The translations under genes and the position numbers were made by a program. 64,000 bases of DNA, from positions 178,552 to 242,551 of the forward strand of contig JAEUTZ010000006.1 in the NCBI GenBank assembly GCA_016787725.1, written 5' to 3'. Positions 1 through 64,000 of this stretch are shown one piece after another (within the stretch, counting starts at the first letter, position 1; every line of letters begins with the position of its first letter). The notes beneath the pieces are model-generated. The model searched no databases, was not told the DNA's origin, and was given only the letters and a program-made list of their open reading frames with translations. Origin of the DNA: Cyclobacteriaceae bacterium (lineage in GTDB: Bacteria > Bacteroidota > Bacteroidia > Cytophagales > Cyclobacteriaceae).

Positions 1-373
1 TCCTCTTAAAATAAAGTGCAGGCAACACCGGGAACATGGGCATGGATGAAACTATTATATATTCAGGCACTCCAGCCCTTTTAAATGGAAATAAAAATAA
101 TCGCATTGTAAAAACCCACATACTCCAAAACCGCATCACACTTGTTGGGGAGTATTTCGGTACTTTCACCCAACAAAAATCCACTCCCTCGTAGTTTTCA
201 AAAGTAAATGTCTTCTTTGATTCAATTGCCTGATCAAACATGTGATTTGAAGCTGAAGAAATAATTAATAACTTACACCCCTTCTTCAGCAACTCTTTGC
301 CTATAAAAAAATGCCTTTCTCCCCAACCAGAATCCCGGTTTCCAGCAAAATAATTTATAATACAGATTTTCAC
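1..373 (-). CDS. Glycosyltransferase family 4, N-terminal part (cut by window edge)
   Basis: About 124 codons run from a GTG at 373 to the window edge with no stop. The predicted start VKICIINYFAGNRDSGW, followed by an ERHFFIGKELLKKG stretch and an LLIISSASNH beta strand, resembles the N-terminal Rossmann half of GT-B glycosyltransferases of the WbuB/WcaI type, in which a cell-surface sugar is added to a lipid-linked acceptor in the cytoplasm. The catalytic C-terminal half lies outside the window, so donor and acceptor cannot be judged. It follows the methyltransferase at 378-1196 by only 4 nt and is probably in the same operon. The GTG start is chosen because no ATG lies near the expected N-terminus. 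Confidence 0.6.
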   Translation of the reverse strand, partial: MKICIINYFAGNRDSGWGERHFFIGKELLKKGCKLLIISSASNHMFDQAIESKKTFTFENYEGVDFCWVKVPKYSPTSVMRFWSMWVFTMRLFLFPFKRAGVPEYIIVSSMPMFPVLPALYFKR

Positions 374-377
374 AATA

Positions 378-1196
378 TCATTTTTTGGCCAGGAGCATGG
401 TCACATTCATCGCTCTTCTGAACCAATAGGAATCTTTCGTTAAATCCGCAAGATCCTTCTTGTGAAGCGAGTTTGCCCAATTATTAATTATTCGGCTTTT
501 TTTACTAATAAAGAAAAACGGAAATCCCATAACAGATTTTCCAAAGTAGCCTTGTGCAGCATGGATATTAAATTTATTAACAATCTTGTCAAAGGCTGAA
601 TTCGTAAAGGGGAATTCCCATTCAGCATCTGGCTGGAAAGGTCTGTATAATGCTCTTATAAGTTTTGAAACTAGGCTTACATTGGTTGGATCATATGTGA
701 GAATAATGCCATCTGTTTCGAGGCATTGATCAAGTCTGACAAGCAATACATCCATATCCTTAAAGTGATGCATTACACCAAAGGCATAGATCACATCAAA
801 CTTTGGAGGATTAAACTGGTAATTAAGAAAATCATCAGAAATAAACTGACCGTTTGTAATGCCCTTGTTTCTTAATTTCGTCTGAAGTTTTTGAATTAAT
901 ACATCGCTTAAATCCATCGCAACATACCGTTTGGCATATTTTGCCAAATAAGGGCTCAATAAATTTCCGGCCCCACAACCAAAATCCAATACTGACTTAT
1001 TTTGAATATCACCCAGCCAGTTTGTGTGAAGTTGTACAACATGATCATCGATGCCCAGGAACTGGCGATAGGCCCAAAAACCCTTTTTTCGCAAAGTATC
1101 CCAAAACCTATAAATTAAATTTTTGCTTGTATCAATTTTCTTTGAATAAAACTCGGTTTGAGTCTTATTCACTTCTATCATACTTTCCTTTGACAT
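378..1196 (-). CDS. Class I SAM-dependent methyltransferase
   Basis: The 272-residue protein has the glycine-rich SAM-binding motif VLDFGCGAGN at about residues 69-78, an acidic residue after the next strand (AMDLS), and the later strand-loop FDVIYAFGVMHHF typical of Methyltransf_11/12 proteins. A cytoplasmic O- or N-methylation of a sugar or sugar nucleotide is likely, given its place among glycosyltransferases; the substrate is unknown. It has no membrane segment. It starts with ATG, 3 nt after the NodB-like gene, and is followed after 4 nt by a glycosyltransferase, so it sits inside the operon. A ubiquinone-type methyltransferase is an alternative by family but the context argues against it. 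Confidence 0.8.
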   Translation of the reverse strand: MSKESMIEVNKTQTEFYSKKIDTSKNLIYRFWDTLRKKGFWAYRQFLGIDDHVVQLHTNWLGDIQNKSVLDFGCGAGNLLSPYLAKYAKRYVAMDLSDVLIQKLQTKLRNKGITNGQFISDDFLNYQFNPPKFDVIYAFGVMHHFKDMDVLLVRLDQCLETDGIILTYDPTNVSLVSKLIRALYRPFQPDAEWEFPFTNSAFDKIVNKFNIHAAQGYFGKSVMGFPFFFISKKSRIINNWANSLHKKDLADLTKDSYWFRRAMNVTMLLAKK

Positions 1197-1199
1197 CCG

Positions 1200-2117
1200 T
1201 TAACGATTATATTTCACTCTCTTCTTTAACCTTGATAAAAGCCAACGTGCATTTAACTTCAACAGATAATTACGGTGAACAAAGTCATCAGACTTCTTTT
1301 TTGACCGCAAGTGTGATAAAATTTTACCAGCTGGTACAAACCACCCATTCTGTTTCACTAAATTCTCCATTCTAGATTTGAACCTTTGGTCTAATTTCCC
1401 ATCATGATTTACAAATCCACTGGCAAAATGGGTATATACTATGCAACACCCGCCTTCTTTCACTAGTTGGTTTATATTCTCTTGATCAATCAAATCTACA
1501 AACTCCTCAACCGTATGGCCATCCGAAGAGCTAAACCAATAGTTTGAAAACAATGATTTACTTCTTTCGCGATAAGGCATTTCCGGATCACATTTCAACG
1601 TATTGATTTCACTAAATACAAGGTTGCGTATGAATGCAACATGCTTCTTCGCGAAATCGCCCCAAAAAAAAATACTCCCTTCCCGCTCACCCTGAAATTC
1701 CATTTGCACAAGTTTCATAAACCATGACAATGGCCATATAAATCGTTTTGCCCCCCAATAGAGGTTGTTTTCATTTTGTGAGTGGTTGATGTGAATCTTA
1801 GGGTATCGATTCAGAACCGATTGATAGTAGTCAAACCCTTCTATAATCTCTGTTCGGGTAAATTTGCCAGACCCAACGCCATGAGATGCGATTTCAAAAC
1901 CCTTGTTATCTAACTCTAGAATAAATTTCTTGTACTCCTCATCTTGCAAGCAGTCGCCAGTGTAAGAATCCTTTGGGGGATAAATCCAGACTGTCTTTGT
2001 TGTTTTTAATCCAATTGAATACAGAAAGTCGTACACGGGTTTAACATTTGAGAGCGTAGCATTGTCAGTATCGTCAATAATCGTAAAAGCAAACTGTTTT
2101 CCCTCGGGCCAAATCAT
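1200..2117 (-). CDS. NodB-like polysaccharide deacetylase-family protein
   Basis: This 305-residue protein looks like a divergent NodB-homology (carbohydrate esterase 4-like) protein. Near residues 11-18 it has FTIIDDTDNAT, which resembles the metal-binding Asp motif, then GFEIASHGVG, resembling the HxxxH-type metal motif with only one His visible, and YTHFASGF near residue 230. These proteins remove N-acetyl or similar groups from polysaccharides or bind them. No signal peptide is visible, so it may act in the cytoplasm on a precursor. Because the second metal His is not obvious, deacetylase activity is not certain. It lies 1 nt from the upstream methyltransferase gene. Confidence 0.6.
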   Translation of the reverse strand: MIWPEGKQFAFTIIDDTDNATLSNVKPVYDFLYSIGLKTTKTVWIYPPKDSYTGDCLQDEEYKKFILELDNKGFEIASHGVGSGKFTRTEIIEGFDYYQSVLNRYPKIHINHSQNENNLYWGAKRFIWPLSWFMKLVQMEFQGEREGSIFFWGDFAKKHVAFIRNLVFSEINTLKCDPEMPYRERSKSLFSNYWFSSSDGHTVEEFVDLIDQENINQLVKEGGCCIVYTHFASGFVNHDGKLDQRFKSRMENLVKQNGWFVPAGKILSHLRSKKKSDDFVHRNYLLKLNARWLLSRLKKRVKYNR

Positions 2118-2118
2118 G

Positions 2119-2904
2119 TCAATCTAATTTTCTGCACAGAAGAATTATTTCTTTGTTGAAACCAAATTTCTTTTGCTGGTCTGGAGAAAACTTCGAAGCA
2201 TAATCAATTTTATCAACTTCAAATCCGCAACCACTAAATCGATCAATAATGTCAAATCCATAAATACGGCAAAGATCTTCTTGACCGTATACTTTTTTCC
2301 TTTCTTCACTGGTTAATGGGCCTGGCACTTCATAAGTAGGCTTGGTAAAATCTATTGTTGTAGTCACGACCATCCATCCACCTTTCGATAAAACCCGATT
2401 CATCTCCATCATGGCCTTGATGTCACTTTCCACATGCGCCAAAACATGATTACACAGAATTACATCGTACGATTGCTCCTCAAGTTGAAGATTCATAATA
2501 TCCATCTTTATCATAGCTAATGGAGAATACAAGTCAACACTGAGGTAAGAAAGATTGGGGTCTAGTTTAAAAATACGCTGTAATACATCTTCAGGAGCAA
2601 AATGCAGTAGGCGGTTTTTCCTGGAAAATAATGGTGAGTCTTTCCTTAAAAATGCCATCATTAAGCGATGTCTTTCCAGCGAACCACATCCAGGACATTG
2701 TGCATTATTTCTAACCTGTTTACTATACGTGCTATAAGGAAGAAATTTTCGGTAGTTCGTATTGCAACAATTGCAGTACACGCTATTTCCAGAATAGAGA
2801 ATTCCAAGGATTGAAAAGTAAGCCCTGTTTACCAATGGTCTTAATCGAGAACTAATCATTTTTTTCGCTAACGGACGTACTTTATTTACAATAGAATTAA
2901 TCAT
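2119..2904 (-). CDS. Methyltransferase with N-terminal Cys4 zinc-ribbon-like motif
   Basis: The 261-residue protein starts with a basic, partly hydrophobic segment, followed by two Cys pairs (C44/C47 and C70/C73, in CNCC and CPGC) that look like a zinc ribbon, then SLERHR and a SAM-methyltransferase fold with LCNHVLAHV and LSKGGWMVVTTT, the usual late strands of Methyltransf_11. The glycine-rich motif I is weakly conserved (LLHFAPE replaces the usual DxGxGxG), as in a known subset of surface-polysaccharide methyltransferases. Substrate unknown. The start overlaps the end of the asparagine synthase gene by 8 nt, which indicates coupled translation. Confidence 0.7.
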   Translation of the reverse strand: MINSIVNKVRPLAKKMISSRLRPLVNRAYFSILGILYSGNSVYCNCCNTNYRKFLPYSTYSKQVRNNAQCPGCGSLERHRLMMAFLRKDSPLFSRKNRLLHFAPEDVLQRIFKLDPNLSYLSVDLYSPLAMIKMDIMNLQLEEQSYDVILCNHVLAHVESDIKAMMEMNRVLSKGGWMVVTTTIDFTKPTYEVPGPLTSEERKKVYGQEDLCRIYGFDIIDRFSGCGFEVDKIDYASKFSPDQQKKFGFNKEIILLCRKLD

Positions 2905-4759
2905 GCTTTATCGTAAATATTTCCAACCAAAGGTCTAAAAAATGCAATCTCACAAAAACTTCCTGGTTTGCTTTCTTGCCGGTCAGAATCTGATGAAACA
3001 TATCTTTTACATACTGCTGTGGCACCAATTCCCAAATTGGTCTTGATTTATTATCAACCCAATTCACGAAATAGTCCTTTAATTCTTGAATCCATTCTAC
3101 TTGAGGAACAGGATAACCCCATTTTGATTTACGCCTGGCGACAGCCGGAGGAAGTAAATCCTTAAACCCATTCCTGATGGGTTGCTTGGTCCATCCCCGA
3201 TTGTATAATGCATCGGGTGGAAGACTCAAACAAAATTCAATCAATTCATGGTCAAGAAAAGGATATCTACCCTCTACTGAAAATGCCATAGTATTCCTGT
3301 CATCATACTTTAATAACTTGGGTAAAATCAGATACCGTAGTTCAAACAATCTTCTTTCATTTGAATTCAATGTCAGGTACTGATTCAAGAAATTTGAACC
3401 CATGTAAGAATCGGAGAGTGAAATCCATGGAATTTGAAAATTGCGTTTGTTCCTGATCCTTGATGCGTAGTAAAACATCTGAGAAATCAATCCCGGATTC
3501 CCGTTGGGCAATAATGAACCTGCCGTGTGTTTTAGGAATTCTGTTAGGTTCAGGTTCTTCAAGGATGCCCTCAGAAAGGCTAAATAATTTTGCCAATAGC
3601 CTCCTAATACTTCATCACCACCCTGACCATTCAAGGTTACCTTAACTCCCTCCTGTTGAACATTTTTAGCCAATAGAAAACTTGCAAAAGGAGAGAATGC
3701 AACAGGGGGTTCGTCATTGTGCCAGATAAAATCTTTTGCATGCCTACTGAAGTCACTGCTGGAAGGTGTGTTGAAATGAGGTACTGCATTAATTCTAGAC
3801 AACACTTCATTTATATAGGGCTGCTCATTTAACTTATGCCCCGAAAAAACAGTACTAAACGTATGAAAAGCCGAAGGGTTCAACGTATTCATCACCATCG
3901 CCACCGTACTGGAATCCAACCCTCCGCTTAATGCACACGCAACAGGGACGTCACTTCTCAAATGTACCTTCACGCTATCTTCAAACTTCGAGCGAAAAGC
4001 AACTCCAGCCTCATGACGGCTAAGGGTAGTCAAAGTAACCTGTGGGTTCCAATATGGAACAGATTCTGACGTTATTCCATTTTCAAGATTAACCGTTAGA
4101 TAATTTCCGGGCGATACAACACGAACATCTCTAAAAAAAGACTGATTATAATTTTCATACCCCGTTTGACACCATTCTATAATTACATGTGAATTCATAC
4201 GAGGTTCAAATCCAGGTATTTTTAAAAACTGTTTTATCTCCGATGCAACAACAATACATGCATCAACTTCTGTATAGTAAAGTGGTTTAATCCCCAATCT
4301 GTCACGACAAAGAATTACCTGGTTTTTTATTTTATCAAGAATCACAAAACCCCACATTCCTCTAAGACGATTAAAGGATTTTTGGCCCCAAGCAACATAT
4401 GCTGCTAGTACAACCTCGGTGTCAGACTGAGTTTGAAATAGGAAGCCTTCTTGGATTAATTCATTGCGTAGCTCAATATAATTATAAACCTCTCCGTTAA
4501 ATACTATCCAATAGTCGCTGCCATAGTTCATGGGTTGGTGACCCCGTGGAGAAAGGTCAATAATAGACAGACGTCTATGCCCAAATCCGACTTGCCAATG
4601 ATCGCTTGATTCACCTGGCCAGGTTTTGCCTTCACTTGAAAAAAATTGGAATCCGGAATCATCCGGGCCGCGGTGACTGATAATATCTGTCATCGCTTTC
4701 AAAACCGATTCGCTAACGCCTTTTCCAGGTTTTACAATAACACCACTAATTCCGCACAT
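2897..4759 (-). CDS. asnB: Asparagine synthase-like amidotransferase (glutamine-hydrolysing), copy 1
   Basis: At 620 residues this is a full-length class II amidotransferase. The N-terminus MCGISG exposes Cys2 as the glutaminase nucleophile; SHRGPDD (29-35) and FNGEVYNY (87-94) complete that domain. SGGLDSS at 278-284 is the PP-loop that adenylates the acceptor carboxylate. In central metabolism the reaction makes asparagine; within polysaccharide loci AsnB paralogues often amidate uronic acid carboxyls, which is the more likely role here. A second, non-identical copy lies at 14973-16715 in the same locus. The stop is 1 nt upstream of nothing else but its 3' end overlaps the methyltransferase start. 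Confidence 0.88.
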   Translation of the reverse strand: MCGISGVIVKPGKGVSESVLKAMTDIISHRGPDDSGFQFFSSEGKTWPGESSDHWQVGFGHRRLSIIDLSPRGHQPMNYGSDYWIVFNGEVYNYIELRNELIQEGFLFQTQSDTEVVLAAYVAWGQKSFNRLRGMWGFVILDKIKNQVILCRDRLGIKPLYYTEVDACIVVASEIKQFLKIPGFEPRMNSHVIIEWCQTGYENYNQSFFRDVRVVSPGNYLTVNLENGITSESVPYWNPQVTLTTLSRHEAGVAFRSKFEDSVKVHLRSDVPVACALSGGLDSSTVAMVMNTLNPSAFHTFSTVFSGHKLNEQPYINEVLSRINAVPHFNTPSSSDFSRHAKDFIWHNDEPPVAFSPFASFLLAKNVQQEGVKVTLNGQGGDEVLGGYWQNYLAFLRASLKNLNLTEFLKHTAGSLLPNGNPGLISQMFYYASRIRNKRNFQIPWISLSDSYMGSNFLNQYLTLNSNERRLFELRYLILPKLLKYDDRNTMAFSVEGRYPFLDHELIEFCLSLPPDALYNRGWTKQPIRNGFKDLLPPAVARRKSKWGYPVPQVEWIQELKDYFVNWVDNKSRPIWELVPQQYVKDMFHQILTGKKANQEVFVRLHFLDLWLEIFTIKHD

Positions 4760-4760
4760 C

Positions 4761-5762
4761 TCACTTACTTAAAACCAGATTATAAACCAATTCAATTTTT
4801 TTACTCACATCCTCTGTGCTTAATCCTTGTTTAATTAAACTATCCCTGCCTGTTGAGCTTCGGTTATCTTTTAATATCAAAACTATTTTATCAGCAAGTT
4901 CTTCTGCATCGTAGGGGCAAACATATCCAATGGAATCATCTGTAATTCTTTCCAATGCATCTCCACAAGGAACACTTACAACCGGAACATTGCTAGCCAT
5001 GGCTTCCTTGATGATATTAGGTGAGCCTTCATGCAAGGATGTAAGCAGGACCACATCTGCAGAATTGATATAAAGAGGCATTTGATGATGTGGAACTCTA
5101 CCTGTAACTAACAATTCAACTTCAGGGAAGTGAAGTTTAACTTTGTTAATAGCTGCATCAGCAAGCGGCTTATTCTTTCTTAGAAGGTTATTTCCAACAC
5201 TATGATTAAATAAAACATAGTACTTACCATTTGATAGTCCAAGTTCTTTTCGGGAATCAAGTTTATCAAGTGGTCTAAAAAATGAGGTATCTACTCCGTT
5301 TGGAATAATAGTCACTTTTCTATGCCAGATTCCCGGTAATGCTCTTTTTATGTTCTCGCTCTTTACAATAATATGGTCTGCCGCAAAAGCTGTTACCAGA
5401 CTAAGAAACTTTGCAACAGCCTCTCGAATTCTCCACTTTATCCCTGGCTGAATAGTGCCTAAAAGATCATCTCCGCAAAAAGAAACAACGAATGGTTTAC
5501 CTTTCGTTGCCATCATCGCAATGAAAGAATTTATGGATCCATATTGAGCATGCACAATCGATAAGTCAGAATTCTTATTAAGCTCTCTTAGTTTTAAAAT
5601 ATTGAGGAACATCGATTTCAAACTAGTACTATCCCAACCCGTAAGCCCCCAAATTACTTCCCAATGATGTGAAAGTGACAAGGCCTGCGACTGTACAAAC
5701 GAGGATGTCTCAATCCTGTCACCCCTGATAATACCCGAATTAACAAACATTACCTTTTTCAT
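4761..5762 (-). CDS. Glycosyltransferase family 4
   Basis: The 333-residue protein is a GT-B retaining glycosyltransferase. The N-terminal domain includes VHAQYGSINSF and VSFCGDDLLG; the C-terminal donor-binding domain contains IIPNGVDTSFFRP and the E-x7-E motif in EGSPNIIKEAMASNVPVV. No membrane segment is evident, so it acts in the cytoplasm, probably on an undecaprenyl-linked oligosaccharide. Donor sugar is not predictable. Its ATG overlaps the stop of the upstream glycosyltransferase by 4 nt (ATGA), and the next gene (asnB copy 1) begins 1 nt after its end. Confidence 0.85.
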   Translation of the reverse strand: MKKVMFVNSGIIRGDRIETSSFVQSQALSLSHHWEVIWGLTGWDSTSLKSMFLNILKLRELNKNSDLSIVHAQYGSINSFIAMMATKGKPFVVSFCGDDLLGTIQPGIKWRIREAVAKFLSLVTAFAADHIIVKSENIKRALPGIWHRKVTIIPNGVDTSFFRPLDKLDSRKELGLSNGKYYVLFNHSVGNNLLRKNKPLADAAINKVKLHFPEVELLVTGRVPHHQMPLYINSADVVLLTSLHEGSPNIIKEAMASNVPVVSVPCGDALERITDDSIGYVCPYDAEELADKIVLILKDNRSSTGRDSLIKQGLSTEDVSKKIELVYNLVLSK

Positions 5763-6883
5763 ACTAAAGCAGAAGTCAATTCTGAATAAAGGTTCACATG
5801 ATGGGACACCATTGTTGATGTACTTAACTGAAGTCTCTCAAATTTCTGGTAGGCTAACGCACCTCTATCCATAAGCTCCTTGGTAGACATGCAAGCAATT
5901 AAATTAAACGTTTCAATTAGTGCATTGTGATCCCGCACTGGGAGTATCCACCCAAAAGAATCATCCACAAAATATTTGACATCACCTACATCACTGGAGA
6001 TGACCGGTCTCGAAGTGGCCATCGCCTCCAGAACAACATTTGGAGATCCTTCAAAATCCGAAAACAACAACACTACTTCTGAAACTGAATAGTAAAGTGA
6101 TATGCTATTTGATGCGTTCAGTATATACACATTTTTAGATAGATCATTTTTGCCAATGAAGTTGTTTATGATAACCCCATACTCAGTGTCAGAATTTCCC
6201 ACAAACAATAAAATAAAATTATCCTTAGCCGAAGAGTTGGTATAGGCATCCAGAACCAACAACTGGTTTTTCAGTCTGGTAATTCTACCAACCATCAGGA
6301 TGATTCTTTTGTTATGCGGGAAAGAAGCATTTTTTCTGAAATCCTCCATTTGGTCATGGGAGGGATTCAGTCGACCTGTATCAATTCCATTCCTGATTAT
6401 TTTGATTTTCCTTTCATTTACACCCAGCTGCGCTAGATACTTCGCACCAGCGTAACTATTGGCTATTGTCATATCTGCTAAAAAGTGCGACACGGGTTTA
6501 TGTATTTTCTGTAACCGCGTTAGGTTTTTAAATGAACTTCTTTCCGTTGCAATAAAGATGATCCTCCTGAAAAATAATTTACAAACGGCCCCATAGAAAC
6601 AAGCTGAATCCAGGTAAGCATGAATAATATTAATTTTTTGAGACCTTATTATTTTAAATGCTTTTATTAAAGGACTGAAATCATACCTGGATTTTCTCTT
6701 TACCTCCCACCATTCGACACCCGTTATCACACATAATTCTTCATAAAAGTTTCCAGGATACCAAGAGATAATTGTAATATCATATCTCAATTTGTCAAGC
6801 CCTTTTACCAGTTCAAAGAGTTGTTGCTGTGCTCCGCCCGCATTCAGACTATCAATCAAAAACAGGAGTTTAATTTTCTGCAT
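5759..6883 (-). CDS. Glycosyltransferase family 4
   Basis: This 374-residue GT-B enzyme has the classic N-terminal FLIDSLNAGGAQQQ glycine loop, RNGIDTGRLNP at the domain hinge and EGSPNVVLEAMATSRPVI carrying the E-x7-E donor motif. It would add one sugar to the growing repeat unit on the cytoplasmic side. The start lies within the last 14 nt of the O-antigen polymerase-like gene, and its stop overlaps the start of the next glycosyltransferase by 4 nt. It is clearly distinct in sequence from the neighbouring GT4, so the two probably form different linkages. Confidence 0.86.
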   Translation of the reverse strand: MQKIKLLFLIDSLNAGGAQQQLFELVKGLDKLRYDITIISWYPGNFYEELCVITGVEWWEVKRKSRYDFSPLIKAFKIIRSQKINIIHAYLDSACFYGAVCKLFFRRIIFIATERSSFKNLTRLQKIHKPVSHFLADMTIANSYAGAKYLAQLGVNERKIKIIRNGIDTGRLNPSHDQMEDFRKNASFPHNKRIILMVGRITRLKNQLLVLDAYTNSSAKDNFILLFVGNSDTEYGVIINNFIGKNDLSKNVYILNASNSISLYYSVSEVVLLFSDFEGSPNVVLEAMATSRPVISSDVGDVKYFVDDSFGWILPVRDHNALIETFNLIACMSTKELMDRGALAYQKFERLQLSTSTMVSHHVNLYSELTSALV

Positions 6884-8105
6884 GCTTTACTTCAGATCGC
6901 CTCGAAAAAAAATAACTCATGCCTATTACACTAAATAATATTTTATCGTAATGCTCGTGCTTGGTCATACCACCAATCAAAATAACAATAAAGCACATCA
7001 ACCAAACGGTGGAAATCCCAACTCTCTTTTCACTCACTCCAGAAATGAAATAAATTCGTAAGGCTCTTACGATGAAACCCATAAAAATCAAAAATCCAAA
7101 GATTCCGGTCTCAAAAAGTATGCTTAAGTATGTGTTGTGCAGGCCAATTCCAGTTTCAAGTCCTGGTAAATAGGAAACAACTACTGCCTTGAATTGCCCA
7201 ATTCCTATTCCTAAGAAAATATTTGAATTCACCCATAAGTCGTACCCAATCCCCCACAAGTAAAATCGAATATTAGTATCAATTGAACTGTAGTCTACTT
7301 TCCCCGGATTTCTCAGATTTGGCTTGTCAGAAAAGTCAGTCTGGATTGAATTGATTACATCTTCTGGGACTAAATAATAGATCAACAGCCCCCCCAGCAG
7401 AATAACGATGACACTTCGTAATGATAAATTATAGTCCTTGTACAAGATATAAATCAAGGCTATAAACAATAAGATGATTCCAGTTCTTGATTGCGATAAA
7501 ACAATTCCCGCACATTGTATAAGTAATAATATAATGAGCAGGTACTTATTTTTTGATGCTTTTTTTAAATGGTAATAGGTAAAGAGTGCTGCTATAATAA
7601 AAGCCCGTGTATACAGATTTGCCCCTTCGATCAAACCCTCTTGCCCGCTTTCGCTAAGAATAAAAATAATATTTGCAAAATAGAGTACTGAGCCAATCGA
7701 AAACCACAACATGAGATTTTCAATATCGTTTCTTGAAGTAATTACATTTTCAATTAACACGACCAACGCAAATAACTGAAGATACGTTGAAAACCAATTT
7801 CGTTCCGTAGAATTTAAAGCAACTCCATAATTTGATATCAATAAGAATATGGCAAAAAACAAAATTAGTAAAGCCGTAGGGCTTACCCGAAATAAGGATC
7901 TATTGGCGCGATGGACATAATTTAAAAAATATCCAAAAATTGTAGCGGCACCAAAAACCTGGAAAAAAAGTTCACTATCCTCCAACCAATCTCCTATCAA
8001 GCCCTGAAACGATATCAATCCGAGTATAGTGGCAATACCAATATAAGGCTTCCTTAAAATCAGGATTACAAAGACAAATGATACTATATAAATTACGGTT
8101 ATCAC
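6870..8105 (-). CDS. O-antigen ligase/polymerase (Wzy or WaaL-like) membrane protein
   Basis: The 411-residue protein is almost entirely hydrophobic with about ten to eleven predicted membrane helices. It carries the Wzy_C-family signatures SQSRTGIILLF and LHNTYLSILFETGIFGFLIF around a long periplasmic loop (roughly residues 240-330). Such proteins either polymerise lipid-linked repeat units or ligate finished polymer to an acceptor in the inner membrane. With Wza- and Wzc-like proteins in the same locus, polymerase (Wzy) is the more likely role. The GTG start overlaps the stop of nothing upstream but sits 4 nt inside the acetyltransferase 3' end, and its own 3' end overlaps the GT4 gene by 14 nt. 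Confidence 0.78.
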   Translation of the reverse strand: MITVIYIVSFVFVILILRKPYIGIATILGLISFQGLIGDWLEDSELFFQVFGAATIFGYFLNYVHRANRSLFRVSPTALLILFFAIFLLISNYGVALNSTERNWFSTYLQLFALVVLIENVITSRNDIENLMLWFSIGSVLYFANIIFILSESGQEGLIEGANLYTRAFIIAALFTYYHLKKASKNKYLLIILLLIQCAGIVLSQSRTGIILLFIALIYILYKDYNLSLRSVIVILLGGLLIYYLVPEDVINSIQTDFSDKPNLRNPGKVDYSSIDTNIRFYLWGIGYDLWVNSNIFLGIGIGQFKAVVVSYLPGLETGIGLHNTYLSILFETGIFGFLIFMGFIVRALRIYFISGVSEKRVGISTVWLMCFIVILIGGMTKHEHYDKILFSVIGMSYFFSRRSEVKHAEN

Positions 8106-8704
8106 TTGCCTATAATCTCTGTAGCACGGATCAAATGATCATCCACCTTGGGTACTCCAATAACTTTTGCCGGTACACCACCAATAACAACATTACCCTC
8201 CTCAAATGATTTATTCACAACTGCATTTGCCCCAATTAATGTATTGTTACCAATTTTTATATCACCGAAAATTTTAGCCCCTGGACCTATGTACACATTA
8301 TTGCCAATCGTGGGTGCTTGTGACGACTTTCCTACCGCACCAATATTTACATCAATATGAATCCTGCAGTTACTACCAATCCTTGCATTACCATTGATAA
8401 CGATAGTACCTCGATGAGCAATTGAAAGGCCTGGGCCAAATACATTTGGTGGAATTGTATATCCAAGTCTTACAGAGAGAACCCTGAATCTGTAGTGCAC
8501 TAAATACTTTGTGAATAAACTCAAAAAACCTCGCTTACAATTCAGATGATATTCATGAAGCCTGAGTAATTTTTGAAAAGCCCAAATAAGGTCCGTAGGA
8601 AGAAACAACGAGATAAATGTGTGGTCAAAAAATGACCGGGTACGCTTGGATGCAATCCTGTCGCATTCAATATAATAGCAATATTCTTTATATGAACTGA
8701 TCAC
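8102..8704 (-). CDS. CysE-like hexapeptide-repeat acyltransferase
   Basis: The 200-residue protein has a helical N-terminal domain and a C-terminal left-handed beta-helix of hexapeptide repeats, seen in SIAHRGTIVINGNARIG, NNVYIGPGAKIFGDIKIGNN and GGVPAKVIG. This matches serine O-acetyltransferase-like enzymes. In a polysaccharide locus such proteins usually O-acetylate a sugar from acetyl-CoA, so true cysteine biosynthesis is less likely. The GTG start overlaps the upstream glycosyltransferase stop (GTGA), and the stop overlaps the start of the polymerase gene by 4 nt. Confidence 0.8.
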   Translation of the reverse strand: MISSYKEYCYYIECDRIASKRTRSFFDHTFISLFLPTDLIWAFQKLLRLHEYHLNCKRGFLSLFTKYLVHYRFRVLSVRLGYTIPPNVFGPGLSIAHRGTIVINGNARIGSNCRIHIDVNIGAVGKSSQAPTIGNNVYIGPGAKIFGDIKIGNNTLIGANAVVNKSFEEGNVVIGGVPAKVIGVPKVDDHLIRATEIIGK

Positions 8705-9750
8705 ATTTTTTTAAATAATCGTAACATCCGCAACAAAACAATCGTAAATGGAAGAAATAGAAGCATCAACAGGTTAATATAAAATAACTTTTGCTTAACA
8801 GCATGTCCAGGAAAAGAAGCCAGGCTGAAGAAAAAGGTTCTCCATGCATGCGTGTATCTGCCATTTTTGATGCTACTGAGTGAAAAGCCGAAGCAAAACC
8901 GATTCAGGTAATTATTAATTAATGTATCTCTGTTCAGGCCAATTTTCTTCTCAAATGTATCTCCCAGGTCCAGAATATTTAAATAGTCATCAACTTGTTG
9001 CTTGAGCGTAGAGAAATAAGATCTAATGTTCGCTGATTCATGAAATCTGTATTTAAATAAAGCCTGATTTACATAAATCGTTTTCGGGTTTTGCAACAAC
9101 AACTTATAGTTGAAGTATTTATCGGGGCCAATGGATCTAACAGCATTGTAACCAGAAACTCTTTCCCATAATTTTCTTGAGTAAACTATTGTCAAAAAAC
9201 CTGCCAGCGTATTTAAATCAGGAGCAAGTGAACGCAACAACTCAATTCCCATAAATTGGGTATTGTTACTTGCGTTCTTTAAATATGTTTCATACTGTTT
9301 GGCGTCCGACCAGTTACCTTTTAAAGCAGTAGTATCAAAATACTTATAACCAGTAAGGACATCGTCATTGTTGATAACTTCGTTATCGCTTGCCAATATT
9401 AGATCATCATAAGATTCAGCATGTTCCACAATTAACCTTGCATACGTTTCTAACGCTTCAGGCTTCATGATATCGTCAGAAGAAAGCAGATTAATAAAAT
9501 CCTTCGTGGCGTATCCTGTAGCAATTTGTAGATTGGGCGCAAAGCCAACATTATACGTGTTTCTGTAAACCCGAATTCGCGCATCCTGATAGGAGGATGC
9601 AACCTCAAAAGATTTATCAGTTGAAGCATTATCAACAACAATAATTTCAAAATGAGGATAGGTTTGGGCAAGTACAGATTCAATTGTGGCCCCCAAATAA
9701 CCTTCATAGTTATAGTTTGGAATACAAATGGAGAATGTGGGTTGCTTCAT
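8701..9750 (-). CDS. Glycosyltransferase family 2
   Basis: This 349-residue GT-A enzyme starts with FSICIPNYNYEGYL and has the nucleotide-binding VVDNASTD and the metal-binding SSDD (about residues 104-107, the DxD equivalent). The last 25 residues form a hydrophobic helix (INLLMLLFLPFTIVLL) followed by a basic tail, so the protein probably anchors to the inner membrane facing the cytoplasm. It should transfer a sugar with inversion; donor unknown. Its stop overlaps the next gene's start (GTGA). Confidence 0.87.
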   Translation of the reverse strand: MKQPTFSICIPNYNYEGYLGATIESVLAQTYPHFEIIVVDNASTDKSFEVASSYQDARIRVYRNTYNVGFAPNLQIATGYATKDFINLLSSDDIMKPEALETYARLIVEHAESYDDLILASDNEVINNDDVLTGYKYFDTTALKGNWSDAKQYETYLKNASNNTQFMGIELLRSLAPDLNTLAGFLTIVYSRKLWERVSGYNAVRSIGPDKYFNYKLLLQNPKTIYVNQALFKYRFHESANIRSYFSTLKQQVDDYLNILDLGDTFEKKIGLNRDTLINNYLNRFCFGFSLSSIKNGRYTHAWRTFFFSLASFPGHAVKQKLFYINLLMLLFLPFTIVLLRMLRLFKKM

Positions 9751-9785
9751 TACTTCAATTTCATGTAATCAAACAAATCAAATAC

Positions 9786-11015
9786 TTACTTCCTTAGTAA
9801 AGAAAATATATCAAGCATTTTTTGATTATGCGTTTGCTGGTTATAGCTGCCATTTTTAACAGCCACTTTTGCTTGATCTCCAATACGTTTTCGTTCGTCT
9901 GGGTTATTAATTAGAAATTCAATTGCCTGTGCAAAAGATTTTTCCGACCCTGATGTTGCCAAATATCCTGTTTCACGATCTTGTATGGTTTCTGCAATTC
10001 CACCACAGTCCGGACCAACAACGGCTTTACCAGCAACCATGGCTTCAATTGCAATTCTACCAAAAGGCTCCGTGTCACAGGTATGAACCAACATATCCAA
10101 ACTTGCCATCAGTTCTGGAATATTGCTATGAAAACCTCCCCAAATAATGGAATTGTTAAGTTTCAAATTATCAGCTGTTCCTTTGAGTGCTTGATAATAG
10201 TTCCAGGGTGTATTATAAACGGGGTTGGCGTATTTTTTTGGTTCAGGACCAAACAATGCAAACTTTACATGTGGATACTTGTCTTTCAACAATGCAGCTA
10301 TTTTAAGAAACAACTCATGTTGCTTCCAGATTGAGGACAAGCTTGCAATCTTAGCTATTAAAAGATCATCCCTTTCCAAGCCTAATTTTCTTCTGAAATC
10401 TTCTCCAGTAGAAGTAAATCTCTCAGATGAAACTGAATCATAAACCACAACGAGCTTATCATGATCTTGCAAATCACCGAAAAATGTCCGGATATAATTC
10501 GTCATGACAATTACCTTATTGGATAACAAAAGAAAGAGCTGAGGAACATAATGATCGGGTATCGGAAATTTTACTCTTCCTCCCTTGCCGAATGTCTCTT
10601 TCATGTGCCAGATGTGTGGTTTTCCAGTAATTTTTGCAGCGATAGCTCCTTCAATATTGAGAGAGGTTCCTGTGTATACGATATCTATCCTCCAATCCCT
10701 TATCAAACGGCATAAAGAAACTACATGGCGCAATCGAAAAACTGACTTTAGATTTGATACAAGTGATTTGATTACTCTCAAATGAACGGGGAGGTGCAAG
10801 TTCTTATTCCACCAGTCCATTTTGATAGATTTCCATCCACTTACATTGGTGTGCAACCATTCTGACTGGTCTGCAACAGGCTGTTCTGGGAATATCAAAT
10901 AAAAATTTACCAAATCCTTGGGCATAGTGGTGATCATCTCACGAATACCCTGTGTTGCGCCTCCCCCAATTGAGTTCAGTAAAATGAGTACATGAAGAGG
11001 TTTAGTCTCTTTCAT
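9786..11015 (-). CDS. Glycosyltransferase family 4
   Basis: A GT-B glycosyltransferase of about 409 residues. The N-terminal loop is LILLNSIGGGATQG; the donor domain includes KIASLSSIWKQHE and TEPFGRIAIEAMVAGKAVVG with E-x7-E. I start it at the ATG at 11015: a longer reading uses TTG at 11060 and would overlap the nucleotidyltransferase gene by 59 nt, while the ATG leaves a 14-nt overlap and places the glycine loop at the expected distance. It belongs to the same operon and probably builds the repeat unit in the cytoplasm. Confidence 0.82.
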   Translation of the reverse strand: MKETKPLHVLILLNSIGGGATQGIREMITTMPKDLVNFYLIFPEQPVADQSEWLHTNVSGWKSIKMDWWNKNLHLPVHLRVIKSLVSNLKSVFRLRHVVSLCRLIRDWRIDIVYTGTSLNIEGAIAAKITGKPHIWHMKETFGKGGRVKFPIPDHYVPQLFLLLSNKVIVMTNYIRTFFGDLQDHDKLVVVYDSVSSERFTSTGEDFRRKLGLERDDLLIAKIASLSSIWKQHELFLKIAALLKDKYPHVKFALFGPEPKKYANPVYNTPWNYYQALKGTADNLKLNNSIIWGGFHSNIPELMASLDMLVHTCDTEPFGRIAIEAMVAGKAVVGPDCGGIAETIQDRETGYLATSGSEKSFAQAIEFLINNPDERKRIGDQAKVAVKNGSYNQQTHNQKMLDIFSLLRK

Positions 11016-11724
11016 TTTTTTTGATAAAATCTGCCAACGCTTCAGGTGTACCCAAATCAATTATTTCTTCTGCCTTCGAAATACCAATGTAGTCACCCCG
11101 TTGAATCATTTTTTGATAAACAGGTATAATGTAGTATTCACCTTTATGAGTCTCCTTTTTTATTACCATCTCTTCTCCAATACTAATGATATCTTTAACA
11201 AATCTGAAATAATAAAGTCCCGTACTTGCAAAATCAGATATCCTGATCTTCTCTGCAACTTCTACCACTCTTCCTGTGTGGTCTGGCTTAGCAAATGACC
11301 AACGATCGCCCGGCAAATTTGCAACAGAAATTATTCCTCTTGTATCTGGCTTTTGGTGTAGTATGGAGTCATTCAGATTAGATTTAACATAGGTATCTGA
11401 ACTAATGATCAACAAGTCATCATTCTCATCGAGTACATTTTTACATGCCAAAACTGTACATAGCTGACCTTCAGTGGGAGATTCTAAAAGAATAATCTCT
11501 GTCCTATCTTTAAGTTGTTCTGGTATATATTTAGTAATTTGAAATTGATCAGCATGATCACGAAGGGCAACCAATATTAGTTTTGAAAAATGAAGATCAA
11601 AAATACTCTCCAAAGCCCACTGAAAAATAGGCTTGCCCAAAACAGAAATAAACGGTTTAGGTATTACAAAACCTTTTTCTGAAAACCGGCTGCCCCTGCC
11701 AGCCATGGGCATTATTATGGTCAT
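11002..11724 (-). CDS. Sugar-phosphate-type nucleotidyltransferase
   Basis: The 240-residue protein opens with IIMPMAGRGSRFSEKG followed by PKPFISVLGKPI, the GxGxRx(n)PK signature of the NTP_transferase (RmlA/LicC-like) family. These enzymes couple NTP with a phosphorylated sugar or alcohol to make an activated NDP donor. It is short for RmlA and closer in size to LicC/IspD-type cytidylyltransferases. It lies next to a HAD hydrolase and a nucleotidyltransferase-kinase fusion, so the three probably make one activated substituent. Start ATG overlaps the upstream HAD stop by 4 nt. Confidence 0.8.
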   Translation of the reverse strand: MTIIMPMAGRGSRFSEKGFVIPKPFISVLGKPIFQWALESIFDLHFSKLILVALRDHADQFQITKYIPEQLKDRTEIILLESPTEGQLCTVLACKNVLDENDDLLIISSDTYVKSNLNDSILHQKPDTRGIISVANLPGDRWSFAKPDHTGRVVEVAEKIRISDFASTGLYYFRFVKDIISIGEEMVIKKETHKGEYYIIPVYQKMIQRGDYIGISKAEEIIDLGTPEALADFIKKNERD

Positions 11725-12083
11725 CTGTCTTTCGCTGCAGATTTTAATGATACGGCTGACACTTGATCCCAGCTTATAAAGCGAAAGCCCCTATCATCGA
11801 CATATACATCAGCATTAGGCTTTCCAAAAAATATTTCGTCATACTCTATATGATGGCGTTCAAGCCAATCCAATGTAATTTTCCCAATGTTCTTCATGAC
11901 CCTACCAACATTGGACTGCTGCGTAGCCATATTTCGGGCTGTTTGAATAATGATATAGTGACCTTCAGATTTTAACTTGGAAATAGTTTCAACTGCCCCT
12001 GGCAAGGGAAGCAATTGATCATACGTCTCATTTTCCTTTTTAATGGGACAAATTGTACCGTCCAGATCAATAACTATTCGCAT
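11721..12083 (-). CDS. Small HAD-family phosphatase/capsular biosynthesis protein
   Basis: Only 120 residues long, with the HAD motif I RIVIDLDGTICP (DLDGT at about 5-9), a Thr in motif II (IIIQTARN) and the late acidic motif in VYVDDRG. It has no cap domain, as in the cap-less C0 HAD proteins found in capsule loci. It should hydrolyse or transfer phosphate on a small metabolite. Its position between two nucleotidyltransferases suggests a step in making an activated phospho-substituent. It overlaps both neighbours by 4-10 nt. Confidence 0.75.
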   Translation of the reverse strand: MRIVIDLDGTICPIKKENETYDQLLPLPGAVETISKLKSEGHYIIIQTARNMATQQSNVGRVMKNIGKITLDWLERHHIEYDEIFFGKPNADVYVDDRGFRFISWDQVSAVSLKSAAKDR

Positions 12084-13699
12084 TCGATTATTTCGTTCAA
12101 TCGTGAAATTCCAATTAGAAACATTACCACTTGCCGCAATGGCTTCTCCTTATGCAAAGGCAACATAGAAAGAAAAAGCAACGCTTCAATAAACATGATA
12201 TCTGTATTATCATACCCTTCTCCTGCAACGAAACCATCATATACTTTTTGCAACCCCGATGGTATTTCATTTGTAAATACCTGAAGGCGATAATTCGAGT
12301 TTGATAGTGCGTTTAATTCAAACAAGTCAGCTATAATGTAATCATATAAACCCACCACGCTATGCCTAAGTTTTGCCAAGTCATACCGTGGATCTCCGTA
12401 AACGCCAGGCTTACCAAAACTTCCTCTTGGATCAATCAAACGGATAATCTGGCTATGGTAATCAAAAAGAATATTGGAAAAACAATAATCGCCATGAATA
12501 ACAGAACCTTTATTGTTATTCTTGATTAACTTCTCAATCCGTTTCTTAACCCACGATTCCAGTTGACTAATATTTTTTAACTTCTTGCCATTGACCGATA
12601 TCTCCGGAGCTTCCAAAATTTGTTTCCAATCCTGGTTATGGCTTTGCAAAGCTGCCAGGCGATCAAAAGTTTTGGTAGCGTAAACAGCAAGCATATCTTC
12701 TGGTAAAAGTTCAACCTGGAATTTCCGAAACTCACGTGTCAGCACAATGAGTTTTTTTAAGATGGAAATCCAATTCTCAGTTGTTAAATCAGAAAACAGG
12801 TATAGTTCGGCTAATGTTGGATATCCATAATACTCCTGAACCAAATGAAGCTTTCCATTAACCTCTTGCTTACTTATTATTCTGGGACTTAATACTTTTA
12901 ACTTCTCCGGAATTAATTCATACCACTTCAACTCTTGCCGAAGTTTTTCATCCATTTCACTGACTTTTGTAATTGTGTTTAATATAGGGTCAATTGATAA
13001 GCTATTGAAGTATCTGCCTTGCAATAATTCCCTTCGCGCTTTGATTAAATTATCAATATTTCCAAAGTCCAGCCAGTGACTTGTTTTTACTACCCGAACC
13101 GGGTGAATTTTTTGATACGAAGTTAATACATGACTTATCTGTGTTTGTCCGTTCTGAACGGAGTCTTGAATGCACCCTTTTAGACTACTGGCATGTGTAA
13201 AATGATAGTAACCACAAACCGCCATATTCAGATGATGAACTCCCGGTGATTTATCAATATATGAAACAGCTAGATGATTTTCATCCTGCTCAACAAGACA
13301 CCAACGTTCTGAATCTTCAACCTCCTGAGCATAAATAAAGTCCTCCTGTCGATCATAGGAATCTGTTATCAACGTATCGCCAAGAATTACCCGAACACCC
13401 TCACCTCTAATCTCGGAAAGTCCCTCCGTCAAAGAATGCAGAATTGATTTTGATTCATTGATGATTTTTAACGCTAATTTTATTCTGTTTCCATAAACCC
13501 GTGTTAAAAAATTATAGAGATGATGGTCATCGGCCCGCAGTACTATTATTGCCTCATTGATTTTTTTTTTGATCAGATCCTCCAATATCCAGCCAATCAC
13601 CGGCCTACCGTTAACCGGCACCATAGCATTACTGGTGTTTGTACTAATCGGCAAGTGTACATAATCAATTTTACCTCCACACAAAATAATTGTATTCAT
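12074..13699 (-). CDS. Nucleotidyltransferase-kinase (APH/choline-kinase-like) fusion
   Basis: The 541-residue protein has two domains. Residues 1 to about 230 resemble an NTP_transferase: NTIILCGGKIDYVHLP, NAMVPVNGRPVIGWILEDL and VILGDTLI, with an altered first loop. Residues from about 270 to the end are an aminoglycoside phosphotransferase/choline-kinase-like domain with the catalytic VIHGDYCFSNILFD and the metal-binding IRLIDPRGSFG. It could phosphorylate a small molecule and load it on a nucleotide in one polypeptide, comparable in logic to LicA plus LicC of phosphocholine synthesis, but the substrate is not known. Overlaps upstream and downstream genes. Confidence 0.75.
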   Translation of the reverse strand: MNTIILCGGKIDYVHLPISTNTSNAMVPVNGRPVIGWILEDLIKKKINEAIIVLRADDHHLYNFLTRVYGNRIKLALKIINESKSILHSLTEGLSEIRGEGVRVILGDTLITDSYDRQEDFIYAQEVEDSERWCLVEQDENHLAVSYIDKSPGVHHLNMAVCGYYHFTHASSLKGCIQDSVQNGQTQISHVLTSYQKIHPVRVVKTSHWLDFGNIDNLIKARRELLQGRYFNSLSIDPILNTITKVSEMDEKLRQELKWYELIPEKLKVLSPRIISKQEVNGKLHLVQEYYGYPTLAELYLFSDLTTENWISILKKLIVLTREFRKFQVELLPEDMLAVYATKTFDRLAALQSHNQDWKQILEAPEISVNGKKLKNISQLESWVKKRIEKLIKNNNKGSVIHGDYCFSNILFDYHSQIIRLIDPRGSFGKPGVYGDPRYDLAKLRHSVVGLYDYIIADLFELNALSNSNYRLQVFTNEIPSGLQKVYDGFVAGEGYDNTDIMFIEALLFLSMLPLHKEKPLRQVVMFLIGISRLNEIIECE

Positions 13700-14973
13700 A
13701 AGGCCTTTCGTTTATTCCACAAAATATAAAGCCCTGACACAATTCGCTTCACTGATTGACCATCGGTATGTGTGATGTACTCTTTAACCACTGTCTTCCT
13801 CTGTTCATGATACAACATTGGGTTCTGTAAGTATCTACCAATCCAGCTCTTTAATTGCTCGGTATTCCTGGCGACTGGCACAAAATCATTCTTTACTAAT
13901 CTTCCAAAATGCATTGCCAAACAAAAACGGGAGTAATAATCCTCCCAAACCTCAGGCTGATAATTGTTATACACCGGAACAAGTGTTGGTGTATCAAAAA
14001 TAGCAGCCTCTAAAACCATAGTTGAGCCCGGACTTATACAAATATTTGCGTGCTTCAGCAGGTTTCCTGAAAAGACCATTTCTTCATGCGTTGGACACCA
14101 ATTTAAGGTTGGAATATAATTTTCAAATCCGTTAAAAATGATATCCGGATGATCTAAATAAACTTTGAAAATCTCCTTTTTTGACCACGGGTGCAGCCTG
14201 CAAATTATTTGTGGCCGCCCGTCTGGTGGATAGTCGTCCAATAGTTTGACAAGCTCATCCAATAAAAAGGTTTCTTCAAAAAACGGAACAAACTGACCAA
14301 TGGAGGCATACAAAAGAATCGGTCGATTGGGATTTAACCTAACTCGTTTACAAAAATCTTCCCTGCTCCACTGGTGCTCCTGTTGAAAGTAAACATCAAA
14401 GGGAGGCGGCCCAGTTGTGATTACCAATTCCTGAGGATATCCCTCCAACCGGATCATATCATTCTTGTTTTGTTCACTCCAAACGAACACCACGTCAGGA
14501 TGAGTTTGAATCCCTTTGAACACATTGTCCCAACTGTTCACAATGCCTGCAACAGGTATGCCTAATTTTCTGGCATGGTTGGCTATCTGTATTTCAAATG
14601 GCAAGTGAATATGTGTGCACAATACTATTGTCTCATCCTTCTTTTCAAGCAACAGGTCTTCATAGAAACGTCCTTCGGCAACCAAAACATTCCTTTCCCT
14701 GTTCAACAAGATACCTGCTATACGATTGAACCCCAATCTTACGGCCTTTCTTCGCAGCGTTGAAAGATAATTTTGTTTTTTGTTCATGCGAGTGGGAAAC
14801 ATCCTTTCCCATTTCACATTGCTCCAGCGTCCTGTAAATGACTGAATATTGTACGCTGGCGTAAGGATTATGATTTCCGGATTTTGAAACGTTGCCTGAA
14901 GTTCCTTCAGAATATTATTTTCCAATAAATTCCTAACATTCTGTCCCTCCGGTAAGGATATAACAATTCTCAT
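13696..14973 (-). CDS. GT-B-fold transferase, CDP-glycerol phosphotransferase-like/surface carbohydrate protein
   Basis: About 425 residues. The C-terminal half contains PILLYASIGQFVPFFEE, RLHPWSKKEIF and ICISPGSTMVLEAAIFDTP, the pattern of CDP-glycerol glycerophosphotransferase-like and UDP-GlcNAc 2-epimerase-like GT-B folds (HP motif, SPGST nucleotide or phosphate site). I infer a transferase that uses a nucleotide-activated substituent, plausibly the product of the adjoining nucleotidyltransferase-kinase fusion. The ATG at 14973 overlaps the asnB copy 2 stop by 1 nt (TGATG); a TTG one codon upstream is less likely. Family assignment is moderate. Confidence 0.55.
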   Translation of the reverse strand: MRIVISLPEGQNVRNLLENNILKELQATFQNPEIIILTPAYNIQSFTGRWSNVKWERMFPTRMNKKQNYLSTLRRKAVRLGFNRIAGILLNRERNVLVAEGRFYEDLLLEKKDETIVLCTHIHLPFEIQIANHARKLGIPVAGIVNSWDNVFKGIQTHPDVVFVWSEQNKNDMIRLEGYPQELVITTGPPPFDVYFQQEHQWSREDFCKRVRLNPNRPILLYASIGQFVPFFEETFLLDELVKLLDDYPPDGRPQIICRLHPWSKKEIFKVYLDHPDIIFNGFENYIPTLNWCPTHEEMVFSGNLLKHANICISPGSTMVLEAAIFDTPTLVPVYNNYQPEVWEDYYSRFCLAMHFGRLVKNDFVPVARNTEQLKSWIGRYLQNPMLYHEQRKTVVKEYITHTDGQSVKRIVSGLYILWNKRKAL

Positions 14974-16715
14974 CAATTCTTCTTTTCAATCAAAAGTGCG
15001 AGACTTATCCACTGCCAAATGAAAAAGCTATTATCAAACTGACCGGATTGGTATTGCTTCCATAATTGTTGAATGGTTCCTTTCTTGAACCAGATGCCTT
15101 CATATTTATTTTCAACCAATGTCAAACAGTCTTGAACCCATGATTGAAGATCATCTTTAAGCCATTCACGTTGCGGAGTTTGAACGGGCCGTTTAGGAGC
15201 TTGTGAAACCGTGGAGGGCACTACCCGATCAGCCAATTTCCTCAATAAATATTTATGAACTCCATCGCGTATCTTCAATTCATTGGGAACACGGAAGGCG
15301 AATTCAAATAGCCTGTGATCCAAAAATGGTTCGCGCAGCTCTGTGCTATACTTCATAGAAATACGATCGTTAAATCGCAATGCCCGTGGAATTTTAGTTA
15401 CGAATGCATCCCGGTGAAGTACATTCCGTAATGGGTCATTATAATAGTTTACCGGATCAGGTTTTTCAGATAGGCTTCTAAATTCCGTTGTCAGAAAATC
15501 TTTGCTATTGACCGATTTTGTGCTTGCCTGAACAGGGCCTCTTAATTCTTCACCTGATGATGCCGACCCAAGATAATTCTTATAATAGTCATAGCCGGCC
15601 CACTGCTCATCAAATCCCTGGCCATCCAACAATACGATCACTCCGCAAGCTCTTGCCTGTTTAAATATTTTTGAATACGCAAGCGTGGGCACACCTCCAA
15701 AAGGTTCGTCTTGAGCAACTGTAATTTCCTGAGCGAGTTTTGGAATTTCCTGAGCTGTTAAATAACATATCTCCAAAGGATGCCGTGTCTTATTGATCAT
15801 GGACTGCACCCAGGGGAGTTCATCATATCGCTGATCACCGGTTGCAAATGTAAAGGCAAGCAAATCATTATCGGGGCCTTTAAACTCATCTACCAACCCT
15901 AACAAAATACTTGAGTCCAATCCCCCACTCAAATTAATTGCTACAGGAACATCCGACCGAAACCGCAATCGTATCGAATCTTTCAACAAGAATAAGTACT
16001 CATCAATCAACTCCTCCTCAATGCGTTGGTCCCACCCCGTCTCAACCTGTTTGTGAAGTTCATACCACTTGGAGATGGTTACCTTGCTTCCTTTCCATAC
16101 TAAATATGAACCGGCCGGTAAGGATTTTATATTTTTCCAAAATGTATTTTCGCTGTGATCATAAAGGCCATCACTTAAATAGGTTGACCAAACTTGATCG
16201 TCAATCTCCTTTTTAATAGCCGAAGCATGTAAGGCTTTTATCTCGCTGGCAAAGTAAAAGGTATCCTGATTAAGGTGATAGTAAAATGGTTTAACCCCAA
16301 ATCGATCCCGGGCACAGAAAAGAATCTTTTCCTGTAAATCCCAGATTGCAAGGGCAAACATTCCGATAAACCGTTCAAGGCATTGCGCACCCCATTGCTG
16401 ATATGCAGCCATTACCACTTCAGTGTCGGAGTTACTCTTGAACGGATATTGCTTCAATTGCTTTGCGAGCTCTTGGTAATTATAGATCTCTCCATTAAAT
16501 ACTATAACATAGCGACCATCGGCACTTTTCATCGGTTGATTACCTGCTGCTGATAGATCAATGATGCTGAGCCGGTTGTGTCCAAGCCCTGTAATTCCAT
16601 CCGGGCTCTGAAATGTCGAATGTTTATCCGGACCACGGTGGTTCATGGAAGCAACCATCTTTTCAAGCTGACCTATTGTCCAATTCGCTCCTGCAATACC
16701 CGAAATTCCGCACAT
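14973..16715 (-). CDS. asnB: Asparagine synthase-like amidotransferase, copy 2
   Basis: 580 residues, with Cys2 of MCGISG, NHRGPD (25-30), FNGEIYNY (73-80) and the PP-loop SGGLDSS (263-269), so both half-reactions look intact. The sequence is clearly different from copy 1 at 2897-4759, particularly in the C-terminal synthetase domain, which decides acceptor choice; the two are therefore likely to amidate different carboxylates. Uronic or nonulosonic acids are plausible acceptors since the locus makes both kinds of acidic sugar, but free aspartate cannot be excluded. It lies 9 nt after a Methyltransf_24-like gene. Confidence 0.86.
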   Translation of the reverse strand: MCGISGIAGANWTIGQLEKMVASMNHRGPDKHSTFQSPDGITGLGHNRLSIIDLSAAGNQPMKSADGRYVIVFNGEIYNYQELAKQLKQYPFKSNSDTEVVMAAYQQWGAQCLERFIGMFALAIWDLQEKILFCARDRFGVKPFYYHLNQDTFYFASEIKALHASAIKKEIDDQVWSTYLSDGLYDHSENTFWKNIKSLPAGSYLVWKGSKVTISKWYELHKQVETGWDQRIEEELIDEYLFLLKDSIRLRFRSDVPVAINLSGGLDSSILLGLVDEFKGPDNDLLAFTFATGDQRYDELPWVQSMINKTRHPLEICYLTAQEIPKLAQEITVAQDEPFGGVPTLAYSKIFKQARACGVIVLLDGQGFDEQWAGYDYYKNYLGSASSGEELRGPVQASTKSVNSKDFLTTEFRSLSEKPDPVNYYNDPLRNVLHRDAFVTKIPRALRFNDRISMKYSTELREPFLDHRLFEFAFRVPNELKIRDGVHKYLLRKLADRVVPSTVSQAPKRPVQTPQREWLKDDLQSWVQDCLTLVENKYEGIWFKKGTIQQLWKQYQSGQFDNSFFIWQWISLALLIEKKN

Positions 16716-16724
16716 ACTAAAAAA

Positions 16725-17426
16725 TCATCGGACCATGGGTCGAAGTACCTTTTTCCAGAGCCATGTTTTTGCGAGCAGCAACCTCCATAAATAATATTCG
16801 TTACTAATCATACTTGAGAGTTTTCCAGAAAATTCTCTTTTCCGCAAAGCAACCAGTACACTACCCATTCCCGCTGCTTGTGTTTTGGGTGATGATAACA
16901 TGGGAACCATGCATGCATTGTAACGGTTTGTAAATTTATTTACTGCATACACAACGCCAGGAAATTTACCTGCATAATCATGACACAGAACAAAACCAGA
17001 CTTTGCTAACCGGGGCCAAATCAATTTAAGTTCCCCATAAACACTCGGATAATCGTGGAGCGCATCATCGAGCACAAAATCTATGGGAACCCCGGGATGA
17101 TTTTCAATCCAGTTGCTTAGGGAATGTGGGAGCCATCCGGGTACTAGTTCTAAAATACCTTTGTGAATAAAATCCCTTATTTCCGGGTCATTTGATACAG
17201 ACTCTACTACATCCGGAATATCAAATGCATATAGCTTACCTTCTATCATGTTAATCTCCAGAAAGTGACAAATAAATTTGGTAGTAACCGCTTTGTAAAG
17301 TCCCAGCTCCAACAACACATTTCCTCCAGAAAGAACAATAAAATTTCCAAGGATTTGCTTTTCAACTTCAGTCAATGAACCCTTGTCGTTAACAAGTTTG
17401 GGATACTTGATTTCAGTGTAAACCAT
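16725..17426 (-). CDS. Methyltransf_24-like SAM methyltransferase
   Basis: A 233-residue protein with a Rossmann-type core: GGNVLLELGLYKAVTTKF in the motif I position, LYAFDIPD as the acidic strand 2, and the paired DFVLDDALHDYPSVY and SGFVLCHDYAG motifs that characterise Methyltransf_24/TylF-like enzymes. These often need a metal held by the Asp residues. Substrate unknown; methylation of a sugar is inferred from the locus. The start overlaps the dehydrogenase gene by 14 nt. Confidence 0.68.
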   Translation of the reverse strand: MVYTEIKYPKLVNDKGSLTEVEKQILGNFIVLSGGNVLLELGLYKAVTTKFICHFLEINMIEGKLYAFDIPDVVESVSNDPEIRDFIHKGILELVPGWLPHSLSNWIENHPGVPIDFVLDDALHDYPSVYGELKLIWPRLAKSGFVLCHDYAGKFPGVVYAVNKFTNRYNACMVPMLSSPKTQAAGMGSVLVALRKREFSGKLSSMISNEYYLWRLLLAKTWLWKKVLRPMVR

Positions 17427-18369
17427 GAAGTGCCTTTTTTAATTTTTCAGCAATAAACATTTCCGTCATTTCCATCGACTCATACGTTGCTCCAGCTATA
17501 TGCGGGGTGATAATTACATTGTAATTTTCTTTCATTGCCTTTAGCAGTGGGCTGGTGGCGCGCTTTTCAGCTTCCAGTTCAAATTCCAAAACATCTGTGG
17601 CCACTCCAGCCAAATTGCCACGTTGAAGATATTCTCCCACAAACGGTTCATCCCACACACCTCCACGAGAAGTGTTAATCACTAAACTTCCCTTTTTAAA
17701 ATGAGGCAACAACTCCTTTCCAATAAAATGGTGCGTTTTGGCTGAGTACGGAATATGAATGCAGATGATGTCGCTCCAACCTGCTAATGCCCTTGCTTCC
17801 GGAAACCGATGCACAAACTCAAGCCAGGTTGATTGATCGGGGTCATAGGCTGCTACCTCACAATTAAATGCCCTTGCGTAATGAGCCACCTGCTTTCCCA
17901 CTCTGCCTAAACCAAAAATACCCAAACGTTTTCCTGAAAGATTGTGTCCTTTAAATGCATCGCGGTTCCATTGGCCTTGCTGAACCGACTGGACAGCACC
18001 CGGCAACTGACGAACCAAAGCCAGCAACAAAGCCCACGTATGTTCAGCTGTTGAGGGTATTGAGCGCAAAAACTCTTCCTCTCCTTTTAAGCAAATTACC
18101 TGAATATTTCTCTCAGCGGCAGCTGTCAAATCTATATGATCTGTACCGGTTGTTGCACTTAAGATAAATTTCAGGGATTTGCCCCTGTTGATAACTTCAC
18201 GGGTAACTCTTAAACCCAACCTCACAATCAATACATCAAATCCCTGAATCTCTTCTTCTAATTGCTGTTGTGAAAGTTCTTGTTCTGTGACTGTGCCGAG
18301 TTCACTCAGAATGGAGTAAGCTTTTCGACTATACTCATGTGGTTCAGCGTTTAAGATTCTTAAACTCAT
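17413..18369 (-). CDS. D-isomer-specific 2-hydroxyacid dehydrogenase
   Basis: About 318 residues. The NAD-binding loop is LGIFGLGRVGKQV, followed by AYDPDQS; the substrate and catalytic motifs are INTSRGGVWDEPFV and ITPHIAGATYES, where the Arg, Glu and His of the SerA/LdhA family sit. It interconverts a 2-hydroxy acid and a 2-keto acid with NAD(H). Placed between a nonulosonate cassette and modification genes, it may act on an acid building block for the polysaccharide (for example a lactyl or glyceryl group), which is inference. Start at ATG 18369 gives an ATGA overlap with the cytidylyltransferase; a GTG 18 nt upstream is not needed. Confidence 0.82.
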   Translation of the reverse strand: MSLRILNAEPHEYSRKAYSILSELGTVTEQELSQQQLEEEIQGFDVLIVRLGLRVTREVINRGKSLKFILSATTGTDHIDLTAAAERNIQVICLKGEEEFLRSIPSTAEHTWALLLALVRQLPGAVQSVQQGQWNRDAFKGHNLSGKRLGIFGLGRVGKQVAHYARAFNCEVAAYDPDQSTWLEFVHRFPEARALAGWSDIICIHIPYSAKTHHFIGKELLPHFKKGSLVINTSRGGVWDEPFVGEYLQRGNLAGVATDVLEFELEAEKRATSPLLKAMKENYNVIITPHIAGATYESMEMTEMFIAEKLKKALHGLH

Positions 18370-19067
18370 AGTGTACCAGCCTTCCACATTTTTACCAATA
18401 CATCGGCAATGATGAGGTCGCGCTCATCATCAATATTTGCGAGATGCTCACGCTTCATCATATATGCTTTCTTCCGCCTGACCATCAATGTCTTTTCTTT
18501 AAAAAATGCCTCTGTTCTAACCGCATAAATACACCCGTTTCTATAATACACAACAGGCAACTCCTGACGCTGTAAAGTCTCTCCAGAATCAAGAAACGGT
18601 TTCATCCATTGTTCACGATCCGTTGTGTACATGCGTGCCGGGTGAATATCATCCATCGGCACTACCGATATCACACAATCTACCGCATCCTCTTCAAACA
18701 TGGTTATTACTTCATCAATATTCTGACCTGTTCGGATGGGTGATGTTGGTTGCAACAAAACGATTAAATCAAATTCTTCAGCATTAGCAGATTTAAGTTC
18801 ATGCAATACATACTCGATTACCTCCTTGATGGGTGAATGATCTTCTGCCAAAGTAACGGGTCTCATCATGATTTCAGCCCCGGCCGATTTTGCTACTGCT
18901 GCAATTTTTGGGCTATCGGTGCTGACGATCGTCCGGGTAATTCTTTTGCTTTGCAAGGCCGCCTCTACAGCATACGTAATTAAAGGCTGTCCCGCCACCT
19001 CGCGAATGTTTTTATCCCTCACACCTTTTGATCCACCACGTGCCGGGATAATTGCTAACACTTTCAT
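18366..19067 (-). CDS. neuA: CMP-nonulosonate cytidylyltransferase (cassette A)
   Basis: This 233-residue enzyme begins with LAIIPARGGSKGVRDKN, the CTP-binding signature of acylneuraminate cytidylyltransferases, and has VLLQPTSPIRTGQNIDE downstream. It activates a nonulosonic acid (sialic, legionaminic or related) with CTP. It is single-domain, unlike the fused copy at 27291. It stands directly beside the hydrolysing epimerase and the synthase, in the order synthase-epimerase-cytidylyltransferase, so these three form cassette A. The exact sugar cannot be decided from these genes alone. Confidence 0.86.
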   Translation of the reverse strand: MKVLAIIPARGGSKGVRDKNIREVAGQPLITYAVEAALQSKRITRTIVSTDSPKIAAVAKSAGAEIMMRPVTLAEDHSPIKEVIEYVLHELKSANAEEFDLIVLLQPTSPIRTGQNIDEVITMFEEDAVDCVISVVPMDDIHPARMYTTDREQWMKPFLDSGETLQRQELPVVYYRNGCIYAVRTEAFFKEKTLMVRRKKAYMMKREHLANIDDERDLIIADVLVKMWKAGTL

Positions 19068-19076
19068 TCAGGTTTC

Positions 19077-20234
19077 TTAGTAGGTTATTGTTTTATGAAA
19101 TCGCAACGGAACTGTTGCCAATACATCGGCAATCTTATGCCCTGCTTTTGAGTCTCCATAAACATGATCGGCAGGATATTGGCCGTGTACGATTTGCTTT
19201 TGTATAGCACTCAGGATTTCTTCCTTCGAATAATTCACATCGATCACATTCTTTCCACGCTCCCTCCGGTTTTGGCGTGATCCAATGTTAACAACCGGAA
19301 CACCCAGAAAGGCACATTCACGAATACCTGTACTGGAGTTACCAACCAAACAGCGCGAGTTATACAACAGTCTCAAAAAATCAGTGGGTTCCATGTTTTT
19401 GAAAAAATGGATATTGTTGTTCGGATTAAACTCCCGGAAAGATCGAATCCCTGTTGAAGTACCATCAGCCCCTGCATCAACGTTTGGCCAAAACCATAAG
19501 GCTGGCAATCGCGACTGATGAACAGCTTCCAGTGTTTGCGCAACCTGGTTACGTGATTCCTTGTACTCGGTTGTAACAGGATGTTGCATGACCACGATAT
19601 ACTTTTTACTTAAATCCGGAAGGCTACCAACACCACCATACTTATCGTATGGATCGAAATCTAAAGACGGGCTTAGTTGAATTTCAGCTGCCAGGTCAAT
19701 AGAGGGACAACCGGTATTAAATACATACTCCGGATCTTCGCCCATTTTTATAACCCGCTCACGCGCGTTTTCGGAAGCTACTAAATGAATATCCGCCAGC
19801 TTGGTCACCGCATGTCTTACCTTTTCATCGATGTTACCTGTTACTTCACCACCCTGTATATGGGCAAGTGGAATATTTTGATACGATGCAGCAATGGCTG
19901 TAGCGATCGTTTCATACCGGTCGGCAATTGAAATCACCACATCGGGCTTGAGGTTATAAAAAATGTTCGCCAACTCCAGTACCCCCAAGCCGGTAGTCTT
20001 GGCCATCGACATAGGGTTTTCACCCTCCAGCACCATAAACACCTGCTCGTTAATATGAAAACCATCCTTCACGATGTAATCAATCGCGGATCCATAGCGA
20101 TCCAGCAAAGCAGATCCGGCCACCACAAGCTGAAGTTCTAGGTCATCATGTTTATTGATTGCCTCCAGTGCAGACTTCACCCTGCTGTAACTGGGGCGTG
20201 CCGTAATCACTACACATATTTTTCTTTTACTCAT
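19077..20234 (-). CDS. neuC: Hydrolysing UDP-sugar 2-epimerase (NeuC/LegG-like)
   Basis: About 385 residues, a GT-B-fold epimerase with ICVVITARPSYSRVKSAL, ADRYETIATAIAASY, AHIQGGEVTG and CLVGNSSTGIRECAFLGVPVV. These are the marks of the hydrolysing UDP-GlcNAc 2-epimerase branch, which releases ManNAc or a diacetylated analogue as substrate for the synthase next door. Because no UDP-sugar dehydratase/aminotransferase/acetyltransferase set (LegB, LegC, LegH) is visible here, a plain ManNAc product is as likely as a legionaminic precursor. I start at ATG 20234, giving an ATGA overlap with neuB. Confidence 0.85.
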   Translation of the reverse strand: MSKRKICVVITARPSYSRVKSALEAINKHDDLELQLVVAGSALLDRYGSAIDYIVKDGFHINEQVFMVLEGENPMSMAKTTGLGVLELANIFYNLKPDVVISIADRYETIATAIAASYQNIPLAHIQGGEVTGNIDEKVRHAVTKLADIHLVASENARERVIKMGEDPEYVFNTGCPSIDLAAEIQLSPSLDFDPYDKYGGVGSLPDLSKKYIVVMQHPVTTEYKESRNQVAQTLEAVHQSRLPALWFWPNVDAGADGTSTGIRSFREFNPNNNIHFFKNMEPTDFLRLLYNSRCLVGNSSTGIRECAFLGVPVVNIGSRQNRRERGKNVIDVNYSKEEILSAIQKQIVHGQYPADHVYGDSKAGHKIADVLATVPLRFHKTITY

Positions 20235-21235
20235 GCCAGGTCTTTCTCGTTTAAAAAATCCCACTTCTTTAAGTCCCGGGTGAGCGTGCGGCCGATGATA
20301 CGGGTAAACTCTCCTGCCGGAATACCATAGCCTGCAGGCTTTTTACTTTCCAGAAATTCAAACTCAATCGGTGTTCCCTTGCGTAAATCCCGGTTGACTG
20401 AAAGTGATTTGCCAAAAATTTTCTTTACCTCCGCAAAGCGACTCACATCATCTTTCTGATACGAAGCCTGCAAACTCTTACTTATAAAGCGTACTCCGCG
20501 CACCATTTCTTTTAATTGTTCAAGGGTAAGTGAAGACGTAGCATCAGGACCAAACATGCGTTTATCGAATACCGTATGAACTTCTATCATTTCTGCACCC
20601 ATGGTAACCGCTGCCAATGCCGGAAATATTTCGCCACTGTGATCTGACAAACCAACGGGTATCTGGTAACGTTCACGCAAGGCTGGTATCATGTTCAAAC
20701 CAACATGTTCGGCTGGGGTTGGATATTGCGTGTTGCATTGAAATACACTCACAGCTATTTTTCTTTCCTTCAAAAAATTGATAGCCACATCTAATTCCTT
20801 CCAGTCACTCATGCCCGATGACACCATGACTGGCTTCCGGGTACGCGCAATCTTCTCCAGCATCAACAAATTAGAAACTTCGCCAGAACCAATCTTGTAA
20901 CGTTTTACTTGTAAGGACTCCAGTAATTCAACCGCTTGCAAAGAGAATGGCGAAGAAATAAACTCAAGGCCTGCATCCTCACAATGTTTTTTAATTTCCA
21001 CCCATTGCTCTGGTGAAAACTCCATCCGCTTCCAGTAATCAAACCGGGTAGCATCCTGCCGACTGAATTTTACCCGAAAAGGTTCGTGAATGCTGCTTTC
21101 AGCCTCAGCAATGTGGGTTTGGAATTTAATAGAATCAGCACCCGATTCTTTTACCGCATCGATATAAGAATGCACGATGCCCAAACTCCCGTCATGGGCC
21201 TGAGCAATTTCAGCTATTATGAAAGTATCTTTCAT
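20231..21235 (-). CDS. neuB: Nonulosonate synthase with SAF domain (cassette A)
   Basis: 334 residues: an NeuB TIM barrel (FIIAEIAQAHDGSLG, DSIKFQTHIAEAES, SSPFSLQAVELL, KIGSGEVSN, VGLSDHSGEIF, EVHTVFDKRMFGPDA) followed by a C-terminal SAF (antifreeze-like) domain from about residue 270. It condenses PEP with a hexosamine-derived aldehyde to give the free nine-carbon acid. The MFGPD-type motif is typical of bacterial free-sugar synthases and differs from the synthase at 29142. Lies 4 nt from the Gfo/Idh gene and overlaps the epimerase by ATGA. Confidence 0.86.
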   Translation of the reverse strand: MKDTFIIAEIAQAHDGSLGIVHSYIDAVKESGADSIKFQTHIAEAESSIHEPFRVKFSRQDATRFDYWKRMEFSPEQWVEIKKHCEDAGLEFISSPFSLQAVELLESLQVKRYKIGSGEVSNLLMLEKIARTRKPVMVSSGMSDWKELDVAINFLKERKIAVSVFQCNTQYPTPAEHVGLNMIPALRERYQIPVGLSDHSGEIFPALAAVTMGAEMIEVHTVFDKRMFGPDATSSLTLEQLKEMVRGVRFISKSLQASYQKDDVSRFAEVKKIFGKSLSVNRDLRKGTPIEFEFLESKKPAGYGIPAGEFTRIIGRTLTRDLKKWDFLNEKDLA

Positions 21236-21239
21236 CTGA

Positions 21240-22187
21240 TCACATTAATTCTGCAAGCTCTAAAGTCCTTGCGTGATCATCTAAATCTGATCCAGGGAAG
21301 CAAACTTTCCCTAACAAAATAGAATTCACAAAAGTATTTGCTTGAGCCAATAAACCCGGCTTCATATTATCCTTTCTTGATATCACTATCGGCTTACTGG
21401 ATCCATCTGCATAAATAATATTACCTCTTTCTAATGGCTTAAGTCTGACCTCCACTCCCTCTCCATGTAAAATAAGTTCCCATTGATTCATTCCACCCAT
21501 TGAATTTATAGAAACAAAAGATCCAGAAATTCCTGATTTAAATTTAACTAAAGCAACTCTTGATTTTTCATAGCCTACTTTGTTTGATATAGCATTAACT
21601 TCCAACACATCACCAGCAATCAAACGCATCAAATCAATAATATGAATTGTGTTCATTTTAAACCACTCATCATAAACAATTGGATCATATTTACCCTCAG
21701 CTCGGTAACTGCTAACCGGGTCAGGGGCAATCACAGTCAAGGCTAATATATTCCCATAGTACTTCGAAGTAAGAATAGCATCCAATACCGTAGAGTAGAA
21801 TCTTCTGTTCATTGCTACCATTGCAATTAAACCCTTCGATTCTGCCAATCTCCCAAGTGCCTTGGTCCCAACACTATGTAATGACACGGGCTTTTCAACT
21901 AAAATGTGCAGACCATATTCTAAGACTTCTTCAGCAGTTTTTTCAGTTAGTAAGTGAGGAACAGCAATAACCGCTGCTGTTGCGTTGCTTCTCCTAGCCT
22001 CTTCCCGCCAATCAGTTCCATAAAAAGCTAAACCAAACCTTTTAGCCAATTTCATTGCAGATTCACTAGTCCGACTTGAAACAGCAACAATTTCAACTAA
22101 TATATTTTTTGAAAATGCATTTGCATGTTCATGGCCCATTTTGCCCGCGCCAATAATCAGTAATCGTATTTTATCTGATCCAGTCAT
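21240..22187 (-). CDS. Gfo/Idh/MocA-family oxidoreductase
   Basis: About 315 residues. A Rossmann fold with IGAGKMGHEHANAF, AVIAVPHLLT and the ILVEKPVSLH motif (EKP) defines the family; the C-terminal alpha/beta domain with NTIHIIDLMR carries the usual catalytic-site residues. It oxidises or reduces a sugar or cyclitol with NAD(P). I prefer the ATG at 22187, which overlaps the upstream stop by 1 nt, to a TTG one codon earlier. It is one of two adjacent, different family members, so a two-step redox change or epimerisation is possible. Confidence 0.8.
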   Translation of the reverse strand: MTGSDKIRLLIIGAGKMGHEHANAFSKNILVEIVAVSSRTSESAMKLAKRFGLAFYGTDWREEARRSNATAAVIAVPHLLTEKTAEEVLEYGLHILVEKPVSLHSVGTKALGRLAESKGLIAMVAMNRRFYSTVLDAILTSKYYGNILALTVIAPDPVSSYRAEGKYDPIVYDEWFKMNTIHIIDLMRLIAGDVLEVNAISNKVGYEKSRVALVKFKSGISGSFVSINSMGGMNQWELILHGEGVEVRLKPLERGNIIYADGSSKPIVISRKDNMKPGLLAQANTFVNSILLGKVCFPGSDLDDHARTLELAELM

Positions 22188-23305
22188 CAAGCAAAACTGA
22201 ATTTTTCATTTATGATCTTGCCACGCAAGGGCAATTGAATCCAATTGCCGCCAATCTTACTCGATTCATGAACTGCAATTGTTGCTTCTAATGCAGCTTT
22301 GCCGTCTATCAAACTACACCGTGGTGGAATATTTCTTGAGAGTTCAGAAAGGCTTAGCCCTAAACCATAGTTCACCATTTCTTTCCATGGATAATGCTTT
22401 TGCCATTCAACTCCTGAAGGTCCAATCATTCGTATTCTTTCATTTCTCTGATCAACTTCCAATCTTCCACGTTCGCAAAAAATGATTAAGAAATCTTGTT
22501 GGATTTCAAGATTATCAGACAGGTCAACAATAACTTTAATACCATTCTCCATTTTAACTTCGCAACTACCAGAAGGATCAATAAATTCTGCACCTCTCCA
22601 AGTGGGTCGGTGTATAGAATCTAAAAGTCCGCGAACCTCCATGATATTACTCTTTGCGAGCATTCTGCAATAATCGAAAATATGAGTTCCAATCATTGCA
22701 AATCCTGCTCTACCAAATACATAATGGATCGTAATTATTTTTCCAATACTATCCGTTCGAATTAATCTATCTATACTTTCCGCAGTGGCTGTCCACCTTC
22801 TAAGATGATCTACATACACGGTTGCAGAATTTAATTTCGCTAGCTGAATCAATGACTCAGCATCAGCCAATGATGTGCAAATTGGTTTCTCAATGAATAT
22901 TTTTTTTATTCCTGATTTTAAGGCCTGAGAAGCAAGATCATAATGCGAGTTAGCAGTAGTTGCAATAATTAATACATCTTCTTTTCCCACACCGCCCAGA
23001 AATTGATCTAAGTTTTGGGATGCAGCAATCTGCTTATTAAGTTGTAGCGATAGCTTGGAAATGGACTCTAAGTTCTTATCAAAGGCAGATACTATTTGCC
23101 AGCCTTCAATAGAGTTAATAACATGGGCAATTTGGCGACCCATTGCTCCGCACCCTACAATATGAGCTCTAACATAAGTCTTTTCTAGCTTAACTGATTC
23201 AATAAATTTTATGCGCTTAAATTGATAATACTCATTTTGTTCCTTACCAAGAACTTTTAAACGCTGAAGGATGAGTTTGATAATCGTCTTAATCTTTGCC
23301 AGCAT
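22187..23305 (-). CDS. Gfo/Idh/MocA-family oxidoreductase
   Basis: 372 residues with a 30-residue basic N-terminal extension before the Rossmann motif HIVGCGAMGRQIAHVI; ILIIATTANSHYDLA and KIFIEKPICTS (EKP) follow, and the C-terminal domain includes GTHIFDYCRML. This is a second, divergent family member next to the one at 21240. An NAD(P)-dependent sugar redox step in the cytoplasm is likely; substrate unknown. Only 5 nt separate it from the glycosyltransferase gene. Confidence 0.8.
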   Translation of the reverse strand: MLAKIKTIIKLILQRLKVLGKEQNEYYQFKRIKFIESVKLEKTYVRAHIVGCGAMGRQIAHVINSIEGWQIVSAFDKNLESISKLSLQLNKQIAASQNLDQFLGGVGKEDVLIIATTANSHYDLASQALKSGIKKIFIEKPICTSLADAESLIQLAKLNSATVYVDHLRRWTATAESIDRLIRTDSIGKIITIHYVFGRAGFAMIGTHIFDYCRMLAKSNIMEVRGLLDSIHRPTWRGAEFIDPSGSCEVKMENGIKVIVDLSDNLEIQQDFLIIFCERGRLEVDQRNERIRMIGPSGVEWQKHYPWKEMVNYGLGLSLSELSRNIPPRCSLIDGKAALEATIAVHESSKIGGNWIQLPLRGKIINEKFSFA

Positions 23306-23310
23306 TAATT

Positions 23311-24480
23311 TTATCCGTTATTGAATTTACTGATGGCATTTCTTGAAATTTTATCATAACGCCTTTGAACAATTTCACTTGAATTGAAATAATGGTTTTC
23401 AAAAGTACTTCTTCCGCCATCTGATAGTGTTTGTCTTAATTCTTCTGAATTGATAAGCTTTAAAGAATGTTCAATGAATTGTTCGGGGTTATTTGCAATT
23501 AAACAGTTTTTGCCATGGATAGCTTCAGGCAATCCTATTTGAGAAGAAGCATCCATTATTACAGGCACTCCATGCGCCCAAGCCTCAACTACTCTCGTCC
23601 TAAATCCTAATTTTATTGGCACAGAAACAAGAACAGCGATTGCATTTCGGTATTCCTCAAGAATTGAGTCAGCAAATCCAATAAACTTTAATCCTTCCTG
23701 GTTTTGAGGAGGTGGACCTAAACGTTTCTCGGGATATCGACCGCCACCTACTAATCTTACCGTTGCCGAATTTAACAACGAGCTCTTACGCCATATAGGC
23801 CAAATTCTTTTTAAGAAAAATTCAACGCCATATCTTGTATGAATCGTATCAAAGTTTCCGAGAACTAGAAAATTCTTTATACCCGAATAACTAACTTTTT
23901 CAATATAGTTCGGAAAGGATAACTCGCATAATTCTACTCGTGTATTAATTTGTTTTTCACGGTATTTAATATCACCAACACCGTATGCAGCTACAACTCC
24001 CCTTTGTTTACATGCTCTTAAGAAGTCTCTTTCTAGTTTATAGATTTTCCGTGCTTCTAGTCGGTTTTCAATATAATACTTTACTCTTCTTAGAATCCCC
24101 TTCTCTGCGCCACCATCATAACGAAATCTAAATTTCTTAATGAGATCTAATGGATCTCCTGCAACAACCACATGAGGATACCTTAGGCTAAGTGATCCAA
24201 AATTTTCCCAATCAGGAATAGGATGAATCCATACTACATCGGGCTGGTATTCGTCCAAAAATCTTTTCACGAGGATTTTTCTTTCTTCCAATGTTGACGC
24301 AAAACAATTAGCAAGTTTGTAATGAAATTTTTCCTCATTGCCAATTTTTCCAGTTCCTGTATAGCAAATACCAACATTATACCCCGAAGCGCTTATTGAA
24401 CTCGCAATAGCAAATGCTCCAATATTACCCCCGGCCCCGGTAGGATGAGGAAGAAAAGATGAAATTAAAACCGCTTTCAT
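23311..24480 (-). CDS. Glycosyltransferase family 4-like protein
   Basis: 389 residues. The N-terminus SSFLPHPTGAGGNIGAFAIASS is a typical GT4 acceptor-domain loop, and the C-terminal half has FLVLGNFDT, GLKFIGFADSILEEYRNA and RTRVVEAWAHGVPVIMD, a modified E-x7-E region in which the first Glu is replaced. The basic, charged segment at about 115-150 may contact the membrane. It should act in the cytoplasm on the repeat unit. Start ATG overlaps the epimerase stop by 4 nt. Confidence 0.75.
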   Translation of the reverse strand: MKAVLISSFLPHPTGAGGNIGAFAIASSISASGYNVGICYTGTGKIGNEEKFHYKLANCFASTLEERKILVKRFLDEYQPDVVWIHPIPDWENFGSLSLRYPHVVVAGDPLDLIKKFRFRYDGGAEKGILRRVKYYIENRLEARKIYKLERDFLRACKQRGVVAAYGVGDIKYREKQINTRVELCELSFPNYIEKVSYSGIKNFLVLGNFDTIHTRYGVEFFLKRIWPIWRKSSLLNSATVRLVGGGRYPEKRLGPPPQNQEGLKFIGFADSILEEYRNAIAVLVSVPIKLGFRTRVVEAWAHGVPVIMDASSQIGLPEAIHGKNCLIANNPEQFIEHSLKLINSEELRQTLSDGGRSTFENHYFNSSEIVQRRYDKISRNAISKFNNG

Positions 24481-25556
24481 TCTGGGATTGGAACACCAAT
24501 TTCAATTCTCTTCCCGGCCACTTCAACAACTCTTGTCATACCCTCTCTCAATGATATAGTTGGATAAAAGCCAAGCTTCTCTCGCGTATATTCCGGGTCA
24601 CAATATCGTTTGGCAACGCCTACAGGCATTCCGGCTTTACCTTTTACCTTAGGTTTATATCCTGCAATGTCACCCATCAGTGTTGCCAATTCAAGAAACG
24701 AGGTAGCCACTCCACTACCGATATTTACTGCCGAACCATCTTTTATATTTTCAATGGCCAGCAACATACAGGTAATACAATCTTCAATGTGTACAAAATC
24801 CCGGCATTGTTCGCCCGTACCCCAAACGTAAAGTGGATCGTATTTCGCTGCTGCGCGCATGGCAATGGCTGGCACTGGGTAAACAGGTTCCTGCCACTCC
24901 CCGTACCCACTAAAAGGACGAATGACTGCCGCTGAAAGTCCGTAATTACGATGAGCTATCCGGCTTAAGAATTCTCCCGTAAGTTTACTCCAACCATACG
25001 TAAAATCAGGAGCGGCAAAACCCTTTTCAAAGTCAATCATTTCTTCCCTAAGTGCTATATCCTTGTCGGCTTCCTGAAGGGATATAGGATAGGCCGCACT
25101 GGATGAAGCATATAAAATTCTGTCTGGTCGGTTTACTTTTGCGGCCCACAGAAAAAAAACGGAATCAATGGCCAGGTCCAACCCAACTGATAACGGATCG
25201 CCATCAATCTTCACTCTTCCGCCCACAATGGATGCCAGGTGATACACGTAATCCATTTTCGGTAATTTGAAACTTATCGTAACTGGAATATTTCCGAGTT
25301 CTCCCAAAAAGACAGGAAGTACATCGGATTTAATAAACTTAATAGTGCCGGGCGTACCTTTAGCCTGAAAAATATGTATATCACCTTCCCTGCCGGCAGC
25401 TTCTAATTTTAACTCAGGCCATTGGTGTGGTGAAATACCTGTTGAGAGGTCGTCAATCACCCATATGGTTTTTGTCTCATTGCCTTTTATTAACCGGGCC
25501 ACAAGGTTTCGTCCAACAAAACCGGCTCCGCCTGTTACCAGAATATTAGTTTGCAT
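24477..25556 (-). CDS. NAD-dependent sugar epimerase/dehydratase (extended SDR)
   Basis: 359 residues, an extended short-chain dehydrogenase: NILVTGGAGFVGRNL (GxxGxxG), YASSSAAYPIS and YGWSKLTGEF (YxxxK) give the Ser-Tyr-Lys set; AAVIRPFSGYGEW and YVWGTGEQCRDFVHIEDC follow the family. A 25-residue insertion around 50-80 is unusual for UDP-glucose 4-epimerase. It epimerises or dehydrates a nucleotide sugar for one of the transferases nearby; no particular product can be assigned. 51 nt separate it from the upstream capsule-type gene. Confidence 0.8.
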   Translation of the reverse strand: MQTNILVTGGAGFVGRNLVARLIKGNETKTIWVIDDLSTGISPHQWPELKLEAAGREGDIHIFQAKGTPGTIKFIKSDVLPVFLGELGNIPVTISFKLPKMDYVYHLASIVGGRVKIDGDPLSVGLDLAIDSVFFLWAAKVNRPDRILYASSSAAYPISLQEADKDIALREEMIDFEKGFAAPDFTYGWSKLTGEFLSRIAHRNYGLSAAVIRPFSGYGEWQEPVYPVPAIAMRAAAKYDPLYVWGTGEQCRDFVHIEDCITCMLLAIENIKDGSAVNIGSGVATSFLELATLMGDIAGYKPKVKGKAGMPVGVAKRYCDPEYTREKLGFYPTISLREGMTRVVEVAGKRIEIGVPIPE

Positions 25557-25607
25557 GTAAAAAAATAAACACTCTTACATAACTCAATTAGATCTTCCGT
25601 GTGATTT

Positions 25608-27275
25608 CTATAGTAAATCATAGTCATCACTATTCATCATCCACTCGCTCAGCTTTTTATAGGAGACACTGCTCTTAAATTCGTCCAGTGACTTTGGTGC
25701 GATGGCCACGTTGTTAAAAAGTTCACTTTGTGCCTCATGAAACTTCTTAAGTTCCATGGGCAGAATGTCTTCCATGTTCGTTTGCTTATGCTTCATGAGG
25801 TAATAGTAATGTTTGCGCGCCAGCAATACCTGCTCAGGTGTTAATCGCGGTATCGTATGAAGTTTGTCCAGCAGAGTAAAATATTCCTGTTGTGTGTTTG
25901 TATCAATCGTGAAGCCTCGTCCATTATAACGACCGGTGCCTGCCAATACTGAGGGTATGCCAAAACAAGGAAACTCCATGCCTACCGTTCCGTTTACCGT
26001 GAGCACATAATCCACCACCGGAAATAAAGAGTGTGTGTTGATATCGGTATCGGCCCTCATGATAATAACATGTTCAGGCAATGGATCCAGTTGCTTTAAT
26101 AATCTGATTTCCGATTCTTCCTTTTTCTCCTCCCGCTGCAATTTAAATGCATTGAAAGGATGAAGTTTCACCACCCAATTGATGTCGGAGCAATTAGTAG
26201 CCACATATTTAACAGTTTCAAAAAGCCAGCGCTCGTAGTCGCCAAAAATACACGTACCATAAAAGAAAGCCGCATCCCAGGCTATGTGTGAAAAAATAAT
26301 AGCCGTTTTTTTTGACGGGTCAAGCCCTAGTTGTTTCCGAACCTCATCGGGATCCTTTTTCACTTTACCAAACTGCAATCTCCTTGTATCGGAAAGTGAA
26401 TCTGCCTTATACCTTCCCTCAAACTCTTCCTTTAACAACCTCTCATGTTCATCTGTCCAGGGTAAGTTCTTCACATGATCCCATGTGTTTGCTGAAATAG
26501 AAAAGTAATGTTCATTCTTATTTTTTGTATCGTGTCTTTTAAACACCCAGGCGCCCTTCTGTTGCCCAAAATCATGCACAATGCAATCAACACCCTGGTG
26601 AAGTGCTGATTCAAAAATGCCTCCGTTGGGTACATAACCGGAATCACGCACGAGCATCTTTTTAACCGGGTACTGTGTCAACATTTCTTTGGCAGCTAAC
26701 ACACTAATGAGTGCTCTCCGAAAGTAGAATCGCAATGCATCCTGGGTTTCCTGATCGTTGATATCTAACTGACCTTCTAATCTTTTACGGCACACCATGG
26801 ATAATGCATGTTTCCCAATATCTACATGCTCGTATCTCAATGAAATCAAGGTATCAATATCAATAAAGGGCGGAAACAACTCCGACACTAATTGATCTAC
26901 CCGTCCGAGGTCAACATGCTTTGCTTCGAAGTCATCCCAAAAAAGAAAATCGTTAATTCCCAATAACCGGTAGTACTCAAATGCAACGGCATTGCCTCGA
27001 TAGGTTACAATCAGCGTCTTATACCCGGCAAGTTGGGCCATCTTAGCAATTACTGTATGCAGCTTTGCATACATCGGCACTTTCGTAAAACTCAATACAA
27101 CAAAGAAACCTTTCGTGGCCAGTGAATCAGAACCAAGCTGCCCCCACTGTCGGGTTGCTATTCTGGTAAGCTTGATGTCATCGCGGACTTCATTTCTAAA
27201 ATTCCTGTACTTTTCATCCCTGAAATAGCGTAGTTTTTTTGCTAAAAAACGATATACCTCAACTCGAATACTCAT
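25608..27275 (-). CDS. Capsule-polysaccharide-type transferase (KpsS/KpsC-like fold), candidate nonulosonate or Kdo transferase
   Basis: About 555 residues with no membrane segment. The C-terminal half contains KTAIIFSHIAWDAAFF, WVVKLHPFNAF (the HP motif), VDYVLTVNGTVGMEFPCFG and IPSVLAGTGRYNGRG, a pattern shared with Capsule_synth (PF05159) proteins and other GT-B transferases that use CMP-activated ulosonic acids. It is immediately downstream of the CMP-nonulosonate synthetase fusion, so transfer of that sugar is a reasonable guess. The family call rests on short motifs, and the N-terminal 250 residues are not recognised. ATG at 27275 is preferred to TTG at 27284. Confidence 0.5.
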   Translation of the reverse strand: MSIRVEVYRFLAKKLRYFRDEKYRNFRNEVRDDIKLTRIATRQWGQLGSDSLATKGFFVVLSFTKVPMYAKLHTVIAKMAQLAGYKTLIVTYRGNAVAFEYYRLLGINDFLFWDDFEAKHVDLGRVDQLVSELFPPFIDIDTLISLRYEHVDIGKHALSMVCRKRLEGQLDINDQETQDALRFYFRRALISVLAAKEMLTQYPVKKMLVRDSGYVPNGGIFESALHQGVDCIVHDFGQQKGAWVFKRHDTKNKNEHYFSISANTWDHVKNLPWTDEHERLLKEEFEGRYKADSLSDTRRLQFGKVKKDPDEVRKQLGLDPSKKTAIIFSHIAWDAAFFYGTCIFGDYERWLFETVKYVATNCSDINWVVKLHPFNAFKLQREEKKEESEIRLLKQLDPLPEHVIIMRADTDINTHSLFPVVDYVLTVNGTVGMEFPCFGIPSVLAGTGRYNGRGFTIDTNTQQEYFTLLDKLHTIPRLTPEQVLLARKHYYYLMKHKQTNMEDILPMELKKFHEAQSELFNNVAIAPKSLDEFKSSVSYKKLSEWMMNSDDYDLL

Positions 27276-27290
27276 TTCTGTCAACGCCTG

Positions 27291-28460
27291 TTATTTTGCC
27301 CTACACACCATATTTACTACTTCCCTAAATGCCCCCTCCCCTCCCTGGCTTTGAAGCTTGAGTATTTTTGGTACTGATTTTATTTTTTCAACCGCATTGG
27401 CAGGACACGCGGCCAGGCCTGCGTTTAGTAGTAAATCTAAATCATTCACATCATCCCCGATATAAGCAACCTGATCAAGCGTAAACCCGCAAAGGGTGCA
27501 TATTTCCTTTGCAATCGAAAGTTTATCCTGCACACCCTGGTAGAGAAAATCGGCTTTAATTTTTTTTGCCCTGCGCTCCACAATTGATGTATTCTCCGAA
27601 GTGATGATGGCTGTTTTAATTCCATTCATTCTCAGAATTTCAAATCCCCTCCCATCTTGTGTGTTGAATTTTTTATACTCCTCGCCATGCTCACCATAAT
27701 ACATGCCTGCATCTGTTAACACACCATCCACATCGGTCATCACGATTTTGATGTTGCTGTAATCCGGTGCTTTATCCTTTAGAATAAGCTCATTCATTAA
27801 TGATTCACAAATCACCCAATCATGGGGTTCGTCCAACTCATACCCGGTAAACTCTTCCATTTCATAAACAGCAATAGAACCTGATAATCTGTTTTGATCA
27901 CGGAGGACATTACCAACCGTGTTTACATAGAGTGCACCATTCTCCATAAAAAGTCCCTGATAGTCTTGTCTCCTGAGACGCTTTCTAAAATCATAGTTCA
28001 ATGGCGTTCCATCCTTATTCCAAAAGAAACGTTTTGATAAGCAACAAGACAACAACGAATCGGCTTTTGAAGATTGAAGCAGCGCTATAGCTTCGTTTAC
28101 ATTTACACTCGTAAGAAACGGGTTGGTTGCCTGAACCAATAAAAAGAGATCATTGTTTGCTTGTGGATGCTTTGATAAAAATTCCATCATCACACTTTCT
28201 GTTGACGAGCGATCCTGCGCATTCAGGGAATCACGCTCATACAGTTTTACTTTTGAAAAATTAAAGGTCTTTACGCAATCCATTATTTCTTTACAATCGG
28301 TTGCTACGTAAACAACATCCACCGAAGCGCTCTCCTGAAGGGCTTGAACTGACCAAAAGAGCAGTGGTTTTCCACAAAACTCTTTTATATTCTTAAGTGG
28401 TATTGATTTACTCCCGCAACGCACCGGAATAAACCCAATCACCTTTGCAGTCTTATTCAT
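27291..28460 (-). CDS. neuA: CMP-nonulosonate synthetase fused to KDO8P-phosphatase-like HAD domain (cassette B)
   Basis: The 389-residue protein has two domains. Residues 1 to about 225 are an acylneuraminate cytidylyltransferase (FIPVRCGSKSIPLKN, LLVQATNPFLT). Residues 236-389 are a KdsC-like HAD phosphatase with MTDVDGVLTDAGMYYG (DVDGVLTD at 243-250), IITSENTSIVERRA and YIGDDVNDLDLL, so the nucleophile and metal residues are kept. This layout parallels animal CMAS, and the phosphatase domain would fit a pathway passing through a 9-phosphate. It clusters with a NANS-like synthase at 29142. Stop lies 15 nt before the capsule-type transferase. Confidence 0.85.
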   Translation of the reverse strand: MNKTAKVIGFIPVRCGSKSIPLKNIKEFCGKPLLFWSVQALQESASVDVVYVATDCKEIMDCVKTFNFSKVKLYERDSLNAQDRSSTESVMMEFLSKHPQANNDLFLLVQATNPFLTSVNVNEAIALLQSSKADSLLSCCLSKRFFWNKDGTPLNYDFRKRLRRQDYQGLFMENGALYVNTVGNVLRDQNRLSGSIAVYEMEEFTGYELDEPHDWVICESLMNELILKDKAPDYSNIKIVMTDVDGVLTDAGMYYGEHGEEYKKFNTQDGRGFEILRMNGIKTAIITSENTSIVERRAKKIKADFLYQGVQDKLSIAKEICTLCGFTLDQVAYIGDDVNDLDLLLNAGLAACPANAVEKIKSVPKILKLQSQGGEGAFREVVNMVCRAK

Positions 28461-28463
28461 TAT

Positions 28464-29132
28464 TTAAAATTCATTTTTTACGATAAAGGAAGGGACCTGA
28501 TAAAAGGGAAGTTTTTTAATCTCTACATCTTTACCGGCAAAAAAATCATCGACTGCTTTGGTCTCACCCGGGAAAGTTCCATAGTCGTCAAAAACGATTA
28601 ACCCCCCTTTTACCACGTGTTTATAAAATGTGTTCAAAATGGTTACAGCCGGCTCATATACATCTGTATCAATGTGAAGGAAAGCGATTTTAAGCTGAGG
28701 GTGTTTTTTCACGTAATCAGGAACTGTATTATTAATATTTCCTTTTACAAGTTCAATATTTTTTAACCCTTTAAATTCAAAAACTTTTTCAAGCTCATCA
28801 ATCTGTATACTTTCATCTCCTGCTGAGGAAATGAACTTGTCTAAGAATTGTTTGTCATCTTTAAAATTTGTGTCCGGGAACTTTCCGAAAATATCAAATC
28901 CTATTATTTTCCGCGAAAAGGGGTTCTCCAGAAGTTCACGAAAGGTTGCCAGTCGTTGCAACGAATTGCCTTTAAAAACACCACACTCAATAATTTGTCC
29001 AGGAAGATCCACGATCCGTTTATACAACTCATAGTGGGCCAAAAATTTACCCATTCTATCAATCTGACTGGTTACGTAAAAGCCATTCTCGTAGAAAAAG
29101 CTTTTTTCAGTATCGAACTCGTTTAGTATCAT
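28464..29132 (-). CDS. TylF/MycF-like methyltransferase
   Basis: About 222 residues: GQIIECGVFKGNSLQRLA as SAM motif I, IIGFDIFGKFPDT as strand 2, and LHIDTDVYEPAVTILNTF with GGLIVFDDYGTFPGE as the metal-binding Asp pairs of the TylF/MycF sugar O-methyltransferases. A sugar hydroxyl is the probable target. It lies inside cassette B between synthase and CMP-synthetase, so it may methylate the nonulosonic acid or a co-polymerised sugar. ATG at 29132 is preferred to TTG two codons upstream. Confidence 0.8.
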   Translation of the reverse strand: MILNEFDTEKSFFYENGFYVTSQIDRMGKFLAHYELYKRIVDLPGQIIECGVFKGNSLQRLATFRELLENPFSRKIIGFDIFGKFPDTNFKDDKQFLDKFISSAGDESIQIDELEKVFEFKGLKNIELVKGNINNTVPDYVKKHPQLKIAFLHIDTDVYEPAVTILNTFYKHVVKGGLIVFDDYGTFPGETKAVDDFFAGKDVEIKKLPFYQVPSFIVKNEF

Positions 29133-29141
29133 CTTCAAAAT

Positions 29142-30008
29142 CTATTTTCTGTATTTCAGTTTTTGACGCTGAACCTCTTCAATGTCAAGAATTTCCTTTT
29201 CCTTATAGTGCAGAGATTTATAGGTTGCCTGCAGGTTTCTCACCAGTTTACTTAAACCGGTTGGCTCAAGGGAAGCGGCATGATCGGTACCTTTCCATGT
29301 TCTGTCTTTTGTAAAGTGCCGTTCAATCCAGGTGGCTCCCAATGTATAAGCAGCCACGTCAATTGCAATTCCCAAGTGATGTCCCGAAAAACCAACCGAA
29401 CCAATTGTTGAACCATGTGACGATGATAATTTGGATATTTCAAGCAAGCACACATCCTCAAAAGGAACCGGGTAGCCTGATGTACAAGAATAGATAACGA
29501 GTCTGTTATTTTGTCCCTTGTCTTTAAAAAAAGATACTACTGAATCAGTTTCAGCATGTGTAGTCATTCCGGTTGAAATGTGAACATCCCCTTTATATGT
29601 ATCGCGTAAAAGAGCCAACATCTCAAAATTATTATTGCATGCCGAGGGAACTTTAATAAAGGAAGGATTCAACTCAATAATTTCCTTTGCGGATGTGTTG
29701 TCCCATACAGATGTAGAATACGTTATGCCTAAACTTTCACAATATTTTTTTAACTCGGCATGTTCATCAATGTCAAACTCCAGATAGTTTCTATGTTCGC
29801 CATAGGTACTCCCAAAAGAGTTTGACGGGTTGGGGTGAGGGGCATTGTATTGCTCCTCTGTCAGTAATTCTTTAGGGTTTCTCTTTTGAAACTTGGCCAC
29901 GTTGGCACCGCACTCCTTAGCAAGCTTAATGAGCTCTTTAGCAATTTCGAATTGCCCCATATGATTACATCCGATTTCAGCAATTACCTGTGGGTTTTTA
30001 TAAACCAT
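29142..30008 (-). CDS. neuB: NANS-like nonulosonate (9-phosphate) synthase lacking the SAF domain (cassette B)
   Basis: 288 residues, an NeuB-type TIM barrel: VIAEIGCNHMGQFEIA, NVAKFQKRNPKEL, STYGEHRNYLEF, GMTTHAETDS, GFSGHHLGIAI and WIERHFTKDRTWKGTDHA. The FQK, YGEH, LEF and TWKGxDHxASLEP stretches resemble animal sialic-acid-9-phosphate synthase more than the synthase at 20231. The protein ends at the barrel; the usual C-terminal SAF domain is absent. It would condense PEP with a (probably phosphorylated) hexose-type aldehyde. It is followed at once by a methyltransferase and the CMP-synthetase/phosphatase fusion. Confidence 0.82.
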   Translation of the reverse strand: MVYKNPQVIAEIGCNHMGQFEIAKELIKLAKECGANVAKFQKRNPKELLTEEQYNAPHPNPSNSFGSTYGEHRNYLEFDIDEHAELKKYCESLGITYSTSVWDNTSAKEIIELNPSFIKVPSACNNNFEMLALLRDTYKGDVHISTGMTTHAETDSVVSFFKDKGQNNRLVIYSCTSGYPVPFEDVCLLEISKLSSSHGSTIGSVGFSGHHLGIAIDVAAYTLGATWIERHFTKDRTWKGTDHAASLEPTGLSKLVRNLQATYKSLHYKEKEILDIEEVQRQKLKYRK

Positions 30009-30094
30009 ATTGATTTAAAATTAAAAATGAAAAGATAATATTGTTTCTATATATTGGTTTTCAACTCCCTTCGCAAGTTCTTCAGATTCAATTT

Positions 30095-30892
30095 TTATTG
30101 TACTTTAATCACAAATCGTTGGAGCACGGCATCCCATTCGGGCACTAGGTTTTGAGGTGTGCAAATTTCATCAACGGCTTTAGCTACACCGGGCCATTTC
30201 TCCTTCTCATGCAATTCATCAAACACAATAATTGAGCCTTTTACCATACGGGGTAAACAATGCGTCAGGGCATCTCTTGTACTTTCATACAAATCAGCGT
30301 CTAAATGTAAGAAGGCGATTTTATCCGGTAAATTGTAAGAGAGTGTTTGATTAAAGAACCCCTTCACAAGAATCACATCTTTTACACTGTTACCTATGGA
30401 ACGAGAACCTTCCCCATCCTGATCGCTCTGCACCACATACTGTATCATTTCTGGGGTTACATCATCCCAGCCGGAAATTTTTTCTGTTTTCACAACCCGG
30501 GTTCCAAAGTCTTCAGGAGAGGCTACCGGAAATCCTTCAAAAGAATCAAATCCATAAACCTTCTTATTTAACTTATAAAAAGTATTGGCATACACAAAAA
30601 CAGTTAGGAATCTGCCTCTTCCAACACCACACTCAACAATGTCACCCTGGACTTTATCCAGCGAAGCCAACAGCGAAACAAAACCGTGTATCCTTATTAC
30701 TTCATGAGAATACAACATAGGATACGATTTAAAAAATCGATCAAAAATTCTCCTCCGTATTTTATAAGCTTCTACAGAGTCTGTATTTTGTAAAACGCTC
30801 TGAACAACAGAAAGGCTAAGACTTACCCGGTCACCCGATGAAAAGAAGTTGACTACCTTTCTGATTAAGGTATATAAAGCTTTACTTAGCAT
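30095..30892 (-). CDS. TylF/MycF-like methyltransferase
   Basis: 265 residues with GDIVECGVGRGRFLTVFV (SAM motif I), VYGFDSFEGFPVASPED, and FLHLDADLYESTRDAL plus GSIIVFDELHEKEKWPG, the two acidic metal sites of TylF/MycF enzymes. The N-terminal 60 residues form a basic helical extension. Sugar O-methylation is inferred. It overlaps the pyruvyl transferase end by 11 nt; 86 nt of AT-rich DNA separate it from the cassette B synthase. Confidence 0.8.
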   Translation of the reverse strand: MLSKALYTLIRKVVNFFSSGDRVSLSLSVVQSVLQNTDSVEAYKIRRRIFDRFFKSYPMLYSHEVIRIHGFVSLLASLDKVQGDIVECGVGRGRFLTVFVYANTFYKLNKKVYGFDSFEGFPVASPEDFGTRVVKTEKISGWDDVTPEMIQYVVQSDQDGEGSRSIGNSVKDVILVKGFFNQTLSYNLPDKIAFLHLDADLYESTRDALTHCLPRMVKGSIIVFDELHEKEKWPGVAKAVDEICTPQNLVPEWDAVLQRFVIKVQ

Positions 30893-31958
30893 AGCGCATT
30901 AAGGATTCACAAAATTCTTTTTGCTTAACAGCAACTGGACGAACAGCATCAAATCGATTACGCCTTGTTTCCTGATTCTCTGCTTGGTATTGTTCAAGTA
31001 CCCGATCAACCAATGCGGTAGCTGCGATGGAAGAAGGATCAATCAAGTCCACCATTTTTAGTCCACCATCATTGTTAAACAAACTAAAACTATCCGTGTA
31101 CTTTACCCGGTTGTCAAGCTCAATCGGAAGCACACCCATTGAAAGTGAAAAAATGCCTGGATGCATTCTCATACTGACTAAAACCCTAGCTTGCGACAAC
31201 ACGCGGTTGAATTCATTGAAATTGTTTGCATACTCCCGGTATTCAACTAAGCTTTTTCTCGAAGCTATCCATCCTCTGGTTACCGGATAATCATCTTCAG
31301 ATACCGCATAAACAATTACCTTGATACCCTTACTCAATAAATTATCTATTAAAACTTCCAGTTTTTTCCGTATCTCAAAGTCTTCAGAAAATAAGTGATA
31401 CGCAGAAGGTCTTATCGATCGGGGTACGATTACAATGTAACCTTGATCAGGAACAGGAGTTTCAAACTCAAGATTGAGAAGATATCCCAGGTCTCCACAA
31501 ATTGACGATTCAACTCCCAATTTCTTAAGTGTTTCAAATGAGTACGTTCCCCTAACAGCTCGTACAGGGCTTTGCTTTAGAATATTTATCCATCGATTTA
31601 CCAAGGATTCATTTTTGGGTAAATCACCAACTCCTGTTCCCATAAAAATAGGTACAGACCCATTTTGAATCATGATCTCACACTTCCGCAAGATATCCTC
31701 TGAAAACATCAACGTTCCTCCACCTACTAAAAAATAGTGATGTCGGGCAGCTGCCAATTTTACGTAACGCCCGCGATCGGGTATTGTGGATGAGAACGAT
31801 TTGAAAGGAAGGTACTTTTTTGCCAGGTTAAAGAGTTCAACATCACCCAGATTGCTATTGGCTGGATAGCCCATGTAGGGAACTGTTCCCCAAACATAGT
31901 CCTGTAATGATCTGACAAGCAGATTCGTATTAAGTTTTACGGAATTAAAAATTTGCAT
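30882..31958 (-). CDS. Polysaccharide pyruvyl transferase family protein
   Basis: About 359 residues. GYPANSNLGDVELFNLA, HHYFLVGGGTLMFSED and SMRMHPGIFSLSMGVLPIEL are hallmarks of the PS_pyruv_trans family (CsaB/WcaK-like, GT-B-like fold). It would attach a pyruvate ketal from PEP to a sugar, adding an acidic group to the surface polymer; some members instead act as sulfate- or lactate-type transferases. ATG at 31958 (TGATG with the exporter stop) is preferred to TTG one codon earlier. Confidence 0.8.
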   Translation of the reverse strand: MQIFNSVKLNTNLLVRSLQDYVWGTVPYMGYPANSNLGDVELFNLAKKYLPFKSFSSTIPDRGRYVKLAAARHHYFLVGGGTLMFSEDILRKCEIMIQNGSVPIFMGTGVGDLPKNESLVNRWINILKQSPVRAVRGTYSFETLKKLGVESSICGDLGYLLNLEFETPVPDQGYIVIVPRSIRPSAYHLFSEDFEIRKKLEVLIDNLLSKGIKVIVYAVSEDDYPVTRGWIASRKSLVEYREYANNFNEFNRVLSQARVLVSMRMHPGIFSLSMGVLPIELDNRVKYTDSFSLFNNDGGLKMVDLIDPSSIAATALVDRVLEQYQAENQETRRNRFDAVRPVAVKQKEFCESLMRYAK

Positions 31959-33718
31959 CAACTCAATTTTTGCAGACGCACATAATGATTGAATAAACCT
32001 TTTTCATCATTCATTAGATTTTCATAAGTTCCTTTTTCTATGATTTTACCCGCATTCATTACATAGACTAAGTCAGCGTTCTTGATCGTAGAGAGACGAT
32101 GGGCTACAATGATAGTAGTAATTCTGCCTTTCAGATTATCGATACTTAGCTGGATTATTTTTTCAGATTCGGTATCCAACGAGCTCGTGGCCTCATCCAT
32201 GATCAGTATTGACGGCATTTTATATAACTCGCGGGCAATGGCAATTCGCTGCCGTTGTCCTCCTGATAATTTTATTCCTCTTTCTCCTAATTGCGTTTCA
32301 AGTCCGTTAGGGAGCAAGTGTAAGAACTCATCACAACGCGACCATGCAATTGCCTGGTTTAGAGAAATAACGTCATGTTCAGGTCCATTGTGCATGGTAA
32401 TGTTTTCCAGAACAGATCCGTCAAACACCATACTTTCCTGCGTAATATAACCAACCTGACTGCGCCAGGCATTTGTGGCTAAATCAGTATACTGTCTACC
32501 GTCCAAAAGAATGTTTCCCTGATCAGGCTTTAATACTCCTGCTATAATATCGACTAACGTGGTTTTACCTGCACCCGAACTGCCTACAAATGCCACCATT
32601 TTGTTAGCGGGAATTTTCACAGAAACATCCTGAAGAATTGTCAGATTATTTATAACAACGCTAACTCGCTCTAGAGAAATACTTTTAGTAAAAATTAAAT
32701 CTTTCCGACCGGAGTCAGTTTCTCCAAAAGCTGAAAATTCCTTTACAAGTTTCGTGACTGCCTCAATACTGCCGACACCTGAATAGAACATCTGCTTTCG
32801 CGACTGAAATTGTGACAACGTGCCAGAGGCACGATAGCCAATGGCCAGAATAATTAATATTATTTCGATTGGCTCCTGTATTACATAATAGTTAATAAGC
32901 CAGAGCAAGCCAATCATGATCAAAATTACCACCTCCTGTATAACATTTGGAATGCCGTTCACCAGGGTGTTACGAAACTGAATACGCGCTGATTGTACTG
33001 TTGTTGTTTCAAGCTTTTTACCAAAAAAATCAAAACGTGCGGTGCTTTTTAAGTACTTAAAATAACTGACCATTTCAATAAGCTTGGCATTGTACTCACG
33101 GTTATACGTAATAATGGAGCGCGACAGGCCCTTTGTTATAGAGTTCAACAAGCGGTAAATCTGATTAAAGCTTAGACCAAGTAAGACTAACACCAGGCTT
33201 GACTTCCAGCTATTCAAAACAATCAACACCGCATAGCCAACCAGAATAAACAAAAAACTAATCGATTCAACGTAGGCTTTTTGAGTTGTTGCATATTTGG
33301 TTGCTTCACCCGTTGTCGTATTTAATAAGTGACCGGTTTTTACGGTAGTATAATGCCTGTAGTCTAAACTGATAATTAATTTAACCAGTTGCGACCGGAG
33401 TTTTAATACAAAATCGGCACTGATTTGAGCTGATAATACTAAATGCACGTACCGAAGAATAAGCTTAGCGACAAAAACAAAAAAAATCAGGTAAAATATT
33501 GTCCAGGGTGAAAAATCAAAACCCAAATCAATCAACAGTGATGAAATCACATTTTCTGATTCAACTCCGGCCCCTGAAATTAAATTGACTGCAAATGGGA
33601 TTATCAATGACAGACCAACCGCATCCAATATCCCGACCAGGGGAGACAATAGAATAATTAACCAAAGCTTCTTACCAGTGTACTTGTAAAAATTAAGCCA
33701 GTATTGAACAATGAACAT
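31958..33718 (-). CDS. ABC exporter (PglK/MsbA-like flippase), fused permease and ATPase
   Basis: 586 residues: an N-terminal membrane domain with about six helices (residues 1-320) and a C-terminal ATPase with Walker A GSSGAGKT, signature LSGGQRQRIAIARE, Walker B ILIMDEATSSLD and the switch His in IIVAHRLSTI. The layout fits ABC half-transporters that flip lipid-linked oligosaccharides (PglK) or lipid A (MsbA). In this locus it probably carries the undecaprenyl-linked repeat unit or finished chain across the inner membrane; no Wzx-type flippase is seen in the window. 8 nt downstream of the Wzc-like gene. Confidence 0.85.
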   Translation of the reverse strand: MFIVQYWLNFYKYTGKKLWLIILLSPLVGILDAVGLSLIIPFAVNLISGAGVESENVISSLLIDLGFDFSPWTIFYLIFFVFVAKLILRYVHLVLSAQISADFVLKLRSQLVKLIISLDYRHYTTVKTGHLLNTTTGEATKYATTQKAYVESISFLFILVGYAVLIVLNSWKSSLVLVLLGLSFNQIYRLLNSITKGLSRSIITYNREYNAKLIEMVSYFKYLKSTARFDFFGKKLETTTVQSARIQFRNTLVNGIPNVIQEVVILIMIGLLWLINYYVIQEPIEIILIILAIGYRASGTLSQFQSRKQMFYSGVGSIEAVTKLVKEFSAFGETDSGRKDLIFTKSISLERVSVVINNLTILQDVSVKIPANKMVAFVGSSGAGKTTLVDIIAGVLKPDQGNILLDGRQYTDLATNAWRSQVGYITQESMVFDGSVLENITMHNGPEHDVISLNQAIAWSRCDEFLHLLPNGLETQLGERGIKLSGGQRQRIAIARELYKMPSILIMDEATSSLDTESEKIIQLSIDNLKGRITTIIVAHRLSTIKNADLVYVMNAGKIIEKGTYENLMNDEKGLFNHYVRLQKLS

Positions 33719-33726
33719 GAAAAGTA

Positions 33727-36147
33727 TTACGAACGCTTGCGGAAGGATCTAAGAATTTTTTTTGCAAGAACTCTATCATCTGAATCATCATCGTCTGTAT
33801 AGTATGCGGCACTACCCTGGCCATAAGAATATCCGTAGTGATAGGCGTAATCCTGTCCATACCCATAACCCAATCCTGACTTATAGATATCATTCAGCAG
33901 CATACTGATGTGTTTAATTTTTCCTGACCGATGGTACTCATCAATATTTCTGACGAAAAGTTTATGGGAATAATTTTGACGAAGCACAAACACCGTGTGA
34001 TCAACAAACTTGGATATCACAAATGCATCCGTAACCAAGGCCAACGGTGGTGTATCAATAATGACAAAATCAAATTGTTCTAGCGCCTTCCTAATAAATA
34101 GCTCAAATCGATCAGTCAATAATAATTCAGATGGATTAGGGGGTACAGGTCCACCACTCACCATATAAAGATCTTGAATGGAAGTATCCTGAATAATTGC
34201 ATCAAACTCATTTAACCCGGAAAGGAAAGTACTCAAACCCACTTCATTGCTCCTGTCAAAATCCTCAAACAATTTTGGTCTCCGCATATCGGCACCCACG
34301 ATCAGGGTTCTCTTTCCCGATAATGCAAACACCGTTGCCAGGTTAATTGTAGTAAAGGTCTTGCCCTCTCCACTGATAGAACTACTTACCATGAAAACCT
34401 GCTTTACTTTGTTAGAAGTAAAATAGTTCAGGTTTGAGCGCAACGCCCTAAACGATTCTGCCACACCCGATTTTGGCCGGTCCTTTACAGTTAAATTACT
34501 TGAGGAAGTATTATGACCAATACCCCCAATAAATGGAATTGAGGTCATTTTATCAATGTCCTCTTTTGACTGCACTTTATTATCAAAGATTTCAAACAAA
34601 ACAAAAATCAACAAGGGAATGGCCAACCCGAGCATGGCCGCCACGGTATAATTTTGCGCTGGTTTAGGGGAAATTGCGGGGCCTTTTACAGGTGGGTTAA
34701 CCATCTCTACATCTGAAGTATTGGCCGCTTTTGATATTCCTGCCTCAGACAGTTTTTGCATTAAAAAAACATACATATTCTCTAGAAGAGCATAGTTTCT
34801 TTGGATGGAAATCAATTGCCTTTCTGAAGCAGGAAGTAAGGTTAGTTGTCTTTCTATAGCATGCATTTGCTTAGCTAAGAAATCGGACTTGATATTATCT
34901 GTTGATTTTAATGCCTTGAGAGCCTCTTGAACATCCTTCCTAAGCTCCTTGAGCCGCTCCAATTTTATAGATATTAAAGGATTACTTACATGCTCAGATT
35001 GAACATATGACTTAACCTCAAGTTGTAAATCAACCATTTTACTAATTAATGAAGAAAGAATTGGATCAGAAATACCCATGGTAGATGGTAAAATAATTTG
35101 ATCTAATTGCCCTGAACTCCTACTTAAATAGGTTTCTAAATATTCATAGTAATTTTGACGGATTAATAATTCCGCTTGTTGTACCTGAAATGTTTCAAGC
35201 TTTGATAATAAGCGCTGTGATTCTATGCTCATATCTTTAATCCTACTCTCATTACCGAAGCGTTCCAGCTGGAATTCTACAATTTGTAATGAGTCTTTGA
35301 TTGACCTTAACTGATTTTGTATAAAATCAATAGTATGTATAGCCGCCTCATTCTTATTTTCAAGGTCGCGGGCACTGTACCTACTTATAAGCTCATTTAT
35401 AAAATCAATTTCCTTTTCAGGATTTGAGCCAGTAATACTTAAATTTAATACACCGGCTCCCTTTTCAGCCCACTCCACTTTCAGTCTGTTAACGTATGAT
35501 TCGGCTATAATTGATGGTTTCTGAATCGTTAACAAAAAAGGTATTCCAATAAATTCCTTAATAGATCTTTGTTGAATGCGCGTAATGCAAAATTCAAAAT
35601 CATCAACCTTAATAGAATCAGCTAATTTGAATACTTGCGGATTATCATCTGAATCATCCCCTGATGAATAAGGGCCAATAGAATAACTATACTCATCAAG
35701 GAGAATTAGAATAAATTGACCAACTAATTGATCATTAGGATTGCACAAATGAGCTTTAATTGGAACATAAGAATAAGCCTCTGACGTAAGGAAATAACCC
35801 TCTCTATAAAAAGAGACCTGAAAATTTAACCTACGAACCACATCCTCAATAAGGGGTATTGATCGTAAAATGTAAGGTTCATTTAAATAATTCCTATATG
35901 GGTCAATAAGTACATTTTTATATAAAAACTCAGCACCGCCTACTTCTTGAACTTCTCGAATCAATATAGAGGAAGATACTGGATGAATGCGGAGACTATA
36001 GCGGTTCTGATAGAATGCCACAGCCATTGAAAGCATTAATGAGAGAACGACCAGGTACCAATATTTTATGACACGTGAGAGAATTCGTTTGAAATCCAAT
36101 GTCAAACCTTGCTGATCTCTATTTATTGCTTCAAATGTTGTGTTCAC
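33727..36147 (-). CDS. Wzc-like chain-length/tyrosine autokinase
   Basis: 806 residues in one chain: an N-terminal Wzz domain with a membrane helix near residue 30, a long coiled-coil periplasmic part, a second helix near 520 (AAMLGLAIPLLIFVLFEIF) after a Pro-rich stretch, then the BY-kinase with Walker A SGEGKT (about 592-597), Walker A' IVGADMRRP and Walker B FVIIDTPP. The C-terminus has a ten-Tyr cluster (about residues 752-783), the usual autophosphorylation tail. It works with Wza to set chain length and drive export. GTG start, 55 nt after the Wza-like gene. Confidence 0.92.
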   Translation of the reverse strand: MNTTFEAINRDQQGLTLDFKRILSRVIKYWYLVVLSLMLSMAVAFYQNRYSLRIHPVSSSILIREVQEVGGAEFLYKNVLIDPYRNYLNEPYILRSIPLIEDVVRRLNFQVSFYREGYFLTSEAYSYVPIKAHLCNPNDQLVGQFILILLDEYSYSIGPYSSGDDSDDNPQVFKLADSIKVDDFEFCITRIQQRSIKEFIGIPFLLTIQKPSIIAESYVNRLKVEWAEKGAGVLNLSITGSNPEKEIDFINELISRYSARDLENKNEAAIHTIDFIQNQLRSIKDSLQIVEFQLERFGNESRIKDMSIESQRLLSKLETFQVQQAELLIRQNYYEYLETYLSRSSGQLDQIILPSTMGISDPILSSLISKMVDLQLEVKSYVQSEHVSNPLISIKLERLKELRKDVQEALKALKSTDNIKSDFLAKQMHAIERQLTLLPASERQLISIQRNYALLENMYVFLMQKLSEAGISKAANTSDVEMVNPPVKGPAISPKPAQNYTVAAMLGLAIPLLIFVLFEIFDNKVQSKEDIDKMTSIPFIGGIGHNTSSSNLTVKDRPKSGVAESFRALRSNLNYFTSNKVKQVFMVSSSISGEGKTFTTINLATVFALSGKRTLIVGADMRRPKLFEDFDRSNEVGLSTFLSGLNEFDAIIQDTSIQDLYMVSGGPVPPNPSELLLTDRFELFIRKALEQFDFVIIDTPPLALVTDAFVISKFVDHTVFVLRQNYSHKLFVRNIDEYHRSGKIKHISMLLNDIYKSGLGYGYGQDYAYHYGYSYGQGSAAYYTDDDDSDDRVLAKKILRSFRKRS

Positions 36148-36202
36148 ACTCTTTTACTAATTAAAAAAAAAATGATACATAATTTAGACTAAAAAACTTC
36201 AG

Positions 36203-37024
36203 CTATTTACTTGTATTAATAAGTGTAACCGTAATTAATAGTAAGGAGAGTGAAGAAATAAGAAGAGCTAAGTTCTTTCCAAAGTAGGTCTGGTATGGTC
36301 TTTGACGTAGTGCAGGTATAATGAGAATATCGTTTTGATGAACAAAATATTCAGGTGAACCAATGAAATTTTCATCCAATAAATCCAGATAACGGATTTG
36401 TGTTTTTCCATCAATTTGCCTAATCAATTTCAAATTTCTTTTATCTGCCATATCTGTTAATCCCCCTGCCAAACCAAGGGCTTCAATAAAACTTACCCTA
36501 TTATTTGGCAATATGGTAGTACCCTCTCTTTTTGCCTCACCAAGAATAGTAAACCTAAAGTTGATTAAACGCACCTTAACTACAGGTGATTCTAAATATT
36601 TATCAGCAAGTTCCTGCAACAATACCTGGGCCTCATAAACACTTAGACCAGCCACTTTTACCTTACCAATTACCGGGTACATGATTTCACCTTGTGGATC
36701 CACCAATTCTCCCATAACAATTGCATTCCCAACATTAAGATTCATGTTCTGATTCGGGGTAACACCAGTGCTCCTATTGAAAATATCGTATTCTTCTGGG
36801 GTTAAACTCTCAAAACGAACAGAAAGATTATCCTCAGTCTGGATTTTATACTCATACTCATGTAAATCATATGTTCTGACTACTGAATCTTTAGGTAATG
36901 CTCTCACATTTACATCATCTTTTTGGAGATATACGTACTTTTTATTAGTAACACAGGAAGACAGCAAATGAGCTGATAGGATAAGAGAAATAATCCTAAA
37001 AAAAGTAAATTGCTTAATTGGCAT
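36203..37024 (-). CDS. Wza-like polysaccharide export lipoprotein (SLBB)
   Basis: About 273 residues. The N-terminal signal ends in a lipobox LLSSC followed by VTNKKYVYLQKDD, common in Bacteroidota Poly_export proteins. A Poly_export domain (YKIQTEDNLSVRF) and an SLBB domain (TILGEAKREGTTILPNN) follow, and a C-terminal helix (ALLISSLSLLLITVTLI) could span the membrane, as in Wza. It forms the outer-membrane export channel with the Wzc-like protein. I start at ATG 37024, which puts the basic/hydrophobic signal at the N-terminus; a TTG at 37051 would add nine polar residues. Confidence 0.88.
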   Translation of the reverse strand: MPIKQFTFFRIISLILSAHLLSSCVTNKKYVYLQKDDVNVRALPKDSVVRTYDLHEYEYKIQTEDNLSVRFESLTPEEYDIFNRSTGVTPNQNMNLNVGNAIVMGELVDPQGEIMYPVIGKVKVAGLSVYEAQVLLQELADKYLESPVVKVRLINFRFTILGEAKREGTTILPNNRVSFIEALGLAGGLTDMADKRNLKLIRQIDGKTQIRYLDLLDENFIGSPEYFVHQNDILIIPALRQRPYQTYFGKNLALLISSLSLLLITVTLINTSK

Positions 37025-37250
37025 TCCTGCAATATCTGATTTAAAATTCAAAAGTTAAAATTCACTTGCTGAGGAGTTGTTGGTTGATGGTTTGTAGTTG
37101 ATAGAAATGCATTGACCATCTAACAACTATCAGCTAAGACCTATCAACTCCTCCTCACAGCTCCGCCTCCTCAGTCACAGTGAGCTTTTAAAAAAGTTGA
37201 TCGTTGTTGGTTCTTGGTTGATCGTTTAGATCAGGGCAAAAACCAGTTTC
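37025..37250 (-). promoter_or_regulatory. Leader between regulators and Wza-like gene
   Basis: This 226-nt stretch has no ORF worth calling. It contains the inverted repeat GTTGATAG (37097-37104)/CTATCAAC (37141-37148) and a CTCAC (37155-37159 region)/GTGAG pair before a run of A/T on the opposite side, so an RNA hairpin could form in the transcript that enters the export genes. The position, downstream of a NusG-like regulator gene, would suit an antitermination target. This is inference from structure and place only. Confidence 0.3.
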
Positions 37251-37820
37251 TTAATCATGGGTCCACAGCAGCAGCGCGTCCTTGTACAGGGGTTCCTGGA
37301 AGGTGTGCGGCAGCATGTGGGTCACTTTTATATCGCGGTGAAGGAGGGTTTTTGCCTTCGCCACCAGTTTATTTAAATATTCTTCATCAATAATGCCGAT
37401 TAGTAGCAGTTCGATCGTACCCGTGTCTTTGCCCTGGGCATAGTCGCCAATGATGTAGGCGGCTTTCAAGTCTCCGAGTTTGGAGACAATGTTCTCAATG
37501 ATCTTATCGATGCCGAGGTATTTATGGATCAGGTTTTTTACTTCATTATAGAGCGGGTGCTTTGTATTGGCCCGGTAGCGAATGGTGCGACCGTCTTCTA
37601 CTGATACCAAATAGCCGGCTTTTGAAAGGTTGTTGAGTTCGTGGCGGATAGCGTTGGTAGATTCACCAAATTCTTCGGCCAACCCCCGGAGATAGGCACT
37701 CGAAGCGCTGTTGGTAAAGAACTTCAGCAACATGCGCATGCGGGTCTTGGAAGTAATGAGGGTGTCCAGCACGGGGTTAAAAATAGTGTAAAAAAGGCTA
37801 TGAGTAATAATTTTACTCAT
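37251..37820 (-). CDS. Winged-helix regulator with degenerate nucleotidyltransferase-like domain
   Basis: 189 residues. Residues 25-95 form a winged helix (MRMLLKFFTNSASSAYL, STNAIRHELNNLSKAGYL, GRTIRYRANTKHPLY). From about 115 on, AYIIGDYAQGKDTGTIELLLIG resembles the MNT-type nucleotidyltransferase core but the usual GSxxxGxxxxxSDxD metal motif is not intact. Proteins of this build are often found at the head of capsule loci in Cytophagales. It should bind DNA and may set expression of the locus. It is 24 nt after the UpxY-like gene. Confidence 0.7.
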   Translation of the reverse strand: MSKIITHSLFYTIFNPVLDTLITSKTRMRMLLKFFTNSASSAYLRGLAEEFGESTNAIRHELNNLSKAGYLVSVEDGRTIRYRANTKHPLYNEVKNLIHKYLGIDKIIENIVSKLGDLKAAYIIGDYAQGKDTGTIELLLIGIIDEEYLNKLVAKAKTLLHRDIKVTHMLPHTFQEPLYKDALLLWTHD

Positions 37821-37844
37821 AAGATTCTTCGATTTCGCTGAAAA

Positions 37845-38348
37845 TCAGGGTCTTTTCCGGAGCAGGGCCGGGTCGAGACGCACGAGCATGAGCTGGCCAA
37901 TGGACTCCAGCGCAACAGTAAATTTGTCTCCCTCCGCGGTTTTCATCAGCCGGCCCCACATCCCTTTCAGCGGGCCGTCCATAACGACCACAGGGTCGCC
38001 TGCTTCGAGGTGTTGATCCGGCTGGCTTTCCAATAGTAAGCCGGAGTTGAGAAAGCGTTGGATGGTTTCGAGTTCGCGGGCATGGAGAATGGCGGGCTTA
38101 TCGTTGTGCCGAATGTTCCAGGCGATGCCAGGGGTTTGAAGAATGAGCGGGATTTTGTCTTCGGTATCCTGCACGAAGAGGTAGGAATTAAACAAGGGGA
38201 CTTCCACTTTTTTTTTGCGGTCGCTCCACTGCCGCATCACTTTTTGAAGTGGGAGGAAAACTTCGTAGCCACGCCTGAGCAACAGGTCGCGGACTTTCTT
38301 TTCCTGGCGGCTTTTGGTGTAGAAGACGTACCAGTTCTTTGAGGGCAT
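37845..38348 (-). CDS. UpxY/NusG-like transcription antiterminator
   Basis: 167 residues. NWYVFYTKSRQEKKV is the NGN-domain start of NusG-like proteins, with LLRRGYEVFLPLQKV next; a KOW motif lies near AGDPVVVMDGPLKGMWG. UpxY proteins of Bacteroides promote transcription of the capsule operon in which they are encoded, by preventing early termination. Being first in this 38-kb minus-strand run, it probably does the same here. The upstream 109 nt are AT-rich direct repeats (gatttgaaaatga-like); I see no convincing promoter box there. Confidence 0.85.
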   Translation of the reverse strand: MPSKNWYVFYTKSRQEKKVRDLLLRRGYEVFLPLQKVMRQWSDRKKKVEVPLFNSYLFVQDTEDKIPLILQTPGIAWNIRHNDKPAILHARELETIQRFLNSGLLLESQPDQHLEAGDPVVVMDGPLKGMWGRLMKTAEGDKFTVALESIGQLMLVRLDPALLRKRP

Positions 38349-38457
38349 GGGTGCAAGATAGGGCTGGAATTATTTTACCGAATTGAAAATTTGAAAATGA
38401 AATGATTTGTCGATTTGAAAATGAATTGATTTGAAAATTTGAAAATGGGCGTGAAGA
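38349..38457. repeat. AT-rich direct repeats upstream of the antiterminator gene
   Basis: Short units such as gatttgaaaatga, gaaaatttgaaaatg and variants recur four to five times between 38384 and 38450. They separate kdsA from the UpxY-like gene, both on the minus strand. The locus promoter may lie here; TATCTTGC about 8 nt before the ATG is only a poor match to the Bacteroidota -7 box. Confidence 0.6.
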
Positions 38458-39294
38458 CTATGCAGGGGAATTTATGTTCAGATCCCAAAAGTTTTTGATC
38501 ATCGTTACAAACGCCCGCATCTCTTTTAGTGGTACCATGTTGGGGCCATCGCTCAGGGCCTTTTCAGGGTTCGGGTGGGTTTCGATGAAGAAGCCATCCA
38601 CACCAACAGCTGCTGCGGCTTTTGCCAGATACGGTGCAAACTGGCGGTCGCCCCCGCTTTTGCCACCGAGGCCGCCCGGGCGCTGGATGCTGTGGGTGAC
38701 ATCAAAGACCACGGGTGCATATTGGCGCATGATGGGCAGGGAGCGCATGTCGACCACCAGGTTATGGTAGCCGAAGCTGGAACCGCGTTCTGTGAGGAAG
38801 ACGTTCTTGTTGCCCTCGCCCCGCACTTTATCTAATGCGAACTTCATGTCTTCGGGGGCCATGAACTGACCCTTCTTTACTTTTACGGGCTTGCCGGTTT
38901 TGGCTGCTGCAATCAGAAGATCCGTTTGACGGCAGAGGAAAGCGGGGATCTGGAGCACGTCTACTACTGTTGCCACTTCGGCACATTGGTAGGACTCGTG
39001 CACATCGGTGACCACGGGCACTTTCAATTCGTTGCGCACCATGGCCAGGATCTCGAGGCCCATGTCGATGGAGGGGCCGCGGTAGGAGCCGGAGGAGGTG
39101 CGGTTGGCTTTGTCGAACGAGGCCTTGAAGACGTAGTCGATGCCGAGGTCGGCACAGATCTTTTTCACTTCGGTGCCGGTCTCGAGGCAGAGGTCGTAGC
39201 TCTCAGCCGCGCAGGGACCCGCGAAGAGAACCATTCTGTCTCCACCGAGGGTGATGGTGTTGGTTAGTTGAACTTTGTTTTGAAAGAGATTCAC
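38458..39294 (-). CDS. kdsA: 3-deoxy-8-phosphooctulonate (Kdo-8-phosphate) synthase
   Basis: 278 residues, the full size for KdsA. MVLFAGPCAAESYDLCLETG, DYVFKASFDKANRTSSGSYRG, VTDVHESYQCAEVA, VLQIPAFLCRQTDLL, KKGQFMAPEDM, LTERGSSFGYHNLVVDMRSL and DVTHSIQRPGG are the expected motifs. It joins PEP and arabinose-5-phosphate to form Kdo-8-P in the cytoplasm for lipopolysaccharide. The enzyme's Cys position in AGPC is as in many KdsA. A KdsC-like phosphatase lies 0.9 kb upstream, so the Kdo steps cluster here next to the polysaccharide locus. GTG start. Confidence 0.95.
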   Translation of the reverse strand: MNLFQNKVQLTNTITLGGDRMVLFAGPCAAESYDLCLETGTEVKKICADLGIDYVFKASFDKANRTSSGSYRGPSIDMGLEILAMVRNELKVPVVTDVHESYQCAEVATVVDVLQIPAFLCRQTDLLIAAAKTGKPVKVKKGQFMAPEDMKFALDKVRGEGNKNVFLTERGSSFGYHNLVVDMRSLPIMRQYAPVVFDVTHSIQRPGGLGGKSGGDRQFAPYLAKAAAAVGVDGFFIETHPNPEKALSDGPNMVPLKEMRAFVTMIKNFWDLNINSPA

Positions 39295-39327
39295 GGAAGT
39301 TGAAAGTGGAAAGTTAAAAGTTTAAAG

Positions 39328-39804
39328 TTAGTATATAGGAGTTGGGAGTTGGGAGTTGGGAGTTAGCATCAAGACATAAGACATTGGACATTGGACATTG
39401 GACATTGGACATTGGACATTGAACATTGAACATTGAACATTGGTATTTGTTTTAGTGCAAAGTTCGACCATATAGGGAATTATCAAAGCCGTGGAGGGAT
39501 ATTCAAGCTTAAGCTGGAGATCGTCTTCAACAATGTAATAACGTGCAAACGAATCCTGGAGATTATTCATCCGAATATCCCTAAAGGTCAGGCTGAGAAA
39601 TTCAATCAGTTTTTCGATTTGCTCCCGGAAATCAGAAGCTGCATTCAGAAAAAAATCCAGATCATCAGAATACCTATGATGAAGAAGGAACCGGCCCAGT
39701 ACCGTGCCACCGGTCATATAAAAGGGAGTATCCGAAACAGCTACTTGTTTAAGTACGCGATCTTGTAATGGATAAAGTAAATCCTTATAGAAGTGATTTG
39801 ACAT
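39328..39804 (-). CDS. AbiEii/AbiGii-type nucleotidyltransferase, C-terminally decayed
   Basis: About 158 residues from ATG 39804. PFYMTGGTVLGRFLLHHRYSDDLDFFLN has the GG and DDLDF nucleotidyltransferase signature of AbiEii-type toxins, which block growth by modifying tRNA when unopposed. After about residue 120 the reading frame enters the heptanucleotide tract at 39338-39442 and reads a seven-residue repeat (NVQCPMS), so the native C-terminus has been lost or replaced. A partner gene overlaps its start. Activity is doubtful. Confidence 0.62.
   Translation of the reverse strand: MSNHFYKDLLYPLQDRVLKQVAVSDTPFYMTGGTVLGRFLLHHRYSDDLDFFLNAASDFREQIEKLIEFLSLTFRDIRMNNLQDSFARYYIVEDDLQLKLEYPSTALIIPYMVELCTKTNTNVQCSMFNVQCPMSNVQCPMSYVLMLTPNSQLPTPIY
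39338..39442. repeat. Heptanucleotide tandem repeats (GGAGTTG)n and (ACATTGG)n
   Basis: Four units of GGAGTTG-type sequence (39338-39366) are followed by about nine of ACATTGG, some as ACATTGA (39381-39442). The same phrase agtatcaagacataagacattgg-like occurs again near 40118-40165. The tract lies within the 3' end of the AbiEii-like reading frame. Confidence 0.9.
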
Positions 39805-40069
39805 AGCGATATTTATCCCGCAAATCCCTGGGGAATAATCCTTGAATAACATCATCCGCTAACACTTCGGGCAACTTATCGGGTGGAATCATCAGCCTTA
39901 CCTCATGCCACGGAAACCAGTTGAGGATTTTAATGTACAATCCTTTTCGAACACTATCATCCACACCTGCCTGATCGTGCTTCAAAACGTGCAGGAGATA
40001 TTCCGGTGTAAGCGTGGTGTCCCAGGTCAGCAGTTTCATTCGTTTAAGAAGTTCTTCGTCTGGGTACAT
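39785..40069 (-). CDS. Small partner of AbiEii-like gene, possible antitoxin
   Basis: 94 residues, not recognised as a named family. It contains ILNWFPWHEVRLMIPPDKL and GLFPRDLRDKYRYVKSLL. Its 3' end overlaps the start of the nucleotidyltransferase gene by 20 nt, the usual arrangement for an antitoxin-toxin or two-component defence pair, so a role as antitoxin is inferred. No DNA-binding motif is evident. Confidence 0.5.
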   Translation of the reverse strand: MYPDEELLKRMKLLTWDTTLTPEYLLHVLKHDQAGVDDSVRKGLYIKILNWFPWHEVRLMIPPDKLPEVLADDVIQGLFPRDLRDKYRYVKSLL

Positions 40070-40091
40070 GGGGTCGTTGTTGGTTGATCGT

Positions 40092-40165
40092 TGTTAGTTG
40101 TTCGTAAAGTTAGTAGCTAGTATCAAGACATAAGACATTGGTAATTGGACATTGGGCATTGAACA
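40092..40165. repeat. Heptamer-type repeat tract
   Basis: Units of ttggaca/tgggcat and gttgttag types recur with 7-nt spacing, including acattggtaattggacattgggcattgaacatt. This is the same sequence family as at 39338-39442. Confidence 0.75.
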
Positions 40166-40711
40166 TTATGTTTTCAGGATTTTGTCGAGGAGGCCTTTGG
40201 AGGCTAAGATTAAGTCGCTGATTTCGCGGGCAACGCCTTCACCGCCTTTGGCTTTGGTGATGATGTCTACCTTGCTTTTAATATAATCGGGGGCATCGGC
40301 CGGGCAGGCGGAGAGGCCGCAGGATTGCAATGTTTTCAGGTCGTTGATGTCATCGCCAATGTAGGCCACCTGCTTGCGTTTGAGTTTATGGAATTCGACC
40401 AGCTTTTCGAACACAGCCTGTTTGTCCATGATACCCTGGTGGCAGAAGTCGAGCTTGAGTTCGGCTGCGCGGTTGCTAACGACCCGGGACTCGCGGCCAG
40501 TGATGATGCCCACGAGGATGCCGGCCTTCTTCAGGTGGCTGACGATGTAGCCGTCCTTGACGTTGAACTTTTTGGTTTCGCAGCCGGTGTCGTCATAGAT
40601 GATGCCCCCATCGGTGAGCACGCCATCGACATCAAAAAAAAGGGCCTTGATGTTGGCAGCCTTCTTAATTTGCTCTTTCGTGTACTTGCCGAGGACTTCT
40701 TTTACAGGCAT
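40166..40711 (-). CDS. kdsC: KdsC-like HAD phosphatase
   Basis: 181 residues, the length of KdsC. ALFFDVDGVLTDGGIIYDD carries the DxD nucleophile, GIITGRESRVVSNRAAEL motif II, and AYIGDDINDLKTLQ motif IV. KdsC removes the 8-phosphate of Kdo-8-P. With kdsA 0.9 kb away on the same strand the assignment as Kdo-8-P phosphatase is likely, though nonulosonate-9-phosphate phosphatases look very similar and this genome region also makes nonulosonates. Confidence 0.82.
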   Translation of the reverse strand: MPVKEVLGKYTKEQIKKAANIKALFFDVDGVLTDGGIIYDDTGCETKKFNVKDGYIVSHLKKAGILVGIITGRESRVVSNRAAELKLDFCHQGIMDKQAVFEKLVEFHKLKRKQVAYIGDDINDLKTLQSCGLSACPADAPDYIKSKVDIITKAKGGEGVAREISDLILASKGLLDKILKT

Positions 40712-40755
40712 GGATAGCGAAATTGTGAATAAAAGGCTAAAATTAAGGATTAATA

Positions 40756-40790
40756 GGAAAGCTTAAAGTTTAAAGTAGAAAGTAGAAAGT
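40756..40790. repeat. Heptamer-type tract (aaagctt/aaagtag)
   Basis: The run gcttaaagtttaaagtagaaagtagaaagt shows AAAG every seven nucleotides, as at 51141-51236 and 43690-43750. It precedes a palindromic element. Confidence 0.7.
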
Positions 40791-40841
40791 CCTCCTACGC
40801 TATTAACTACGCCAAGGCGTTGATTAAAAAGCTAAGGCGGG
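40790..40841. repeat. Palindromic element, long form, degenerate copy
   Basis: Matches the 56-nt elements at 40857, 51456 and 51578 but lacks a few bases in the central part: cctcctacgctattaactacg and gttgattaaaaagct are present. The outer ends cctcc/ggcgg pair only in part. Confidence 0.75.
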
Positions 40842-40856
40842 TGAAAAAGTTTAAAG

Positions 40857-40912
40857 TCCTCCTGCGCTATCAACTACGCCAAGGCTTCGTTGATTAAAAA
40901 AGCTTCGGAGGA
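40857..40912. repeat. Palindromic element, long form (ends TCCTCC/GGAGGA)
   Basis: A 56-nt element with complementary ends TCCTCC (40857-40862) and GGAGGA (40907-40912), and an inner inverted pair ATCAAC/GTTGAT. The core, from GCTATCAACTACG to AAAGCTTCGG, is shared with copies at 51456 and 51578. Located upstream of the penicillin acylase gene. Confidence 0.88.
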
Positions 40913-40939
40913 TGAAATTGAAAGTTAAAGGGTAATAGA

Positions 40940-43369
40940 ATGAAGGTATTAAAAGTTGGGGTGGCGTTGGTGATTACGGGGGCGTTGATTTATGGTCTGA
41001 ACCGGGGGTGGAATTTTGGGTCGCCCATACCGCCTTTGGGAAAATTTCTGGATCCGTTTGGCGGGTTTTGGCAGAATGCAGAAGGGCTTGCGCGGCCGGA
41101 TGAAACGCTGCTGTTGAGCGGGTTGAAGGAAGAGGTAGTCATCCATTATGACAGTCTGCTGATCCCCCACGTGTTTGCGAAGAATGATGCCGACCTGTAC
41201 CTGGCACAGGGCTACCTCACCGCCCGCGAGCGACTGTTTCAGATGGAGTTGCAGACCCATGCCGCTGCGGGCAGGATCTCGGAGTTGCTGGGGGCTTCGG
41301 CCCTGGACTACGACCGTACGCAGCGCAGGCGCGGGATGGTGTTTGCGGCTGAGAATGCCGTGAAAGCCATGGAAGCCGACCCGGTGGCGCAGGCGATGGT
41401 GAGCAGCTATACGAAGGGGATTAATCAATACATCGAATCCTTGCGGTATAAAGACCTGCCGCTGGAATACAAGCTGCTGGACTTTGAACCCGAGCCCTGG
41501 ACGAACCTGAAGTGCGGGCTGCTGCTGAAGAACATGGCCCTGACGCTGAACAGCGGGGACAAGGATCTGGAGCTGACCAATGCGCTGCAATTTTATGACA
41601 AGGCAATGATTGACCTGTTGTGGCCGGACGATGAGCGGGTGGGTGATCCGATCGTAGACAGGGCCGGGAACTGGAATTTTATTCCGGTTACCCTGGACAG
41701 TGTGCCGCTGGCGTTGCCGGATGAACTGGTGTCGGTGCCGCCATTGGAGAAGACCACCCACGGTGTTGGCAGCAACAACTGGGCGGTGGCGGGCAGCAAG
41801 ACGCACAGCGGTGCCCCCCTCCTATGCAACGATCCGCACCTGAACCTGACCTTGCCGTCCATCTGGTATGTGATTCATTTGCAGGCGCCCGGAGTGAATG
41901 TGATGGGCGCTTCGCTGCCGGGAGCGCCTGCGGTGATCAGCGGGTTTAACGATTCGATTGCCTGGGGGGTGACCAACGCCCAACGCGACCTGGTGGACTG
42001 GTATAAGGTTGAGTTTAAGGACAACACGTTAAGCGAATACAAGAGCGATGACCAGTGGAGACCAGCGCGGAAGGTGGTGGAGAAATTTAAGGTGAAAGGA
42101 AGTGCGCCTGTGTATGATACGATCACCTTCACCCACCACGGGCCGGTGATGTATGACAACCGCTTTCAGCAGGACAATGAGTTGAAGCATTACGCGTTGC
42201 GGTGGGTGGCGCATGATCCTTCGGAGGAGATCATCACGTTTTACAAGCTGAACCGCAGCCGGAACCATGGCGACTACATGGAGGCGTTGGATCACTATGC
42301 GTCCCCGGCCCAGAACTTTGTGTTTGCCAGTACGAGCGGAGACATTGCCATGCGGATTCAAGGGAAGTTTCCGGTGCGCAGGAAAGAGGAAGGCAAGTAT
42401 TTGCTTGATGGCACGCGTACGAGTACCGAGTGGCAGGCCTTTATTCCGAATGAACACAATGTGATGGATAAAAATCCGGTGCGCGGGTTTGTGAGTTCGG
42501 CCAACCAGTATCCGGCTGATTCGACCTACCCCTATTATATCAATGCTACCAGTTATGAGGCCTACCGCAACCGGAGGATCAACAAGCTGCTGACGGAAAT
42601 GAGTGACATCACGCCCCGCGACCTGATGGAGTTGCAGTTTGACAATTACAACCTGAAGGCAGCGGAAAGTCTGCCCGCCTTTTTGAGTTACCTCGACACC
42701 ACGCAGTTGAACCAGGCCCAGGCCAGTGCCTATAAAATTCTCAAGGCCTGGAATTATGAAAACGATGTGGATTCGGAGGGGGCCTCGTATTATGAAGCAT
42801 GGTGGGATGCGCTGTTTCCGTTGGTGTGGGATGAAATCCGGGAGGCGAAGGTGATCTTGGATTATCCGACCACCTATACTACGATCAAGCTCCTGAAAGA
42901 ACATCCGGACCTGGTTTTCTTTGATGTGCTGGCGACTCCGGAAAAAGAAACCGCCCGCGAGGTGGTGCAGCAGGCCTTTGTAAAAGGGGTTGAAGCCATT
43001 GAAACCTGGAAGGCGGAGCAGAAAAAGGAGCCGCGGTGGGCGGATTACAAGGATACGTTTATCGGGCATTTATTGCAGGGGCTGCCGGCCTTCAGCTATC
43101 ATGTGCAGCATGGAGGCAACCACGACATTGTCAATGCTTCCTCGCGCAGGCATGGGCCGAGCTGGCGCATGGTGGTGAGTTTGGAGAAGACCGTGCGGGC
43201 GTGGGGTGTGTATCCGGGTGGGCAGAGTGGCAACCCGGGGAGTCCGTATTACAACAACCTGTTAAACACCTGGGCGGAAGGAAAGTATTTTGAGTTTCAG
43301 TTCCGGGCCGACCCGGCTGCGTATAAATCAACCCTTGCCACCGTTACCTTAAAACCTGTTGCGCCATGA
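40940..43369 (+). CDS. Penicillin acylase-family N-terminal-nucleophile amidohydrolase
   Basis: 809 residues with an uncleaved or cleavable N-terminal hydrophobic segment (VGVALVITGALIYGL), so the protein is exported to the periplasm. The precursor has an alpha subunit, a spacer and the beta subunit starting at Ser278 in GVGSNNWAV, the nucleophile freed by self-cleavage. The beta chain includes NDPHLNLTLPSIWY and the Asn-rich catalytic region. Members hydrolyse acyl amides such as acyl-homoserine lactones or beta-lactams; the substrate here is unknown. The stop overlaps the next gene by 4 nt. Confidence 0.9.
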   Translation: MKVLKVGVALVITGALIYGLNRGWNFGSPIPPLGKFLDPFGGFWQNAEGLARPDETLLLSGLKEEVVIHYDSLLIPHVFAKNDADLYLAQGYLTARERLFQMELQTHAAAGRISELLGASALDYDRTQRRRGMVFAAENAVKAMEADPVAQAMVSSYTKGINQYIESLRYKDLPLEYKLLDFEPEPWTNLKCGLLLKNMALTLNSGDKDLELTNALQFYDKAMIDLLWPDDERVGDPIVDRAGNWNFIPVTLDSVPLALPDELVSVPPLEKTTHGVGSNNWAVAGSKTHSGAPLLCNDPHLNLTLPSIWYVIHLQAPGVNVMGASLPGAPAVISGFNDSIAWGVTNAQRDLVDWYKVEFKDNTLSEYKSDDQWRPARKVVEKFKVKGSAPVYDTITFTHHGPVMYDNRFQQDNELKHYALRWVAHDPSEEIITFYKLNRSRNHGDYMEALDHYASPAQNFVFASTSGDIAMRIQGKFPVRRKEEGKYLLDGTRTSTEWQAFIPNEHNVMDKNPVRGFVSSANQYPADSTYPYYINATSYEAYRNRRINKLLTEMSDITPRDLMELQFDNYNLKAAESLPAFLSYLDTTQLNQAQASAYKILKAWNYENDVDSEGASYYEAWWDALFPLVWDEIREAKVILDYPTTYTTIKLLKEHPDLVFFDVLATPEKETAREVVQQAFVKGVEAIETWKAEQKKEPRWADYKDTFIGHLLQGLPAFSYHVQHGGNHDIVNASSRRHGPSWRMVVSLEKTVRAWGVYPGGQSGNPGSPYYNNLLNTWAEGKYFEFQFRADPAAYKSTLATVTLKPVAP

Positions 43370-43695
43370 AGTTTGGAGTTCAATTGATCGGGACCATCCT
43401 CGTTTGTTTTGTGTTGCAGTCCTTCCTGCCGTGGTGGACGATGGCGGTGGGTGCGTTTACAGTGGCCTACCTGGTGGGCAACAAGGGACCGATTTCTTTT
43501 CTGGCCGGGTTTCTGGGCGTGGCGGTGTTGTGGGTGGGCATGGCGTTTTATATTGATGCGCTGACGCATTCCATCCTCACCGAAAAGATCAATCGCCTGT
43601 TGCCGGTGAATGCGTTTGTGATGACGTTGCTGGTGGGAGGGCTTGTTGGAGGATTTGCTTCGCTGACGGGAGCGCTTGTTAGAGTTAAAAGTTGA
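43366..43695 (+). CDS. Small integral membrane protein
   Basis: 109 residues with three to four hydrophobic helices (GTILVCFVLQSFLPWW, VAVLWVGMAFYI, AFVMTLLVGGLVGGFASL) and no recognised family. ATGA overlap with the penicillin acylase stop means the two are translated together. Nothing in the sequence indicates a reaction; a membrane helper for the acylase is only a guess. Confidence 0.7.
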   Translation: MKFGVQLIGTILVCFVLQSFLPWWTMAVGAFTVAYLVGNKGPISFLAGFLGVAVLWVGMAFYIDALTHSILTEKINRLLPVNAFVMTLLVGGLVGGFASLTGALVRVKS

Positions 43696-43750
43696 AAGCT
43701 TAAAGTTGAAAGCTGTAAAGCTAAAAGCATTAAAGCTTAAAAGCTAAAAG
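43690..43750. repeat. Heptamer-type tract between convergent genes
   Basis: AAAG recurs about every seven nucleotides in aaagttgaaagcttaaag-like units (43690-43750). It lies between the small membrane protein gene and the convergent GH32-like gene. Confidence 0.75.
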
Positions 43751-45222
43751 GCAGGGCTGACTTTTTGGGCGTCTTCCTGGCTTGCGTATTCTTCTTCGGG
43801 GTCGGGTAAGATTTTCAGCACCGAGTTTTGGAGTGAGATTTGGGAAGAGGCGGAATACAACCCCAGCCTGGGGCCTGCATAGGTATAATCCATCAGCGTG
43901 AGTTTTACTGCCCCATCCATCGACAACTCGATGTAGTGGCCGTGCCGGATCAGCCGGAAGGTAAAGGCGCGTTTGATCGGAAAGATTCCGGACTGAATAT
44001 TATTGAAGATAAAATTTTGCTTGTTGTTGAGGGCATTAAATCCCCAGGCCCGGATTTGTACGAGGCCGTTCACCACATCGAAGGAGATGAAGTAGCCGTT
44101 CCCCTCCCCGTCCATATCTGTTACGAGGCCCAGTTTGCCCATGCCTTCTACCGTGAGCAACCCTTCCCAGATAAACCCTTGCGAAGGTCGTTGAAAGGTA
44201 AAGATTTCATAGCCGCTGCGGGCGCCCAGCAACCATTTGTCGGCATCCTGTTGGCAATGCACGGTGGGGTTGAGAAATACTTGTTGAATGGTGCCAAATT
44301 CCGGTTGCAGGATGGTCTTCACCACCATCGTATCCCACCGGTAATAGCTCTTCAAGACAAGCCGGCCTTTATCGTCTGTGCCCAGTTCTTTGGGTGGTGG
44401 CAGCACGCGCAGGGCGTCAATCTTGCCATGGGCATAGAAAAAATTGAATAGTAATACATGGTCTCCATCCTGTTCGGTGCGGGCGGCATAGTTCCCCTGC
44501 GGCAAGAGAACATCATCGTGGAAGGAGTGGTACTCACCAAAAAAATCCGGGGCAAACCAATAGCGCACTTTGATGTCTTCGCGGATGGAGCCGATGATGT
44601 AATACCGGTCATTCAATTTAAAAACACAGGGGCATTCGATATCGTCATACACCATCGGATAGAGCAATGGCGGCAGCCGTTCCACTTTATCGTTGGTGAT
44701 TTTTACCACGCCCACACAGCCTCTTCGGCTGACCGGGCCGTGTATGCTGCGTGCGCAGATCAGCAGGTAAACATCGTTCTTATAAACAACCCGAAACGGA
44801 TCGCGGAAGCTCAACCATTTTCGGGGATTGGAATGGCTGGCTTCGTAGTAGACGCCTTTGGGTTCAATGGGGTAACCCTCCTTATTAACCTTTGTCCAAT
44901 TCACCAGATCATCGGACACCGCGAGGCCCACTTTGGAAATGACACCCCGGTCTTTGCGTTGCAAGCCGGTATAATACATTTCAAACCTGCCGTTCACTTC
45001 ACACACATGCATGGTCCACAACATGTCATCATCCCACTCACCCGGGTTGCCTACGAACAGGGCATTGTTGACCCGCTTCCAGGAAATGCCATCGTGCGAA
45101 ACGGCATGGGCAATGTAATCGTGGTTGGGTATGATGAGATGGAATAAATGATATACCCCTTTGTGAATGATCACGGTGATGTCGCCAATTTCCCAATCAC
45201 TGAACCCGGATCCTGAATACAT
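43744..45222 (-). CDS. GH32-like glycosidase (putative cytoplasmic sucrose or fructoside hydrolase)
   Basis: About 492 residues with no signal peptide. Although divergent from invertase, three GH32 landmarks can be placed: an Asp before HKGVYHLFH (about residue 14, nucleophile position), FRDP (RDP, about 139-141) and IECP (the Glu of the EC motif, about 195). The five-blade propeller is followed by a C-terminal beta-sandwich. It should hydrolyse a fructoside such as sucrose. It is divergent from the sucrose-phosphate synthase gene 75 nt away, which supports a sucrose link. ATG at 45222 preferred to TTG at 45228. Confidence 0.72.
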   Translation of the reverse strand: MYSGSGFSDWEIGDITVIIHKGVYHLFHLIIPNHDYIAHAVSHDGISWKRVNNALFVGNPGEWDDDMLWTMHVCEVNGRFEMYYTGLQRKDRGVISKVGLAVSDDLVNWTKVNKEGYPIEPKGVYYEASHSNPRKWLSFRDPFRVVYKNDVYLLICARSIHGPVSRRGCVGVVKITNDKVERLPPLLYPMVYDDIECPCVFKLNDRYYIIGSIREDIKVRYWFAPDFFGEYHSFHDDVLLPQGNYAARTEQDGDHVLLFNFFYAHGKIDALRVLPPPKELGTDDKGRLVLKSYYRWDTMVVKTILQPEFGTIQQVFLNPTVHCQQDADKWLLGARSGYEIFTFQRPSQGFIWEGLLTVEGMGKLGLVTDMDGEGNGYFISFDVVNGLVQIRAWGFNALNNKQNFIFNNIQSGIFPIKRAFTFRLIRHGHYIELSMDGAVKLTLMDYTYAGPRLGLYSASSQISLQNSVLKILPDPEEEYASQEDAQKVSPAF

Positions 45223-45240
45223 AGGCAATAATTAATCTGC

Positions 45241-45270
45241 TTGTCCTTACGATGAATTGGCTAATTTTAC
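45241..45270 (+). promoter_or_regulatory. Candidate promoter of the sucrose-phosphate synthase gene
   Basis: TTG at 45241-45243 and TAATTTTA at 45262-45269, 18 nt apart, resemble the Bacteroidota -33 TTG and -7 TAnnTTTG boxes with one mismatch. It lies 33 nt before the ATG. Confidence 0.35.
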
Positions 45271-45302
45271 AAATATCCTATCAGTTAACGAAATGACATC
45301 TT

Positions 45303-47483
45303 ATGGAAGGATATTATGTACTCTTGTTCAGTCCGCATGGACTGATCCGGTATCCTCACCCAGAAATTGGTCGCGATAAAGATACGGGTGGGCAGGTAAA
45401 ATACGTGTTGGAGCTGTTGGAGACGCTCTCGCACCATCCGCAGGTGCGCAGGGTTGATCTTTTTACGCGCAAGATTATTGACAAGCGGGTGTCCACTACC
45501 TATGCGCAAGAGTTCGATGTGCTGAATGAACGGGCCCGCATTGTTCGCATTGCGTGTGGCGGCAATCAGTACCGGCAAAAAGAGCAATTGTGGGACTATC
45601 TCGATGAGTTTGTGGATAAGACGATTCGTTTCATCGAGCGGCAGGATGACTTTCCGGATGTGGTGCACGGCCATTATGCCGATGGGAACTACCTGGCCAG
45701 CCAGTTGAGTGAAGTCTTTGGAATCCCCTTTCTGGCCACCGGGCATTCGCTGGGGCGCAACAAACAGGCCCTGCTCTTAAGTCAGGGAATTCCGGTGGAA
45801 CGGATTCGCGAAAAATTCAATATGACCAAGCGGATTGCGGTAGAAGAAAAGGTACTGGAAACGGCCGATGCCATTGTGGTCAGCACGCAGCATGAAATCG
45901 ACTCGCAATACGCGTATTATGATGCCAAAGACCGGGGAAAATTCAAAGTGATTCCACCGGGCGTGAATACCGAGTTGTTTTATCCGTTCTATCGGCAAGA
46001 TATGCCGTCCTTCAAAATGACCCTGGAGCAAGAGCAGGCGTTGTATCGGGTCAACTCTGAAATCGAGCGCTTTTTATTCAATCCCGGCAAGCCGTTGATT
46101 CTTTCCATTGGCCGGGCGGACAAGCGAAAAAATTTCGAAACCATTATTCAGGCCTTTGGGCAGGATAAAGAATTACAGGCGATGGCCAACCTGGCCATTT
46201 TTGCGGGGGTACGAAAGGACATCACACAGATGTTGCCGGAAGAGCAGGAGTTGTTAACCAATTTGTTGTTGCTTCTGGACAAGTATGACTTGTATGGCAA
46301 GATGGCCATCCCCAAAAAAAATGATCCGAACCGGGAGGTACCGGAAATCTATCGGGTGGCAGCCCGGAAAAAGGGTGTCTTTGTCAATGCCACTCCGGGA
46401 GAAAACTTTGGTTTGACGCTGGTGGAAGCCGCTGCCTGTGGCTTGCCGGTAGTGGCCTCGCCTACGGGTGGGCCGAAAGAGATTCTCCATCATTGCAAGA
46501 ATGGCTTGCTGGTGGACGTGGAAGATCCGGTGGCCATTGCAGATGCGTTGAAAAAAATAATCTCCGATCAGGCGGTATGGGAACGGTACTCGGCCCAGGG
46601 AATCCAGAATGTAAATCAGTTGTATTCGTGGGATACGCATGCCACCCATTACCTGCAGGTAATTGAGGAGTTGGTTACCCGCCAGGATGCGGAACCACAT
46701 GGGTTCGCACCAAAGACCGCCTATGGGAAACGGCTTGTAAAAGCGGAGTTGTTTGTGATTTCCGACCTGGATGGAACGCTGGTGGATGGTAGTAACACAG
46801 AGGGGCTTGATGCGTTGAAAGCCTGGGTAGAAAAAAATAAACATCAGGTGGTGTTTGGTATTGCTTCGGGGCGAAACAAAGAACTCACCCGCCAGGCATT
46901 GACCGACTATGCGTTGCCCATGCCCGACATCATTATCTGTTCGGCCGGGTCGGAGATTTATTATACCGATAAATTCATTCCCGACAACGGCTGGGAAAGT
47001 CATATTGACTTTCAATGGAAGAAGGATGAATTACAGGAGGCGTTGATGAAATTCCCTGGCATCCGGTTGCAGGAGCCCGATGCACAATGGCGTTTCAAAC
47101 TCAGCTATTATGTTGACAAGTCGTTTAGCAAGGATGACCTGGCCAATCTGCATAAATTTTTAGACGATAATAAGTTGAGGGCAAAAATATTGCTGACCGA
47201 AAACCGGTTTCTCGACTTGTTGCCTTTCCGGGCCAGCAAGGGAAGTGCGGTTCGGTATCTGAGTTATAAGTGGAAGATGCCCTTGGAACGGGTTATCACA
47301 GCCGGTAATAGCGGTAATGATCTTGATATGTTAAAGGGAAAAACCCGAGGAGTTGTTGTGGCGAACTATAGTCCGGAATTGACCGAGTTAAAAAAAAGTA
47401 AGTCTGTGTATTTCTCCGGATCAGTTTTGTCGAAGGGGGTTCTGGAAGGAATTATTTTCCATACTTCAACGGGAACGAGCTGA
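45303..47483 (+). CDS. Two-domain sucrose-phosphate synthase (GT4 + HAD sucrose-phosphatase domain)
   Basis: 726 residues. Residues 1 to about 465 are a GT4 sucrose-phosphate synthase: DTGGQVKYVLELLE (27-40), GHSLGRNK (147-154), GRADKRKN (270-277) and ENFGLTLVEAAACG (367-380). Residues 480-726 are an HAD domain with FVISDLDGTLVDG (DLDGT 488-492), IASGRNKELTRQ and ITAGNSGNDLDML, like sucrose-6-phosphate phosphatase. UDP- or ADP-glucose plus fructose-6-phosphate would give sucrose-6-phosphate, then sucrose. The HAD nucleophile Asp is retained, so it could be bifunctional. Such enzymes are best known from cyanobacteria and plants. Confidence 0.85.
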   Translation: MEGYYVLLFSPHGLIRYPHPEIGRDKDTGGQVKYVLELLETLSHHPQVRRVDLFTRKIIDKRVSTTYAQEFDVLNERARIVRIACGGNQYRQKEQLWDYLDEFVDKTIRFIERQDDFPDVVHGHYADGNYLASQLSEVFGIPFLATGHSLGRNKQALLLSQGIPVERIREKFNMTKRIAVEEKVLETADAIVVSTQHEIDSQYAYYDAKDRGKFKVIPPGVNTELFYPFYRQDMPSFKMTLEQEQALYRVNSEIERFLFNPGKPLILSIGRADKRKNFETIIQAFGQDKELQAMANLAIFAGVRKDITQMLPEEQELLTNLLLLLDKYDLYGKMAIPKKNDPNREVPEIYRVAARKKGVFVNATPGENFGLTLVEAAACGLPVVASPTGGPKEILHHCKNGLLVDVEDPVAIADALKKIISDQAVWERYSAQGIQNVNQLYSWDTHATHYLQVIEELVTRQDAEPHGFAPKTAYGKRLVKAELFVISDLDGTLVDGSNTEGLDALKAWVEKNKHQVVFGIASGRNKELTRQALTDYALPMPDIIICSAGSEIYYTDKFIPDNGWESHIDFQWKKDELQEALMKFPGIRLQEPDAQWRFKLSYYVDKSFSKDDLANLHKFLDDNKLRAKILLTENRFLDLLPFRASKGSAVRYLSYKWKMPLERVITAGNSGNDLDMLKGKTRGVVVANYSPELTELKKSKSVYFSGSVLSKGVLEGIIFHTSTGTS

Positions 47484-47626
47484 TGGAATGGATCTCTGGT
47501 GACAGGTTAGGGAGACCTGAGGGGAGTTCTCGTTACTTAACATTGGCAGTCAGGTCTGGATAGGCGATCGCGTGTTGGTGGAGTTGAAAAAATCAGAAAA
47601 ACGGCTGGATACACCAATTCTAGCTT

Positions 47627-47634
47627 TATATTTG
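47627..47634 (+). promoter_or_regulatory. Promoter -7 box for the tRNA-Ser gene
   Basis: TATATTTG is an exact match to the TAnnTTTG box of Bacteroidota, 28 nt before the tRNA-Ser 5' end. No clear TTG is at the usual upstream spacing. Confidence 0.55.
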
Positions 47635-47661
47635 CACTCCTTTTTCAGGAAAAAGTGCCTT

Positions 47662-47750
47662 GGAGAGGTGGGTGAGAGGCTTAAACCAGCAGTTTGCTAA
47701 ACTGTCGTACGGGTTAAACCGTACCGGGGGTTCGAATCCCCCCCCCTCCG
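47662..47750 (+). tRNA. tRNA-Ser (anticodon GCT)
   Basis: An 89-nt cloverleaf with the long variable arm of type II tRNAs. The anticodon stem GCAGT/ACTGT encloses a TTGCTAA loop with anticodon GCT at 47696-47698, reading AGC/AGT. The T arm is GGGGG-TTCGAAT-CCCCC. Acceptor GGAGAGG pairs with CCCCTCC with one A-C mismatch; discriminator G; CCA not encoded. Confidence 0.92.
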
Positions 47751-47758
47751 CTCTTTTC

Positions 47759-47832
47759 GGTCTCATAGCTCAACTGGATAGAGCAGCTGCCTTCTAAGCA
47801 GCAGGTTGCTGGTTCGAGTCCAGCTGGGATCA
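47759..47832 (+). tRNA. tRNA-Arg (anticodon TCT)
   Basis: 74 nt; acceptor GGTCTCA pairs with TGGGATC (two G-T pairs). Anticodon stem GCTGC/GCAGC with loop CTTCTAA gives TCT at 47793-47795, reading AGA/AGG. T loop TTCGAGT. CCA not encoded. It lies 8 nt after tRNA-Ser, so both probably share one transcript. Confidence 0.93.
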
Positions 47833-47867
47833 CAAAAAATTTAAATTGGTCGTTGAAGAACTTGTGT

Positions 47868-47875
47868 TATCTTCG
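47868..47875 (+). promoter_or_regulatory. Candidate promoter upstream of tRNA-Pro
   Basis: TTG at 47846-47848, 19-nt spacer, then TATCTTCG at 47868-47875, a one-mismatch -7 box. It lies after tRNA-Arg and could drive tRNA-Pro 170 nt away. Confidence 0.35.
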
Positions 47876-47878
47876 CGC

Positions 47879-47904
47879 CCTTCCTGCGCTAAAGCTTCGG
47901 AAGG
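47879..47904. repeat. Palindromic element, short form (ends CCTTCC/GGAAGG)
   Basis: CCTTCC-TGCGCTAAAGCTTC-GGAAGG equals the long elements with the central ATCAAC...GTTGAT insert removed. Ends complement each other but differ in sequence from the other copies. Confidence 0.8.
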
Positions 47905-47906
47905 TA

Positions 47907-47945
47907 AACCTCTCCAACGCTAAAGCTTCGGAAGGTTAACCTTCC
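47907..47945. repeat. Palindromic element, short form, plus perfect 16-bp palindrome
   Basis: AACC-TCTCC ... AAAGCTTC-GGAAGGTT spans 47907-47936. Its right end forms the perfect palindrome GGAAGGTTAACCTTCC at 47930-47945. Confidence 0.75.
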
Positions 47946-47962
47946 TTACTTAGGTGGATAAA

Positions 47963-47978
47963 GCCCGGCCTGCCGGGC
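47963..47978. terminator. GC-rich hairpin, possible terminator
   Basis: GCCCGGC and GCCGGGC (47963-47969, 47972-47978) are complementary, with flanking AAAGC/GCTTTT extending the pairing past two unpaired bases. Could end the tRNA-Ser/Arg transcript; the loop is very short. Confidence 0.4.
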
Positions 47979-48045
47979 GAAGCTTTTGTGAGGTTCCGAA
48001 TAACTCACTAAAAGCTAATGAACTAGAAGACTTAATAAACTAATT

Positions 48046-48119
48046 CGGGGTGTAGCGTAGCCCGGTATCGCGCTTGGTTTGGGACCAAGAGATCGTCAGT
48101 TCGAATCTGGCCACCCCGA
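48046..48119 (+). tRNA. tRNA-Pro (anticodon TGG)
   Basis: 74 nt; acceptor CGGGGTG pairs fully with CACCCCG. Anticodon stem CTTGG/CCAAG with loop TTTGGGA gives TGG at 48080-48082, reading CCA and others. T loop TTCGAAT. Discriminator A, CCA not encoded. A terminator follows at once. Confidence 0.93.
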
Positions 48120-48126
48120 CAAAAGC
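48114..48126. repeat. 13-bp direct repeat, left copy (tRNA-Pro 3' end)
   Basis: CCCCGACAAAAGC spans the last 6 nt of tRNA-Pro and the first bases of its terminator. The identical 13 nt recur at 48438-48450, on the far side of the GIY-YIG remnant, which looks like an attachment-site duplication. Confidence 0.7.
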
Positions 48127-48151
48127 CTCTCCATCATTGGAGGGGCTTTTT
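48121..48151 (+). terminator. Rho-independent terminator after tRNA-Pro
   Basis: AAAAGCCTCTCC and GGAGGGGCTTTT form a 12-bp stem with one G-T pair around the loop ATCATT, followed by T residues. Confidence 0.88.
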
Positions 48152-48156
48152 GCATT

Positions 48157-48409
48157 GTGAGTTTCGTGGTTTACATACTCTATAGCGAATCCTGCAAAAA
48201 ATTTTACACAGGGCAAACGCAGGATTTTGATTATCGACTCATTGAACATAATTCGGGCGAAACAAAATCAATCAAACCGTGTATCCCATAGCGGGAAATT
48301 TGGAAATCAGAATTGGCTAGCCGCACGGAGACTTTTTGTCAATGAAAGGAAAATAAAATCAAAAGGCGCAGCGCGATTCATTTTGGATTTAGGAATTAAC
48401 ATATCCTGA
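48157..48409 (+). pseudogene. Broken GIY-YIG endonuclease gene
   Basis: The first frame, from GTG 48157, reads VSFVVYILYSESCKKFYTG and QTQDFDYRLIEHNSGETKS, clear GIY-YIG motif and following helix, then stops at 48291. The C-terminal part continues in another frame, with NERKIKSKGAARFILDL ending near 48400, matching the family's conserved tail. At least one frameshift has therefore split the gene. The intact family is about 80-100 residues, of small putative nucleases of the UPF0213/SLX1 type. It lies between two copies of a 13-bp tRNA-derived repeat. Confidence 0.75.
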
Positions 48410-48410
48410 A

Positions 48411-48450
48411 CAGGTATCGCGTGGCGCGGGGTGGCTGCCCCGACAAAAGC
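48411..48450 (+). repeat. Collapsed partial copy of tRNA-Pro (right flank of remnant)
   Basis: GGTATCGCG (48413-48421) matches the tRNA-Pro D-arm region at 48064-48072, and CCCCGACAAAAGC (48438-48450) matches its 3' end plus terminator start. The middle of the tRNA is missing, so this is not a functional tRNA but a remnant of a duplicated one. Confidence 0.6.
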
Positions 48451-48478
48451 ATTTATATTGCGCAAAGGACTTGGTGTT

Positions 48479-49207
48479 ATGACTACTCGAATTTTTAAAG
48501 ACTACGAAGCTTTATGTCAGGCGGTTGCTGACCAGATCATTGCCTATGTGCAACGGAAGCCAACGGCTATGGTTTGTCTGGCTTCGGGGCATACCCCGGT
48601 GGGGGTGTTTGGGTGTTTGAAAAAAGTGGTGGATGCCGGTGCGGTGGACCTGAGCCGGTGTACGTTTTTAAGTTTGGATGAGTGGCTGGGGATTGATCCC
48701 TCCGATCCGGGATCTTGTTTGTCGATGTTACAGCGCGACTGTTTTCAGCCCTTGCAGATTTCGGAAAATCAAATCGAGTTTTTTAAGGTGCATGCATCCG
48801 ACCTGCCACGGGAATGTGATCGGATGAATGTTTTGATTGAGAGAAATGGAGGCCTGGATATTATGCTGGTGGGCGTGGGCACGAACGGGCACATCGGGAT
48901 GAACGAGCCGGGCACTTCGTTTGATTCGGTGGCACACCTCAGCACGCTGACGGAAGAGACCAAGGCGGTGGGGCAAAAGTATTTTGAACAGACCACGGCC
49001 CTATCGCAGGGCATTACACTGGGCTTGAAACATCTGCGGGAAGCAAAGCTGCCCATTGTCATGGCCAGTGGGGCAAAGAAATCGGAGATTCTGGGAAAAG
49101 CATTGAACGGAGTTGCGACCGAAGCGATTCCGGTGAGTGTGGTGCATTTGATTCCACAGGCGTGGGTGATGGTTGATGAAGAGGCTGCGAGTTTGATCAG
49201 GAGTTAG
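48479..49207 (+). CDS. nagB: Glucosamine-6-phosphate deaminase-like protein
   Basis: About 242 residues of the NagB/RpiA fold: CLASGHTPVGVFG phosphate loop, FLSLDEWLGI (the catalytic Asp), VGVGTNGHIGMNEPG with the His and Glu of the NagB ring-opening site. It should convert glucosamine-6-phosphate to fructose-6-phosphate and ammonia; a galactosamine-6-phosphate isomerase is a close alternative. I start at ATG 48479; a longer frame from 48431 would overlap the tRNA-like remnant. TATATTG upstream (48454-48460) may be a promoter box. A ROK kinase gene converges downstream. Confidence 0.75.
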   Translation: MTTRIFKDYEALCQAVADQIIAYVQRKPTAMVCLASGHTPVGVFGCLKKVVDAGAVDLSRCTFLSLDEWLGIDPSDPGSCLSMLQRDCFQPLQISENQIEFFKVHASDLPRECDRMNVLIERNGGLDIMLVGVGTNGHIGMNEPGTSFDSVAHLSTLTEETKAVGQKYFEQTTALSQGITLGLKHLREAKLPIVMASGAKKSEILGKALNGVATEAIPVSVVHLIPQAWVMVDEEAASLIRS

Positions 49208-49224
49208 AAGTTAGGAGACGGGAG

Positions 49225-50097
49225 TTAGGAGATTTGTTGAGCGTAGGAGGCTGCACCGAGGGCACCGGCATATTCGTTGAAGTGGGCCTTGACGATGGGC
49301 GTGGACTTTCCGTCCGGGCGCCATTCGTAGTGATAGAGGTATTGATTGAGGGGCTCGAATAACAACTCATTGGCCTGGGCGATGCCACCCCCCAGAATTA
49401 CTTTTTCGGGTGCCAATACATTGATCAACGAGGCGATGGCCACCGCCAATTTCTTTACCGATTTCAGCCACACCTCGGATGCAAACGCATCGCCTTGCTC
49501 ATAGGCGGCCACCAACTCGCGTGTCGATTGATAACGACCCCCACTGCGTTTCGGTACGGACTCGTTGCCGATGGCATCTTCGAGGGTACCGGGTACCTGC
49601 AGGAATCCGATCTCATCACTTTCGGAATTCAGGGAGATGTCGCCCAAACTTCCGGCCCGTTGCAAGCGGCCCTGGTACAGGTCGCCATTGATGAGGATCC
49701 CCCCGCCTACTCCCGTGCCAAGCGTGAGCATAAACACGTTGCGGCAATTTTTTGCCGCCCCAAAATTCACTTCGGCCAGCAAGGCAGCGTGGGCATCGTT
49801 GAGCACCTGTACAGGTTGACCCAGGAATTCACTCCATTCAAACCCTTCCAATCCGGGCAACCGGCCCGGCATGAACATAATTTTACGATTGTGCTCATCC
49901 GGCAAGCCGGGTGCTGCCAGACCAACTCTTCCTGCTGGATCGCTTTTTGGATACAACGCCTCGAATGTAGTCCGCACTGCGGCTTTCCAGTCGCCCGCCA
50001 CGATGGGGATAGTTTGTTGGTTCAACACGACCCCGGCCGCATTCATCCGAACTCCTTTTACGTTGGTGCCACCCAGATCAATACCAATTGCATTCAT
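49225..50097 (-). CDS. ROK-family sugar kinase
   Basis: About 290 residues. IGIDLGGTNVKGVRM is the ATP phosphate loop, FMLTLGTGVGGGILINGD the ROK core, and VILGGGIAQANELLF the second nucleotide motif; QVLNDAHAALLAE carries the catalytic Asp. The CxCGxxGC zinc motif seen in many ROK proteins is absent. It phosphorylates glucose, mannose or an N-acetylhexosamine. It converges with the NagB-like gene 17 nt away, which hints at amino-sugar use. Starts at ATG 50097; TTG at 50121 is less likely. Confidence 0.8.
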   Translation of the reverse strand: MNAIGIDLGGTNVKGVRMNAAGVVLNQQTIPIVAGDWKAAVRTTFEALYPKSDPAGRVGLAAPGLPDEHNRKIMFMPGRLPGLEGFEWSEFLGQPVQVLNDAHAALLAEVNFGAAKNCRNVFMLTLGTGVGGGILINGDLYQGRLQRAGSLGDISLNSESDEIGFLQVPGTLEDAIGNESVPKRSGGRYQSTRELVAAYEQGDAFASEVWLKSVKKLAVAIASLINVLAPEKVILGGGIAQANELLFEPLNQYLYHYEWRPDGKSTPIVKAHFNEYAGALGAASYAQQIS

Positions 50098-50150
50098 GGT
50101 TGTAATCCTTACTTTGCGCAAGGTAACCAGACGGGTATAAATCCGTTTTA

Positions 50151-50158
50151 TAAATTTG
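50151..50158 (+). promoter_or_regulatory. Candidate -7 box for the VWA gene
   Basis: TAAATTTG exactly matches TAnnTTTG, nine nucleotides before the ATG at 50168, implying a very short leader. No clear -33 box. Confidence 0.35.
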
Positions 50159-50167
50159 TGCTTTGCT

Positions 50168-51139
50168 ATGACCTTGTTTCGAAGTTTCGGGTGGGTGGAA
50201 GGAATGTTTGTCGGCCTGTTTGTGCTGGCCTATGGGTTGTACCTGTTTCGCATCATTCGCATCAGCCGGTCGTTGCATACTCCCTATGGCACGGTATTCA
50301 TTAAGCTTATCCTGCGGTCGGCCGTCCTTTTTTTAATCATCGTTTCCATTCTGGGCCCTACGTTTGGAGATGCCAGGCGCGAGATCAAGTCGGTGGGGAA
50401 AGACATCATGTTCTGCGTGGACTTGTCGAAGTCGATGGATGCCTTTGACGTACCTCCTACCCGGCTGGAGAAGATCAAGTTTGAAATGAAGAAGGTGGTG
50501 GCGGCTTTTAACAGCGACCGGCTGGGGGTGATCATTTTCTCTTCGGAGGCGTTCATGCAATGTCCGCTGACGTATGATCAGAATGCCCTGAATCTTTTTA
50601 TTGAGACGATGAACACCAGTTTGGTGCCGGGCAGTGGTACCGATTTTGGGCCGCCCCTGAAGATGGCGCTGGCAAAACTCGATGAAGAAGAAGGAGCCAT
50701 TAATCAGCAGAAATCAAAAGTGATTGTGCTGATTAGCGATGGCGAAGATTTTGGGGAGGAGACCAAAGAGATGTTGCAACTGGTGGAAGAGCAGGGCATC
50801 CGGTTGTTTACGTTGGGCGTGGGCACAGAGCGGGGAAGCCAGATTACCACCCCACGCGGTGGGTATAAGACCGATCCGCAAGGCAATCCGGTGGTGACGA
50901 AACTGAATGCCGGCTCGTTGAAAGACCTGGCGAGCAGGACCGATGGTCAATATTTTGAGATCAATGAATCGCGCAACGATGTGAACAAGTTGATTAATGC
51001 CATCAATAAGATTGAAGGCCAGGTGCGTGATGCGCGGGTAGTGGATGTATCGGCAAATCGCTATTTTTACTTCTTAACGGCAGCGCTGATACTGCTGGTG
51101 CTGGATGTGTTGGTGAGTGTGCGGACGGTGAGGATTTGA
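50168..51139 (+). CDS. Bat-type VWA-domain membrane protein (BatA/BatB-like)
   Basis: About 323 residues: two N-terminal membrane helices, a von Willebrand A domain with the metal-binding DLSKS in FCVDLSKSMDAF (DxSxS), TGSGT-like SGTDF, and ISDGEDFGE, then a C-terminal helix (FYFLTAALILLVLDVL). Most of the domain lies in the periplasm. Bat proteins in Bacteroidota are linked to stress tolerance. The TPR gene at 51646 is the usual BatC-like partner, but MoxR, DUF58 and BatD are not in the window, so this is a partial set. Confidence 0.82.
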   Translation: MTLFRSFGWVEGMFVGLFVLAYGLYLFRIIRISRSLHTPYGTVFIKLILRSAVLFLIIVSILGPTFGDARREIKSVGKDIMFCVDLSKSMDAFDVPPTRLEKIKFEMKKVVAAFNSDRLGVIIFSSEAFMQCPLTYDQNALNLFIETMNTSLVPGSGTDFGPPLKMALAKLDEEEGAINQQKSKVIVLISDGEDFGEETKEMLQLVEEQGIRLFTLGVGTERGSQITTPRGGYKTDPQGNPVVTKLNAGSLKDLASRTDGQYFEINESRNDVNKLINAINKIEGQVRDARVVDVSANRYFYFLTAALILLVLDVLVSVRTVRI

Positions 51140-51140
51140 G

Positions 51141-51236
51141 AAAGTTGAAAGTTTAAAGTTGAAAGCTTAAAGAGGAAAGCTTAAAGAGGAAAGCTTAAAG
51201 AGGAAAGCTTAAAGCGGAAAGCTGTAAAGCGGAAAG
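51141..51236. repeat. Heptamer tract (AAAGCTT/AAAGAGG)n
   Basis: AAAG recurs every seven nucleotides about 13 times, alternating AAAGCTT and AAAGAGG or AAAGCGG units. The 51237-51455 stretch that follows has no ORF; it holds two near-copies of gggatggaggagtta...gaatttagaatgaaggggg and another heptamer tract at 51355-51410. Confidence 0.85.
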
Positions 51237-51455
51237 GGATGGAGGAGTTGGGAGTTAGGTAGAATACAGAATTTAGAATGAAGGGGGGTTGAGGAAGGAT
51301 AGAATAGAGGATTTAGGATTTAGGACTTGGAGTGTGAGAATGGTGGGAATACAAGTTCAAAGTTGAAAGTTTAAAGAAGAAAGCGGAAAGCTGTAAAGCT
51401 GAAAGGGATGGAGGAGTTAGGAAGTAAAATATAGAATTTAGAATGAAGGGGGATG

Positions 51456-51511
51456 TCTGCCTATGCTATCAACTACGCCAAGGCTTCGTTGATTAAAAAA
51501 GCTTCGGCAGA
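51456..51511. repeat. Palindromic element, long form (ends TCTGCC/GGCAGA)
   Basis: 56 nt, same core as 40857-40912 but with ends TCTGCC/GGCAGA instead of TCCTCC/GGAGGA; both end pairs are self-complementary. First unit of a ~122-nt tandem duplication. Confidence 0.88.
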
Positions 51512-51523
51512 TAACCAAAAAAT

Positions 51524-51649
51524 ATGATGATGAAAGGGGTAGTGATTTTTTTCTTGATAATGATGGTGATCGATCCGTCTGCCTACGCTATCAACTACGC
51601 CAAGGCTTCGTTGATTAAAAAAGCTTCGGCAGATAGTCTTAAAAGATGA
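51524..51649 (+). CDS. Small 41-codon ORF, duplicated start of the TPR gene reading through a palindrome
   Basis: From ATG 51524 the frame reads MMMKGVVIFFLIMMVIDPS, close to the MMMKGVVLLVVLALVIDPG start of the downstream gene, continues in frame through the palindromic element, and ends with TGA at 51647-51649. The ATG of the TPR gene at 51646 overlaps that stop (ATGA). It could act as a leader peptide with a hydrophobic segment, or be a by-product of the duplication. Confidence 0.4.
   Translation: MMMKGVVIFFLIMMVIDPSAYAINYAKASLIKKASADSLKR
51578..51633. repeat. Palindromic element, long form (ends TCTGCC/GGCAGA)
   Basis: 56 nt, one to two differences from the copy at 51456. It lies inside the small ORF at 51524. 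Confidence 0.88.
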
Positions 51650-52467
51650 TGATGAAAGGGGTTGTCTTACTTGTTGTGTTGGCATTGGTCATAGACCCGG
51701 GGAAGATCGGGCAGATCAATGGTTTGAAGTCGGAGGCGAAGGAGGCGTATCTGAAGGGCGATTTTCCTACGGCCATTACCAAGTACCGGTTCCTGGTGGA
51801 TTCGCTGGGTGTGCAAGAGGATGAGGTGCGGCTCAATTTGGCCAATGCCTATTTTCAGGCCAACGATTCAACCTATACGGCCAATGTGTATCAGTCGCTG
51901 ACGCAAAGCAGCAATCCGGCCATCCGGTCGATTGCCCATCAGCAGCTGGGGGTGTTGTCGAACCGCCAGAACAAATTCGAAGAGGCGCTGGCCAACTTTA
52001 AGCAGGCGCTGAAGGCGGACCCGGCCAACGAAGATGCGCGGTACAACTATGAGATGGTGAAGAAGAAGCTGGCGGAACAGAAGAAGAAAGAAGAAGAGCA
52101 AAAGCAGAACGACCCGAACCAGCAGCAGGAAAACAAAGACCAGAAAGATCAGAACAAAGAACAAAAAGATCAGCAGCAGCAAGATCAAAAAGAAAAACAG
52201 CAGCAGGAGAAAAAGGAGCAGCAGGATCAGCAGCAGAAAGAGCAGCAGGACAAACAAAAGCAGGAACAGCAAAAAGAACAGGAACAGAAAGAACAGGATA
52301 AGAAGGAAATCCCCCAGTCGGTAAAAGACAAGCTGAAAGAGATGGAGATGAGTGAAGAGAAAGCGCAGATGATTTTGGAGGCGATGAAGAATCAGGAGAT
52401 CCAGTACCTGCAGCAAAACAAGCGCAAGGCCACGAAGCCGAAGGATAAGGGGAAGCCGGACTGGTGA
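51646..52467 (+). CDS. BatC-like TPR protein with Gln/Lys/Glu-rich tail
   Basis: 273 residues. An N-terminal signal (MMMKGVVLLVVLALVID) is followed by about three TPR repeats (AYLKGDFPTAITKYRF, VRLNLANAYFQANDS, FEEALANFKQALKADPAN) and then about 110 residues of almost pure Q, K, E and D (roughly 145-225), before a short SVKDKLKEMEMSEEKAQMIL region. BatC proteins work with the VWA membrane proteins; the sequence gives no enzymatic motif. The DNA of the low-complexity part also forms a spurious Leu/Phe-rich ORF on the other strand. Confidence 0.8.
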   Translation: MMMKGVVLLVVLALVIDPGKIGQINGLKSEAKEAYLKGDFPTAITKYRFLVDSLGVQEDEVRLNLANAYFQANDSTYTANVYQSLTQSSNPAIRSIAHQQLGVLSNRQNKFEEALANFKQALKADPANEDARYNYEMVKKKLAEQKKKEEEQKQNDPNQQQENKDQKDQNKEQKDQQQQDQKEKQQQEKKEQQDQQQKEQQDKQKQEQQKEQEQKEQDKKEIPQSVKDKLKEMEMSEEKAQMILEAMKNQEIQYLQQNKRKATKPKDKGKPDW

Positions 52468-52544
52468 TTTAAGTTGAAAGTTGAAAGTTTGAAGAGGAAA
52501 GGTTGAAGGTCGGTTGTTAAAGTTATTGGTAAAGATTTAAAGTT
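52468..52544. repeat. Heptamer-like spacer
   Basis: aagttgaaagttgaaagtttgaag and related units with 7-nt period lie between the TPR gene and the thiolase gene; no regulatory motif recognised. Confidence 0.6.
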
Positions 52545-53723
52545 ATGAAAGAAGTTTATATCGTATCGGCTGTGCGGACAGCGATTGGGAGTTTTGGCGG
52601 GTCGTTGGCCTCGGTGACGGCAACGCAGTTAGGTTCCCATGCGGTGAAGGGTGCGTTGAATAAAATCAACCTTGATCCGAAGTACATTCAGGAAGTTTTT
52701 TTTGGCAACGTGATTTCGGCCGGGCTCGGTCAGGCGCCCGCCACGCAGGTGGCCGTGGGTGCGGGATTGGGCTATGAGATTCCGTGCACACTGGTGAACA
52801 AAGTGTGTGCTTCCGGGATGAAGGCGATTATGCTGGGCGCACAGTCGATCATGCTGGGACAAAACGAGGTGGTGGTGGCGGCCGGTGCGGAGAGCATGTC
52901 GAACATCCCCTACTATTTGTTGAAAGCACGGTCTGGCTACAAATATGGAAATGGCGAGTTGCTGGACGGGCTAACCTACGATGGGTTGACCGATGTATAC
53001 AACCGCTGCGCCATGGGCGTGTGTGCCGATAACACCGCGAAAGAAATGCAGATCAGTCGCGCGGACCAGGACACTTATGCCATTAACTCCTACAAGCGGG
53101 CTGCGGCAGCGTGGGCAGGCGGCAAATTTAAGGATGAAGTTATTCCGGTGGAGATCACGGGGCGCAAGGGTGAAGTGACTGTTTTTGCCGAAGATGAAGA
53201 GTACAAGAATGTAAACTTTGATAAGATTCCGGGCTTGAAGCCGGTGTTTACGAAAGACGGAACGGTGACGGCTGCTAACGCCTCCACCATCAATGATGGG
53301 GCAGCGGCTGTAATCCTGATGAGCAAAGAAAAAGCGAAGGAGGTAGGGATTGCTCCACTCGCCAAGATCCGGGGTTTTGCCGATGCGGCCCAGGATCCGA
53401 TGTGGTTTACCACTACCCCGGCCCTGGCGATTCCCAAGGCGATGAAGGCTGCCGGAGTGGCTGCGGGCGATGTTGGCTATTACGAAATCAACGAAGCGTT
53501 TTCAGCGGTGGCGCTGGCCAACAATATCAAGTTGGGCCTAAATGGAAACAAAGTGAATGTGAACGGGGGTGCGGTGGCGTTAGGACATCCGCTGGGAGCT
53601 TCCGGTGCGCGCATCACCATTACCCTGCTGAACGTGTTGAAGCAAAATAAAGCGACTATTGGCGTGGCCGGGATTTGCAATGGCGGAGGGGGAGCGTCTG
53701 CGCTTGTTTTGGAAACAGTTTGA
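52545..53723 (+). CDS. Acetyl-CoA acetyltransferase (thiolase)
   Basis: 392 residues, the usual size for thiolase. Cys88 in NKVCASGMKA is the acyl-enzyme nucleophile, His348 in GHPLGASGAR and Cys378 in GICNGGGGAS complete the active site. It condenses two acetyl-CoA to acetoacetyl-CoA or cleaves 3-ketoacyl-CoA in the cytoplasm. No other fatty-acid or ketone-body genes sit next to it, so direction of use is not indicated. Heptamer-type spacers lie on both sides. Confidence 0.93.
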   Translation: MKEVYIVSAVRTAIGSFGGSLASVTATQLGSHAVKGALNKINLDPKYIQEVFFGNVISAGLGQAPATQVAVGAGLGYEIPCTLVNKVCASGMKAIMLGAQSIMLGQNEVVVAAGAESMSNIPYYLLKARSGYKYGNGELLDGLTYDGLTDVYNRCAMGVCADNTAKEMQISRADQDTYAINSYKRAAAAWAGGKFKDEVIPVEITGRKGEVTVFAEDEEYKNVNFDKIPGLKPVFTKDGTVTAANASTINDGAAAVILMSKEKAKEVGIAPLAKIRGFADAAQDPMWFTTTPALAIPKAMKAAGVAAGDVGYYEINEAFSAVALANNIKLGLNGNKVNVNGGAVALGHPLGASGARITITLLNVLKQNKATIGVAGICNGGGGASALVLETV

Positions 53724-53775
53724 AAAGTTGAAAGTTGAAAGCTTAAAGCTTTAAAGCTGAAAGCTGAAGGGGTGG
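53724..53775. repeat. Heptamer-type tract after the thiolase gene
   Basis: aaaagttgaaagttgaaagcttaaagctttaaagctgaaagctg repeats AAAG at about 7-nt intervals. Confidence 0.7.
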
Positions 53776-53851
53776 CTGGATTTGTCAGCGGTATATTTTA
53801 AAACAACATCTACACAACTACATCGTTAACGGTGTTAATTCTATTGCCGCA

Positions 53852-55159
53852 ATGCGATTGATGGGGATTCTGTTTGTTTTTCTTGCCTTGGCGGTGAAGG
53901 CCCAGGAGGTGGTGCGCACGTTTCACGACCCGATGCACATGCAGGTAGATGAGGAGTTTACGGTTTCTGCGGTGGATGGGAAGACCATGGAAGGGCCTTA
54001 CCGGAGGTTTTTTCCGAATGGAAAACTTTCGATTGAAGGGACGTTCAAAAATGGAGTGCGGTCGGGCACATTTTATGAATATCATGCCAACGGTACATTG
54101 ATCCGGAAAATCAGTTATGAAGACGGGTTGCGGCACGGGCCGGTGGAGGTGTATGATGAGCAAGGGCGCAGTCTGCAACGCGCCTATTACCAGAACAACA
54201 AGCTGGTAGACAGCATCAAGTCCTACTTTCCCAACGGGATGCTGAAGCAGGAGAGCCTGTTTGTGAAAGGCAAACCGGATGGCTTTGTGAGGGAGTATTA
54301 TCCTTCGGGAAAGCTGCAGAAGGAGATTGCCTATAAAAATCAGCGGCCGAACGGCATCACGAAAACGTATTATGAAAGCGGGGTGCTGGAAAGTGAAGCG
54401 AACTACCAGGACGGGTTCATCTCCGGATTTTATAAACTGTATTATCCCAATGCCCAGCTGGAATTAGTATACACGATTAACGAGGGTGAAAAGGTAGGAG
54501 ACTTTCTGCATTACGATCAGGAGGGGCATAAACTGTTGGAAGGTCACTTTATGAATGCGCGGTTGCACGGGGACAACACCGGGTACTATGCGGATGGGAC
54601 TGTGCGGCACCGGTATCAGTTTAAATCGGGAGCGAAGGTGGGCACCAATGTTGATTATTATCCCAATGGCAAAGTGCGGGCAAAAGAAGTGTTTGCACTG
54701 AATGGCCGCGACAGCAAACTCACTGAGTACACGGAAGAAGAAAAGCTTGTCTTTGAAAAATCGTTTCGCGAAGGCAAGCCCCATGGCACGTGGTTATTTT
54801 ATGCGGCCGATGGCAAGACCCTGAAATTAAAAGAGAACTATGAAGCCGGGCAACTGCAGGGCCTGCGCACCACGTATCATGCCAATGGTGAAAAGTCGGT
54901 GGAGGAAACCTGGAAGTTTAACCTGATTACGGGGACGGTGAAAAATTACTATGAAGATGGCAGGCTGTTGTCGGAGTGTGCCTACCGCGGGAGTCGCCAG
55001 CACGGGGTGTACACCAAGTATTATCCGAGCGGAAAAATTATGGAACAAGGGGAGTATGTAGCCAACAAACGGCACAAGGAGTGGAAGGAATATGATGAGC
55101 AGGGCAACGTGGTAAAGACGTTGGTGTTCCGGGCGGGGATTTTGCTGGAGGAGAAGTGA
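53852..55159 (+). CDS. Secreted YwqK/MORN-repeat protein
   Basis: 435 residues with a signal peptide (LMGILFVFLALAVKAQ). The mature part is built of about 15 MORN-like repeats of 22-25 residues, each with a YYPNG, YYESG or YHANG centre, as in YwqK-family proteins. These are beta-hairpin repeats that bind or scaffold; the name 'antitoxin' used for the family is not supported by the location here. Most likely periplasmic or exposed on the surface. Confidence 0.82.
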   Translation: MRLMGILFVFLALAVKAQEVVRTFHDPMHMQVDEEFTVSAVDGKTMEGPYRRFFPNGKLSIEGTFKNGVRSGTFYEYHANGTLIRKISYEDGLRHGPVEVYDEQGRSLQRAYYQNNKLVDSIKSYFPNGMLKQESLFVKGKPDGFVREYYPSGKLQKEIAYKNQRPNGITKTYYESGVLESEANYQDGFISGFYKLYYPNAQLELVYTINEGEKVGDFLHYDQEGHKLLEGHFMNARLHGDNTGYYADGTVRHRYQFKSGAKVGTNVDYYPNGKVRAKEVFALNGRDSKLTEYTEEEKLVFEKSFREGKPHGTWLFYAADGKTLKLKENYEAGQLQGLRTTYHANGEKSVEETWKFNLITGTVKNYYEDGRLLSECAYRGSRQHGVYTKYYPSGKIMEQGEYVANKRHKEWKEYDEQGNVVKTLVFRAGILLEEK

Positions 55160-55162
55160 TTT

Positions 55163-55170
55163 TATATTTC
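55163..55170 (+). promoter_or_regulatory. Weak -7 box for the PIN-domain gene
   Basis: TATATTTC has one mismatch to TAnnTTTG and lies 36 nt before the ATG at 55206. Confidence 0.25.
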
Positions 55171-55205
55171 TTTATCGTCTTGTTAGTGACACCGGAAGTT
55201 GACCT

Positions 55206-55652
55206 ATGACACAAAGAATATACATTGATACGTCCGTGCTTGGAGGCCTATTCGACATCGAATTTTCGGATGCTACGAAATCATTTTTTGATCGGGTTGA
55301 AAAAGGTGAATTAAGAATCGTTTATTCTGAAGTAACCAATGAAGAACTTGCCTATGCCCCCGAACAGGTGCGAAGTTATTTGAATGCACTCCGTGCTAAT
55401 CAAAAGGAATTTGTTGAAATTACTCAAGAAGCCATTACTCTGGCAGACACATATATCCGGGAAAAAGTTGTCGGAAAAACCAGCAGAGCCGACTGCATTC
55501 ATATTGCTCTTGCAACACTTCATAAAGTTGACATTTTGGTAAGTTGGAACTTTAAGCACATTGTCAACATTAATAGAATTAGAGGCTATAATTCAGTAAA
55601 TTTGAAACTCGGACATCAACCTTTAGAAATCAGAACTCCCAGGGAAATCTAA
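55206..55652 (+). CDS. PIN-domain (VapC-like) RNase toxin
   Basis: 148 residues. RIYIDTSVLGGLFD has the first PIN Asp, VTNEELAYA the middle Glu, and TSRADCIHIALATLHKVDILVSWNFKHI the later acidic residues and the W-N-F motif seen in many PIN proteins. These enzymes cut RNA using magnesium. It is followed after a single nucleotide by a 56-residue basic/acidic protein, so the pair probably forms a toxin-antitoxin module with the toxin gene first, unlike most vapBC operons. Confidence 0.8.
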   Translation: MTQRIYIDTSVLGGLFDIEFSDATKSFFDRVEKGELRIVYSEVTNEELAYAPEQVRSYLNALRANQKEFVEITQEAITLADTYIREKVVGKTSRADCIHIALATLHKVDILVSWNFKHIVNINRIRGYNSVNLKLGHQPLEIRTPREI

Positions 55653-55653
55653 C

Positions 55654-55824
55654 ATGGCTACAAAAACGGTAAAGATTGAAAAAGGCTTTGACGCTGTGGC
55701 GTTTATGAGAAAGCAACGCGACAAAATAAGTAAGGATATTGCCAATATGGATTTCGAAGAAATTAAAGAATACTTTTCAAAAAAGAGAAAAAAGCGCGCG
55801 GCCACCAGGACCAGCGCGAAGTAG
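55654..55824 (+). CDS. Small 56-residue protein, probable antitoxin partner of the PIN toxin
   Basis: From ATG 55654 to TAG 55822-55824. It begins [20 protein letters not shown], has a helix with [17 protein letters not shown], and ends in a Lys/Arg-rich tail. No antitoxin DNA-binding fold can be named, but the one-nucleotide gap after the toxin stop and the helical, charged nature suggest that it binds the toxin. Not long enough for a routine ORF cutoff. Confidence 0.6.
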
Positions 55825-55873
55825 TTGGAGATTCTCTGACATTGTATTACGGTCTCCAGTAACTCTACCATCC

Positions 55874-56809
55874 ATGCAAGCCATTAAAGAAACTCACTTT
55901 CAATTCAACGGCCAGACCGGCTTTTACCGCGGCAAGGTGCGCGATGTTTATTATTTTGGGGATACGATGGCGATGGTGGCCACCGACCGCATCTCTGCGT
56001 TTGATGTGATCCTGCCGCGGGCGATTCCCGACAAAGGGCGGGTGCTTAACCAGATGGCGGCCAAAAATCTGGAGGCAACAAAATCGTTGGTGCCCAATTG
56101 GGTATTGAGTACCCCCGACCCCAACGTGACCATTGGCTTTCGGTGCGAACCGTTTGCGGTGGAGATGGTGGTGCGCGGCTACCTGGCAGGGCATGCCGCC
56201 CGCGAGTACAAAGCCGGCAAGCGGCTGTTGTGCGGGGTGCCGTTGCCGGACGGGTTGAAAGAGAATGATCCCCTCCCCACCCCCATCATTACACCCACGA
56301 CCAAAGCCAAGGTGGGGCATGATGAAGATATTTCCAGAGAAGAAATTCTAAAGCGCGGGCTGGTGAGCCGCAGTGACTACGAACAGCTGGAGCACTATAC
56401 GTACAGTCTCTATAAAAAAGGACAAGCATTGGCGGCTGAGCGCGGGTTGATCCTGGTCGATACCAAATATGAATTCGGCAAACACCAGGGCACCATTTAC
56501 CTGATCGATGAAGTGCACACGCCCGACTCTTCGCGGTATTTTTATAAAGCCGGTTATGCCGAACGCCAGCAGCGCGGAGAAGAGCAGAAGCAGTTGTCGA
56601 AAGAATTTGTGCGGCAGTGGCTGATTGAAAATGGATTTCAGGGGAAAGATGGGCAGCGGGTGCCGGAAATGACCGATGCCATCGTGCGCGCGATTTCGGA
56701 ACGGTACCAGGAATTGTACCAGCAAATGACCGGTGAACAACTTGCTCCGATTAATTACGACTCGATTCTGGAACGAATTGAGCGGAGTATCGTTAAATCA
56801 ATAAATTAA
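55874..56809 (+). CDS. purC: Phosphoribosylaminoimidazole-succinocarboxamide synthase
   Basis: About 311 residues, the longer (yeast ADE1-like) type. [31 protein letters not shown] is typical, although given here only in part, with [38 protein letters not shown] and [14 protein letters not shown] following. It joins CAIR with aspartate and ATP in purine synthesis. ATG at 55874 starts the family's own N-terminus; a 45-codon extension overlaps the antitoxin gene and is rejected. Confidence 0.95.
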
Positions 56810-56837
56810 CTTAATTTTAGCCTTTCAATAGCCCCGT

Positions 56838-57212
56838 ATGAAGTATTCGATCGACAAACAAGAAAAGTATACCCTGCTCCGCCTGAACGAAGAGAAGCTG
56901 GATTCGAGCATTGCCCCCCAATTGAAATCGGAGATGGTAACCTTGCATGCCGAGGGGGTTCGCAATATCATTCTGGATTTATCGGAAGTAAAGTATACAG
57001 ATTCTTCGGGATTGAGTGCGCTGCTGGTGGGCAACAGGATCCTGCAGGAAGACAACGGCATTTTCATTCTCACCCGGCTGTCGGACCATACGATGAAGCT
57101 GATCAAGATCTCGCAACTGGACAGTGTGCTCAACATTTTACCTACGGTGGAAGAAGGTATTGATGCCGTGTTTATGCATGAGATTGAGAAGGACATGAAG
57201 GAGGAGGATTAG
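56838..57212 (+). CDS. STAS-domain anti-anti-sigma factor-like protein
   Basis: 124 residues, one STAS domain: LDSSIAPQLKSEM, NIILDLSEVKYTDSSGLSALLVGNRI. The DSSG Ser is the site phosphorylated in SpoIIAA/RsbV relatives. It probably binds a regulatory partner in the cytoplasm. No anti-sigma kinase is nearby. TAATTTTA at 56812-56819 is a near-match promoter box. Confidence 0.85.
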   Translation: MKYSIDKQEKYTLLRLNEEKLDSSIAPQLKSEMVTLHAEGVRNIILDLSEVKYTDSSGLSALLVGNRILQEDNGIFILTRLSDHTMKLIKISQLDSVLNILPTVEEGIDAVFMHEIEKDMKEED

Positions 57213-57410
57213 GCGATTCAAAATTCAGATTCAAAATTTTTTCTTCCCGGTTCACTATTTATTACTAAAGGGTAATTCACCGCAAAGACCTGCCTTTGGA
57301 AGCTCCTTCGGCAGGCAGGCGCAAAGGCGCTAAAGTTCGCCTTAAGGATGTTTCGCTTCACTTTTGTTTTACCTGAATTATCTTTTACTTGAAAACTCAA
57401 GTTACGTCTA
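57213..57410. repeat. Intergenic with palindromic element (57289-57315) and cgcaaag-type repeats
   Basis: CCTGCC (57289-57294) and GGCAGG (57310-57315) enclose TTTGGAAGCTCCTTC, a relative of the short palindromic element. cgcaaag and gcgctaaag units with near-7-nt spacing follow. A weak TATCTTTT box at 57379-57386 may serve rnz. Confidence 0.6.
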
Positions 57411-58328
57411 TTGAGTTTTAGTCTTACCATTTTAGGATCGAGTGGGGCGTTGCCGGCTTATGGGCGGTTTCCTTCGGCACAATACCTCGTTATTCAAAAC
57501 CGGCATTTTTTAATTGACTGTGGGGAGGGTGCCCAGATGCAACTGATGAAGTATCAGCTCCCGATCCAAAAAATTGATCATATCTTCATCAGCCACCTGC
57601 ATGGCGATCATTATCTGGGATTGATGGGCCTGTTATTTTCCATGCATCTGCAAAGGCGCCAAACCGACCTTCATCTGTACAGTCCGCGCGGGTTGGATGA
57701 CATTCTCCTCCTGCAACTCAAGTATTCGAAGTCGGTGTTGAATTTTGAAATTCATTTCCATCCCTTCGATCCGGAGCAGGCCGTCTGTCTCCATCAGGAT
57801 GAGGTGCTGACGGTGGAGACGATTCCGCTGCGGCACAAATTGCCGTGTGCCGGATTTCTTTTCCGCGAAAAGGAAAAGCCCCGGAAGCTGGACAAAGCGA
57901 AACTACAGCCGGGCATTTTGTTGCAACACCTGGCGCAATTAAAAACCGGGGCCGATGTGTTGGATGCGCGGGGGCAGTTGTTGTACCGGAATGCCGACTT
58001 TACCTTGCCGCCCACTCCGGTATATTCCTATGCGTACTGTTCGGATACAGGCTGGAATGAACCGATGGTTGAACAATTGCGCGGGGTTTCGCTTTTATAT
58101 CATGAAGCTACATTTATGGATGAGGATAAGGACAAGGCGATTGACACGAAACACAGTACGGCAGCCGATGCGGCCCGGATGGCGCGCGCCTGCGGTGCCG
58201 GAAAATTAGTGATCGGGCATTTCTCGGCCCGCTACCGCGATCTGGAGCCGTTGTTGGCCGAGGCGCGGGCCGTGTTTACCAACACGGTATTAGCGATTGA
58301 AGGAAATACTTTCGAACTTCCTGCATGA
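57411..58328 (+). CDS. rnz: Ribonuclease Z
   Basis: 305 residues starting at TTG with MSFSLTILGSSGALPAYGR, the family's usual first strand. HLHGDHYLGLMGLLFSM contains the HxHxDH zinc motif; HKLPCAGFLF, YSYAYCSDTG and HSTAADAARMARACGAGKLVIGHFSARYRD hold the remaining metal ligands. It cuts the 3' trailer of tRNA precursors, relevant here because none of the three tRNAs nearby encode CCA. Its stop overlaps the next gene (ATGA). Confidence 0.93.
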   Translation: MSFSLTILGSSGALPAYGRFPSAQYLVIQNRHFLIDCGEGAQMQLMKYQLPIQKIDHIFISHLHGDHYLGLMGLLFSMHLQRRQTDLHLYSPRGLDDILLLQLKYSKSVLNFEIHFHPFDPEQAVCLHQDEVLTVETIPLRHKLPCAGFLFREKEKPRKLDKAKLQPGILLQHLAQLKTGADVLDARGQLLYRNADFTLPPTPVYSYAYCSDTGWNEPMVEQLRGVSLLYHEATFMDEDKDKAIDTKHSTAADAARMARACGAGKLVIGHFSARYRDLEPLLAEARAVFTNTVLAIEGNTFELPA

Positions 58329-59110
58329 CCCTGACCCTCGAACAAAAGAAGCACCGGCTGTTTATGGTGCTGGTCGGCATCTTCCTCACCAATGCGTTGA
58401 TGGCCGAAGTGATTGGCGTGAAAATATTTTCCGGAGAGGCCACGCTGGGGCTCCAACCGGCTCATTTGCAAATCCTTGGGTTTACCATGGACTTCAACCT
58501 GACGGCCGGTGCGGTGATCTGGCCGGTGGTCTTCATCACGTCTGATTTGATCAATGAATATTTTGGAAAGCCCGGAGTGAAGCGCATCAGCTACCTCGCG
58601 GCCATTCTGATCGCCTATTCGTTTGTGGTGATTTTTTTGACGATGAAGTTGCCTCCGGCTGGCTGGTGGCTTGATTCGAACAACCAGGATGCGCAGGGAA
58701 ATTATTTCAATATGGACTTTGCGTTTAATAAAATTCTGGGGCAAGGACAGCGCATTATTATTGGGTCGCTAACCGCTTTCCTGGTGAGCCAGCTGGTGGA
58801 TGTGTTTGTGTTTCAGCGGCTGAAAAAAGTTACGGGACAGAAAATGTTATGGCTGCGCGCCACGGGTTCTACGCTGGTGTCGCAGTTCATCGACAGCTTT
58901 GTCGTGCTCTACATTGCATTCATCGGAGTATTTTCCGGGCAGCAGATTCTGGCGATTGGCATTACGAACTACCTCTATAAATTTTCAGTGGCCATTTTGT
59001 TGACTCCGGTGATTTACCTGGGGCATTATCTCATTGACCGGTATCTGGGCAAGGAGAATGCCGAGAAGATTTCGGCTGAAGCAGCAGCCGGAAGCCAGTC
59101 ATTTCTTTGA
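58325..59110 (+). CDS. Queuosine-precursor transporter (YhhQ/DUF165)
   Basis: 261 residues, about six helices. IFLTNALMAEVIGVKIF, GAVIWPVVFITSDLINEYFG and LRATGSTLVSQFIDSFVVLYIAF are diagnostic for the YhhQ family, which imports preQ0/preQ1 for tRNA queuosine. Coupled to rnz by an ATGA overlap, so two tRNA-maturation functions share an operon. Its 3' end overlaps the convergent methyltransferase gene by 12 nt. Confidence 0.88.
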   Translation: MTLTLEQKKHRLFMVLVGIFLTNALMAEVIGVKIFSGEATLGLQPAHLQILGFTMDFNLTAGAVIWPVVFITSDLINEYFGKPGVKRISYLAAILIAYSFVVIFLTMKLPPAGWWLDSNNQDAQGNYFNMDFAFNKILGQGQRIIIGSLTAFLVSQLVDVFVFQRLKKVTGQKMLWLRATGSTLVSQFIDSFVVLYIAFIGVFSGQQILAIGITNYLYKFSVAILLTPVIYLGHYLIDRYLGKENAEKISAEAAAGSQSFL

Positions 59111-59842
59111 GCGGATGACATCGAGTACGATGCCTGTGGCCAACGCGGCATTGAGCGACTCGGCCCGGCCATAACGCGGGATGGTGATTTTCTGTGTCAC
59201 GAGTCTTTCGATGGCGGAAGAAATTCCGTTCGCTTCGTTGCCGATGACCAGCAACCCACCACCCGACCAATGCAGTTGGTGCACATCGGTTCCTTCCAGA
59301 AAGGTGCCGTACACCGGCTTGCGGGCTGCCTGCAAATATGGGAGCAGGTTGGTGTAGAATACGTGGACGCGACAAAACGAGCCCATGGTGGCGCTGATCA
59401 CTTTCGGATTGTAGAAGTCGGCCGTGGCTTCGGAGGCGATGATGTGGTTCACTCCGTACCAGTCGGCCGTGCGGATGATGGTGCCGAGGTTGCCGGGGTC
59501 GCGGATGTCGTCCAGCAACAACGCCCATTCGTTGTCGCGGATGGGAAAGGCGGTGTTGGGTTTCATGCGGGCGATGGCCAATGCGCCCGAGTTTGTTTGG
59601 TAACTGCCTGCGGCTATCAGTTCGGCTTCGGTTGCTTCCGACACTTCCGGTTTCTTGTTTGCGAGTAGCGACTTTGTTTGTTGCAGGAATTCGGGTGTGG
59701 CTCCGACCCACACGATTTCAAAATCGGAGTGGAGGAGTTCCACTACACTTTTAGCGCCTTCCACAACAAAGCATTGCTCGTCTTTTCGGTATTTCTTTAC
59801 CTGAAGCGCCCTGATATGCTTAATTTTGGCTTTGGAGATCAT
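59099..59842 (-). CDS. SpoU/TrmH-family RNA 2'-O-methyltransferase
   Basis: 247 residues: an N-terminal substrate-binding domain (RKDEQCFVVEGAKSVVE) and a SPOUT knot with LDDIRDPGNLGTIIRTADWYG, VIGNEANGIS and IPRYGRAESLNAALATGIVL. It methylates a ribose in rRNA or tRNA. Its start codon overlaps the start codon of the divergent TamL gene on the opposite strand (CATG at 59840-59843), so the two promoters must lie within each other's coding sequence. Confidence 0.92.
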   Translation of the reverse strand: MISKAKIKHIRALQVKKYRKDEQCFVVEGAKSVVELLHSDFEIVWVGATPEFLQQTKSLLANKKPEVSEATEAELIAAGSYQTNSGALAIARMKPNTAFPIRDNEWALLLDDIRDPGNLGTIIRTADWYGVNHIIASEATADFYNPKVISATMGSFCRVHVFYTNLLPYLQAARKPVYGTFLEGTDVHQLHWSGGGLLVIGNEANGISSAIERLVTQKITIPRYGRAESLNAALATGIVLDVIRSKK

Positions 59843-62291
59843 GATTGATAAGGTAAAGAAATCTTTTATCTGGCTTTTTCTTCCCGGGCTGTTGAGCGGG
59901 TGTCTTGGTACCCGGTATCTCCAAGAAAATCAAAAGTTATTGCATCGCCAAACGATCCAGGCCCCCAAAGGCTTCAACAAAGATGGGCTCAGCGATTTAT
60001 ACGTGCAGAAAGTAAACCGCAGGCTGCTCGGGCTGCCCATCAACAGCCTGGTGTGGATGCACCACGAGGGCGAGAAGCGGTACGATCAACAAAAATTTAT
60101 CGACAAGAAGGCGAAGGTGGAAGCGAAGTTCAATACAAAAATTGCCGCCACCAAGAAGGAGAAGAAGATTGCTTCGTTGCAGTTTCGCAGACAAAAGAAG
60201 GTGGATGATCTGAACGACAAAATTGAAAATGGCAATGACTTTATGCAATGGGGTGAACGGGCGAGTGTGTATGATTCAACCACGTTGCACGCCACGGTGG
60301 ACCGCCTGAGTGACTATCTTTTCAATCACGGGTACTTTCAAAACCAGGTGGCGTTTAAGGTGCAGGAATATAAAAAGCGGGTGAGTGTTACCTATCAGTT
60401 GCAGCCGGGCCGGGCATCCTTTTACGATACGATTTTTTACCTGATCCCGGATTCCAATGTTGCCCGGATTATTTCTGCTACGCGCAGCCAAAGTCTCATC
60501 AAGGTGAATGAGCGGTATGATCAGGGGAAATTGAACAAAGAGCGCGAGCGAATTGATTTGCAATTGAAAGACCTCGGGTACTACGACTTCACCCGGCAAT
60601 ACATTGAGTTTGCCATTGACACGGCTTATGGCGGGCCATACCAGATTGCGTTGCAGCTGGAGATCCGGAACCCTCCGCGCAGGGAGTCGCACAAACTCTT
60701 CCGGCTGGACTCTATCACCTTCACCACCGATGCGGCCATGCGTATGGATACGTTGAAGCGGCAGGCGCACCCGAAGTACAACATCACCTTTAATTATTTT
60801 GAGAGTGAGTACAACAAGAAACTGCTAGCCCAGCGCGTGTTCATTCATGCCGACAGTTTGTACAGCCGGAGTGCCACGTTTGAAACCCAGCGGCAGCTGG
60901 CCAACCTGGATATTTTCAAATTCATCAACATCAATTACGATTCTTCCGGAGGTCAGTTTTTAGGAAATATTTTTTGCAGTCCGTTGGACCGCTACTCGTG
61001 GTCGAACGAAGCGGGCCTGACGATGACGCAGGGCTTTCCGGGACCCTACTTCAGCACTAATTTGAAAAAGCGAAATCTATTTGGCGGCATGGAGATCCTG
61101 GAGCTCAGCGGCCGGTATGGGTTTGAGGGCGTTGCTTCGGCCACGGACCAAAGTAATTTTTACAAGAGCACGGAGGCGAACGTTAATGGCAGTATTACGT
61201 TTCCGCAATTTCTGTTGCCCCTCAGTGAGAAGGCAGCCTTCCGGCTTGCACGCTACAATCCGCGTACCCGGCTGCTGGCCGGATACACCTACACCAATCG
61301 GCCGGAATATACGCGGTCGATCACCAACGTTTCGGATACCTACACCTGGCAGAATAAACAAACCACGCAGTATTCGTTTACGCTCATCAACCTGAACGTG
61401 ATCCGCTCTACGCTGGACAGCGCGTTTAATGCGCAGCTGATTGAGTTGCAGCAGCAAGGCAACAACCTGATCAACTCCTTTGATCCCTCCTTTGTGAGCA
61501 GCATGATTTTTTCGATGACGTGGAACCCCAACAATTATGGCAACACGGAACGGAATTCCTATTTCATCCGGGCGCAGGCGGAGTCCGGGGGTACGTTGTT
61601 CAACTTTGCCGAGCCGGGGTATATTACGCGGGCCGGGTTGGAACTTTACCAATACGTGCGGTTTAATGTGGATCTGCGCAGGCACAATGTGATTGACAAG
61701 AATACCTCCGTAGCCTTCCGGTTGAATACAGGCTTTGGGTACGCGTACAGTGAAAATGAGGTGTTGCCGTATGAAAAATATTTCTTTGCCGGGGGCAGCA
61801 ACAGTGTGCGTGCGTGGTTGCCGCGCAGGTTGGGGATTGGTACCGTGCCGCCCCAGCTGAGTGAAGACCCGGAGAAGGACGGACTCTTTGATTACAGTTT
61901 TGAGAAGCCGGGGGATATTCTGATTGAAGGAAGTGTGGAGCTGCGCAAGAAGTTGTTTGGCTTTGTGAGCGGGGCGGTGTTTGTGGATTATGGAAACGTG
62001 TGGACGTTCAAGCCGATCCCGCAAAGTACCGAGGGCCCCACGCGGGCGCAGTGGATCGGAGTTTCAAAATTCACCAAAGATTTTTTCAAGCAGCTGGGCG
62101 TGGGCACCGGCTTCGGCCTGCGCTTTGATTTTTCTTTTCTCATTCTGCGACTCGATGCAGGCATCAAAGTGATTGATCCCGGACGGGAAGAAGGCGATCG
62201 CTTTGTGTTGGATCAGTTTCGATTTTTCAAACCCTTCGGCACGGACAAAGAGCCGGTTATTTTTAATGTCGGAATTGGCTATCCATTCTAG
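59841..62291 (+). CDS. tamL: TamL-like outer-membrane lipoprotein assembly factor (BamA/TamA family)
   Basis: About 816 residues. The N-terminus IDKVKKSFIWLFLPGLLSGC ends in a lipobox Cys, as in the lipoprotein TamA variant (TamL) of Bacteroidota. POTRA-like domains occupy residues about 60-400 and the C-terminal half is an Omp85 barrel, with EKYFFAGGSNSVRAWLPRRLG (the conserved loop 6 region) and a terminal strand ending in YPF. It inserts outer-membrane proteins, in concert with TamB. I start at ATG 59841. Confidence 0.88.
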   Translation: MIDKVKKSFIWLFLPGLLSGCLGTRYLQENQKLLHRQTIQAPKGFNKDGLSDLYVQKVNRRLLGLPINSLVWMHHEGEKRYDQQKFIDKKAKVEAKFNTKIAATKKEKKIASLQFRRQKKVDDLNDKIENGNDFMQWGERASVYDSTTLHATVDRLSDYLFNHGYFQNQVAFKVQEYKKRVSVTYQLQPGRASFYDTIFYLIPDSNVARIISATRSQSLIKVNERYDQGKLNKERERIDLQLKDLGYYDFTRQYIEFAIDTAYGGPYQIALQLEIRNPPRRESHKLFRLDSITFTTDAAMRMDTLKRQAHPKYNITFNYFESEYNKKLLAQRVFIHADSLYSRSATFETQRQLANLDIFKFININYDSSGGQFLGNIFCSPLDRYSWSNEAGLTMTQGFPGPYFSTNLKKRNLFGGMEILELSGRYGFEGVASATDQSNFYKSTEANVNGSITFPQFLLPLSEKAAFRLARYNPRTRLLAGYTYTNRPEYTRSITNVSDTYTWQNKQTTQYSFTLINLNVIRSTLDSAFNAQLIELQQQGNNLINSFDPSFVSSMIFSMTWNPNNYGNTERNSYFIRAQAESGGTLFNFAEPGYITRAGLELYQYVRFNVDLRRHNVIDKNTSVAFRLNTGFGYAYSENEVLPYEKYFFAGGSNSVRAWLPRRLGIGTVPPQLSEDPEKDGLFDYSFEKPGDILIEGSVELRKKLFGFVSGAVFVDYGNVWTFKPIPQSTEGPTRAQWIGVSKFTKDFFKQLGVGTGFGLRFDFSFLILRLDAGIKVIDPGREEGDRFVLDQFRFFKPFGTDKEPVIFNVGIGYPF

Positions 62292-62378
62292 GGGCACTTA
62301 CTTATAGACCATTTGCCGAATTAATTGTCTTACAACCGTTAATTCATTGGTATTCAATCAAAGAGCCATTTTTTTAAT

Positions 62379-62386
62379 TAGATTTG
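62379..62386 (+). promoter_or_regulatory. Candidate -7 box of the PorP/SprF gene
   Basis: TAGATTTG matches TAnnTTTG, 16 nt before the ATG at 62403. No TTG at the standard distance. Confidence 0.45.
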
Positions 62387-62402
62387 ATAAACGTGCCTAA
62401 CC

Positions 62403-63905
62403 ATGTTTAAACTGAAATTTTCAGCTACTTGTCTTTTCGTTTTTACTGTGTGGCTGGCACGAGCCCAGGATATCTCAAATTTTACCCAGTTCTTTTTCAA
62501 TCCTTACCTGCTGAATCCGTCTTTTGCCGGGATTGAGGGGAAGCCTGCGGTCTTTTTAGCGTATCGCAATCAGTGGTCGGGCATTGAAGGAAGTCCAACC
62601 ATTGCCAACCTGAGTTTTCATAAACCGGTAAAGCAAAACATGGGGTTTGGGATGAGCGCTACCAACGATCAGCGGGGGGTGCTCTCGAATACGGGGTTGT
62701 TGTTTTCCTATGCGTATTCCGTACCAATTGAGGAAGGAATGTTTGTGCGATTCGGATTGTCGGTGGGGGGAAGTTGGAACACGATTGACTTGCAGAAGTT
62801 GCAGGCCTTCAGCAGCGATCCGGCATTGATGAATGCGCTGAATCAAAATGCGTCCATCATTGGCAATGCAGGTATCTCCGCCCATTTGAAATCGTTTCAT
62901 TTCAGCATCGCCATGCCCAATTTGTTCAGCCCATCTTATGTAAGTCCGGATGCCTTTACCCTTACCGAATTGCAGCCGTTCAAGGCGCTGATCTTCCAGG
63001 CCAGCAACCGGTTTTATTTTGGTCAGGATAAGTATGTATTCGAACCATATGCCATCTATCGTTTGAACAGCGGCCTACCTTCACAATATGAGTTCGCGGG
63101 CGTGTTTCACCTGAATCATATGATTTGGGCGGGCGGTTCGTACAAGCAGGAATTTGGGATTTCTGCGTTTGGAGGAATTCGCATTAATAATTCCCTGGCC
63201 GCTGGCGGATCTTACACCTTGAAAAATACAGGCGACAACAGTCTGAACTTTCCTTCGTTCGAAGTTCACTTAAGTTATCATGTGGTGCCTAAAACCAACA
63301 GCCGGGTGCGCGGAAAGCAACCAGTATTGCCGGTCTATTCCTTTCTTGATACAGAGAAGCCAAAGGTAAAGAAACCGGCAGGCCCCACTCCCGCTCAACT
63401 CGCTGCTGAGAAGAAGCGCCAAGAGGAGTTGGCGAAAAAGAAGGCGGAAGAGCAACGGTTGGCGGAGGCTGCCAAAGCCGAAGAAGAACGGAAAGCAGCC
63501 GAGGCCCTTGCCATTAAACATGCTGAAGAAGAGCGGGCTGCGGCAGTCTTGCTGGACGAGCACAAGGCAGACGTTGTTGAACATGTCAATGATTCCATTC
63601 ATCCGGTTGATCCGAATGAGCGACACGAAACGGTGGAACGCGGTGATCACGCCCAGGAACTGCATGTCAATAACTATGTGATTGCCGGAGTATTTGGATC
63701 GCCTGCCAATGCCAAGAAATTTGCCCAGGGTTTGATAGACCTCGGTTTTGACGCTGAATTTGGTCATTTAACGGTAAAAAACCTCTGGTACGTTCACGTT
63801 TTCCAGCATGCGGATATTAATGTGACCCGGTCGGCCCGCGATGAATTCAGAAAGTTTAAAATCTTACAAAATGCCTGGCTGCTGACGGTTCAGGATTTGC
63901 AATGA
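62403..63905 (+). CDS. PorP/SprF-family protein fused to a C-terminal SPOR-like domain
   Basis: 500 residues. A signal peptide (CLFVFTVWLARAQ) precedes a PorP/SprF membrane barrel of about 290 residues: NFTQFFFNPYLLNPSFAG, AYRNQWSGIEGSPT and NMGFGMSATNDQRG are its hallmarks. Then a linker (about 310-395) rich in Ala, Lys and Glu, and a final domain (VNNYVIAGVFGSPANAKKFAQ, KNLWYVHVFQ) resembling SPOR. PorP/SprF proteins serve type IX secretion and hold secreted adhesins on the surface. The extra domain may bind peptidoglycan. ATGA overlap couples it to the next gene. Confidence 0.85.
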   Translation: MFKLKFSATCLFVFTVWLARAQDISNFTQFFFNPYLLNPSFAGIEGKPAVFLAYRNQWSGIEGSPTIANLSFHKPVKQNMGFGMSATNDQRGVLSNTGLLFSYAYSVPIEEGMFVRFGLSVGGSWNTIDLQKLQAFSSDPALMNALNQNASIIGNAGISAHLKSFHFSIAMPNLFSPSYVSPDAFTLTELQPFKALIFQASNRFYFGQDKYVFEPYAIYRLNSGLPSQYEFAGVFHLNHMIWAGGSYKQEFGISAFGGIRINNSLAAGGSYTLKNTGDNSLNFPSFEVHLSYHVVPKTNSRVRGKQPVLPVYSFLDTEKPKVKKPAGPTPAQLAAEKKRQEELAKKKAEEQRLAEAAKAEEERKAAEALAIKHAEEERAAAVLLDEHKADVVEHVNDSIHPVDPNERHETVERGDHAQELHVNNYVIAGVFGSPANAKKFAQGLIDLGFDAEFGHLTVKNLWYVHVFQHADINVTRSARDEFRKFKILQNAWLLTVQDLQ

Positions 63906-64000
63906 AGCGATTGACTCTTCTTCTTATTTGTTCCCTGGTTGTCGCGTTGGTGGCCGCACAGACACCTGTTATTCAGAAAATTGAACCGATTTCGGGTTCT
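63902..64000 (+). CDS. Start of a secreted protein, possibly a T9SS adhesin (cut by window edge)
   Basis: Thirty-three codons are visible. A signal peptide (LTLLLICSLVVALVAAQ) is followed by TPVIQKIEPISGS, like the first strand of IPT/TIG domains. Genes placed just after porP/sprF are often large type IX substrates with a C-terminal sorting domain. Only the start is in the window, so the type is inferred. Confidence 0.6.
   Translation, partial: MKRLTLLLICSLVVALVAAQTPVIQKIEPISGS

Follow-up and report, generated by a model that had tools for sequence, protein, structure and literature searches.

The window analysed here, a stretch of 64,000 nt, contains a polysaccharide locus with two distinct nonulosonate gene sets, cassette A (18366–21235) and cassette B (27291–30008), which quite probably encode two pathways of different chemistry: a free-sugar route to CMP-Neu5Ac in cassette A and a 9-phosphate route to CMP-KDN in cassette B. 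All genes of the two cassettes lie on the minus strand, where a preliminary description of this DNA had placed them, and its view of two separate nonulosonic-acid cassettes within one locus is borne out. Genes, domains, conserved residues, phylogeny, neighbourhoods and the predicted fold of a fusion protein were observed directly; from these we infer the enzymatic steps, the substrates and the methylation discussed below.

Cassette A and its probable free-sugar route

Cassette A comprises three genes. NeuA (18366–19067, 233 aa) is a CMP-nonulosonate synthetase (PF02348, CTP_transf_3, 92.8 bits) whose closest solved structure is the CMP-Neu5Ac synthetase 1eyr (E 2.7e-31). NeuC (19077–20264, 395 aa) matches the hydrolysing UDP-GlcNAc 2-epimerases (TIGR03568, 401.6 bits, cut-off 235.9), and NeuB (20231–21235, 334 aa) is a nonulosonate synthase (PF03102, 234.7 bits) with a C-terminal SAF domain. 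The synthase aligns with the solved synthases 8h2c and 1xuu as far as their C-termini, SAF domain included; its final 76 residues, searched on their own against the PDB, matched 8h2c (E 0.0012), and 1wvo was not among the matches. These profile matches and alignments agree with the neuA-neuC-neuB arrangement described previously.

In the synthase trees the cassette A NeuB falls on the free-sugar side, and no HAD phosphatase was found in the 3.7 kb of L002, the cassette A locus. The combination of a SAF domain, a NeuC partner and no adjacent phosphatase is that of free-sugar NeuB systems. Gene content, SAF domain and lack of a neighbouring phosphatase are shared with the NeuB-NeuC-NeuA systems of Neisseria and Escherichia coli type, but the cassette A synthase scores below the cut-off of the Neu5Ac synthase profile (TIGR03569, 300.2 versus 399.65), and for this reason Neu5Ac is regarded only as the likely product. 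NeuC would convert UDP-GlcNAc to ManNAc, the SAF-bearing NeuB would condense ManNAc with PEP, and NeuA would activate what results, CMP-Neu5Ac being the most likely end product.

Cassette B: a short synthase and a two-domain fusion

The fusion protein of cassette B (27291–28460, 389 aa) joins a CMP-synthetase (residues 9–209; PF02348, 79.3 bits) to a HAD domain of KDN-9-phosphatase type (residues 237–385), which passes the KDN-9-phosphatase profile NF058599 marginally (180.9, cut-off 180). Among solved structures the fusion matches 3e81 (E 1.7e-43), 9t4z (E 3e-34) and the murine CMAS structures 1qwj (E 2.6e-24) and 3ewi (E 9.7e-14). For the CMP-synthetase half, the CMP-Kdn synthetase 9t4z is the closest solved structure; we take it to be PpNeuA of P. 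parvum, and its solved chain, at 251 residues, is too short for an added phosphatase domain of the kind present in cassette B. The predicted model has a mean pLDDT of 92.9, and both folds were recognised in it (VIA-align 2).

Seven residues of the HAD domain, D243, D245, E289, K300, K313, D336 and D337, are invariant across 30 aligned fusions. Two of them, E289 and K300, correspond to E56 and K67, which were mutated in the solved KDN-9-phosphatase; their equivalents are kept in all 69 phosphatases found beside B-type synthases, and the catalytic and specificity residues together in 68 to 69 of the 69. The fusion of a CMP-synthetase to an active-looking KdsC-type phosphatase, as previously described, is upheld in that both domains were found with the catalytic residues kept. 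Identity of this domain with the KdsC of the genome was considered and rejected: a separate stand-alone KdsC-type phosphatase (40166–40711, minus strand; TIGR01670, 151.9, cut-off 106.95) lies outside cassette B and served as an internal control. It has R and E in place of the E and K of cassette B, a difference at both specificity sites, and scores 166.1 against NF058599 (below 180) and 165.0 against a KdsC model (below 208). A KDO-8-phosphate synthase gene, above its profile cut-off, lies nearby (38458–39294).

The putative nonulosonate(-9-phosphate) synthase of cassette B (29142–30008, 288 aa; PF03102, 233.7 bits) lacks the SAF domain, as had been noted: the NeuB match stops at residue 270 and leaves no room for it. 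Its score against the Neu5Ac synthase profile TIGR03569 is 202.4, again below 399.65. The NANS-like motifs reported earlier are present, with 41.5% identity over 260 columns to a presumed sequence of human NANS, against 34.4% for the cassette A synthase, and K42, Y69, G70, H72 and G209 are shared. Some free-sugar synthases are as close to NANS by score, L147 reaching 192 bits and the cassette B synthase 187.

Synthase trees, from which duplicate loci and cut ORFs had been removed and which retained 14 of the 80 loci of the contig scan described below, place the cassette B synthase among phosphatase-linked synthases (99/89). With the presumed NANS sequence included, the cassette B synthase, the phosphatase-linked synthases and NANS group together (97/90), and cassette A falls outside. 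In this phylogeny, built without BT1714, the two NeuB proteins of the window did not join in one bacterial NeuB clade. Within the phosphatase-linked set the B-type synthases form a separate SAF-less clade (100/100); their placement as sister to NANS is weak (81/57). Synthases beside BT1713-like phosphatases extend 52–61 residues further past the TIM domain, corresponding to SAF (17 tree rows). The solved synthase 6ncs, presumably from Leptospira, is also short (290 aa); it lies outside the 47-row set and lacks K42, R43 and Y69. Absence of SAF alone was rejected as a predictor of the phosphate route, since phosphatase linkage and the K/R/Y signature perform better.

Between synthase and fusion stands a gene missing from the preliminary description, encoding a TylF-type O-methyltransferase (28464–29138, minus strand, 224 aa; PF05711, 70.7 bits, cut-off 23). 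Adjoining the cassette, a Capsule_synth-family protein (25608–27284, minus strand, 558 aa; PF05159, 23.3 bits, cut-off 20) is a glycosyltransferase candidate. A 9-phosphate route for cassette B, and not for cassette A, as had been proposed, appears well supported because the phosphatase profile is passed, the E and K residues are kept, the CMP-synthetase matches a CMP-Kdn synthetase and the synthase groups with phosphatase-linked enzymes. The likeliest product would be CMP-KDN from mannose-6-phosphate, perhaps O-methylated; a KDN-type route was among those suggested earlier. The SAF-less synthase would form KDN-9-phosphate by condensing PEP with, most likely, mannose-6-phosphate. Both remaining steps would fall to the fusion protein, whose HAD domain would dephosphorylate this product and whose CMP-synthetase domain would then convert KDN to CMP-KDN. 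The methyltransferase probably acts on the cassette B sugar at some stage.

Relatives of cassette B and known systems

A contig scan recovered at least 554 relatives, and the shares given here describe the closest 80 that were kept. All 80 synthases are SAF-less, with 0–7 residues beyond the aligned domain; 58 of the 80 are paired with the two-domain fusion, and NeuC was found in none of the 80 in the fetched DNA. Clustering of neighbouring ORFs, leaving out those below 140 aa or containing X, yielded an SDR representative at 9 loci and a Gfo/Idh representative at 8. A TylF homologue more than 45% identical lies within 3 kb of 3 of the 80 synthases and of one further synthase, L166. In 11 of the 69 phosphatases beside B-type synthases the HAD domain occurs outside a fusion, and on the HAD tree, which kept 27 of 58 fused rows and dropped 31, the starred branches require at least four changes of the label 'fused', one of which, L097, may be a frameshift. 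Sampling of 395 genomes from the phylum found B-type synthases in 11, and records of other phyla contain them too. Fusions of CMP-synthetase and phosphatase have already been reported from some bacteria, and no description of the widespread SAF-less variant was found in the literature; what is new here is a distinct SAF-less clade which, in the closest 80 loci, is mostly fused and without NeuC neighbours.

The KDN pathway of Bacteroides thetaiotaomicron (BT1713, KDN-9-phosphate synthase and CMP-KDN synthetase) has a KDN-9-phosphatase-type HAD protein with the same two residues as cassette B; both systems have a phosphatase-linked synthase and would be expected to lead from mannose-6-phosphate to CMP-KDN. 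BT1714 was not identified among the fetched genomes, where the closest BT1713 relative is 72% identical. The synthases beside BT1713-like phosphatases in these genomes (17 rows, BT1714 not among them) carry SAF, whereas that of cassette B does not, and BT1713-like phosphatases are stand-alone, whereas that of cassette B is fused. NANS also differs from the cassette B synthase in this respect: residues 293–359 of the presumed human sequence match 1wvo (E 2e-36), and a C-terminal antifreeze/SAF domain is documented for animal NANS (PMC13214540). The 'animal-like architecture' once ascribed to the cassette B synthase consequently finds no support, and lack of SAF was rejected as a mark of animal-type synthases. 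The likeness to vertebrate CMAS extends to domain order, a CMP-synthetase followed by a KdsC-type HAD in one chain, and a likeness in function is not supported: the CMAS module shows no phosphatase activity in vitro (PMC8636478), whereas the cassette B domain keeps all catalytic residues, D243 and D245 among them. In Leptospira a 9-phosphate route has likewise been proposed on the basis of a gene fusion, at a locus with several nonulosonate genes, but there the extra C-terminal domain is on the synthase (PMC3438082).

Alternative readings and significance

The methyltransferase within the cassette, together with the SDR and Gfo/Idh neighbours, lends some weight to a possible, though rather unlikely, alternative in which the product is another 9-phosphate ulosonate, such as a methylated C9 acid or one of unusual hexose-6-phosphate origin, with KDN an intermediate or never formed. 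A polysaccharide with 5-O-methyl-Kdn is known from Sinorhizobium fredii, to judge from a title cited in PMC9000132. Against this, synthase and fusion recur as a pair in 58 of the closest 80 loci and would with mannose-6-phosphate suffice for CMP-KDN, and the methyltransferase accompanies only 3 of these 80. Where KDN itself is methylated, this alternative overlaps with the favoured one.

A 9-phosphate route from ManNAc-6-phosphate in cassette B, yielding Neu5Ac or some other N-acylated nonulosonate so that both cassettes would feed Neu5Ac-type sugars, is improbable. Human NANS, of the same set, accepts ManNAc-6-phosphate as well as mannose-6-phosphate (Km table, PMC6200933), and the genome offers three ROK kinases and the NeuC of cassette A; yet NeuC is missing from the fetched DNA of all the closest 80 loci, a search for NanE gave none above cut-off and two weak matches below, and the closest named relatives of both fusion halves are KDN enzymes. 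Since 9t4z is a CMP-Kdn synthetase, the KDN reading gains and the Neu5Ac one loses; Neu5Ac is not used by the P. parvum enzyme (PMC6200933). Least probable is a purely structural HAD domain, as in vertebrate CMAS, with cassette B acting on free sugars: the near-complete retention of catalytic and specificity residues, the recurrence of the domain outside fusions, the repeated changes of fusion state on its tree and the position of the synthase within the phosphatase-linked set all speak against it. Scarcely more credible is the far bolder proposition that among living bacteria the B-type cassette is the closest kin of the animal pathway, pairing a SAF-less sister of NANS with a still bifunctional CMP-KDN synthetase/KDN-9-phosphatase from whose kind vertebrate CMAS, its phosphatase module since inactivated, descended, and that O-methylated KDN stands beside Neu5Ac on one polymer here.

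If the favoured reading of a 9-phosphate route to CMP-KDN is true, a sizeable bacterial clade produces sialic acids of KDN type along a route commonly described as the animal one, using a compact SAF-less synthase and, in most cases, a bifunctional enzyme. E and K in the phosphatase, and K42, R43 and Y69 in the synthase, would serve as sequence markers that separate 9-phosphate from free-sugar systems, and a locus with both chemistries would provide a natural test of which sugar ends up where.

Layout of the locus and cassette A

The window is part of contig 22 of a 4.2-Mb genome and lies inside a long minus-strand polysaccharide region. The preliminary description recognized two different nonulosonate cassettes in this locus, and the observation is right: gene calls and profile matches place NeuA, NeuC and NeuB of cassette A at 18366–21235 and, also on the minus strand, the fusion, methyltransferase and synthase of cassette B at 27291–30008. 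Between them are encoded two Gfo/Idh/MocA oxidoreductases, a NAD-dependent epimerase and a Capsule_synth-family protein; the gene at 23311–24480 has no NCBIfam match at E 1e-30. Genes adjoining a relative of the cassette B synthase (B-type synthase) in a Cyclobacteriaceae bin, locus L074, are 77–88% identical to those of the window.

The NeuC of cassette A scores 401.6, over the curated cut-off of 235.9. Its NeuB possesses the entire C-terminal domain of bacterial enzymes and scores 300.2 with the Neu5Ac-synthase model, below the cut-off of 399.65, and the closest solved protein to NeuA is the CMP-Neu5Ac synthetase 1eyr (E 2.7e-31). On the simplest reading, cassette A would convert UDP-GlcNAc to free ManNAc and onwards to CMP-Neu5Ac. 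A TIM-domain tree puts the genome's third NeuB, encoded on a different contig, together with a solved pseudaminic acid synthase. Immediately adjoining cassette A are a D-2-hydroxyacid dehydrogenase (17413–18387) and a methyltransferase (16725–17426). At 12074–13699 a nucleotidyltransferase domain and an APH-type kinase domain share one protein, next to which are encoded a small HAD-like protein (11721–12083, by eye) and a second nucleotidyltransferase (11002–11724).

The SAF-less synthase and its relatives

The cassette B synthase stops at the end of its TIM domain. When genome_contigs was scanned using nine aligned relatives as the query, at least 592 stretches came up, at least 554 of which are relatives, and the best 80 of these 554 were kept. 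In all of these best 80 the frame ends 0–7 residues past the aligned domain and eight NeuB catalytic positions (Neisseria numbering) are kept. Going by record titles, ten of the best 80 are from outside Bacteroidota, nine being metagenome bins. B-type synthases occur in 11 of 395 genomes of an evenly drawn phylum sample (E 1e-60 or better; frames of 287–300 codons) and in five of 60 genomes sampled from the window's family, at 59–100% identity, the next relative there reaching only 37%.

Relatives are also encoded by 372 of 401 pattern-matching stretches in viral_contigs, on contigs of up to 548 kb. Among the best 80 of these 372 (L176–L255), 79 stop no more than 25 residues from the end of the TIM domain and are SAF-less; of the 19 with at least 50% identity, two have the fusion and seven a HAD plus a CMP-synthetase nearby. 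Named phage records hold three relatives in 50,697, at 27–35% identity.

A tree of 60 synthase TIM domains was rooted at its midpoint and its groups are therefore read as splits, not as rooted clades. The 27 B rows, 14 of them from the best-80 loci, form one group (100/100), 17 SAF-bearing synthases beside phosphatases resembling BT1713, the KDN-9-phosphatase of B. thetaiotaomicron, a separate one (99/95), and three SAF-less phosphatase-linked rows a third (100/99). These 47 linked rows, some found via their phosphatase, fall together (99/89), apart from ten SAF-bearing rows without a nearby HAD, from PseI and from 2wqp, the Neisseria NeuB; 6ncs joins beside the 47, outside. The cassette A synthase is among the ten. 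Fourteen SAF-bearing loci (L136–L149) form a subset picked solely because they resemble the B synthase: within a fetched flank of ~1.5 kb, six have a HAD and all six fall in the linked set, while the eight with no HAD are all outside.

Human NANS, in a sequence that agrees at 13 of 13 published positions, enters the tree inside the linked set (97/90), where B is its weak sister (81/57); in this enlarged tree the cassette A synthase has a long branch and joins Neisseria NeuB weakly (84/21). In pairwise scores NANS reaches 187 bits with B, 192 with the free-sugar row L147 and 215 with L044, so that by this measure B is no nearer to NANS than either. The phylogeny suggested in the preliminary description thus puts B in the linked set with NANS and leaves A outside; its label of 'animal-like' for cassette B is half wrong, since NANS carries the C-terminal SAF domain that B lacks and the phosphatase module of vertebrate CMAS showed no activity in vitro. 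R43 and Y69 are present in 47/47 linked rows and K42 in 45/47, and all three are absent from 12 free-sugar rows; NANS has S at the R43 site, and Y and K at the other two. These residues are candidate 6-phosphate contacts.

Other architectures were seen. The synthase at L044:5870–7615, near a KDN-type HAD, carries ~250 additional residues at its N-terminus, for which NCBIfam gives no match at E 1e-30; an additional isomerase/epimerase domain is reported for Serratia NeuB in passages of PMC9000132. The third, SAF-less phosphatase-linked type occurs at L159:7900–15233, in the window's own genus, at L041:7811–14199 and at L045:8043–15004. Its neighbours at L159 are two transketolase halves, a glutamate-semialdehyde-aminomutase-like aminotransferase, an SDR and a KdsB-like cytidylyltransferase; L045 also has a transketolase half and that aminotransferase, and L041 is similar by eye, with a HAD joined to the N-terminal side of the synthase.

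Gene neighbourhood and the phosphatase domain

Within 6 kb of the synthase, in the best 80 of at least 554 relatives, CMP-synthetase and HAD are fused in 58 loci and separate genes in ten; HAD alone is found in one, CMP-synthetase alone in seven and neither in four. In seven of the 11 HAD-less loci the contig breaks off no more than 3 kb away; in the other four it does not. In the phylum sample, seven of the ten loci besides the window have a fusion within 1.5 kb and genome G242 a HAD 2.5 kb off; L166 and L167 show neither within the fetched flank. Loci L063, L066, L067 and L074 display a different format: synthase, separate NeuA-like gene, Gfo/Idh-sized or -similar gene, SDR-sized gene and stand-alone HAD. 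Genes of one sequence cluster recur within 6 kb in 11 of the best 80, upstream in ten of the 11; the cluster's representative (L123) is of GT52/polysialyltransferase type (PF07922, E 7.7e-21), which fits a predicted CMP-nonulosonate donor. A second synthase lies close by in one of the best 80 (L060), and G405, from the window's family, has a B-type synthase with no HAD within 19 kb and, ~8.5 kb from it, a pseudaminic acid cluster whose PseC and PseI exceed their cut-offs. Paired nonulosonate sets are therefore uncommon in one locus, not unique.

By titles and letters, PDB entries 4hgq and 4hgr are of the KDN-9-phosphatase from B. thetaiotaomicron, mutated to E56A in one and to E56A/K67A in the other. 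Both equivalents, E289 and K300, are present in the window's fusion and, together with R297, K313 and D243, are conserved in 69/69 HAD domains adjoining B-type synthases; D245 is found in 68/69 (one X), as are D336 and D337 (one gap). The window's stand-alone KdsC (40166–40711) has R and E at the two specificity sites. In a second set, which counts duplicate fetches of one gene and includes L024, lacking the first catalytic motif in its fetched frame, 45 of 46 HAD rows with NeuB in the locus have E and K, the exception (L027) having D and K. Nine rows lack NeuB in the fetched stretch: five are without the pair and four have it, two of which (the window's own and L022) have NeuB just beyond. 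In the HAD tree the window KdsC and L030 stand separate (100/99). The label 'fused' must change at least four times along starred branches (bootstrap unsettled; L097 possibly a frameshift), so the HAD domain seems to shift between fused and free forms. At L006 and L010–L013, BT1713-like phosphatases adjoin genes that share ~30% identity with the methyltransferase of cassette B and, in four of these five loci, separate phosphatase from synthase; their Pfam methyltransferase matches are weak at most.

The predicted sugar of cassette B

Judged from these sequences, the proposal that cassette B works through a 9-phosphate is well supported though unproven; the sugars of both cassettes may, as the preliminary description suggests, be loaded onto one polymer. 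PMC6200933 already describes this route in bacteria, PMC3438082 proposes a different fusion in Leptospira as an animal-like route, and a CMP-synthetase–phosphatase fusion is already reported from some bacteria: neither route nor fusion is new as a kind. Among open-licence papers, covered partly by passages, none was found to describe the SAF-less clade or an active-looking fusion paired with it.

KDN, known from a Serratia capsule (passages of PMC9000132), is the favoured product, because KDN enzymes are the nearest solved sequences of both fusion halves, no NeuC homologue adjoins the B-type synthases (0/80 of the best 80 of at least 554 loci; fetched DNA, up to 8 kb per side), and the genome has no NanE over cut-off and does have a bifunctional-type PGI/PMI isomerase (PF10432; also a weak PF01050 match). 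Certainty is tempered by the NeuC of cassette A, by three ROK kinases in the genome, and by the finding of no type I isomerase in the genome. Homologues of the TylF-type methyltransferase gene that separates the other two cassette B genes lie beside B-type synthases at L070, L115 and L121 (three of the best 80 of at least 554) and at L166, and a title cited in PMC9000132 records a 5-O-methyl-Kdn polysaccharide in Sinorhizobium; methylation of the cassette B sugar is therefore plausible.
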